DNA of 34,454 bases from Pseudonocardiaceae bacterium (lineage in GTDB: Bacteria > Actinomycetota > Actinomycetes > Mycobacteriales > Pseudonocardiaceae), in NCBI GenBank assembly GCA_025924655.1, contig JAICHZ010000005.1, forward strand, positions 1-34,454, written 5' to 3'. Both the position numbers and the translations under genes were made by a program. The notes beneath the pieces were generated by a model. The model saw only the letters and a list, made by a program, of their open reading frames with translations. It searched no databases and was not told the DNA's origin. Below, one piece after another: positions 1-34,454 of this stretch; positions within the stretch are counted from its first letter, which is position 1; every line of letters begins with the position of its first letter.

Positions 1-108
1 ATCCTGGAGCAGGATCGGTCCATCCGGACCGACGGTGAGCGAGTGCTCATCACTCGCGACCGGGATCCCGGCATCCGTCGTCGTCGGCTTGGGCTGCTCG
101 CCGGTCAC
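1..108 (-). CDS. Catalase, N-terminal 36 codons (cut by window edge)
   Basis: Reading the minus strand from a GTG at 108 gives 36 codons open to the window edge. They contain DAGIPVASDEHSLTVGPDG followed by PILLQD, which matches the N-terminus of monofunctional haem catalases (KatA/KatE clade), enzymes that convert hydrogen peroxide to water and oxygen in the cytoplasm. A strong ribosome binding site, AGGAGG (116-121, minus strand), lies 7 bp before the GTG and fixes the start. The haem ligand and catalytic residues lie outside the window, so integrity of the gene cannot be judged. The promoter and dyad just upstream suggest peroxide- or metal-responsive control. Confidence 0.88.
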   Translation of the reverse strand, partial: MTGEQPKPTTTDAGIPVASDEHSLTVGPDGPILLQD

Positions 109-121
109 TGTAGTGCCTCCT

Positions 122-175
122 GATAGTGGTTTTCGTCGGGCGCCCACTATCCCAGGCTTATCTGGAATGAGTCAA
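122..175 (-). promoter_or_regulatory. Catalase promoter with overlapping 8-bp dyad
   Basis: On the minus strand a -35-like TTGACT (170-175) is followed after 18 bp by a -10-like GATAGT (146-151). The -10 lies inside the right arm of a perfect inverted repeat, GATAGTGG (122-129) and CCACTATC (144-151), whose left arm sits right before the catalase ribosome binding site. A repressor bound there would block the promoter. The sequence around the -35, TTGACTCATTCCAGATAA, reminds me of Fur-family (FurA) controlled furA/katG promoters in mycobacteria, but that is from memory and not verified. Confidence 0.5.
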
Positions 176-204
176 GAATCCCTACGCAGCCACCGCACGG
201 GCGG

Positions 205-1311
205 CTAGCGGCGGTCGCTGGTCGGCAGCGTGGCGTGCATCAGGGAGACGTTGTATCGGTCGTACTGGGTCATCGTGAAGTAGAGGTCGGAGCCGTGGGA
301 GTCCGGGTTGAGAAAACCGCCATAGAGGTGCGGGTACTGGCGGGCGGTCGCGACCGGTATCGGCGGGCCCCACGGTCCGGTCGGCTGCGGAGCCAGCCGG
401 ACCACGATCGCCTCGCGTGACTCGTCAGTGGTCATCATCTCCCAGCTCTTGAGCAGCTGGTCGTAGCGGACTGACAGCTCACCAACCGGGCCGGCCACGA
501 TCGGAGCTGCCACCGCGCTGACCGCGGGCAGCCAGGTTCCGCCGGTCCAGTACTCGTAGGCGGACTTGTCGAGCAGCCGCTGCTCGGGCACTCGAGCGAC
601 ATAGGCGTCGCCGAAACGGCCGTTCGGTGTCCCGAAGGCATAGACGAAGCCGTCCCGCCGGGCATAGGCGATCATCTGGAATTTCTCGTCGAGGCCCGGG
701 CTGTTGAGCCGCCGCGCGCCCAGCGCGTCCTGCCAGGTCTGCCCGCCGTCGTCGGAGTAGGCCACGCCACTGTAGTTGGTGATCCAGTGCCCAGCTGGGC
801 CGAAGTGGCGCACCGACATGTAGGCCAGATAGTTGCGACCACCGACGTTGACGCCCCCGGTCGGGATCGTGCTCATCTCGATGCCGTCGCGCTTCAACGA
901 AGGGATCAGCTGCTTGGCGTGGTTCGCCCGGTCGGTGACGAAGTCGGTGAAGGACATGCCGTCAGCCGGGTTGCGGTCACTGCTGCGGGCCAGCGTGTTC
1001 GAGCGCCAATCGATCGCGGCGGGATCCCCGAACCCGCTGCCAGGACCGGCCCACCCGGCACCGAAGGTGTCACCGAAGGCGGCCAGGATCTGCCCCCGCT
1101 CATCGGTCCACATGATGCCCAGATCGGTGCCCTTGACCGCATAACGCGCCTCAGTCGCGTTGATCGACGAAGCGCCGGTGAGCGTGACAACCCGGCTCGC
1201 CTGGCCCCTCGGCGCCGGTTGCGCGGCCCCCGGCGGGGCCAGCCCTACCGTGACCGCCGCAACCACGATCCCTGACGCAGCCCCGGCCCGCGCACGGTGA
1301 CTGAACATCAT
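205..1311 (-). CDS. Secreted DUF4185 domain protein (beta-propeller-like)
   Basis: The 368-residue product starts with MMFSHRARAG, then a hydrophobic stretch and an Ala-rich AAQA region, which is a Sec signal peptide, so export is expected. The mature part fits the DUF4185 family common in mycobacteria and relatives: it has the sialidase-type Asp-box motif SDDGGQTW (about residues 185-195) and repeated aromatic blade-like strands (FGDTFGAG, VYAFGTPNGRFGDAY, LYFTMTQYDRYNV). The enzymatic role is unknown; family members look like five-bladed propellers related to glycosidases. The ribosome binding site GGGGGGAGG abuts the first ATG directly, so the second ATG, three bases downstream, may be the true start. 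The gene stands alone between catalase and selD. Confidence 0.8.
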   Translation of the reverse strand: MMFSHRARAGAASGIVVAAVTVGLAPPGAAQPAPRGQASRVVTLTGASSINATEARYAVKGTDLGIMWTDERGQILAAFGDTFGAGWAGPGSGFGDPAAIDWRSNTLARSSDRNPADGMSFTDFVTDRANHAKQLIPSLKRDGIEMSTIPTGGVNVGGRNYLAYMSVRHFGPAGHWITNYSGVAYSDDGGQTWQDALGARRLNSPGLDEKFQMIAYARRDGFVYAFGTPNGRFGDAYVARVPEQRLLDKSAYEYWTGGTWLPAVSAVAAPIVAGPVGELSVRYDQLLKSWEMMTTDESREAIVVRLAPQPTGPWGPPIPVATARQYPHLYGGFLNPDSHGSDLYFTMTQYDRYNVSLMHATLPTSDRR

Positions 1312-1416
1312 CCTCCCCCCAGAACTGCCGGCCCGCCCCGGCGCATCCGGTAGCTAACCCGAAAAAGGACGTATAGGTGACGGCGACGCACCGTAGTGAG
1401 CTGGCGAGTAGCCGGT

Positions 1417-2421
1417 TCACCACACCGTGATCAGATTTTCGCCCCGGGGCAGGAGTTCGCCGATCACCGGTGCGCCGGGTATCTCACCGGCCACCAGCAG
1501 ACCGCCGGAGGTCTGCGCGTCGGCCAGCAACAGCAACTCATCCTCGCCGACCGACGCCGACGCCGCGAGGTGCGGGCGTACCCAGTCCAGGTTGCGCCGG
1601 GTGCCTCCGCTGACGTAACCGCCGGCCAGCGCCTGGCGTGCGCCGTCGAGGTAGGGGACCGCGGCGGCGTCCAGCACCGCTGAGACCCCGCTGGCGCGGG
1701 CTAGCTTCAGCAGGTGTCCGAGCAGCCCGAAACCGGTGATGTCGGTGGCGCAGCGCACCCCAGCGGACACCGCCGCCGTGGCGGCTGCCGCGTTGAGCGT
1801 GGTCATCGCCGCCACGGCGGCCGGAAAGACCTCGCCGGTGGCCTTGTGTCTGCTGTTGAGCACTCCGATACCCAGCGGTTTGGTCAGCGACAGCGGGGTG
1901 CCCGCCACGCCGGCGTCGTTGCGCAGCAGCTGTTGCGGGTCGGCGATGCCGGTGACGGCCATGCCGTACTTGGGCTCCGGGTCATCCACGCTGTGCCCGC
2001 CGGCAAGGTGACAGCCGGCGCTGCCGCACACGTCCCGGCCGCCGCGCAACACCTCTGCGGCCAGCTCCAGCGGCAGCACATCACGCGGCCAGCCGAGCAG
2101 GTTCACCGCGACCACCGGGCGCCCGCCCATCGCGTAGACGTCGGACAGCGCGTTAGCCGCCGCGATCCGACCCCAGTCGTACGGGTCGTCGACGACGGGG
2201 GTGAAGAAGTCCGCGGTGGCGATCACCGCCAGACCGTGCTGGATCCGCACCACCGCGGCGTCATCGCCATCATCCAGCCCGACGATCAGCTCACCAGCTG
2301 GATCGGTCACCTCGGCACCGATCAGCCCGGCCAGTACCGACTCCAGCTCGCCGGGTGGGATCTTGCAGGCACAACCACCGCCGTGGGCGAACTGGGTGAG
2401 GCGGATCTTCGTTGCGGTCAC
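1417..2421 (-). CDS. selD: Selenide, water dikinase (selenophosphate synthetase)
   Basis: The 334-residue protein has the SelD N-terminal signature GGGCACKIPP. Cys17 and Lys20 fall at exactly the E. coli SelD catalytic numbering (Cys17, Lys20). Downstream are the PurM-like motifs GLDDGDDAAV, TADFFTPVVDDPYDWGRIAAANALSDVYAMGG and a TDITGFGLLGH segment, read here as separate pieces. The enzyme makes selenophosphate from selenide and ATP for selenocysteine tRNA charging or for 2-selenouridine in tRNA. The enzyme itself uses Cys, not selenocysteine, at position 17. The start is GTG with a weak purine run upstream. No selA, selB or tRNA-Sec is seen in this window, so the downstream selenium pathway cannot be named. 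Confidence 0.95.
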   Translation of the reverse strand: MTATKIRLTQFAHGGGCACKIPPGELESVLAGLIGAEVTDPAGELIVGLDDGDDAAVVRIQHGLAVIATADFFTPVVDDPYDWGRIAAANALSDVYAMGGRPVVAVNLLGWPRDVLPLELAAEVLRGGRDVCGSAGCHLAGGHSVDDPEPKYGMAVTGIADPQQLLRNDAGVAGTPLSLTKPLGIGVLNSRHKATGEVFPAAVAAMTTLNAAAATAAVSAGVRCATDITGFGLLGHLLKLARASGVSAVLDAAAVPYLDGARQALAGGYVSGGTRRNLDWVRPHLAASASVGEDELLLLADAQTSGGLLVAGEIPGAPVIGELLPRGENLITVW

Positions 2422-2457
2422 ATCGATCGACTCTACTGTCGGCCGGCTCGATGTGCT

Positions 2458-2736
2458 CTACAGATGCCAGCCGAGCCACCAGCCGAGAATCGCACCCAGA
2501 ACCAGCGTCTCGATTACCACCAAGATGACGATGAGCGAGTAACCACCGCGTAACCGCTCATACCACTGGCGTCGGCGGGCTCGCCACGATTGGCGTAACC
2601 GACGTAATCGACGTATTCCCCGGGCCAGTCGGGATCGCCGCGGAAACGTCGGCGGTGGCAGGTCTTCCAGGTCGGGATGCAGGCTGATGTACTCGGCGAG
2701 TTCGCGGTCCCACAACGCGTGATCGAAGCTCTTCAT
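2458..2736 (-). CDS. Small C-tail-anchored membrane protein, unknown
   Basis: The 92-residue product has an acidic N-terminus (MKSFDHALWDRELAEYISL), a very Arg-rich middle (residues about 34-63) and one hydrophobic C-terminal segment (SLIVILVVIETLVLGAILGW) with Trp residues at the interface. That layout predicts a single C-terminal membrane helix with an Arg-rich cytoplasmic segment. The AAAGG ribosome binding site lies 8 bases before the ATG. The gene lies 36 bp upstream of selD on the same strand and could be cotranscribed with it, but nothing links its function to selenium. I do not recognise the family. Confidence 0.6.
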   Translation of the reverse strand: MKSFDHALWDRELAEYISLHPDLEDLPPPTFPRRSRLARGIRRLRRLRQSWRARRRQWYERLRGGYSLIVILVVIETLVLGAILGWWLGWHL

Positions 2737-2952
2737 CGTCCCGACCTTTCGTCGCTCGATGCGTTGCCGCAGCGCTACGCCGATGCCGCCTTATCGCTCT
2801 CATCGACTACAGCGGTCGTGTTGTTACCAATTTCACACTTAATCGCTGTCGGTATCAACTAAGCCACTCTTCGTGACATATTGTCGGAAATAGCAGACCG
2901 GCTAATCGGAAAAAGGGCCGCAATCACCCAACCTTGCAGGGTGCGACGGTCC
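2737..2952. other. Intergenic, AT-richer spacer
   Basis: This 216-bp spacer between the phosphoribosyltransferase stop and the small membrane protein start is less GC-rich than its surroundings, notably at 2810-2930. It probably holds the promoter for the minus-strand membrane protein/selD pair and the end of the phosphoribosyltransferase transcript. No convincing gene, hairpin or paired -35/-10 was found. Confidence 0.4.
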
Positions 2953-3588
2953 TCATCCCATGACGGCGCCACGCAGGCAGGCGACGACCTGCTCATCAGT
3001 GGTTTGGGAGAAGTCGGTGTACCAGGTGCCGATCGCCTGCAGCGCCGCAGGCGTGAGCAGCGCGACCAGTTCATCGGCAGCGTCGTGCATTCGGCGCACC
3101 CAGCCGCGTGGCGCCACCGGAACCGCCAGGACGATTCGGGCCGCACCCAGAGCGCGGGCGACCTGGCAGGCGGCCCGCGCGGTAGACCCCGTCGCGATGC
3201 CGTCGTCGACCACCACAGCAGTCCGCCCGGCCAGCGGGATGCGGGGTCGATCACCGCGGAACCGCTGAGCGCGCCGCTGCAGCTCGGCTCGCTCCCGGAG
3301 CTCCACGGCGGCTAACTCGTCCGAGGTGACACCGGCCCGATGGATCGTCTCGGGTAGCACGATGCGCACGCCACCTTCACCGATGGCGCCCATGGCCAGC
3401 TCAGGCTGCGACGGCACGCCGAGCTTGCGCACCATGATCACGTCCAGTGGCGCGGCCAGCGCTGCGGCCACCTCGGCGGCGACTTCAACCCCGCCCCGTG
3501 GCAGGCCCAGAACCATTACCTCGGGCCCTCGGAGATGCTGTAACCGCTGGCCCAACTGCCGCCCCGCGTCGGCGCGATCGGCGAACAT
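2953..3588 (-). CDS. Phosphoribosyltransferase-domain protein
   Basis: The 211-residue product starts MFADRADAGRQLGQRL and contains LGLPRGGVEVAAEVA, a type I phosphoribosyltransferase N-terminal signature, and the PRPP-binding loop VVVDDGIATGSTARAA in the middle of the protein. Members of this actinobacterial family are often annotated as phosphoribosyltransferase, sometimes next to dienelactone hydrolases, but the substrate base is unknown. The reading frame stays open far upstream to 4632, but the start at 3588 is supported by GGAGG seven bases before the ATG and by family length. It lies 50 bp downstream of the probable secreted protein on the same strand. Confidence 0.85.
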   Translation of the reverse strand: MFADRADAGRQLGQRLQHLRGPEVMVLGLPRGGVEVAAEVAAALAAPLDVIMVRKLGVPSQPELAMGAIGEGGVRIVLPETIHRAGVTSDELAAVELRERAELQRRAQRFRGDRPRIPLAGRTAVVVDDGIATGSTARAACQVARALGAARIVLAVPVAPRGWVRRMHDAADELVALLTPAALQAIGTWYTDFSQTTDEQVVACLRGAVMG

Positions 3589-3638
3589 CCGCGCACCTCC
3601 ATCCCGCGGCCGATTATCCGCGTGGGGATCCGCCTCGG

Positions 3639-4121
3639 CTACCGAGTCGGCGGTGCAATGACGGTGAACTCGGTGGACAGTTCGTCGGCTCCGCAAGTCG
3701 TGGAAATCTGGTACTGGCCGCTGACGGCGTTCGAGCGGACGGTGGCGGTACCGAAAAGCCGCCACGGTTGGTGCCCTTCGGGGTTGCCCTTCAACGCACC
3801 GATGTCGAGCACCGGTGAGTGCACTACTCCGACGTTGTCCAGGCAGGCCAGGTCGAGCGACACAGTCGAACCCGGAGTGCCCTGTTGGGGAGTCACCCGC
3901 AACCAGTTCGCCCCGGGCGCTGCCGTGGTCGGCGTCGCGGTCGGTTCCGAGGGCTGGGCGGTAGCGCTGGGTTCGACGGTAAGGCTTGGGGGCGAACTGG
4001 GCCGGCTGGGTTCGACCGGCCTCGCCGCCCCCGAGCACGCTGCACCGAAAACCCCGAGCACGACGACGCTGGCGATGGTAACCCCGCTCCGAACCCCCAT
4101 AACCGCCGCAGTATGCCGCAA
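3639..4121 (-). CDS. Probable secreted or lipid-anchored protein, unknown
   Basis: The product has an N-terminal hydrophobic segment, VTIASVVVLGVFGAACSG, ending in a cysteine that could be a lipobox Cys, although Gly at -3 is not ideal. A Pro/Thr/Ser-rich linker follows (about residues 33-68), then a globular C-terminal domain starting NWLRVTPQQGTPGSTVSLDL, with two cysteines (LACL and TTCG) that could form a disulfide and an Ig-like strand pattern. The longest frame starts at a TTG (4121); an ATG at 4100 gives a shorter, more usual signal peptide, and neither has a clear ribosome binding site. It lies 6 bp after the MctP-like gene, so translational coupling is possible. Function unknown. Confidence 0.65.
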   Translation of the reverse strand: MRHTAAVMGVRSGVTIASVVVLGVFGAACSGAARPVEPSRPSSPPSLTVEPSATAQPSEPTATPTTAAPGANWLRVTPQQGTPGSTVSLDLACLDNVGVVHSPVLDIGALKGNPEGHQPWRLFGTATVRSNAVSGQYQISTTCGADELSTEFTVIAPPTR

Positions 4122-4127
4122 ACCGGG

Positions 4128-5774
4128 TCAGCGCAGCATGCCGGCTACTGGTTTGAGGTGGGCGGAACCTTCGTCTTGTAGATAGTCCTGGGCGGTGGTC
4201 TCGTCGGTGCCGTTGGAGACGCGTAGCTGGCGTAGCGCGATCGTGACCAGTATGGCTACTACGAGGTTGCCGATCAGCGCGACGAACCCGACGTAGACCT
4301 GCGTCGGCGAACCCGCGAACGGCTGCCACCCGACGATCGACAACTTGTCCAGCGCGAGCGCCGACCCACCGAAGTGTTGCTTGCCGCTGGCGGGGTTGGG
4401 AATGCCATAAAGCAGTGTCAAACCCCAGCCCATACCGACGATCCATCCGGCGACCAGGCCCCAGGTGTGCAACCAGCGGGTGTACAGCGCAATCGCCACC
4501 ATGGGCAACGTCTGTAGGATGATCACGCCACCGATCAGCTGCAGATCGATGGAGTATTGCGGGTCGATCAACACGATCAACGCCACCGCACCGAACTTCA
4601 CCACCAGTGAGGCGATTTTCGCCTGGCGGCACTCCTGTTCTGTGGTGGCGTCGCGATGCAGATACGCCTTGTAGATGTTACGGGTCCACAGATTCGCCGC
4701 CGCGATCGACATGATCGCGGCGGGAACCAGCGCGCCGATCCCGATGGCCGCGAATGCGATTCCGGCGAACCACGACGGGAACTGCCCCTCGAACAGCATC
4801 GGGATGACAGTGTTGGAATCCCCGCGGCCGGTGGCCGCATTGACGATCGGTTTGGTGTGCGCCGCGATCGCGGCATAACCCAGTAGTGCCAGCAATCCCA
4901 ATACCAGCGAATATGCCGGCAACGCCACCATGTTCCGTTTGATTACGCCCCGGCTTCGGGAGGCCAGTGCACCGGTGACGGCATGCGGGTAGAGAAACAG
5001 CGCCAGCGCCGATCCCAGCGCCAGCGTGATGTACTGCAGCCTGTTGTTGGCCCCCAGCAGGATTCCGTCGCTCGGCGTTTTCGTGGCGGTGAACTTCGCG
5101 TTCGCGGCGTCGAAGATGGAGCCCCAGCCGCCGAGCTTCGCCGGCAGGATGACCACAGCGGCGATGATCACCAGGTAGATCAGCGCGTCTTTGACGAAGG
5201 CGATCAGCGCGGGGGCCCGCAGGCCGGACTGGTAGGTGTAGAGGGCGAGGATCACGAACGCGATGAACAGCGGAGCATGCCCGGCCAGGCCGCCGCCGTT
5301 GAGGCCCATCGTGCGCAGTACCGCCTCCAGACCGGCCAGTTGCAGGGCGATGTACGGCATCGTCGCAACGATTCCGGTGACCGCCACCAGCAGCGCCAGC
5401 GTCGCCGATCCGTAACGGCCCTGCACGAAGTCCGCCGGGGTCACATACCCGTGTACCCGCGACACCGACCACATCCGGACCAGCGGCAGGAACACCAGCG
5501 GGTAGACGAGCACGGTGTAGGGCAACGCGAAGAACCCCATCGCCCCGGCTCCGAACATCAATGCGGGCACCGCGACGAAGGTGTAGGCGGTGTACAGATC
5601 ACCACCGATGAGAAACCAGGTGACCCACGAGCCGAACCTACGACCGCCCAGACCCCACTCGTCGAGATGATCGAGGGCACCACCGCGTTGCCACCGGGCG
5701 GCGTAGAAGCCTAGCCCAGTGACCAGCACGAACAGCGCCGCGAAGATGATCAGTTCGGTCCAGCGCACCGTCAC
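4128..5774 (-). CDS. Sodium:solute symporter, MctP-like monocarboxylate uptake permease
   Basis: The 548-residue protein is a multi-pass membrane transporter of the SSS family, with about 13 hydrophobic helices, beginning MTVRWTELIIFAALFVLVTG. Family features include FGSWVTWFLIGGDLYTAYTFVAVP in its early helices and HGYVTPADFVQGRYG, which resemble the MctP group that imports lactate, pyruvate and other small carboxylates. The GTG start at 5774 overlaps the stop of the upstream DUF3311 gene in a GTGA, and DUF3311 plus SSS permease is the known gene pair for this transporter type. Substrate specificity is inferred from family and pairing only. Confidence 0.85.
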   Translation of the reverse strand: MTVRWTELIIFAALFVLVTGLGFYAARWQRGGALDHLDEWGLGGRRFGSWVTWFLIGGDLYTAYTFVAVPALMFGAGAMGFFALPYTVLVYPLVFLPLVRMWSVSRVHGYVTPADFVQGRYGSATLALLVAVTGIVATMPYIALQLAGLEAVLRTMGLNGGGLAGHAPLFIAFVILALYTYQSGLRAPALIAFVKDALIYLVIIAAVVILPAKLGGWGSIFDAANAKFTATKTPSDGILLGANNRLQYITLALGSALALFLYPHAVTGALASRSRGVIKRNMVALPAYSLVLGLLALLGYAAIAAHTKPIVNAATGRGDSNTVIPMLFEGQFPSWFAGIAFAAIGIGALVPAAIMSIAAANLWTRNIYKAYLHRDATTEQECRQAKIASLVVKFGAVALIVLIDPQYSIDLQLIGGVIILQTLPMVAIALYTRWLHTWGLVAGWIVGMGWGLTLLYGIPNPASGKQHFGGSALALDKLSIVGWQPFAGSPTQVYVGFVALIGNLVVAILVTIALRQLRVSNGTDETTAQDYLQDEGSAHLKPVAGMLR

Positions 5775-5956
5775 CGTCGGTCACCCGCCTTGAGGTACAC
5801 GACCGCCACGCAGATCACCCCGAGCGGGACGAAGAGGAACTGTACCCAGTAGAACAGCGGGAACCCCCAGACCCGGGGCTCATCGCTGTTGTACAGCGGC
5901 GTCACCAACACCAACAGCGGCACCAGGAGCAACACCTTCCACCACATCTGAGACAT
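5771..5956 (-). CDS. DUF3311 small membrane protein
   Basis: About 61-64 residues, two hydrophobic helices (KVLLLVPLLVLVTPLY and YWVQFLFVPLGVICVAVVYL) with the DUF3311 hallmarks PLYN and PLFYWVQF. DUF3311 proteins are encoded immediately before MctP-type permeases and are presumed small subunits. The first ATG of the frame (5965) lies inside a 24-bp perfect hairpin, whereas the ATG at 5956 lies just after it; I chose the latter, but neither has a recognisable ribosome binding site. Its stop codon overlaps the permease start. Confidence 0.75.
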   Translation of the reverse strand: MSQMWWKVLLLVPLLVLVTPLYNSDEPRVWGFPLFYWVQFLFVPLGVICVAVVYLKAGDRR

Positions 5957-5960
5957 TATG

Positions 5961-6024
5961 CGCATTGAGCGGGCTCAGCGGGGTAAAACAGGGCTGGATA
6001 ACCCCGCTGAGCCCGCTCAATGCG
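5961..6024 (-). terminator. Perfect 24-bp hairpin between pckA and DUF3311
   Basis: Positions 5961-5984 and 6001-6024 are perfectly complementary over 24 bp with a 16-nt loop. It starts 15 bp after the pckA stop codon, as expected for the pckA terminator on the minus strand, but no U-tract follows. That is common for actinobacterial terminators. Its distal arm overlaps the first possible start codon of the DUF3311 gene, so it could also affect how much transcription or translation reaches the transporter pair. Confidence 0.75.
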
Positions 6025-6038
6025 GGTCAGACGGGGGG

Positions 6039-7868
6039 TCAGAGGCGGTGCTTGAGAGCGGCTAGCTCGTCGTGCAGGACGGTGGGGAGAGGGTCGCCGA
6101 TCTTGTTGAACCACTGTTCGATATAGGGAATCTCGGCGCGCCACTCATCGACGTCCACGGCTAGCGCGGCGGCGACATCGTCGATCGGGATGTCCAGGCC
6201 GGACAGGTCGAGCTGGTCGGCGGTGGGCACCCGACCGATAGGGGTGTCGACCGCTACAGCCCGGCCCTCGATCCGCTCGATGATCCACTTGAGCACCCGG
6301 CTGTTCTCCCGGAAACCTGGCCACAGGAAACGCTGATCGTCGCCGCGCCGGAACCAGTTCACGTAGAAGATCTTCGGGAGCTTGCTGGCGTCGGCGCTCT
6401 TGCCGGTGTCAATCCAGTGCTGGAAGTAGTCACCGGCGTGGTAACCGATGAACGGCAGCATCGCCATCGGGTCGCGGCGCACCTCGCCGAGCGGACCGGC
6501 GGCCGCGGCGGTCTTCTCGCTGGACAGCGTGGCGCCCAGGAACACCCCGTGCTGCCAGTCGAAAGCCTCGTTGACCAGCGGGATGGTGCTGGCCCGGCGG
6601 CCACCGAACAGGATCGCCGAGATCGGCACGCCGTCCGGATCGTCCCACTCCGCGGCGAGCATCGGGCACTGCGCCATCGGCGTGCAGTACCGGGAGTTCG
6701 GGTGCGCGCCGCGCTTGCCGGCCGCACCCTCAGCGGGCGTCCAATCCTGTTTGGTCCACGAGGTGAGGTGCGCCGGCACCGGCTCCATGCCCTCCCACCA
6801 GACGTCACCGTCGTCGGTGAGCGCAACATTGGTGAAGATCGAGTTGCCGTACTCCAGCGTGCGCATGGCGTTGGGGTTGGTCCGCCAGCTGGTGTTCGGC
6901 GCCACGCCGAAGAACCCGTTCTCCGGGTTGACCGCGTAGAGCCGGCCGTCGGCACCGAAGCGCATCCACGCGATGTCGTCACCCAGGGTCTCGGCCTTCC
7001 AACCGGGGATGGTCGGCGCGAGCATCGCCATGTTCGTCTTGCCGCAGCCCGAAGGGAACGCGGCCGCGATGAAATGGGACACCCCCTGCGGGTTGGTCAG
7101 CTTCAGGATCAGCATGTGCTCGGCCATCCAGCCCTCGTCGCGGGCCATCACCGAGGCGATCCGCAGTGCGTAGCACTTCTTGCCCAGCAGCGCGTTGCCG
7201 CCGTAGCCGGAGCCGTAGCTCCAGATCATCCGTTCGTCGGGGAAGTGACTGATGTACTTGGTGTCATTGCACGGCCAGGGCACATCAGGCTGGCCGGGTG
7301 CCAGCGGGTGGCCCACCGAGTGCAGGCACGGGACGAAGTCCGCCTCGCCGCCATCGGGCGCGATGAACTTGCGCAGCGCCGCCTCGCCCATCCGAGTCAT
7401 GATCTTCATCGAACACACCACATAGGCGGAATCGGTGATCTCGACGCCCAGTTTGGGTGCCGCGTCCCCCAGCGGGCCCATACAGAAAGGCACCACGTAC
7501 ATCGTCCGACCGCGCATGCACCCCCGGTACAGCCCGGTCATGATCGACTTCATCTCGTCCGGGTGCATCCAGTTATTGGTGGGTCCGCAATCCCGCTGCG
7601 CTCGCGAGCAGATGAAGGTGCGCTCTTCCACCCGAGCCACGTCCGCGGGATCCGAGACAGCCCAAAATGAGTTCGGTTTACGGGCCAACCGGCGCAACGT
7701 GCCGGCGTCGACCAGCTGGGCGGTGAGCCGGTCCCATTCCTGCTGGGATCCGTCACACCACTCGACGCGGTCGGGGTTGGTGAGCTCGGCGATATCGCGC
7801 ACCCAGTTGCACAACCGTGAGTGGCTTATCGGGGCATCATCCAGGCCTGGAATGGTCGCTGCAGTCAC
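6039..7868 (-). CDS. pckA: Phosphoenolpyruvate carboxykinase (GTP)
   Basis: The 609-residue enzyme converts oxaloacetate and GTP to PEP, CO2 and GDP, the entry step of gluconeogenesis. It carries the PEPCK-specific P-loop with active-site Cys, [13 protein letters not shown] (about residue 270), followed by GDDIAWMRF, and the substrate-loop region [14 protein letters not shown]. Length matches mycobacterial PckG closely. The frame is open upstream to 8087, but AGGAGG lies six bases before the GTG at 7868, and the protein then begins (V)[15 protein letters not shown] as in relatives. The 125-bp upstream gap to tldE should hold its promoter. It lies just upstream of the carboxylate transporter pair, which fits growth on lactate or similar carbon sources. 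Confidence 0.97.
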
Positions 7869-7993
7869 TGCTCGCCTCCTACCGGATGACATGGAGGTTA
7901 ACCCCAAGTGACACTCAGTGCAGGAGCTGCGCTTGAGAGATCGCTCACCCTCCCCGAATCGGTTCAGCGAGTTGCGCCGAGATATCAAGAGTG

Positions 7994-9409
7994 CTAACTG
8001 GCTGGGCTCACCGACGACATGTTGAAATCCGGTACCCGAATGGGCGGCATCGCGGTGCGGGAAAACCAGTCCTTCCACTCCCGGCACAAGGTCCGTTCGG
8101 TAGCGCCGACTTCAGTGACCCGCCGGAGCAGATCGATCGGGCTCTCATTGAATCGGAAGTTGTTGACCTGCCCGACTACCTCACCGCCTTCGATGAGGTA
8201 CACCCCGTCCCTGGTCAGACCGGTGAGCAACAACGACACCGGATCAACCTCACGGATGTACCACAGGCAGGTCAGCAGCAGCCCACGCTCGGTGCGCGCC
8301 ACCAGGTCGTCGGTCGACGCCGACGAGCCCCCGGTCAGCACCAGGTTCTCCGGCGGTGGGGTGAACTGCCCACCCAGCTCCTCGGCGGCCGCCCGGGGAT
8401 AGGCCAGCGCGTTGATCGTGCCGTCGCGTAGCCAGTCGACCCGGTGCACGCCGACGCCGTTGTCGAAGACGCTCACTGAGTCGCCCGAGGAGGTGGTGAC
8501 CAGGAACGGTGCGGTCTGCAAGCCTGCCGCGGCGGGATCGCTGGACAGCGTGAGCGGCAGGTCGGTAAGCCGCTCACCCAGCCGGGTGCCGCCCGGCTGC
8601 TCGTCGCCCGGCTTGTCGCTGGCTCGGTCGCCGGACGCGGCGAACGCCGAGCGCCCCTCGTGCGCCGGCCGACCATCCATCGACCAAGCCATATAAAGCA
8701 TGAGATCGCCGACCGCCGAGGGCGGCAGGAGGGTCTCGTACCGACCCGCGGGCAGCTGCACCTGCCGGCCCGACCAGCTCAGCCGGCGGCGCACCTCGGC
8801 GGCCAGCGCAGTGAAATCCAGATCAGTGAAATCAGCCGTGTAGGCCCCCGCCCAGGCACTGCGGGTGAGGTCGCCGGCGACCTTGCCGTTGAGCTCGACG
8901 GTGCCGGTGGGCTGTACCCAGCGGCGGCGCAGCCCGGTGGAGGACGCCAGCCAGGTGGTTTCCAGGCGGTGCTCGGCGAATCCGTAGAGCAGTTCACTAC
9001 GTGAGCTGGCGAACGCGGTGGCCAGCTCATCGGTCAGGCGGGCGAACACCCCGATCTCGGTGGCCGCCGCCGGCGCGTCGTAGTCGTCGTCAGCAGCGCC
9101 ATCCAGCAGTGCCGCGGCGTCGCGGTTCGGCCCGGATTGCCGGGCGGCGTCCTCGCTGGCCGCCACCACGGCGCGTACCTCATCGAGATCGACACCGTTG
9201 CCACTGACCACACCGACCGAAGTGCCGGCAGCCGAGTCGCCAACAACGGAGATCACCGCGAACGAGCGGGTGGTGGTGTGCCCATTGGTGGTCATCGTGC
9301 TGTTCGCCCAGCGCAGGTTGACCTCGCTGGTGTCGGTGAGCACCACGATGCAGCCATCCGCCTTCGACGCGGCCAGCGCGGTAGTGGTGAGCTCGTCAGG
9401 ACGGATCAC
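7994..9409 (-). CDS. tldE: TldE/PmbA-family metallopeptidase subunit
   Basis: The 471-residue protein is the TldE-like partner of a TldD/TldE metalloprotease, which in E. coli matures microcin B17 and degrades the CcdA antitoxin. It lacks the HExxxH zinc motif, as TldE does, and shows family features such as the C-terminal [14 protein letters not shown] and [15 protein letters not shown]. The GTG start at 9409 overlaps the TGA of tldD (GTGA) and is preceded by GAGGAGG, so the two are translationally coupled and probably form a complex. The open frame runs upstream into tldD to 10216, but that is an out-of-frame shadow of tldD. Confidence 0.88.
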
Positions 9410-10923
9410 TGGCCGGCCTCCTCGCGGGAATTGAGCACATTGATGCCCCGAAACAGTGCCGACGGACATCCGTGGCTGACCGCCGCGACTTGACCGGGTT
9501 GGGCCTTGCCGCAGTTCAGCGCCCCGCCGAGCGACCACGTCGAAGGGCCGCCGATGGCCTCCATCGCGCCCCAGAAATCGGTGGTGGTGGCCTGGTAGGC
9601 CACGTCGCGCAGCTGCCCAGCCAGCACGCCACCCTCGATGCGGTAAAACCGCTGCCCGGTGAACTGGAAGTTGTACCGCTGCATGTCGATCGACCAGGAG
9701 CGGTCGCCGACGATGTAGATGCCGCGCTGCACCCCGGAGATCAGCTCCGCGGTTGCGGTGTCGGTATCGGGATCGGGTTGCAGCGACACGTTGGCCATTC
9801 GCTGGATGGGCACGTGGTGTGGCGAGTCGGCGTAGGCGCAGGCCGCCGAGCGCTCCAGCCCCAGCCGGCGGGCGAAGACCCGATCGGTCTGATACCCGAC
9901 GAGCGTCCCGCCGGCCACCAGATCCCACTGTGACGTGGCGACGCCGTCGTCGTCGTAGCCGATCGTCGCCAACCCGTGCGCCTGGGTGCGGTCCCCGGTG
10001 ACGTGCATGATCGGCGAGCCGTAACGCAATGTGCCGAGCTTGTCCGGGGTCGCGAAGGAGGACCCGGCGTAGGCAGCCTCGTAACCGATCGCCCGGTCGT
10101 ACTCCGTGGCGTGACCCACCGACTCGTGGATCGTCAGCCACAGGTTGGTCGGGTCGATCACCAGGTCGTACCGGCCGGCCTGGACGCTGGGCGCCTTGAC
10201 CTTCTCGGCCAGCCACTCCGGGATTTGCGCCAGCTCACCGTCCCAGTCCCAGTGGGCGTTGCCGGCCAGGTATTCCCAGCCGCGCGCGGTGGGTGGCGCG
10301 CAGGTCCGCATGCTTTCGAACGAACCGGACGCCCGGTCCACCGTGACCGCGGTGAGTGCCGGATGTATCCGTACCCGCTGCTGGGTGGTACTGGTACCGG
10401 CGGAGTCGGCATAGAACTTGGTCTCCTTCGCCGTCCGGAAGGTCACGTCGGTGTGCTCGACCCCGTCCGCGGCGAGCAACCGGCGCGACCACTCCGACAG
10501 CAGCGCCACCTTCTCGCCCAGCGGCACCGTGAACGGGTCGATCTCATGGTCGCCGACCCACACCGCGCCGGCGTGTACCGGCTCCGCCGCCAACTCCACC
10601 CGCTCCGCATTGAGCGGGCGCAGCGTGCGAGCCACCTCGACTGCCCGCTCCGTAGTGGCCACGGCGGACTGCGGAGTCAGCTCGAGGTGGGAGGCGAATC
10701 CCCAGGTGCCTTCGACGATCACCCGGACGGCCAGCCCGACGCTGGTCGAGTCCTGCGCTGTCGCGACAGTTCCGTCGCGCAGCCTGATCATCTGCTGGGT
10801 GGTCCGCTCGATCCGGACGTCGGCGTGCTCGGCACCCAGCTCACGCGCCCGCCCGAGCGCGGCATCGGCCACCGCCCGCAACGGCAGGGCCAGGAAATCG
10901 GGATCGATCATGCCAGTGCTCAC
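9406..10923 (-). CDS. tldD: TldD-family metalloprotease catalytic subunit
   Basis: The 505-residue product has the zinc-binding motif HESVGHATEYD (HExxxH) at about residues 268-278, the catalytic signature of TldD, and the family C-terminus VAAVSHGCPSALFRGINVLNSREE. It should cleave unfolded or extended peptides in the cytoplasm together with TldE, which overlaps it downstream by 4 bp. The start is uncertain: GTG at 10923 or ATG at 10911, with no strong ribosome binding site. No RiPP precursor was found next to it, so the natural substrate is unknown. The HTH regulator lies 11 bp upstream on the same strand, suggesting cotranscription. Confidence 0.9.
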   Translation of the reverse strand: MSTGMIDPDFLALPLRAVADAALGRARELGAEHADVRIERTTQQMIRLRDGTVATAQDSTSVGLAVRVIVEGTWGFASHLELTPQSAVATTERAVEVARTLRPLNAERVELAAEPVHAGAVWVGDHEIDPFTVPLGEKVALLSEWSRRLLAADGVEHTDVTFRTAKETKFYADSAGTSTTQQRVRIHPALTAVTVDRASGSFESMRTCAPPTARGWEYLAGNAHWDWDGELAQIPEWLAEKVKAPSVQAGRYDLVIDPTNLWLTIHESVGHATEYDRAIGYEAAYAGSSFATPDKLGTLRYGSPIMHVTGDRTQAHGLATIGYDDDGVATSQWDLVAGGTLVGYQTDRVFARRLGLERSAACAYADSPHHVPIQRMANVSLQPDPDTDTATAELISGVQRGIYIVGDRSWSIDMQRYNFQFTGQRFYRIEGGVLAGQLRDVAYQATTTDFWGAMEAIGGPSTWSLGGALNCGKAQPGQVAAVSHGCPSALFRGINVLNSREEAGQ

Positions 10924-10934
10924 AATGTTCGACC

Positions 10935-11672
10935 CTAACCCGTCGCCCGCTGCAGCAGCCGCTGCGCCAGCGCCGCCGCGGCCGGTTCGAGCATTCCGGA
11001 CTCTCGCAACACCTCCAGCGGAACAACCGGCACGTCGATCGGGGTCTTGTCCCCGGCGAACTGGCGCTCGACACTGATCACTTTCGCTACTGGAAGCTCA
11101 CTGACCAGCAGAACCCGGATGGTCCCCGCCATCGCGACCACCGAGAGCTCGCTACCCTCGGTGATCTCTTCGGGCTCCAGCGGATCAAGGGATGCCCCGA
11201 GGACCCCCAGCGAGCATCGGGCGGTCCGCACCACGTCGTGAAATGCCCGGAGATCGGTCAGCCTCAGATGAAGCACCATCTCAGGCTCCTCGATCGGGAC
11301 ACCCTGCAGACCCGCCGCGAACTCCCCGCCGACGACCATCGGCACCCCGGCCAGCACCGCAGGCCACACCACCCGATTCGCCAGCAGCCACGCGTCGAGC
11401 CCTATCGCGTCCGCGCCGGATTCCAGCCGCTCGTCAAGAGCAGCGGTACTCGGTTCCACCCCGAAGGTAACCGCCAAGCCGAACTCGCCCAGTAACTTGC
11501 GCACCATTGCCAAGGTCGGCTCACGGGCCCCTTTCTCCCAGCGACACAGCTGATATCGGCTCAGGCCGGTGCGTCCGGCAAGCTCGTCCTGGGTCAGAAC
11601 GTGCTCGTCGCGGATGGCTCTCATCAACTCTGCTGTGCTGCGATAGGTGCGGTCCTGGATTCGACGTGCCAT
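10935..11672 (-). CDS. XRE-type HTH protein with nucleotidyltransferase-like C-terminus
   Basis: The 245-residue protein starts MARRIQDRTYRS and has an XRE-family helix-turn-helix at about residues 15-60 (TQDELAGRTGLSRYQLCRWEKG). The C-terminal part contains VVGGEFAAGLQGV, which looks like the GG(x)nG core of AbiEii/MNT-type nucleotidyltransferases, but the expected DxD/DLD acidic pair is replaced by EEPEMVLHL, so catalysis is doubtful. I infer a DNA-binding regulator with a ligand- or toxin-related fold. The start is not supported by a strong ribosome binding site; the frame remains open to 11855. It lies directly upstream of tldD. Confidence 0.6.
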   Translation of the reverse strand: MARRIQDRTYRSTAELMRAIRDEHVLTQDELAGRTGLSRYQLCRWEKGAREPTLAMVRKLLGEFGLAVTFGVEPSTAALDERLESGADAIGLDAWLLANRVVWPAVLAGVPMVVGGEFAAGLQGVPIEEPEMVLHLRLTDLRAFHDVVRTARCSLGVLGASLDPLEPEEITEGSELSVVAMAGTIRVLLVSELPVAKVISVERQFAGDKTPIDVPVVPLEVLRESGMLEPAAAALAQRLLQRATG

Positions 11673-11833
11673 GCCGGCCACGATGCCGGACAGCGCCGAC
11701 AGACGGTCCGATTCAGGCCCATTGCCGGTGCGGCTGTGCACAGCGAGCGCAGTTATCCCCAGCGAAGCGGTAGGGGGTTGACAAACGGGTACCGTCACTG
11801 TCCGTGTCGCCCAAGGAATCAGTGTCGCAGCGC

Positions 11834-11890
11834 GCGTAGGTGCCGCAGGCGGCAACTTTCCGCCAAAGTTGCCGCCTGCGGCACCTACGC
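11834..11890. repeat. 26-bp perfect palindromic hairpin
   Basis: Positions 11834-11859 pair perfectly with 11865-11890 around the 5-nt loop CCGCC. The arm begins GCGTAGGTGCCGC. On the plus strand it is followed by AAAAAAT; on the minus strand it lies 65 bp downstream of the DCC-family gene and could end that transcript. A diverged half of the same sequence occurs at 21985-22009, so it may be a dispersed palindromic repeat rather than only a terminator. Confidence 0.75.
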
Positions 11891-11954
11891 AAAAAATCTA
11901 CACACCTCTCCACTGGGACGCATGTGGCCTATGTGGCGACGACCGTGGCTTCCG

Positions 11955-12356
11955 CTAATCGAGGAACCGTTGTCGAACCGAAGGGACCGGGATCGCGCAT
12001 TCCGTCCGCGTGCCGAACCAGCGATACCGGTTGCGGGCCACGAACCGATACACCGCATCCCGCGCGGCTCGGGGTACCAGCGTGGTGGCAGCGAGAGCCC
12101 GCCATGGCCACCGAAGGTGTCGCGCCGAGTACGCCACAGCATCGGAGCGCGTGTAGACGCGCCCATCTTCGATCAGATACATCGTCTCGAAATCAATGTC
12201 CGGAACTCCGATGTCCCCGACTCCGCAGCGACGTAGTGCGAGCACCGCGGCATCACTGCGCAGGCTGGCAAAGCGCAGGTCGTGATCGGACTCATGCTCG
12301 ATGATCCAGCGCACAAGCCGGGAGCACATGACGCAGGTTCCGTCGAAAAGAATCAC
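11955..12356 (-). CDS. DCC-family (DUF393) thiol-disulfide protein
   Basis: The conserved core has the family motif LFDGTCVMC, a CxxC-containing thiol site, then LRFASLRSD and VYTRSDAVA, which match DUF393/YuxK proteins. These are small thioredoxin-like proteins of unclear physiological role. A GTG at 12356 gives a family-typical 133 residues starting (V)ILFDG. The frame is open up to 12563, giving a longer but less family-like N-terminus. No good ribosome binding site was found for either; GAGGAGG occurs about 27 bases before the GTG, which is too far. Confidence 0.7.
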   Translation of the reverse strand: MILFDGTCVMCSRLVRWIIEHESDHDLRFASLRSDAAVLALRRCGVGDIGVPDIDFETMYLIEDGRVYTRSDAVAYSARHLRWPWRALAATTLVPRAARDAVYRFVARNRYRWFGTRTECAIPVPSVRQRFLD

Positions 12357-12634
12357 GGGGTCGCGAGAAGGGTCAGGAATCGGGGCCTCCTCTCCGCGCG
12401 GTCGGGGCTTCTCGGGATCTCCGGGTACTACCCAGGGTCTCGCTAGGGGATAACCCTCGTGTGCCGGGCAGTGCGGTGGGGCACCGTATGAGTTGTTGGT
12501 CGCAAACACCTGGGAGCCGCGCCGGAACCCCCAGCCGGAGCGACCAACGCCCGAGGCCCGCACACGGGGGGTGCGCGAGCGGGCATCCCGGGATGGTCCG
12601 AATCGTCATATCGGGGACGATCCGGGCCATCCCG

Positions 12635-12985
12635 TTATTGGGGGGACGGTCCAGGTTTGGGGGACGGTCCAGGTTTGGGAGACGGTCCAGGTTTGGGAGA
12701 CGGTCCAGGTTTGGGGGACGGTCCAGGGCCGTGTTCTTGGGCCCAACGGTGGGCCAACTGGCACACCTGCTGGGTGAGCTGCTCAGAACTGGCCTCCGGG
12801 TCGCTACTGCGACCGGCGGCCAGGCCGAGCAGATAGGCGGTGAGCGGGGCAGCCGGCCGCGCGACACCGTGCGCGACGTCGCGGGACATGTCCAACACCC
12901 GCGACTGCATCGCGGTCGGCGATACGGCGTCGGTGATGTCCAGCTCGCGGCACACCAGATCAACCCACTCCTTGAGTGTGTTCAC
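12635..12985 (-). CDS. DUF6457 protein with PGPSPK repeat tail
   Basis: The 116-residue protein starts (V)NTLKEWVDLVCREL and contains SRDVAHGVARPAAPLTAYLLGLAAG (read as two adjacent pieces), the hallmark of DUF6457, a small actinobacterial family often linked with or fused to molybdopterin-guanine dinucleotide biosynthesis. The C-terminus is a tandem array of the hexapeptide PGPSPK (about 4-5 copies) encoded by an 18-bp DNA repeat, which is not normal for the family. AGGA lies eight bases before the GTG start. It is divergent from trmB, with only 51 bp between starts. No molybdenum cofactor gene is in the window. Confidence 0.75.
   Translation of the reverse strand: MNTLKEWVDLVCRELDITDAVSPTAMQSRVLDMSRDVAHGVARPAAPLTAYLLGLAAGRSSDPEASSEQLTQQVCQLAHRWAQEHGPGPSPKPGPSPKPGPSPKPGPSPKPGPSPQ
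12644..12727. repeat. 18-bp tandem repeat, about 4.6 copies
   Basis: The unit GGACGGTCCAGGTTTGGG (plus strand) repeats at 12644, 12662, 12680 and 12698, with a partial fifth copy to 12727. Units three and four differ by one base (AGACGG...). Because 18 is a multiple of 3, copy-number change keeps the DUF6457 frame, only altering the length of its PGPSPK tail. Confidence 0.95.
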
Positions 12986-13036
12986 GCCGACTATCCTGCC
13001 CGCGCGTCCCAACCGTGGGCAGGGCAGGCTTGGCGG

Positions 13037-13702
13037 GTGCAGACGATCTACCCGCAGCGAGCCCGGATGACCATCGGGCAGCAACGCGCCTGGGACCGCA
13101 GCTGGGGCCGGTGGGGTGCAGACGTCGCGGATCTGCCCGCCGGGCCGTTGGATGCCACCGGCTGGTTCGGGCGGGCCGCGCCGGTCGTACTGGAGATCGG
13201 CTCCGGGATGGGCGAGTCGACGGCGGCGATGGCCATCCAAGCACCCGACGTCGATCACCTCGCCGTCGAGATTTACCAGCCTGGGCTAGCCCAGCTACTG
13301 CTGCGCATCGAGCAGGCCGAGATCAGCAACCTACGGCTGCTCCGCGGTGACGCCTACCCGGTGCTGCGCGAGCACGTGGCGGCGAGCAGCCTGCACGCCG
13401 TCCGGATCTACTTTCCCGACCCGTGGCCCAAGCGGCGCCACCACAAGCGCCGGTTGGTGCAACCCGAGTTGGTCGCCCTGGTGACGTCCCGGCTGGCCGT
13501 TGGCGCCACGCTGCATCTGGCCACCGACTGGGAGCCCTACGCCCAGGAGATGCTCGAAGCCTGCGTCGCCGAGCCTGGCCTGCGCAACACCGCGCCGGAC
13601 GGGTTCGCCACGCGGCCGGCGTGGCGGCCGGTCACCAAGTTCGAGCAACGCGCCCGCGACGAGGGCCGCGTGGTGCGGGATCTGCTGTTCGTGCGGCGAT
13701 AA
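13037..13702 (+). CDS. trmB: tRNA (guanine-N7-)-methyltransferase
   Basis: The 221-residue protein makes N7-methylguanosine at position 46 of tRNA using SAM. It has the SAM motif VLEIGSGMGESTAAMA, and the family signature YFPDPWPKRRHHKRRLVQPE. The GTG at 13037 gives the N-terminus (V)QTIYPQRARMTIGQQRAWDR, which resembles the RxR-M-(S/T)xxQ start seen in TrmB; an ATG at 13067 would remove the Arg residues. The frame remains open to 12461 but that part overlaps the DUF6457 gene. The gene is followed after 23 bp by the NYN-domain gene, an arrangement also seen in mycobacteria (Rv0208c-Rv0207c). Confidence 0.95.
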   Translation: MQTIYPQRARMTIGQQRAWDRSWGRWGADVADLPAGPLDATGWFGRAAPVVLEIGSGMGESTAAMAIQAPDVDHLAVEIYQPGLAQLLLRIEQAEISNLRLLRGDAYPVLREHVAASSLHAVRIYFPDPWPKRRHHKRRLVQPELVALVTSRLAVGATLHLATDWEPYAQEMLEACVAEPGLRNTAPDGFATRPAWRPVTKFEQRARDEGRVVRDLLFVRR

Positions 13703-13725
13703 GCGATAAGGCAGGATCGGTGACC

Positions 13726-14361
13726 ATGAACCCGGCGCCCGCCCCTACCTTCCCGGTGACACTGCTCGTCTGGGATGCCCCCAATATCGACATGAGCCTG
13801 GGCTCGATCCTCGGCGGACGCCCCAGCTCGGCATCCCGGCCGAGATTCGACGCGCTGGGACGTTGGTTGATCTCCCAAGCCGGGACCGACAGCGAGCCTG
13901 AAGCGACGGTGTTCACCAACGTCGCAGCGGGCAGCACGGACTTCGTCCGACCCTGGGTGGAGGCGCTGCGCAACACCGGATTCGCGGTCTTCGCCAAGCC
14001 CAAGATTGACGAATCGGACATCGACGAAGACATGCTGGCGCACATCCGGGCCCGCCACGAACAGGGCGTGCTGGCACACGTGCTGGTGGCCTCCGGAGAC
14101 AGCCGAGCCTTCCGGGAACCGTTGGAAGACCTCGTCGCCCAGGGTGTCCGGGTCACCGTGCTCGGGTTCCGCGAGCACGCCTCGTTCGCGGTCAACTCCG
14201 GGGTGCTGGGCTTTGAGGACCTGGAGGACATCCCGGAGCTATTCCTGCAGCCGCTGCCCCGGATCACCCTGGAGACACTGCCCCCCGAGGGCGCCTGGCT
14301 TCCGCCGTTGCGGCCGCTTACCGCATTGCTGCGGCACCCCATCGTGGAGCCCGTCCTTTGA
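13726..14361 (+). CDS. NYN (PIN-like) domain protein
   Basis: The 211-residue protein has the NYN/PIN-like nuclease pattern: LLVWDAPNIDMSLGSILGG near the N-terminus with its first conserved Asp, then a central Lys/Asp segment AKPKIDESDIDEDM and a VASGDSRAF segment with another acidic residue. Members of this family are predicted RNA-processing nucleases; the mycobacterial homologue next to trmB is of unknown function. Start is ATG at 13726 with AGGA nine bases upstream; a GTG at 13720 is also possible. The stop TGA overlaps the ATG of the following amidohydrolase gene by one base. Confidence 0.85.
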   Translation: MNPAPAPTFPVTLLVWDAPNIDMSLGSILGGRPSSASRPRFDALGRWLISQAGTDSEPEATVFTNVAAGSTDFVRPWVEALRNTGFAVFAKPKIDESDIDEDMLAHIRARHEQGVLAHVLVASGDSRAFREPLEDLVAQGVRVTVLGFREHASFAVNSGVLGFEDLEDIPELFLQPLPRITLETLPPEGAWLPPLRPLTALLRHPIVEPVL

Positions 14362-15683
14362 TGCGGTTGACCGCCCCGGTGGTGCTGCCCTGCGACGAGC
14401 CGTGCACCGTGTTGCGCGACGCGGTGGTGGACGTCGACGCTGCCGGGCGGATCGGCTACGTCGGACCGTCGGCAGCGGCGCCGTCCACACCCGGGCCCGA
14501 GCTGGCGTTGACCGGCATCCTTATGCCCGGGCTGGTCAACACGCATGCGCACACCGCGATGACCGCGCTGCGCGGCCTCGGCGGGGATCTGCCGTTGATG
14601 CGATGGCTGACCGAGGTGATCTGGCCCGCCGAGGCTCGGGTCGACGCTGAGGACGTCCGGGTCAGCATGCTCGTCGGCGCGCTGGAGATGCTCGGCGCCG
14701 GCATCACGACCAGCGTGGAGATGTATTTCTACAACGACGCGGTGGTCGACGCGGTGCTGGCCGCGGGCAGCCGCGCGGTGGTCACACCGGGCATCATCGC
14801 GGCGCCGGGCTGGGACCGGCTGGGCACCTGGCAGCAGATGCTCGACGGCATCAGCCGCTGGATCGACGCTGACGGGATCCGGTTCGGTCCCGGCGAACGC
14901 ATCGAACTGGGATACGGCCCGCATGCCGCCTACACGCTGCCCGCCGAGGCTTTAGCGGCGGCCGGGGCCGCCGCTCAAGAGCGCGGGGCTCTGCTGCACA
15001 TCCACGTCGCAGAGACGGCCGGCGAGGACGCTGCGATCCGCGAGCAGCACGGATCGGTGCCGCTACTGCTGGAACATCTCGGGGTGCTGGGTGACGGTGC
15101 GCGGGTGCTCGCGGCGCATGCCGTGCAGCTATCCGACACCGACATCGCGGTACTCGCGCGGCACCGCACCGGGGTGGCGCACTGCCCCGGCTCCAACAGC
15201 AAGCTCGCTTCTGGCATCGCGCGGCTGGTCGACCTGCGTGCTGCCGGAATCACTGTCGGTTTGGGCACCGATGGCCCCGCCTCGCACGACGATCTCGATT
15301 TGTGGGAAGACGTCAGGCTGGCCGCCCGGCTGGCTCGGTTGTCCACCGGCGATGCCGCCGCGCTGACCGCCGCGCAGGCACTGCTGATGGCCACCCGGGG
15401 TGGCGCGGCCGCGATCGGGCGCGATGATCTGGGCACGCTGCACCCGGGGGCGTGGGCCGATCTGGTGCACATCGGAGCTGACGACCCTGCGTTCGCGGCC
15501 GGACTGGACGTCCCGGACGGTCAGTTGCTGGCCAATCTGGTGTGGGCGGCCGGAGCGCGAGCGGTCCGCGATGTCTGGGTGGCAGGGGAGCGGGTGCTGC
15601 ACAGCGGTACCCCGACGCGGGTCGATTCCGCGGCAGCACATGCCGCGTTGCGCTCGAGAGTGTCCAGGATCACTGGACTGTAA
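14361..15683 (+). CDS. Amidohydrolase, MTA/SAH (or related) deaminase-like
   Basis: The 440-residue protein is a metal-dependent amidohydrolase of the TrzA/MtaD group. The metal ligands are visible in order: NTHAHTAM (residues about 65-70), HIHVAET, AHAVQL and GTDGPASHDDLDLWED. The last motif resembles that of 5'-methylthioadenosine/S-adenosylhomocysteine deaminases, which hydrolyse the adenine amino group, but triazine-like or other deaminase substrates cannot be excluded. The ATG at 14361 overlaps the NYN stop (TGATG), so the two are coupled; the in-frame TTG three bases earlier is less likely. Confidence 0.88.
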   Translation: MRLTAPVVLPCDEPCTVLRDAVVDVDAAGRIGYVGPSAAAPSTPGPELALTGILMPGLVNTHAHTAMTALRGLGGDLPLMRWLTEVIWPAEARVDAEDVRVSMLVGALEMLGAGITTSVEMYFYNDAVVDAVLAAGSRAVVTPGIIAAPGWDRLGTWQQMLDGISRWIDADGIRFGPGERIELGYGPHAAYTLPAEALAAAGAAAQERGALLHIHVAETAGEDAAIREQHGSVPLLLEHLGVLGDGARVLAAHAVQLSDTDIAVLARHRTGVAHCPGSNSKLASGIARLVDLRAAGITVGLGTDGPASHDDLDLWEDVRLAARLARLSTGDAAALTAAQALLMATRGGAAAIGRDDLGTLHPGAWADLVHIGADDPAFAAGLDVPDGQLLANLVWAAGARAVRDVWVAGERVLHSGTPTRVDSAAAHAALRSRVSRITGL

Positions 15684-15773
15684 CCTGCGTGGCGGGTGGG
15701 TCTCGTTAGGTACGGGGTGTACCGTCCGCCCGCAAGAGCGCATGGAGTACCTGTCGGGAGACTGGAGACGGCG

Positions 15774-16100
15774 GTGGGCAGTCACACGGCCACCGAGGAC
15801 CCGCTGCACGTGCTGTACGTCGGCAGTTCTGCCGATCTGGGAGCACTGCGTCGGTTGATGGAGGCGCACGGAGCGGTGACCCGCAGCCGGCTTACCCCCG
15901 CGGTCACCCTCGTCGTCGCCGATCCGTCGATTCCGGCGAATCACCCCACCGTGCGCGCCGCAAGCACGCTCGGCATCCCGGTGCTGGAACCGGCCCAGGC
16001 AAGCGTGCAGTTCGCTGCTTGGCGAAGTCGCACCGACGCGCCCCACCCGGCACCGGGCATCGCATGGCGACCTCGACTGTTCCGCAGATCCGCGGGGTGA
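15774..16100 (+). CDS. Small BRCT-like protein, unknown
   Basis: The 108-residue product contains LHVLYVGSSADLGALRRLMEAHGA, VTLVVADPSIPANH and AASTLGIPVLEP, read as separate strands. The alternating beta/alpha pattern with a final GIPVL strand looks like a BRCT domain as found at the C-terminus of actinobacterial DnaQ-type exonucleases, here without an exonuclease domain. The frame opens at a GTG at 15696, but the GTG at 15774 has GGAG six bases upstream and starts (V)GSHTATEDP, so I chose it. It may interact with DNA or a repair protein; that is inference. Gap of 25 bp to the next gene. Confidence 0.55.
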   Translation: MGSHTATEDPLHVLYVGSSADLGALRRLMEAHGAVTRSRLTPAVTLVVADPSIPANHPTVRAASTLGIPVLEPAQASVQFAAWRSRTDAPHPAPGIAWRPRLFRRSAG

Positions 16101-16125
16101 GGATTGTGCCGTAGGTAACCCTGGG

Positions 16126-16764
16126 GTGCAGCCCTGCGAACATCGCGGTTGCACCGCCGCGTTCGCCGAGCAGTGGAACACCTGGCCCAACCTCGTGACC
16201 GCCGTCCGCACCATCGCGACAGTGGTCGCCTGGGCGGTCGCGGTGACCACCGGCAGCGGCGGCTGGCTGCTCGCGGCCCTGTTGTGCTACTGGGTCGGGG
16301 ATATCGCCGACGGGCTGCTGGCCCGCCTGACCCACCGCGAGACCCGCACCGGGGCAGTACTCGACGTACTCGCCGACCGGTTGAGCGTCTGCCTGGTGGT
16401 GGTCAGCTACGTGAGCACGCATCCCGCCGCCGCAGTGCCCGCCACGGTGTTTCTGGGGCAGTTCGTGGTGATCGACGCCTATCTCACCCTGGCGTTCGCC
16501 CGTTGGTCGCTGCTCTCGCCGAACTACTTCGGCCTGGTCGACACCACTGTGTACCGGCTGAACTGGTCACCGCCGGCGAAGGCCACCAACACCGGCGCCG
16601 TGGTGCTGGTGTGGTTGCTGACCGGATCGCCGCTGGCGGCAACGGTCCTCGCCGCTGTGGTGCTCGGTGTGAAGTCTTACAGCGCGCTGCGCCTCACCCG
16701 GCTGCCGACACCACCGGTGCTGTCCGGGTGTGCCGTACTCGACGTGCGCGCCGCCACCAACTAG
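16126..16764 (+). CDS. CDP-alcohol phosphatidyltransferase family membrane protein
   Basis: The 212-residue membrane protein carries a complete CDP-alcohol phosphatidyltransferase motif, DxxDGxxAR(x)8GxxxDxxxD, at DIADGLLARLTHRETRTG followed by AVLDVLADR (about residues 59-85). Several hydrophobic helices follow. Enzymes of this family transfer a phosphatidyl group from CDP-diacylglycerol to an alcohol; the alcohol here is unknown. The stop codon TAG shares the four bases CTAG with the stop of the convergent sliding-clamp gene. The GTG start has only a weak ribosome binding site. Confidence 0.88.
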   Translation: MQPCEHRGCTAAFAEQWNTWPNLVTAVRTIATVVAWAVAVTTGSGGWLLAALLCYWVGDIADGLLARLTHRETRTGAVLDVLADRLSVCLVVVSYVSTHPAAAVPATVFLGQFVVIDAYLTLAFARWSLLSPNYFGLVDTTVYRLNWSPPAKATNTGAVVLVWLLTGSPLAATVLAAVVLGVKSYSALRLTRLPTPPVLSGCAVLDVRAATN

Positions 16765-17915
16765 CCGCGCAGCCGCATCGACATGACGAGATAGCGGTAC
16801 GAGCCGTCCCGGGCGTCATCCGGGTCGTCGGCGCCGAGGCCGGTGACCGGTGTGATGACGGTGGGTTTGCTCGGCTCGGTGAACGACAACGTCGCGCGCG
16901 GCGTCGTCACCGCGGTCAGGCCGTCGAGCAGGTACCCGGCGTTGAACCCGATGGTCAACGGTTCACCGGTGACGCCGACCTCAAGTTCTTCTTCGGCACT
17001 GGACTCATCCTCTGCCTCGGCGGACAGCTGCGCGGTGCCCTCGGAGAACGCCAGCCGGACCGGGGCGAAGCGCTGCGCCACCAGCGCTACCCGCTTCAGC
17101 GCCGCGATGAACTCGCTGACCACCACCTCCACCGTGGTGGTGACCGCGGTGGGCCACAGCGAAGCGAACTTGACGAACTCGCCGTCGAGCAACCGGGTCA
17201 GCGTTTGGCGCCCACCAGCGGAGAAGCCCAGGAATCCCGCGTCGTCAGCGTTGCCCATCGACAGCACCACCTCGCTGGCCGATCCGAGCGACTTGGCGAC
17301 ATCGGCGAGCGTCTTGGCCGGAACGATCAGCGAGGTGCTCGACACCGTACCGGTCGGCGTCCACGGAATGTGCCGCTCGGCGAGGCGGTACCGGTCGGTG
17401 GCGGCCAAGGTGAGGACCTCGGGACCGATCTCCATGCGCACCCCGGTGAGCATGGGCAGTGTCTCGTCGCGGCTGGCTGCCGCGGTGACCTGCGCGACGG
17501 CGGTGGCGAAGACGTCACCACGGACCTTCCCCGAGGTGGCCGGCAGCACCGGCACCGCGGGGTAGTCCTCGATATGCAGCAGCGGCAGGTTGAACCGGAC
17601 CGAACCGCAGCGGACCACCAGCCGGTTTCCCTCGACCACCACCCGTACGTCCTTGGGTGGCAGTGCGCGGGCGATCTCGGCGAGTAGCCGGCCGGAAACC
17701 AGCACCCGACCAGCGGCCTTGTCGGTGACGGGCACCTCGATACGGTTGAGCACCTCGAAGTCGAAACCCGAGACGATCATCGCGCCGTCGGTCACCTCAA
17801 GGACCACGCCCGCGGTCACCGGGACTACCGGACGGGCTGGTAGGCCCTTCGCCGTCCACGCGATGGCCTCGGCGAACGCATCCCGTTCAAGCTCGAACTC
17901 CACGTTACCCACCAT
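16761..17915 (-). CDS. dnaN: DNA polymerase III beta subunit (sliding clamp) paralogue
   Basis: The 384-residue protein aligns along its length with actinobacterial sliding clamps: VEFELERDAFAEAIAWTAKGL at the N-terminus, RVLVSGRLLAEIARALP, DETLPMLTGVRMEI, ATDRYRLAERHIPW and a C-terminal YRYLVMSMRLRG. The clamp tethers DNA polymerase and repair proteins to DNA. In E. coli the last segment reads MPMRL and its Pro lines the protein-binding cleft; here it is Ser. The canonical dnaN is usually between dnaA and recF, neither of which is here, so this may be a second clamp. Start chosen at ATG 17915 because it matches the family N-terminus; the frame is open to 17990. Confidence 0.85.
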   Translation of the reverse strand: MVGNVEFELERDAFAEAIAWTAKGLPARPVVPVTAGVVLEVTDGAMIVSGFDFEVLNRIEVPVTDKAAGRVLVSGRLLAEIARALPPKDVRVVVEGNRLVVRCGSVRFNLPLLHIEDYPAVPVLPATSGKVRGDVFATAVAQVTAAASRDETLPMLTGVRMEIGPEVLTLAATDRYRLAERHIPWTPTGTVSSTSLIVPAKTLADVAKSLGSASEVVLSMGNADDAGFLGFSAGGRQTLTRLLDGEFVKFASLWPTAVTTTVEVVVSEFIAALKRVALVAQRFAPVRLAFSEGTAQLSAEAEDESSAEEELEVGVTGEPLTIGFNAGYLLDGLTAVTTPRATLSFTEPSKPTVITPVTGLGADDPDDARDGSYRYLVMSMRLRG

Positions 17916-18327
17916 CCCTGCGAGTACTCCCGGTTGCGCTGGGTGCGTCAGCGTACCGGGGGTCGCCGGGTGCGCCAGGATGGTGGCCATTGTGGCTCAG
18001 TGGTTGTCAACAGCACACGTCATCGAGCACACTGGGGCGATCGGTGAACAAACCGCAGGACCCGGCTCCACTCGACATCAGCCGGACCGAACGGTTGCTG
18101 GGCGCCCGCACGGCGCCTGGTACACCGATGGCGCAAGCGGCAACTCCCCCTGGCCGCTGGCGTAGCGGCCGCCGACCGGGCGCCACCCCCCCTTGACCCC
18201 GGTCGGCGGTCCACTAGCGGGCCCTTTCGGGCCCTGATAGGCGCCTACCTCGAACGATACGGCTACCGCCGACCGCGTGACACCCGTTGTCAGGCAATCC
18301 TGACCCAGTGCCGCTCTGTAGGTCTTC
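17916..18327. other. Intergenic region with possible decayed plus-strand ORF
   Basis: Between the clamp start and the end of macR lie about 410 bp. A plus-strand frame from GTG 18044 reads (V)NKPQDPAPLDISRTERLLGA and ends in a stop at about 18196. In the next frame (+1) a longer, compositionally protein-like stretch reads LVHRWRKRQLPLAAGVAAAD and later RALIGAYLERYGYRRPRDTR, continuing into the macR region. Together they could be one gene broken by a frameshift, but no family was recognised. A GGGCCC-TTTC-GGGCCC hairpin lies at 18219-18234. The promoter for the clamp gene should be within 17916-18040. Confidence 0.25.
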
Positions 18328-19017
18328 CTACTGGGCGAGGCCGTGCTCGATCGCGTAGCGGGCCAGCTCGACGCGGTTGTGCAGCTGCAGTTTGCGCAAC
18401 GTGGACTGCACGTGGTTCTCCACGGTGCGGTGGCTGATCACCAGCGCGTTCGCGATCTGCCGAGCGGTGTGCCCGGTGGCCACCTGGCGCAACACCTCGG
18501 TCTCCCGCTCGGTGAGGTGCGGCACGTCATCGTGGGGGCCGCGGGCGATCCGGCGGTACTCACCGAGCAGCAACCCGGCCAAGCCGGCGGTGAACACCGC
18601 GTCGCCCTCGGCGGTCCGGCGCACGGCGTCGACCAGCTCGTCCAGCGACGCGGATTTCATCAAGTATCCCGAGGCGCCGGCCTGTATCGCCGCCAGCACG
18701 TCGGCATCCGCGCCGGAAGCGGATAGCACCAGCACCCGGAGGTCGGGGTCGGATTCGATGAGGCACCGGGTGGTTTCCGCGCCGGACGGTCCTTTGGCGC
18801 CGAAATGCAGGTCCATCAGCACTACGTCCGGACGGGCGGCAGCGACGATGCGCAAGGCGGCCGCGCCGTCGACCGCGGTGGCCACCACCTCGAAGCCGCG
18901 CTCGCCAAGGTCGCCGCGCTCGCCGAGGTCGCGGGCCACCCCGTCGCGCCACATCGGGTGGTCGTCGACCACCATGACCCGGATCACCGCCCGGGCGTCA
19001 CCACGGCAGTCGGTCAC
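18328..19017 (-). CDS. LuxR-family (NarL-type) response regulator, MacR-like
   Basis: The 229-residue regulator has a receiver domain with the acidic pair VVDDHP (D18-D19), the phosphoacceptor in DVVLMDL (D69), and Lys in YLMKSA, then a C-terminal LuxR-type helix-turn-helix, LTERETEVLRQVATGHTARQ with HRTVENHVQSTLRKL. It should be phosphorylated by the MacS-like kinase, whose stop overlaps its GTG start (GTGA at 19014-19017). In Streptomyces the MacRS system affects development and pigment production. The receiver carries an unusual tandem duplication, DLGERG-DLGERG. The frame is open to 19059, but the coupled GTG is preferred. Confidence 0.88.
   Translation of the reverse strand: MTDCRGDARAVIRVMVVDDHPMWRDGVARDLGERGDLGERGFEVVATAVDGAAALRIVAAARPDVVLMDLHFGAKGPSGAETTRCLIESDPDLRVLVLSASGADADVLAAIQAGASGYLMKSASLDELVDAVRRTAEGDAVFTAGLAGLLLGEYRRIARGPHDDVPHLTERETEVLRQVATGHTARQIANALVISHRTVENHVQSTLRKLQLHNRVELARYAIEHGLAQ
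18895..18930. repeat. 18-bp tandem duplication inside macR
   Basis: 18895-18912 (GCCGCGCTCGCCAAGGTC) and 18913-18930 (GCCGCGCTCGCCGAGGTC) differ by one base. In the protein this gives DLGERGDLGERG in the first helix region of the receiver, six residues longer than usual for the family. Confidence 0.9.
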
Positions 19018-20153
19018 CGCGCCACGCCGTGCCGGACGCGGGCCAACCGCACCTCCCACTCGGTGCCCCGCCCCGGGCCGGTATCCAGCGTCAACGTGGC
19101 GCCCAGATCGGCGACCCGGCCGCGGATCGAGCGCGACACTCCCATCCGGCCGTCATGCACCGCACCGACGAGCTGATCGCTGTCGAGGCCCGGGCCGTCG
19201 TCCCGGACGCTGAGCACCACTTCGTCGTCGAGATCCTCGACCAGTACCCACGACTTCGCCTCAGGACCGCCGTGCCGGGCGGTGTTGGCCAACGCTTCCC
19301 GGACGACGGCGACCAGCTCGTCGACATCGGCGGCGGGTAGTGGTACTGCGGTTGCGGGCGCTGACACTTCGACCCGGGGGCCAGCCAGTAGGCGCACCGC
19401 GCTGGCCAGGTCCTGCTCACCGGTAGCGCCCGGCGTCGCCGTCGAGAACAGGTACCGCAATGCCATCTCCTGCTCGCCCGCCAACCGCGCCAGCTCGCCG
19501 GCCTCCCCGTCGAGCTGGCCACTGCGGGCTCGCACTCTGGCCAGCACCTGCACCACGCTGTCGTGGACTGACCTGGCCAGCCGTTCGCGTTCGGTGGCGG
19601 CTGCCTCGGCGCGGGACGCCCTTCGAAGCTGTTCGCTCGCCCGCCGAGCTGCCGTCGCCGCGAGTCCCAGCACGAACCCGGTCCCCACTAGCAGGATCAT
19701 GTCGCGAGCGAGGTCGACGCTGAAAAACCCGCGCACCCAGACGTCGACTACCGCGACGGCGACGCCGAACATCGCGCCGGCAGCCCCGCCGGCGTGCACC
19801 GCAACAGCGACCACCGGGCCGCTGGCCCACACCGTGGTGAGCAACGGCGTTCGCTGCGCGACTTCGGTGAGCTGCTCGGTGGACAGCACCAGCGCCGATG
19901 AACTCATCAGCGCCAGCGTCACCAGCAGGTCGATCACGATGGTAAGGGTGCGGCGGGTGCGGTCGTAGCTGTAGGCCAGGCAGGTCACCACAGTCCACAC
20001 CGCGATCCCGGCAAGCACCGCCCAGCCCAGAGCTGGCCGGGCGAAACCGTGGTGGTGCACTGTGATCGCCGCGATCGCGAAAGCTGCCGTAATGGCCCGG
20101 AACAACACCACGCCCCGCCACAGCGGCATCATGATGTCGGTGCCCGCCGGCAT
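19014..20153 (-). CDS. MacS-family sensor histidine kinase
   Basis: The 379-residue protein has an N-terminal membrane region with about six hydrophobic helices (DUF5931-like), a coiled HisKA_3 dimerisation segment, the phosphoacceptor motif ARSVHDSVVQVLARV (His197), and a C-terminal ATPase domain with VVREALANTARHGG (N-box) and SVRDDGPGLDSDQL (G1 box). It phosphorylates the downstream regulator encoded in GTGA overlap. The stimulus is unknown. The ATG at 20153 begins MPAGTDIMMPLWRG; internal ATGs at residues 8-9 are alternatives, and none has a clear ribosome binding site. Confidence 0.88.
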   Translation of the reverse strand: MPAGTDIMMPLWRGVVLFRAITAAFAIAAITVHHHGFARPALGWAVLAGIAVWTVVTCLAYSYDRTRRTLTIVIDLLVTLALMSSSALVLSTEQLTEVAQRTPLLTTVWASGPVVAVAVHAGGAAGAMFGVAVAVVDVWVRGFFSVDLARDMILLVGTGFVLGLAATAARRASEQLRRASRAEAAATERERLARSVHDSVVQVLARVRARSGQLDGEAGELARLAGEQEMALRYLFSTATPGATGEQDLASAVRLLAGPRVEVSAPATAVPLPAADVDELVAVVREALANTARHGGPEAKSWVLVEDLDDEVVLSVRDDGPGLDSDQLVGAVHDGRMGVSRSIRGRVADLGATLTLDTGPGRGTEWEVRLARVRHGVAR

Positions 20154-20182
20154 GCCCGCGGATCATGCCAGTGCTCGCCTAA

Positions 20183-20743
20183 CTAGCAGCTACTGGCCCC
20201 CGCCGCCAACCGGAAGCGCTCGAACTCGGCCACCATCGCCGGCAACGACCAGTGCGCGTTGAGACCGCTGGGGTTGGGCAGCGCCCAGACCAGAGTCGTT
20301 CCCCAGGCAGGTTGCGGTCCGACGGTGGCGTCGGGCGCGGCGAAGGCCACCCGGTATGCGGTGATCCCCACGATGCCCAGCGCGCACGGATGTAAGTCGC
20401 GCACGAGAGTGTGAAGGTGAGCCCCGCCGGCCACCAGCTCGGCTGGGCTCAGCTCGTCGGCCCGGGCGGTAGCCCTGGGCACGATGTTGGTGATCCCCAC
20501 GCCGAGCGCGGGCAGCAGGTGTTGCTCGTCAGGCCGCAACCGGCGCGGAGTGAAGCCGGCGCCGTGCAGCGCCGGCCAGAACCGGTTGCCCGGCCGGGCG
20601 AAGTGCCGGCCGGTGGCGGCGGAGGTCAGGCCCGGGTTGATCCCGCAGAACAGCACCCGCAGCGGCGGGCCGTCCGGCCCCGGGAGCACGTCCGCAAGGA
20701 CCCGTGAGTGGCGATGCGCCTCCTGGCTCACATTGCCACTCAC
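20183..20743 (-). CDS. mug: G/U mismatch-specific DNA glycosylase
   Basis: The 186-residue enzyme removes uracil, and related lesions, mispaired with guanine. Family motifs VLFCGINPGLTSAATGRHFA, ARPGNRFWPALHGAGF and NPSGLNAHWS are present (the first supplies the catalytic GINPG Asn). The GTG start at 20743 overlaps the TGA of the AI-2E transporter gene (GTGA). A second possible start is an internal GTG at 20731, and the segment (V)SGNVSQEAHRHSRVLADVLP before the family core is not conserved as far as I can tell, so the true start is uncertain. The gene lies 29 bp upstream of macS. Confidence 0.92.
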   Translation of the reverse strand: MSGNVSQEAHRHSRVLADVLPGPDGPPLRVLFCGINPGLTSAATGRHFARPGNRFWPALHGAGFTPRRLRPDEQHLLPALGVGITNIVPRATARADELSPAELVAGGAHLHTLVRDLHPCALGIVGITAYRVAFAAPDATVGPQPAWGTTLVWALPNPSGLNAHWSLPAMVAEFERFRLAAGASSC

Positions 20744-20745
20744 GG
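20702..20745. repeat. Inverted repeat over the AI-2E/mug junction
   Basis: 20702-20716 and 20731-20745 form a 15-bp stem with one G-T pair and a 14-nt loop. It contains the overlapping stop (AI-2E) and GTG start (mug). In mRNA it would hide the first mug start and an AGGAGG-like run in the loop. Confidence 0.65.
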
Positions 20746-21903
20746 ATCGCGGACCTCTGGGTCGACGGGCACGTCGGCTGGGGGGAATGCGGAGCCCACG
20801 GCGCCGGAGTCGACGGCAGGATCGAGGTTACCGCTGATCAGCGCCCGGATACCAGCGTTCAGGACGGCGAGCAGTGGCACCGCCAGCAGGGCTCCGGCGA
20901 TACCGGCGACCACCGAGCCGACTGCGACGGCCAGCACCACCGCCACCCCGTTGAGCTCGACGGCGCGGCCCATCAGCAGCGGTTGCATGACGTTGCCCTC
21001 CAACTGCTGCACGCAGATCACCACGGCGAGCACGATCAGCGCCGGCACCGGCCCGTTGGTCACCAGCACCACCAGCACCGCGACCACGCCGGAGACCACC
21101 GCACCGACCACCGGGATGAACGCCGCCAGGAATACCAACGCGGCCAGCGGCACCACCAGCGGGGCGCCAACCGCCACCAACCCGATCCCGATACCCAATG
21201 CATCCATCACTGCCACCAGCGCGGTGGCCCGGATGAACCCGACCAGAGAGCCGAATGCGCGCTGGCCAGCGATGTCGACCCGATTACGAACCGGGCGAGG
21301 CACCGCCCCGAGCAGGAAGCACCACATCGACCTGCCGCCGTAGAGGAAGTAGATCAACGTGAACAACGCCAGCACGGCACCGGCAAGGTATTGCCCGACC
21401 GTGAACGCGGTAGACAACGCGCCCGAGGTGATCGCATAACGGTTGTTGGCCACGGAGCGGCTCAGCGAGTCGAGCAGGTTCTGCAGGTTCACCGGCGGCA
21501 GCCCGAAGGGCGGGTGCTGCAGCCACACCCGGATCTGCTGGACACTGTTGGCGATCTGGATCTGCAGGGCGGGCAACCCGTTGATGAACGCCTGAATGAC
21601 GACTCCGAGCAGCCCGCCGATCAGTGCGAGTCCGGTGACGAGGACCACCAGAGTGGCCACCCCCCTGGGCACCCGGCGCCTGGTCAACCAGTCCACTACC
21701 GGGCCCAACAACGCGGTCAGCAGCAAGGCCACCGCCACCGGGATCATCACCTGCCGCAAGGCGATCGCCACGTAGCCCAGCACGACGATCAGCCCGGCCA
21801 CCGCCAGCACCCGCCACGACACCGCGGCCGCCACCCGCAACGGGTAGGGCACGGCAGCCGCCGCATCGCGGTTAGCCGAGCTCGGGCCCGGGCTCCGATT
21901 CAC
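20740..21903 (-). CDS. AI-2E family transporter (TqsA/YdiK-like)
   Basis: The 387-residue membrane protein has the AI-2E transporter layout: paired N-terminal helices (AVAGLIVVLGYVAIALRQVM), a helix pair near residues 60-125, a large soluble insert, and C-terminal helices with the family-typical VAVGSVVAGIAGALLAVPL and GAVVSGVVAVLVVLVTNGP. Family members export small molecules or move ions; substrate unknown. The start is ATG 21903. It precedes mug and is likely the first gene of a minus-strand operon AI-2E, mug, macS, macR. Confidence 0.88.
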   Translation of the reverse strand: MNRSPGPSSANRDAAAAVPYPLRVAAAVSWRVLAVAGLIVVLGYVAIALRQVMIPVAVALLLTALLGPVVDWLTRRRVPRGVATLVVLVTGLALIGGLLGVVIQAFINGLPALQIQIANSVQQIRVWLQHPPFGLPPVNLQNLLDSLSRSVANNRYAITSGALSTAFTVGQYLAGAVLALFTLIYFLYGGRSMWCFLLGAVPRPVRNRVDIAGQRAFGSLVGFIRATALVAVMDALGIGIGLVAVGAPLVVPLAALVFLAAFIPVVGAVVSGVVAVLVVLVTNGPVPALIVLAVVICVQQLEGNVMQPLLMGRAVELNGVAVVLAVAVGSVVAGIAGALLAVPLLAVLNAGIRALISGNLDPAVDSGAVGSAFPPADVPVDPEVRDP

Positions 21904-21984
21904 GCCGCCACGCTATCGTCCTTTCCGCGCCCTGGGCGCCCCATCGGTCCCATGGGCCCCAAGAGAGGGGCATGCGGGTGTTCT

Positions 21985-22009
21985 GCGTAGGTGCCACACC
22001 CGGCAATTA
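21985..22009. repeat. Half-copy of the 11834-11890 palindrome
   Basis: GCGTAGGTGCCACACCCGGC at 21985 onward matches the left arm of the palindrome at 11834 at about 20 of 25 positions, including the first 11 bases. It lies 16 bp after the fadB stop codon side of the spacer, so it may be the remains of a terminator or dispersed repeat. No complementary arm is present. Confidence 0.5.
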
Positions 22010-22025
22010 CGAAGAGAAGTTGGAG

Positions 22026-24182
22026 CTAGTCGAAGGACTCGCCGGCGTCGGCTTTGGCGATCAGTGACGCGGGTGGGGTGAAGCGGGGGCCGTAGCGGTC
22101 AGCGAGTTCGCGCGCGCGGGCGACGAAGCCGGCCACGCCGCCGGGGTAGCCGTTGATGAACTGCACCACGCCGCCGGTCCACGGCGGGAACCCGATCCCC
22201 ATGATGGAGCCGATGTTGGCGTCGGGCACCGAGGTGATCACACACTCGTCGAGGCACTTCACGGCCTCCAGCGCCTCGACGAACAGCATCCGCTCCTTCA
22301 TGTCCGCGAACGGGATCGTATCCGGGCGAAACGGGCCGAAGTGTTCGGCCAGGCCGGCCCACAAGCGGGTGCGCCGGCCAGCGTGGTAGTCGTAGAACCC
22401 GGCACCGCCAGACCGCCCCGGGCGGACCAGCTCGAGCACCATCCGGTCGACGATCGCGTCAGCGGGATGCGGGGTCCAGGTACTCCCAGCGGCGGCCTCG
22501 ACACCGCGCCGGGTCTGTTCACGGATCATGCGGGTCAGGGTCAGGCTCAGCTCGTCCATCAACTGCAGCACCGGCGCCGGGTAGCCGGCCTGCAAGGTGG
22601 CCTGCTCGATCGACGCCGGGGGCGCGCCCTCGGCGAGCATCGCGACACCCTCGTTGAGGACGGTGCCGATCACCCGGCTGGTGAAGAAACCGCGGCTGTC
22701 GTTGACGACGATGGGGGTCTTGCGGATCTGTTGCACCACGTCCACAGCGGCGGCCAGCGCCGCATCTGACGTCTGCGCGCCACGGACGATCTCCACCAGC
22801 GGCATCTTGTCCACCGGGGAGAAGAAGTGCAGGCCGAGGAAGTCGGCCGGGCGGTCCACTCCCGACGCCAGGTCGGTGATCGGCAGCGTCGAGGTGTTCG
22901 AGCACAGCAGTGCATCGGGATCGACCACGTCGAGGATCTCGGCGAAAACCTTCTTCTTCAGCGCCGGGTCCTCGAACACCGCCTCGATCACCAGGTCGCA
23001 GCCCTTCAGATCGGCGGCATCGGCGGTCGGGGTGATCCGGGCCAGTAGGGCATCGCGCTGCTCGGCCGTGGATTGGCCCCTGGACATGGCCTTGCCGAGC
23101 ACCTTCTCCGAGTATCCCTTGCCCCGCTGCGCTGCCGCGAGATCCACGTCCTTGAGCACGACGTCCATGCCTGCACGGGCGCACGAGTAGGCAATGCCGG
23201 CGCCCATCATCCCGGCGCCGAGCACGCCGACCTTGCTGAAGGTGCGCTTGGGATAACCGTCGGGCCGGCTGCCGCCCTTGTTGATGTGCTGCAGGTCGAA
23301 GAAGAAGGCCTTGATCATGTTCTTGGCGACCTGGCTGGTGGCCAGGTCCATGAAGTAGCGGGTCTCGATCTGCAGTGCGGTGTCGAAGTCCACCTGCGAG
23401 CCCTCCACCGCCGCGCACAGGATGTGGTGCGGGGCTGGCATCGGCGCGCCCTTGAGTTGCTTGCGCAGGGTGGCTGGGAACGCCGGCAGCATCTGCGCCA
23501 ACGCCGGAGTGGACGGTGTACCACCGGGGATCTTGTAGCCTGGGACGTCCCAGGGCTGCTGCGCCCGTGGGTGCGCCGCGATCCACTCGCGGGCCCGCGC
23601 GAACATCTCCTCGGGCGTTGCGACCACCTCGTCGACGATGCCGGTCTCCTTGGCCTGCGCTGGACGCAGCTGCTGGCCCCTTGTCAGCAGCTGCGTCAGC
23701 GCGGTCATCAGGCCGAGCATCCGCACCGTGCGGACCACCCCGCCAAGTCCAGGCAGTATTCCCAACGTCACCTCGGGAAAACCGATCTTGGTACTCGGGT
23801 TGTCCAGCGCGATGCGATGGTGGCAGGCCAGCGCGATCTCCAGACCACCGCCCAGCGCGGCGCCATTGATGGCGGCGACCACCGGTTTGCCCAGCTTCTC
23901 CAGCCGCCGCAGCTGGCCCTTGAGCAGGGCGATGTGAGCGGCGAACTCGCGGGCGCTCTCCGGGGTGACATTGCGTAGCGCGTTGAGGTCCGCGCCGGCG
24001 AAGAAGGTCTTCTTCGCCGAGGTGAGGATTACTCCGGTGATCGAGTCGCGCTCGGCTTCCAGGCGGTCTAGGGTCTCGGCCATCGCGGTGACGTAGTTGT
24101 CGTTCATCGTGTTCGCCGACCTGCCCGGGTCGTCCATCGTGAGCGTGACGATCCCGTTGGCATCAGCGTCCCAGCGAATCAT
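22026..24182 (-). CDS. fadB: Fatty acid oxidation multifunctional enzyme (enoyl-CoA hydratase / 3-hydroxyacyl-CoA dehydrogenase)
   Basis: The 718-residue alpha subunit catalyses hydration of enoyl-CoA and NAD-dependent oxidation of 3-hydroxyacyl-CoA in beta-oxidation. The N-terminal crotonase domain shows FFAGADLNALRNV, GAALGGGLEIALACHHRIA and IGFPEVTLGILPGLGG. The dehydrogenase domain begins at about residue 320 with VGVLGAGMMGAGIAY (GxGxxG) and includes LGLHFFSPVDKMPLVEIV with the catalytic His. Length matches mycobacterial FadB (about 720). AAGGGG lies five bases before the ATG, and it starts 9 bp after the fadA stop, so fadA-fadB form one operon. Confidence 0.96.
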   Translation of the reverse strand: MIRWDADANGIVTLTMDDPGRSANTMNDNYVTAMAETLDRLEAERDSITGVILTSAKKTFFAGADLNALRNVTPESAREFAAHIALLKGQLRRLEKLGKPVVAAINGAALGGGLEIALACHHRIALDNPSTKIGFPEVTLGILPGLGGVVRTVRMLGLMTALTQLLTRGQQLRPAQAKETGIVDEVVATPEEMFARAREWIAAHPRAQQPWDVPGYKIPGGTPSTPALAQMLPAFPATLRKQLKGAPMPAPHHILCAAVEGSQVDFDTALQIETRYFMDLATSQVAKNMIKAFFFDLQHINKGGSRPDGYPKRTFSKVGVLGAGMMGAGIAYSCARAGMDVVLKDVDLAAAQRGKGYSEKVLGKAMSRGQSTAEQRDALLARITPTADAADLKGCDLVIEAVFEDPALKKKVFAEILDVVDPDALLCSNTSTLPITDLASGVDRPADFLGLHFFSPVDKMPLVEIVRGAQTSDAALAAAVDVVQQIRKTPIVVNDSRGFFTSRVIGTVLNEGVAMLAEGAPPASIEQATLQAGYPAPVLQLMDELSLTLTRMIREQTRRGVEAAAGSTWTPHPADAIVDRMVLELVRPGRSGGAGFYDYHAGRRTRLWAGLAEHFGPFRPDTIPFADMKERMLFVEALEAVKCLDECVITSVPDANIGSIMGIGFPPWTGGVVQFINGYPGGVAGFVARARELADRYGPRFTPPASLIAKADAGESFD

Positions 24183-24191
24183 TGCTACCCC

Positions 24192-25403
24192 TTACAGCCG
24201 CTCGATGATGGTGGCGATGCCCATGCCGCCGCCGACGCACAGCGTGGCCAGGCCGTAACGCAGGTCGCGGCGCTCCAGCTCGTCGATCAGCGTGCCCAGG
24301 ATCATCGCGCCGGTGGCGCCCAGCGGGTGGCCCATGGCGATCGCGCCGCCGTTGACGTTGAGTTTGTCGTGCGGCACGTCCATGTCCCGCATGAAGCGCA
24401 GCACCACCGCGGCGAAGGCCTCGTTGACCTCCACCAGGTCGATCTGGTCCATCGTCATGCCGGCCTTGGCCAGCGCCTTGCGAGTCGCCGGTGCCGGACC
24501 GGTCAACATGATCGTCGGCTCCTCGCCGGTGACCGCGCCGGCCACGATCCGGGCCCGTGGGGTCAGCCCGAGATCCCGCCCGACCTGCTCGGAGCCGACC
24601 ACCACCAACGCGGCACCGTCAACGATGCCCGAGGAGTTTCCGGCGTGATGGACGTGCTCGATGCGCTCCACCCAGTGGTAGCGCTGCAACGCGACGGCGT
24701 CGAACCCGGCCTGCTCACCGAGGTCGGCGAAGGACGGGGTGAGCGCACCGAGGGCCGCCATGGTGGTGTCCGGGCGCAGGTGCTCGTCACGCTCGAGGAT
24801 GACGGCGCCGGTGCGGTCCCGCACCGGGACCACCGAGCGCTGGAAATAGCCATTGCTCCACGCCTTGGCTGCGCGGTGCTGGGATTCCACGGCGTAGGAG
24901 TCGACGTCGTGGCGGGTGAAGCCCTCGATGGTCGCGATCAGGTCCGCGCTGATGCCCTGCGGGACGAAGCGAGCCGCATAGGCAGTCTCCGGGTCCATCG
25001 CGATGGCGCCACCGTCGGAGCCCATCGGCACCCGGGACATTGACTCGACACCGCCGGTGAGTACCAGGTCCTCCCAGCCCGACCGGACCTTCATCGCGCC
25101 CAGGTTGACCGCTTCCAGGCCCGAGGCGCAAAACCGGTTGATCTGCAGCCCGGCGACGGTGTCCGGCAGCCCGGCGGCCAACGCCGCGGCACGTGGCAGG
25201 TCGCCGCCCTGGTCACCCACCGGGGCGACCACCCCGAGCACCATGTCGTCGATCCGCGCCGGGTCCAGGTTCGGGTGACGCTTGCGCAGCTCAGCGATCA
25301 ACCCGGTGACCAGGGAGATCGGCTTGACACCGTGCAGTGCGCCGGTCGCCTTGCCCTTGCCCCGCGGGGTGCGCAGAGCTTCGTAGAGGAATGCTTCAGT
25401 CAT
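24192..25403 (-). CDS. fadA: Acetyl-CoA C-acyltransferase (thiolase)
   Basis: The 403-residue beta subunit performs thiolytic cleavage of 3-ketoacyl-CoA. It has the nucleophile in [11 protein letters not shown] (Cys92), the C-terminal catalytic His in GHPLGATGA, and the Cys in LCVGGGMG. Length equals that of mycobacterial FadA. The start at ATG 25403 has GGAG six bases upstream; the frame extends to 25457 but that extra region overlaps the regulator. Its first codons overlap the end of the merR gene by 8 bp, and fadB follows. Confidence 0.96.
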
Positions 25404-26148
25404 GGCTCGCTCCGGATTGTGGAGTTGACGCTTCGGCACTGGCGGGAACGGATTCACGGATCGCGCGGTTGACGGCCAGCTGGAAATTGGTGACGACCCC
25501 GTCGACGGTGACCGGTTTGAGCTGCTCGAGCAGGGCGATCAGCCGGTCGCGCAGCTCGGGAGGGCGGCCACGCTCCCGGTACTCACGTAACACCGTGTTG
25601 TGGAACAGCGCGACCAACTCGGTGGCCAGCGCGCTGGTATGCGCTTCGATGATCTGCTTGGACGCCAGTTGCACCGCGAAATCCATTTCGGTGCCGAGCA
25701 GGCTCAGCCCGTAACTCAGCATTGCCGGGCTGGTGAGCGTCCAGGCATCAGCATCTTCGTCGCGCCGGATCACACCGAGCGTCACCAGCCGGGACAGCTC
25801 GTCGTCGTCCAGGACGCGCCCGGCACGAGAATCGAGCTCAGCCCTGCGGACAGTCTCTGGCTGCTCGGGCAGCCATGGCGCGAGCAGCGCGCGGTGCAGG
25901 GCGAGGTCCTCGGGTGAGCGGTCCAGCGGGATCCTGGCGAGGTAGCCCTCGATGGCCGCCAGCGTGAACCCCAACTCCTGCAGGTCGCGGATCAGCTGCA
26001 GGCGGGCCGCGTGGCACTCGTCATACCAGCCCAGCCGACCGCGCACCGCCGGCGGCGGGAGCAAGCCCAAACCGGTGTAGAAGCGGATCGTCCGCACACT
26101 GATCCCGGTGCGAGCGGCCAGCCCCGCGATGGTGAGCTCGTCAACCAC
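25396..26148 (-). CDS. MerR-family transcriptional regulator
   Basis: The 250-residue protein has a MerR-type N-terminal DNA-binding domain: [20 protein letters not shown], the [15 protein letters not shown] wing and a dimerisation helix. The C-terminal effector part is unusual in length and has an [20 protein letters not shown] segment of unknown ligand. It starts with GTG at 26148 with GGGAGG eight bases upstream and overlaps fadA by 8 bp, so it should be transcribed with fadA-fadB. An acyl-CoA or fatty acid response is an inference from the operon. Confidence 0.88.
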
Positions 26149-26164
26149 CGAGCGCGCCTCCCAA

Positions 26165-26202
26165 CGTGACAGTACTACTGTCGTAACAGTACCACTGTCA
26201 CG
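26165..26202 (-). promoter_or_regulatory. 38-bp near-palindromic operator upstream of merR-fadA-fadB
   Basis: CGTGACAGT (26165-26173) pairs with ACTGTCACG (26194-26202), and inside it TACTGT (26176-26181) pairs with ACAGTA (26186-26191). Overall 15 of 18 positions per arm pair. Overlapping ACAGTA-C-TACTGT and ACAGTACCACTGT half-dyads give three alternating ACAGT/ACTGT boxes. It lies 17 bp upstream of the GTG start of merR and is likely to be the binding site for the MerR protein or another repressor, overlapping the promoter. Confidence 0.75.
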
Positions 26203-26205
26203 CGG

Positions 26206-26298
26206 CTAGTCCGTGTCCACGCGTTCTCGCTCTTCGAGTAAGCGCCTGAGAATGCGCCCGGATGGGGACTTCGGAATCTCGTCGACGATCTCATGCTC
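26206..26298 (-). pseudogene. Remnant of an acyl-CoA ligase (AMP-binding enzyme) C-terminus
   Basis: The minus strand reads EHEIVDEIPKSPSGRILRRL and LEERERVDTD followed by TAG (26206-26208). The piece IPKSPSGRILRR is the A10 motif at the C-terminus of acyl-CoA synthetases/4-coumarate-CoA ligases (normally PK(S/T)xSGKIL), where the catalytic Lys is here Arg. Upstream of this segment the frame reads as random sequence with no domain and no start codon with a ribosome binding site, so only the last 30 codons survive. It stops 4 bp from the merR operator, so a fadD-like gene probably once stood upstream of merR-fadA-fadB. Confidence 0.75.
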
Positions 26299-26448
26299 GC
26301 TCCTCTTACTAGCGCGCGGGGCAACCGAAAGGTGGGAGGACCGGCAGTCGAACTCGGTATATGCGGGCCGCGCAGCTAATACTCATGGTGCTCGTGCTGC
26401 TCGAAGGCGTCCAGAGCTAGCATGAAACCTCTAGGTTAGTCAATCCCC
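26299..26448. other. Spacer, nothing recognised
   Basis: This 150-bp spacer between the ligase remnant and the small peptide gene has no gene I can support. The minus-strand reading continues from the remnant frame for about 29 codons without homology. It is probably eroded ligase sequence or the end of the peptide gene transcript. Confidence 0.35.
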
Positions 26449-26643
26449 TCAAAGCGACTTGGGCACCGCGAGTGCCATGGCCTCCCCGAGGAACTTTGAA
26501 AGAGGGCCGGCGCCGGAATCGGTCGCGCCCTCACCCCCAGTGCTGGGGTCGTCGGCTTTGAAGAACATCGACAAGACGGTGCGGGCTGGCAACAACTCGA
26601 CGTGCTGCCGGTATACTTCGGCGAAACTCAGTGCATCAGACAT
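26449..26643 (-). CDS. Small peptide of unknown function (64 residues)
   Basis: The 64-residue product starts MSDALSFAEVYRQHVELLPA, continues RTVLSMFFKADD, a Gly/Ser-rich middle (PSTGGEGATDSGAGP) and ends in a hydrophobic LSKFLGEAMALAVPKSL. A G-rich ribosome binding site (GGGGGGGA) lies about five bases before the ATG at 26643, which argues that it is translated. The frame is open to 26703. The HVELLPARTVLS segment reminds me of small actinobacterial peptides of unknown role, but I cannot name a family. It has no Cys, so it is not an obvious lanthipeptide precursor. The nearest plus-strand neighbour is the sigma factor, in divergent orientation. Confidence 0.6.
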   Translation of the reverse strand: MSDALSFAEVYRQHVELLPARTVLSMFFKADDPSTGGEGATDSGAGPLSKFLGEAMALAVPKSL

Positions 26644-27055
26644 AGCATTCCCCCCCAGGAATCTGCTGACTAAAGCCACCACTGTGCCTACCCATGGCGT
26701 CACGCGTCAATCGGTAGCCGGTACGTAACTCTGTGAATCATCGGTTCCGGTTTCCCGCGCGGACGGTACGCCCAGCCGCAGCTCGGCGCCGGTGACGACC
26801 GACCTGCGGTGGTACCTGACGGTGGCGCGCGCAGTTATGCGCGCACGTGACGGGATGCCTACTGAGCACGGTGCGCTTATCCCACAGATGTAGAACTCCT
26901 GCGCACTACCTCAGCTGAGGTAGTCGTCCTGCCGGGCCTGGGGTAGCCAGAAGATGATCTGTAGATGGGATGACCAGTGCACCGGAGTCCGGCAGTCTAT
27001 GCGCAGTAAGCACTGGACCGTCGGATGATCTGCGGTCGCCCTAGCGAGGGAAGGG
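26644..27055. other. Divergent intergenic region, 412 bp
   Basis: This spacer separates the divergent small-peptide gene and the sigma factor gene. It holds a perfect 20-bp palindrome at 26905-26924 and a GCGCGC-AGTTAT-GCGCGC dyad at about 26828. Promoters for both genes are expected. I find no clear pair of -35/-10 boxes and no gene; the longest frames here look random. Confidence 0.4.
26905..26924. promoter_or_regulatory. Perfect 20-bp palindrome ACTACCTCAG/CTGAGGTAGT
   Basis: Both arms are exactly complementary with no spacer. It lies about 130 bp upstream of the sigma factor start and 262 bp upstream of the divergent peptide start, a typical position for a dimeric regulator binding site. 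Confidence 0.5.
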
Positions 27056-27835
27056 ATGGTGAGCACAACCGTGGATACCGTTGCATTGCTCAAGGCGCCA
27101 CAGGACTGCGAGCTCACCCCTATCGCGAATTCGATCTCAGTGCACAACGCAACTCCATGGAATGGTATCGCGACGCTGCGTCAGTCCGTTCTCAACCTTT
27201 CCGAAGCTAAGGCTGTAACTTCTCCTGGTAGCAGCGAGTCTCCCAGCCCCATCGACGACGACTTCGCCGTACTCGTTGCGGCTGCCGTCAACGGTGAGCG
27301 AGATGCCGTAGATCGGGTGCTCCGCCGGGTGCGGCCGCTGGTGCTGCGGTACTGCCGGGCTAGGGTCGGTGGCCAGGAGAAGACGTTCGCTTCGGCGGAT
27401 GACGTAGCCCAGGAGATATGCCTCGCGGTGCTCACGGCCCTGCCGAATTACCGCGACCAGGGCCGGCCGTTTCTGTCCTTCGTGTACGGCATCGCCTCGC
27501 ACAAGGTGGCCGACGCGCACCGCAACGCCGCGCGCAACCGCGCCGATCTGGTCCCAGAACTGCCGGACACTCCGGAGCTGACCGAGGGTCCGGAGGCGCA
27601 GGTGCTACAGAATGAGGTCACCGGACGGATGGCCAAACTGCTGCACAACTTGCCCGAACGGCAGCGCGAGGTGCTCATCCTGCGGGTGGTGGTCGGGATG
27701 TCTGCGGAGGAGACGGCCGAAGCCGTGGGCTCGACGCCTGGCGCGGTCCGAGTAGCGCAGCACCGGGCACTGAGCCGGCTGCGCAGCCTTTTGACCGCAC
27801 GCACCGCCGTTGCAGCCCACCACGGCGCACCGTAG
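27056..27835 (+). CDS. RNA polymerase sigma factor, SigD/ShbA type
   Basis: The 259-residue sigma factor has sigma region 2 in LVAAAVNGERDAVDRVLRRV, LRYCRARVGGQ, SADDVAQEICLAVLTALPNY and RPFLSFVYGIASHKVADAHR, and region 4 in LPERQREVLILRVVVGMSAE and SAEETAEAVGSTPGAVRVAQH. This is the group found as SigD in mycobacteria and ShbA in Streptomyces, where ShbA drives the primary sigma factor gene. There is a long N-terminal extension of about 68 residues before the conserved domain. GAGGG lies five bases before the ATG. The HisRS gene follows after 25 bp on the same strand. Confidence 0.9.
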   Translation: MVSTTVDTVALLKAPQDCELTPIANSISVHNATPWNGIATLRQSVLNLSEAKAVTSPGSSESPSPIDDDFAVLVAAAVNGERDAVDRVLRRVRPLVLRYCRARVGGQEKTFASADDVAQEICLAVLTALPNYRDQGRPFLSFVYGIASHKVADAHRNAARNRADLVPELPDTPELTEGPEAQVLQNEVTGRMAKLLHNLPERQREVLILRVVVGMSAEETAEAVGSTPGAVRVAQHRALSRLRSLLTARTAVAAHHGAP

Positions 27836-27860
27836 CGAGCTGCGCCTACGCTCTTGCACC

Positions 27861-29150
27861 GTGGCTGACTACCTGCCGACCGCGCCCTACCGTGGTACCC
27901 GGGACTTCTTGCCCGCGGAGATGAGTGTCCGGACTCAGGTTTTCCAGCGGCTTTATGACATGATCGAACGGTACGGCTACCTGCGCTACGACGGCCCGAT
28001 CCTGGAACCAGTCGAGATCTACGAGGCGAAGTCCAGCCAAGAGATCGTAGAGCAGCAGCTGTACACCCTCACTGACCGCGGCGCGCGGCGACTGGCGTTG
28101 CGGCCGGAGATGACCCCGTCGGTGGCGCGGATCATCGCCGGCAACGCCGGCAAGCTCCCGTTCCCGGTGCGCTGGTACAGCCACCCGAACTGCCACCGCT
28201 ACGAGCGTCCGCAGCGGGGCCGGGTTCGTGAGCACTGGCAGATCAACGTCGACATATTCGGGTCGGACAGTCCGTCGTGTGAGATCGAGATCTTCGAACT
28301 GATCCACGACATGATGGCCGGGCTGACCGCGTCGCCGGACATGTGGGTGCTCCGCGTCAGTGATCGGGTTCTGTTGAATGCGATCCTGACGACGATGGTC
28401 GAAGTCCCAGCCGATCAGGTCCGTCAGGTGAGCGCGCTCATCGACCGATGGGAGAAATATCCCCAAGACAAGCTGGCCCAAGAAGCCGCCGAGCTGGGTC
28501 TGACGGAAAAACAGTTCAATCGCCTGGGTGAGATCCTCGGCGCCGGCGATGCTCTGCTTGACGATCTCCCACGCGAGGCGCGCGAGCAGTCAATGCTGAT
28601 GCGGGTCCTCGACACCAGCGCGCGAGATCTGGTCACGTTCGATCCGCTGATCGTGCGGGGATTCGACTACTACACCTCAACGGTCTTCGAGGTCTTCGAC
28701 ACCAACCCGGAGAATCGCCGCTCACTGTTCGGCGGCGGTCGCTACTCGAACCTGGTCGGACTGTTCTGCGCCGCGCAGATCCCCGGGATCGGTTTCGGGA
28801 TGGGCGACGTCACGTTGATGGATTTCCTGGGCACCCATGGCTTGCTGCCCGCACCACGCAGCGAAGTCGATGTCGCGGTCATCCCGGTAGACGAGACGCT
28901 GGCGCAGGCCGCCCGCCAGGTCGCCCGCGGTCTGCGCCAGGCCGGCCTGCGGACCAGCACCCCGCTGGAAATAAGGAAGCTGGGCAAGGAACTCGCCAGG
29001 GCCAACAAGTCGGGGGCCCGCGTCGCGGTGATCGTCGGGCGCGACGAGTGGGCGGCAGGCGCGGTCACCATCCGCAACATGGTGACCGGCGACCAACAGC
29101 AGGTCCCCACCGACGCAGTCCTCTCGGTTGTCACCACCATGCTGGGCTAA
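27861..29150 (+). CDS. hisS: Histidyl-tRNA synthetase, divergent type
   Basis: The 429-residue protein has a HisRS core: motif 2 in CHRYERPQRGRVREHWQ (RYERP at 113-117), the histidine-specific RGFDYYTSTVFEVFD (266-280), and a C-terminal anticodon-binding domain, VDVAVIPVDETLAQAARQVA onward. It therefore is not HisZ. Two positions are odd: the usual GGRYD is GGRYS (292-296), and motif 3 reads GFGMGDVTLMDF where HisRS normally has GxGx(E/D)R; the Arg is Val. I recall motif-2 variants like REHWQxNVDIFG from other bacteria, which would fit a paralogous or transferred HisRS. No ribosome binding site precedes the GTG; the gene lies 25 bp after the sigma factor. Confidence 0.82.
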   Translation: MADYLPTAPYRGTRDFLPAEMSVRTQVFQRLYDMIERYGYLRYDGPILEPVEIYEAKSSQEIVEQQLYTLTDRGARRLALRPEMTPSVARIIAGNAGKLPFPVRWYSHPNCHRYERPQRGRVREHWQINVDIFGSDSPSCEIEIFELIHDMMAGLTASPDMWVLRVSDRVLLNAILTTMVEVPADQVRQVSALIDRWEKYPQDKLAQEAAELGLTEKQFNRLGEILGAGDALLDDLPREAREQSMLMRVLDTSARDLVTFDPLIVRGFDYYTSTVFEVFDTNPENRRSLFGGGRYSNLVGLFCAAQIPGIGFGMGDVTLMDFLGTHGLLPAPRSEVDVAVIPVDETLAQAARQVARGLRQAGLRTSTPLEIRKLGKELARANKSGARVAVIVGRDEWAAGAVTIRNMVTGDQQQVPTDAVLSVVTTMLG

Positions 29151-29492
29151 CAAGTCCAAGCACATGCTCGGGGCAATAGGCCAGCGTCCACGAGAGCACC
29201 GACCCCCCACCACTTCTTGTCGACCGGTTGTCGTGAACTCGACAACACGGACGTTTTGGTCGCTGAGAACGTCGGTCTTGTCGAGTTCACGGGGCATGGA
29301 TACCGGCACACCCGCGAACTATTGCGCTGGAGTCGGCTCAACCTTCACGTCGGGAGGCTCAGAGCATTCTCAGCGGACCGTGTGTGGCAGACGAGAATGC
29401 CGCGACGGCTCGGCGCGACACTCTGACGGAGTGGCTGGGGTGACCCCTTGCGGGTCTGACATCACGTCCGGACGACTAGCTCCACGGTGTGC
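29151..29492. other. Non-coding spacer with 60-bp dyad
   Basis: The 340 bp after the HisRS stop hold a long imperfect inverted repeat (29232-29291, listed separately). The rest, including 29292-29492, has no gene that I can support; open frames there read the yaaA remnant antisense or look random. Confidence 0.4.
29232..29291. repeat. Imperfect 60-bp inverted repeat with TTGTCGA boxes
   Basis: CGTGAACTCGACAA (29232-29245) pairs perfectly with TTGTCGAGTTCACG (29278-29291). Pairing continues inward to 29257/29266 with few mismatches, leaving an 8-nt loop. A third TTGTCGA sits outside it at 29217-29223. It starts 82 bp after the HisRS stop and could be its terminator or a protein binding site. 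Confidence 0.7.
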
Positions 29493-29881
29493 TCACCGGT
29501 GCGGTTCGCTCGCAGCCCGCCGCGTCGGATCGTCCGCGGCGAGCAGCCCGAACAGTGCCGAAGCCACCACCAGCCGGGCCCGCTGTGCCGGCCGCAGCGA
29601 ACCCGCATCCAACGCTGCATAGAGCACACCGGTGTAACGAAGCAACGCGGGCAACGTCGGTGCGGCCCACAGGGCGGCGTTGCGTTCCAGCTCGCCGGAC
29701 TGACGCTCGGACAGCCCCAGCGCGGCCAGGCCGGCAGGCGCGTCCCCGGCCAGCGTTACCAACTCGTCGATCAGTTTCGGCGAACCGGCGTCAGCTCGGG
29801 ATAGGACAGTCCGTCAAGCGCGAGCGGCGGTCCGTCGTCCTCGGGCGCCTTGGTCTCTGACGGCGGTAGCAGGACCAGCAC
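29493..29881 (-). pseudogene. yaaA: Peroxide stress protein YaaA, frameshifted and truncated
   Basis: From GTG 29881 the minus strand reads (V)LVLLPPSETKAPEDDGPPLA and on to LSYPELTPVRRN, ending at TGA 29771-29773. In another frame the downstream strand reads KLIDELVTLAGDAPAGLAAL, ERNAALWAAPTLPALLRYTG and VLYAALDAGSLRPAQRARLV, ending at 29493. Both match YaaA (DUF328), which protects against peroxide by limiting free iron. One lost base near 29775-29786 breaks the frame. The protein also ends after FGLLAADDPTRR, where the family has about 120 more residues, so the 3' half is missing too. It is a double-damaged pseudogene. Confidence 0.85.
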
Positions 29882-30102
29882 AGCCGGTGAGGCTAGACCT
29901 ACGGTTAGCACACCGTAGCGTTCGAGTGGACATCAGTGAGCTGAGTTTACGGATTGGCGGCATGGCGGTCGACATCCCGGCGTAAGCTCTCGTCGACTAC
30001 CATTGAACTCGCCCTCGCCGTTCGAACAGAAACTCATCACGAATGACGTCTCAGTCGCTGAACGACCACCTACTTGATGGACCGAACGAAAGGGCTTGCG
30101 CA
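29882..30102. other. Intergenic region before the terpene synthase
   Basis: Spacer of about 220 bp with lower GC near 29990-30100. It includes the promoter region of the terpene synthase; an in-frame ATG at 30043 has no ribosome binding site and is not chosen. No further gene or clear dyad was found. Confidence 0.35.
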
Positions 30103-31098
30103 GTGACATCCACTACGATGCCAATTATCAACCTTCCTTTTATCGCCCGCCAGCATCCTGAGTCCGCCAAGATCGAGACATCCACCCGCGACTGGGTCAT
30201 GCGCTTTCGCTTAGCTCGCAGTGACGCTAGCAAAAATGGACTAGCCCAAAGCCGCTTCGGTGAGGCCGCTGCGTACGGTTATCCCGACGCGCCACTGCCG
30301 GAGGCGGAACTGGCGGCCGGCTGGTTTGCCTGGCTGTTCTTCGTCGACGACCACCACGAAGAAGGGGCCGACGGATCCGCCCAGGATTGGGCTGACGTCA
30401 CCGAAGCCGTCCGCGGAGTGCTTGAACTGGGTCTGCCGACCGGTCCGCTCGCCGACACACCGCTGATACAGGCACTTGCCGACCTCTCCCATCGTTTCAA
30501 CGCGCGGGCCTCGCCCGCCTGGAAAGAGCGCTTCAATCGGCACCTGATGGGCGTCATGGCGGGCGGCCGACATGATATCCGGCTCCGTGAAGGCGGCATC
30601 CCGCTGCCACTCGCCGAGTATATCCCGCTCCGGCGGGAGGCAAGCGCCGTACTGACCTGCTTCGACGTCATTGAAATCTGTGTGCATACCGAAATCCCAG
30701 ACCAGATCTACCACTCGCAGGTTTTCCAGGAGATCGTCCTTGCCGGTGCAGATCTTTTCTCCTGGGTCAACGATCTGTACTCATTGGACAAGGAAATTGC
30801 CTGCGGCATCGTGTCCAACCTGATCCTGGTGCTGCAATACGAACGGCACCTCAGCCGGGAACAGGCGTTCATCGCCGCATGCGCGCTCATAAGTGACCGG
30901 GTGAACGACCTCCTCGCGGCCGAGCAGCGCCTGCCCGAGCTGATCGACTCCCTGAATCTCGACACCGCCACCCAAGCAGCGATATACCGCTATGTGACCG
31001 GCATCCGCGACTGCATCGCCGGATCTAACCAGTGGCATGCCCACAGCACCCGCCGCTATCAGAAGACCGCTGGCGTGGGTGACCGCGCTGGTGGGTGA
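30103..31098 (+). CDS. Class I terpene synthase (probable sesquiterpene cyclase)
   Basis: The 331-residue protein starts (V)TSTTMPIINLPFIARQHPE. It has the first metal-binding motif in FFVDDHHEEG (Asp82, Asp83, with Glu86/Glu87), the NSE triad in NDLYSLDKE (Asn223, Ser227, Glu231), an arginine for the diphosphate sensor in LRREA (177-178), and the C-terminal RY pair in TRRYQ (318-319). Class I synthases ionise a prenyl diphosphate and cyclise it; size fits a C15 substrate, but the product cannot be predicted. GAAAGGG lies eight bases before the GTG at 30103. GC is lower than its neighbours near the start, suggesting transfer. Confidence 0.92.
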   Translation: MTSTTMPIINLPFIARQHPESAKIETSTRDWVMRFRLARSDASKNGLAQSRFGEAAAYGYPDAPLPEAELAAGWFAWLFFVDDHHEEGADGSAQDWADVTEAVRGVLELGLPTGPLADTPLIQALADLSHRFNARASPAWKERFNRHLMGVMAGGRHDIRLREGGIPLPLAEYIPLRREASAVLTCFDVIEICVHTEIPDQIYHSQVFQEIVLAGADLFSWVNDLYSLDKEIACGIVSNLILVLQYERHLSREQAFIAACALISDRVNDLLAAEQRLPELIDSLNLDTATQAAIYRYVTGIRDCIAGSNQWHAHSTRRYQKTAGVGDRAGG

Positions 31099-31244
31099 CG
31101 TGTGTTTGAGCGGCGCCAGGTCCGTCGGGTGAGCCGACACTGCCTGAGCTTCGGCAGGCACTGTGGCCCGGCGATGTACAGCAGTAGACCATGTGGCTGA
31201 TGAGCAATCATCGCCTCTCACCAAGAGTGATGAGAGCTTGCGGG

Positions 31245-31270
31245 TAAGTCGCCCACCTTTGGGCGACTTA
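31245..31270 (+). terminator. 11-bp hairpin, terpene synthase terminator candidate
   Basis: TAAGTCGCCCA (31245-31255) pairs exactly with TGGGCGACTTA (31260-31270) around the loop CCTT. It lies 147 bp after the terpene synthase stop. No T-tract follows, but a short CAGGTTTGG does. Confidence 0.6.
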
Positions 31271-31304
31271 CAGGTTTGGCATGTACTGCTAACATCAACA
31301 TATT

Positions 31305-31328
31305 AGAAACATCCGAACAGCTGTTTCT
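31305..31328. promoter_or_regulatory. Inverted repeat AGAAACA-N10-TGTTTCT
   Basis: Two 7-bp arms separated by 10 bp in AT-rich DNA, 184 bp upstream of the LAL regulator start. Geometry is like a dimeric regulator site. No family could be assigned. Confidence 0.4.
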
Positions 31329-31463
31329 TAGGGGGCACGGGTCGGCGCGCCCCACGGCGTTTTCCTGAGCAATCCAAAAATGTCACCCTCAATTCTCGAT
31401 CGGTGGACATTATTTCTCAGCCCGAATATCCGCCTGAGGCGCCGGTAGTTTATTCGAGGTGGC

Positions 31464-31475
31464 GACTGTACAGTC
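31464..31475. promoter_or_regulatory. 12-bp palindrome GACTGTACAGTC upstream of LAL gene
   Basis: A perfect palindrome 36 bp before the ATG of the LAL gene, close to where a promoter or operator would lie. It shares ACTGT/ACAGT half-sites with the operator in front of merR-fadA-fadB. Confidence 0.4.
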
Positions 31476-31511
31476 CGTACGTTAATTTCCACGCGACTGT
31501 TGAGACATACG

Positions 31512-34442
31512 ATGACCAGCGCTGTTAGCCTATTCTGCCCGGTGGGCAGCAACCGGCATCTCGTGCCGGGACGCGCCCGGCAACTCGCTCTCTTGCGCGC
31601 CGAACAGCAACGGAGCACACTCGGTGAACTAAGAGTGGCGCTGGTTCTCGGCGACCCCGGGCTGGGAAAAACGCGGCTCGCGGCCGAACTGGTACCTCGC
31701 CGCGATGAGTTCGCCGTCAGGCTGATCGCGCACAAATGTCTCTTCACGGGTATTCCGCCCCTTGGTCCCTGGGTCGACGCGCTTAATCTGCATGAGGGTG
31801 GCGTGGACCCTGATCGAGTCTGCCGCGTATGCGGGAGCGGGCTTGGTGGTCTACCTGCGCTCGTGCGCCGTGCCGATATCACCCACGACGCGGCTTCGTG
31901 CGCGGAAGCACTTCGCTACCACTTCGTCGAGTGGATCCCCGGCCTGCTCGCCACCGCTAGTAAAGACCGGCCCATCGTCGTGATTCTCGACGACGCTCAC
32001 CGCAGCGACGATGCAGTGTGGGAAATGCTGCTGCGGCTCGCGCGGGACTGTAAAAGCAGTCGCCTGTTCGTACTCGCCACTGCCCGGCCGGCAGAGCTGG
32101 CCAGGAACCGGACGGCCCTTGCGGTGCTGCATGCCCTGGAGCAGGAAGCACGGATACACCGCGTTGCGCTCGCACCGCTATCCCGGCAGGACATCTGGGA
32201 GCTGACGGCATACACCCTTCGGCAAGACCGTGTGCCGCCAGCGCTGGCGGACTGGTTGGTGGCTCGCGCTCAGGGCAACCCCCGGTTCGCTGTGGGGCTG
32301 CTGGATGCATTGATCGGGTGTGACGCAGACTTCCAGGCGCCGGCCTTGGGCCGGATTCCGGAGCGACTGGCCCGATGGATACGCAGCGAGATAGCGCAAC
32401 TCGACCCGTCGGCCCTGGCCCTCCTTGAGCTGCTCGCTGTTGCCGGCCACCCGGTGGATCCAGACGACCTCGCCCGGATCTCCGGGTCGCCGATCGAGGA
32501 CGTCGCGGTGGCCCTGGAGCAGCTCGCCCGTGCCGGCACGGTGGTCGAGCAGCAGCGTGCGGGATCCCTTGGCTACACGCTCGCCCACGTGCTCACCCGG
32601 GAAGTGCTGTACACCGGCATCGGTGCCGCCAGGCGGCGGGTGTTGCATCGGCAGGTGGCCGCGACGCTGCTTGAGTCCGGACGGATGGAGGCGGCCGCAT
32701 CGCATTACATTCGCGCAGCGCAGGCAGGGGACGGCGAGGCGATCGTCGCGCTGATCGAGATCGTCCGGCGAGCCCACCAGCGCGGGCTGAGTTCCCTTGA
32801 GTGGCAGACCATCTCGACATTGCAGGATCTCCTGCCGGCTGGCGATGAGCGCTGGTGCGAGGTGTTCAAGGCGTTGGGTCCACGGACGAATTGGGGCATC
32901 GTCGATCGGACCGAGCACTATGTGGCGGATATCTCAGCAGTACAGCGGATGCGGCATGTGCTCCCCAGGGTGGGCGACCTGCAACGGCAAGCCGACGTCC
33001 GGTTGTGGCTCGCGGGTTTGCTCGCCTACGGGGCGGGTGACGTCGATGCGGGCACACGGGAGTGCCAGCAGGCCGCCGCCCTCTGCCAGCAGGCCGGCTG
33101 CCACGCCGCAGCTCGATCAGCTGGGATCGAGTTGGCCAAGATTCGCGGATGGGCCGGTGACCTGCGCGGCGAAGAGGTGGCGGCGCGACGGCTGTTGAGC
33201 GAGGCAGAACGCGACGGCGATCAACGAGGGATCGCGGAGGCACTCGGGGCGTTGGGGCACACTCTCGGCTGGCAAGGCCGTTTCGAGGCGGCCGAGAACG
33301 TGCTCCTGCGTAGCGTCGAGATGGCTACCGCAACGGTGCACTTGTCGTGGATGTCGCAGAGTCTGGCCCTGCTCGCTTCCCTGGATGCCTGCCGGGGCCA
33401 CCTGGTCTCCGCACGCACCCGGTGCGCCCAGGCCGCCGCGTCCAGCCCACCCGGTGACCCGATGATCGGACGTTGCAGCGAGTTCATCGAGCTGCTTGCC
33501 GGGGATCTGACCATGGCACAAGCGCATGCACGGCAAGCAGACCGCCGCGAGCCAGCGGATCGCATCCGTGTGCCGGTCCGGCTGGCGGCCCGTGCGGCGA
33601 TGGCTGCAGCGGAGCGGGGCGAGCTCACCGAGGCTCGCTGGCACCTCAACTGCATGACGTGCATCGACAGCGGGGCCCTTGGAATTATTGAACCGTTGTA
33701 CTGGTGGGCCAAGGGAGTAGTGGCCAGGGCCGAGGGCCGGTTGACCGCTGCGGCCGTCGCGCTCCAGCGTGCGGTCGACCGCTACTCGGCGATGGGCGCC
33801 TATGCCCTGAGAGCGTTTGTTCTCGCGGATCTGGCCGAGGTCACGGTGATGGTCGGCGATGGCGACGCTGCGGCCAGCGTCGCGCAATGGGCCGAGGACA
33901 ACGCCCGCTGCACCGGCGCGCCCATCCACCAGGCGCTACATCTGCTGACCACGGCGTGGGCACTGATTGGACGGGGTCACCAGGCGCCGGCGGCGCGAGC
34001 CGCGTTGCGTGCGGTCGATGACTTCAGCGATCGCGGATATGTGCTCTTGGCGGCGCGTGCCCGCGTCGCCTACGCAGAAGCGATCCAACGATCTGATCGC
34101 GGCGCGGCCGAGGAATCGTTGCGCGAGGCGGCCGACGCATTCGACGCATGCGGAGCCATGGTGCGGCATCAGCAGGCTTGCTCGCAGCTCCGGCAACTCG
34201 GGTCAGACCGACGGTGCACCGCGCGCCCCGCACCCGGCCCAGGGTCGCTTACCAGACGCGAGCGGCAGGTCGCCGAGCTGGCCGCGGGTGGCTACACGGC
34301 CTCACAGATCGCCGCCCGGCTGTACATCGGTGTGCGCACCGTCGAAACCCACCTCGCCCGCGGCTACCGCAAGCTCGGAGTCACCTGCAAGCAACAGCTG
34401 GTGCGCCGCGCCGCGGAGTTCGGGTTCACGCCGGGTCCGTAG
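31512..34442 (+). CDS. LuxR-family large ATP-binding regulator (LAL type)
   Basis: The 976-residue protein has an N-terminal AAA/STAND-type ATPase with Walker A GDPGLGKT (47-54) and Walker B IVVILDDAH (155-163), a long middle region of helical, TPR-like repeats, and a C-terminal LuxR helix-turn-helix, LTRRERQVAELAAGGYTASQ followed by RLYIGVRTVETHLARGY. Such LAL regulators commonly activate secondary-metabolite clusters in response to an unknown signal. A TTG at 31500 is in frame, but ATG 31512 is preferred; no ribosome binding site is obvious. It stands 413 bp downstream of the terpene synthase on the same strand, so it is a candidate activator of that locus. Confidence 0.9.
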   Translation: MTSAVSLFCPVGSNRHLVPGRARQLALLRAEQQRSTLGELRVALVLGDPGLGKTRLAAELVPRRDEFAVRLIAHKCLFTGIPPLGPWVDALNLHEGGVDPDRVCRVCGSGLGGLPALVRRADITHDAASCAEALRYHFVEWIPGLLATASKDRPIVVILDDAHRSDDAVWEMLLRLARDCKSSRLFVLATARPAELARNRTALAVLHALEQEARIHRVALAPLSRQDIWELTAYTLRQDRVPPALADWLVARAQGNPRFAVGLLDALIGCDADFQAPALGRIPERLARWIRSEIAQLDPSALALLELLAVAGHPVDPDDLARISGSPIEDVAVALEQLARAGTVVEQQRAGSLGYTLAHVLTREVLYTGIGAARRRVLHRQVAATLLESGRMEAAASHYIRAAQAGDGEAIVALIEIVRRAHQRGLSSLEWQTISTLQDLLPAGDERWCEVFKALGPRTNWGIVDRTEHYVADISAVQRMRHVLPRVGDLQRQADVRLWLAGLLAYGAGDVDAGTRECQQAAALCQQAGCHAAARSAGIELAKIRGWAGDLRGEEVAARRLLSEAERDGDQRGIAEALGALGHTLGWQGRFEAAENVLLRSVEMATATVHLSWMSQSLALLASLDACRGHLVSARTRCAQAAASSPPGDPMIGRCSEFIELLAGDLTMAQAHARQADRREPADRIRVPVRLAARAAMAAAERGELTEARWHLNCMTCIDSGALGIIEPLYWWAKGVVARAEGRLTAAAVALQRAVDRYSAMGAYALRAFVLADLAEVTVMVGDGDAAASVAQWAEDNARCTGAPIHQALHLLTTAWALIGRGHQAPAARAALRAVDDFSDRGYVLLAARARVAYAEAIQRSDRGAAEESLREAADAFDACGAMVRHQQACSQLRQLGSDRRCTARPAPGPGSLTRRERQVAELAAGGYTASQIAARLYIGVRTVETHLARGYRKLGVTCKQQLVRRAAEFGFTPGP

Positions 34443-34454
34443 TTTCTACGGACC
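34434..34454 (+). terminator. 9-bp hairpin spanning the LAL stop codon
   Basis: GGTCCGTAG (34434-34442) and CTACGGACC (34446-34454) are perfect complements around the loop TTT. The stop TAG (34440-34442) is the last part of the first arm. The window ends at the stem, so any T-tract is out of view. Confidence 0.65.

Follow-up and report, generated by a model that had tools for sequence, protein, structure and literature searches.

A histidyl-tRNA synthetase without the motif-3 arginine is probably the sole, working HisRS of a Pseudonocardiales-like bacterium

In class II aminoacyl-tRNA synthetases, adenine is sandwiched between a motif-2 phenylalanine and a motif-3 arginine, and the latter, an ATP-binding residue, is regarded as a hallmark of the class. 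The histidyl-tRNA synthetases (HisRS) of Trypanosoma cruzi and T. brucei (3HRK, 3LC0 and 3HRI) have no arginine at this place in motif 3 (GFGFGDCVI) and carry a histidine for the motif-2 phenylalanine. The T. cruzi entry 3HRK is titled as a histidyl-adenylate complex, and T. brucei charges tRNA-His with an enzyme of this type, as described in excerpts of PMC9976931 and PMC6471195; this subtype, called GD HisRS here, is therefore catalytically competent. The archaeal HisRS of Thermoplasma acidophilum (1WU7) has the motif 3 GFGMGDAVI. Replacement of a vertically inherited HisRS by a foreign one is described for alphaproteobacteria (PMC3937112, in part), and divergent second synthetases of the IleRS2/mupirocin-resistance type are also described (PMC9437257, in part).

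The gene analysed here lies in a 34,454-nt stretch of DNA (the window) from a member of the Pseudonocardiaceae. Its features are listed below, with counts from an alignment of 156 HisRS rows, 86 of them in the GD clade.

27861..29150, + strand: hisS, encoding a GD-clade histidyl-tRNA synthetase of 429 residues from a GTG start, motif 3 GFGMGDVTL
28170..28262, + strand: motif 2 region, residues 104-134, RWYSHPNCHRYERPQRGRVREHWQINVDIFG
28233..28235, + strand: His125 codon; His in 86/86 clade rows
28656..28673, + strand: RGFDYY signature, residues 266-271; Arg266 in 156/156 rows
28719..28721, + strand: Arg287 codon, proposed compensating arginine; Arg in 86/86 clade rows
28731..28748, + strand: GGGRYS, residues 291-296; Ser296 variable within the clade
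28782..28829, + strand: motif 3 region, residues 308-323, PGIGFGMGDVTLMDFL; Thr318 at the expected position of the class II motif-3 arginine

We consider it probable (about 0.8) that this protein is the sole, working, housekeeping HisRS of a Pseudonocardiales-like bacterium, that it belongs to the GD subtype shared with Thermoplasma and kinetoplastids and has a rebuilt ATP site, and that its gene was laterally acquired, displaced the vertical hisS and is read from its own promoter as a leaderless mRNA. The enzyme would activate histidine and charge tRNA-His normally, with adenine held differently, by His125 in place of the motif-2 phenylalanine and by Arg287 in place of the lost motif-3 arginine. 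The class II hallmark is absent from what is apparently a cell's only HisRS.

The open reading frame scores 344.7 bits against the TIGR00442 hisS equivalog model (cut-off 286.75), and its product contains PF13393 (tRNA-synt_His, residues 12-314) and PF03129 (HGTP_anticodon, residues 337-425). It carries motif 2 RYERPQRGRVREHWQ, RGFDYY, GGGRYS and motif 3 PGIGFGMGDVTL. The initial annotation, which had read the gene as a full-length HisRS missing the motif-3 arginine, was right on this point, as the protein is a complete 429-residue HisRS with Thr318 at the arginine position. A HisRS-like catalytic fold is also found in HisZ, the regulatory subunit of ATP phosphoribosyltransferase, but we rejected this identity because the protein falls below the TIGR00443 cut-off (157.6 against 271.65 bits) and retains the anticodon domain.

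The trypanosome enzymes are 31-34% identical to the window HisRS in structural alignment and share with it the absent motif-3 arginine, the motif-2 histidine, an equivalent of Arg287 and the full-length fold. The Thermoplasma enzyme is 29% identical, has equivalents of His125 and Arg287, and is the top structural match to the window HisRS and the second by sequence. An AF2 model of the window protein (pLDDT 78, pTM 0.71) has weak stretches (residues 1-17, 45-92 and 113-123) and was used for the overall fold only. Its best structural match is 1WU7 (Z 29.5, rmsd 5.5, 395 aligned residues), and the T. cruzi HisRS entries, including 3HRK, follow at Z 28.1-29.2. Because 3NET, left unclassed here, is tied with these (Z 28.7) and human HisRS comes close (27.5), fold similarity does not set the GD subtype apart. 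Ordinary actinobacterial HisRS (TIGR00442) belongs to the same family and shares the domains, the motif-2 arginine and RGxxYY, but it has the motif-3 arginine (..GVDR..), phenylalanine or leucine in motif 2 and no Arg287, and its gene adjoins that of an MBL-fold protein.

A tree was built from the 156 HisRS after removal of the motif-3 columns. We left out two weak HisRS-like fragments of less than 60 bits, rows with a 300-residue core also present in another row and two pieces from genome G046 shorter than 330 residues. A single branch (SH-aLRT 94) separates 86 GD rows (84 bacterial sequences, Thermoplasma 1WU7 and T. brucei 3HRI) from 70 arginine-bearing rows, although the bacterial clade is joined to the two PDB sequences across long branches, of which the tree program warns. 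The window HisRS lies on the GD side of this branch and has the GD motif, His125 and Arg287, an assignment to be read with the same caution about long branches. It falls outside ordinary actinobacterial HisRS.

Both positions that face adenine are altered in the GD clade. Position 318 is arginine in 70/70 arginine-bearing rows and threonine or valine in 86/86 GD rows, and position 125, always histidine in the clade, is phenylalanine in 51, leucine in 18 and histidine in one of the 70 others. The window HisRS departs from the class II consensus GxGx(D/E)R, as do the two solved HisRS in the clade. Arg113 and Arg266 are conserved in all 156 rows and Arg121 in 155. A position-by-position comparison of the 86 with the 70 rows also picked out Asp280, Asn129 and Asp316 as clade-specific, together with Arg287, where the arginine-bearing rows have serine (37), glycine (28), alanine (4) or leucine (1). 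We infer from this pattern that the ATP site was rebuilt in the GD clade and includes an arginine that compensates, and we propose, from the covariation, that Arg287, on the strand preceding GGGRY, takes over for the lost motif-3 arginine. The covarying change thus has a name, Arg318 lost and Arg287 gained, and can be tested by mutation. The GGRYS for GGRYD remarked on in the initial annotation is present, but it is not diagnostic, because residue 296 takes six identities within the clade (Ser 53, Asp 14, Ala 11, Gly 5, Glu 2, Thr 1).

A serious, if less favoured, possibility is that the motif-3 arginine is dispensable, or is replaced by other residues such as the motif-2 arginines or His125, and that Arg287 has a structural role, for example by pairing with Asp280 or Asp316 in a salt bridge. 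Asp280, Asp316, Asn129 and His125 match Arg287 in clade specificity, and covariation alone cannot single out one of them. Arg287 is, however, the sole position listed that is arginine in 86/86 clade rows and never basic in the 70 arginine-bearing rows, and it is located immediately ahead of GGGRY. For T. cruzi HisRS, a docking table in the accessible part of PMC8484882 places His168 and Cys365 around a ligand, by docking and not by experiment. By our own residue count (offset +22), these would be the equivalents of His125 and Val317 in the window protein. An 'Arg314' in the same source (seen in excerpt) was rejected as a HisRS residue, as it belongs to another protein.

A working GD enzyme with a housekeeping role agrees with the copy number. 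One hisS match over the cut-off was found in the window genome, along with two weak matches of 18 and 15 bits, in an assembly (3.74 Mb, 451 contigs, 90.7% complete) from which a second hisS could be missing. The 18-bit match sits in an open reading frame that by eye resembles another class II synthetase. Of the 61 genomes examined from the genus, family and order, 13 hold an intact GD hisS, six of them congeners, and in these 13 no other hisS exceeds the family cut-off. A 14th genome, G042, has a GD copy without its middle next to an ordinary hisS. The initial annotation had considered the gene a possible second HisRS, regulatory or non-translational; what we find is a sole hisS, both in this 90.7% complete genome and in all 13 genomes with an intact GD gene, and this is the outcome that the annotation itself had named as refuting its reading.

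The site where hisS ordinarily lies was located from reference locus G026, which runs relA, PPIase, MBL-fold gene, hisS, YibE-like gene (names by eye). In ordinary-type genomes, hisS adjoins the MBL gene in all 13 loci compared. One contig of the window genome (C75) matches relA, PPIase, MBL and YibE, with the MBL and YibE match ends 54 positions apart, and a tblastn search of this contig for an ordinary HisRS gave no match at E 1e-3. MBL and YibE without hisS were found in 10 of 11 fetched loci, separated by 12-127 positions in eight and by 1.1-1.4 kb with other sequence between them in two (G017 and G023); the 11th, L317, gave no YibE match. Genomes G007 and G010, among the ten, and G004, the source of L317, are congeners that use another HisRS type, with the motif IERIL. 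In a further congener, G008, the IERIL (arginine-bearing) hisS is spread over three reading frames, as in a gene undergoing decay, and the GD copy is intact. Because the slot is without hisS and congeners have either the GD or the IERIL type, the ordinary hisS is gone from the genus and two replacement types alternate there. These results bear out the earlier suggestion of an alternative-clade HisRS, perhaps acquired, since the protein lies outside the ordinary actinobacterial enzymes and the ordinary site has no hisS here. The GD gene would have arrived laterally and displaced the vertical one.

Displacement of HisRS could be accompanied by a change in its tRNA, as the tRNA-His of alphaproteobacteria lost G-1 and C73 (PMC9976931, in part) and that of T. 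brucei has no G-1, its HisRS being independent of this base (PMC9976931 and PMC6471195, in part). In the window genome, by contrast, G-1:C73 is kept, as is the RPQ loop of the enzyme. We obtained tRNA-His genes from 50 of 58 pattern loci, including all 13 GD genomes, and found G-1 in 50/50 and C73 in 49/50; a co-evolved odd tRNA-His was therefore rejected. The one A73 is in G046, whose arginine-bearing HisRS is split over two contig ends. A link between the anticodon-stem sequence of tRNA-His and HisRS type was also rejected, because the same CCTGG stem occurs in G013 and G022, whose HisRS is ordinary. The displacement of HisRS thus required no change in the G-1/C73 bases of tRNA-His: a core synthetase was exchanged with the encoded tRNA-His identity bases as they were.

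Outside the window, GD HisRS can also be an extra copy. Relatives were collected from genome contigs, and the best 80 of 305 were kept, which under-samples distant members. These 80 are mostly from Amycolatopsis and other Pseudonocardiaceae, with some from Streptomyces, Micromonosporaceae, Nonomuraea, Frankia, Acidimicrobiia, Phycisphaera, Magnetococcales and Terriglobia. A scan of 396 genomes of the phylum at E <= 1e-100 matched the window genome alone, in a sample that is probably poor in members. GD HisRS was found in 4 of 392 Streptomyces, as the only hisS found in three of them, and in seven plasmid records, all from Streptomyces and 511-630 kb in length. We tested 38 of the 80 loci, hand-picked for odd taxa and so giving no frequency, for a co-occurring HisRS. 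In 21 of the 38 genomes the GD HisRS was the only HisRS match at E 1e-30, and in 17 it was one of two or more. The other HisRS is of ordinary type (426-456 bits) in 11 of these 17; in the remaining six, for example Amycolatopsis sp. 2-2 and Qaidamihabitans, the main enzyme could be either.

Two sets of biosynthetic-type genes recur beside the extra copies. Cluster A comprises an adenylation enzyme, an isomerase-like protein, a pentapeptide repeat protein, a hexapeptide acyltransferase, a methyltransferase and in part PLP enzymes. Cluster B comprises a 2OG-oxygenase-like protein, PqqD, a radical SAM and a B12 radical SAM protein, a Gfo/Idh/MocA oxidoreductase and a kinase-like protein. Among the 17 GD loci of two-HisRS genomes, cluster A adjoins five and cluster B four, one of the latter (L264) lacking the oxygenase and kinase-like genes. 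Genes of either cluster were present in 0/26 sole-copy loci (23 including the window, plus three Streptomyces) and, in two-HisRS genomes, in 0/6 loci where the HisRS is of another type. For many sole-copy loci, however, the flank searched was shorter than for the 17, and, as the query proteins were picked after the recurrence was seen, the contrast is descriptive and not a pre-planned test. The query proteins of both clusters gave no match in the 34-kb window at E 1e-10.

These neighbourhoods suggest, tentatively, that GD HisRS is inhibitor-resistant, that it evolved or was recruited as self-resistance of such clusters and spread with them (also on plasmids), and that it later displaced the sensitive enzyme in Amycolatopsis, Prauserella, some Streptomyces and the window genus. 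The co-occurrence with another, often ordinary, HisRS and the nine of 17 loci beside a cluster are in keeping with this. So are the plasmids, among them a linear 603-kb plasmid of S. goshikiensis on which nine same-strand genes precede hisS and a MerR-type regulator gene follows it, and the expression signals, since a Shine-Dalgarno sequence, and no TANNNT box of the kind described below, precedes 14 of the 15 GD genes that were testable in two-HisRS genomes. An S66 peptidase (Pfam) adjoins hisS in two of the five cluster A loci, L249 (S. ipomoeae) and L250 (Streptantibioticus), and its best solved relatives are named as MccC or MccF family. The S66 family also holds housekeeping carboxypeptidases, and the other three cluster A loci have no such peptidase. 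The AspRS inhibitors hydrolysed by MccF are peptidyl- and aminoacyl-nucleotides (PMC9239234, in part), but the E. coli enzyme, in the part of PMC3817062 available, has good activity on aspartyl and glutamyl adenylates only. A third S66 peptidase relative was seen near another HisRS-like gene, in Saccharothrix (L283).

Other observations fit self-resistance less well. Neither cluster is present at eight of the 17 loci (one of the eight, in Frankia, has a cluster B AAA_28 gene beside hisS) or in the three Streptomyces whose sole HisRS is of the GD type, and the HisRS genes beside cluster B do not form one clade in the tree. Relatives of the cluster A gene c5 occur in six of 392 Streptomyces, only one of which has a GD HisRS. 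The five from Streptomyces without a GD HisRS, at 39-49% identity, may belong to other pathways. The window HisRS shares with the IleRS2 type its divergence and the presence of extra GD copies beside biosynthetic-type genes elsewhere, but a second copy beside a sensitive enzyme was not seen in the window genome, in which only one hisS was found. In the open-licence literature searched, we found no report of a natural HisRS inhibitor or of a GD enzyme in actinobacteria. A more specific proposal, which we regard as speculative, is that GD HisRS confers self-resistance, through its rebuilt adenine site, to natural products that target HisRS (perhaps histidyl-adenylate mimics) made by two unrelated clusters recurrent in actinobacteria, and that escape of the enzyme from these clusters could explain the repeated displacement of the housekeeping HisRS, including that in the window genome. 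Self-resistance is compatible with the sole, housekeeping role favoured here, and both can be true. The extra copies beside biosynthetic-type genes make the resistance role that the initial annotation also listed conceivable, and they are the most interesting lead, although they lie outside the window. Two of them adjoin an MccF-like peptidase, and the copies offer genome mining a concrete route to natural products that may target HisRS.

The expression of the window gene was considered together with its upstream neighbour and a candidate promoter.

27056..27835, + strand: ShbA-type sigma factor gene, upstream neighbour; 280.9 bits against the ShbA model, cut-off 209
27847..27852, + strand: TACGCT, a -10-like TANNNT box matching the consensus, proposed leaderless promoter; ends 8 nt before the GTG

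Only 25 bp separate the end of the sigma reading frame (27835) from the hisS start, and a motif test found no Shine-Dalgarno-like sequence before the start. The initial annotation was thus accurate about the SigD/ShbA-type neighbour, the spacing and the lack of a ribosome binding site of its own, but the co-expression of the two genes that it had suggested finds no support here. The sigma gene adjoins GD hisS in 5 of 14 loci, all from the window genus, in which two congeners lack the adjacency; co-expression as a conserved unit was therefore rejected, and the sigma gene is probably outside the hisS functional unit. The window gene also has a TANNNT box where other clade members have a Shine-Dalgarno sequence. 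This was examined in 74 clade genes, namely the window gene and 73 of the 80 loci (best 80 of 305 relatives), seven having been dropped because the start could not be placed. A TANNNT box 5-10 nt before the start without a Shine-Dalgarno sequence was found in 44, a Shine-Dalgarno sequence without the box in 29, neither in one and both in none. At other offsets the box appeared in 6% on average and 14% at most, and when only distinct upstream regions were counted it was present in 33/61. Among testable sole-copy GD genes, 13/20 have the box and 6/20 a Shine-Dalgarno sequence.

With a -10 box a few nucleotides before the start and no Shine-Dalgarno sequence, we read the window hisS as leaderless and transcribed from its own promoter. 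A leaderless promoter accounts better than sigma coupling for the absent ribosome binding site, and hisS would not be the tail of a sigma transcript. Some read-through from the sigma gene into hisS may still occur. That the protein is an additional, regulatory or non-translational HisRS, co-expressed with the sigma factor, is very unlikely: the altered motif 3 and the adjacent ShbA-type gene speak for it, but no other hisS was found, the ordinary slot is without hisS, the sigma gene is a neighbour in a minority of loci, and the motif-2 arginine, the RGxxYY arginine and the anticodon domain are all retained.

A pseudogene in decay or a sequencing error at motif 3 is hardly credible, as the missing arginine is its sole support, the gene has an open frame and 62-95% identity to nine relatives, and 84 bacterial rows lack this residue. 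The absent motif-3 arginine is a trait of the clade (0/86 clade rows have it), not chance or error, and the window hisS, a real and well-conserved feature with an instructive change in its ATP site and a clear history of displacement, adds a new bacterial member to a HisRS subtype already known.

Across 61 genomes sampled from the genus, family and order of the window, HisRS types were sorted by eye according to motif 3, and at least five were found within the one order: VDR (the ordinary type), IERIL, GFERI, LTRI-like and GDVTL (the GD-type, which lacks the motif-3 arginine). Two of these types alternate within the window's genus. Saccharothrix sp. ALI-22-I has four HisRS-like matches (ordinary, GD-type, LTRI-like and divergent), the divergent one sitting in a 712-aa frame. 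Two genomes carry hisS copies that look broken, and one tRNA-His gene departs from the encoded C73:

L096 (genome G008, contig 34): IERIL-type hisS spread over three reading frames; intact GD-type hisS in the same genome
L101 (genome G042, contig 61, 1842-2792): GD-type hisS with the central portion missing, within an open frame of 663 aa, alongside an intact ordinary hisS
L127 (genome G046, contig 15, 21704-21923): tRNA-His with encoded A73 in place of C73

The IERIL-type copy in G008 looks like a displaced gene in decay, or else an assembly error. The A73 gene is the sole case among the 50 tRNA-His genes recovered.

The neighbours of GD-type hisS include a recurrent gene set. All four of the loci L251, L255, L256 and L264 share genes for PqqD, a radical SAM/SPASM protein, a B12 radical SAM protein and a Gfo/Idh/MocA protein, and three of the four have 2OG-oxygenase-like, thymidylate-kinase-like and AAA_28 genes. 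S66 peptidase genes and a plasmid-borne cluster were located as follows:

L249 (S. ipomoeae), 8073-9227: S66 peptidase gene, MccF-type relative, adjoining GD-type hisS in a cluster A locus (a recurrent biosynthetic-type gene set)
L250 (Streptantibioticus), 10650-11729: S66 peptidase gene, MccF-type relative, likewise adjoining GD-type hisS in a cluster A locus
L283 (Saccharothrix), 9866-10885: third relative, near another HisRS-like gene
L290 (S. goshikiensis), 7644-20633: cluster with GD-type hisS on linear plasmid NZ_CP108058.1

On the plasmid, nine cluster genes on the same strand are followed by GD-type hisS. The observation of this cluster also takes in loci L246-L250. On the opposite strand, 11-17 kb upstream, are genes for a pitrilysin-family protein, an ABC transporter and a HisZ-like protein.

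Downstream of hisS in the window lie two further genes:

30043-31098: terpene synthase gene (Terpene_syn_C_2)
31500-34442: 980-aa ORF, next after the terpene synthase gene

Judged by eye only, the 980-aa ORF looks like a LuxR/LAL-type regulator.
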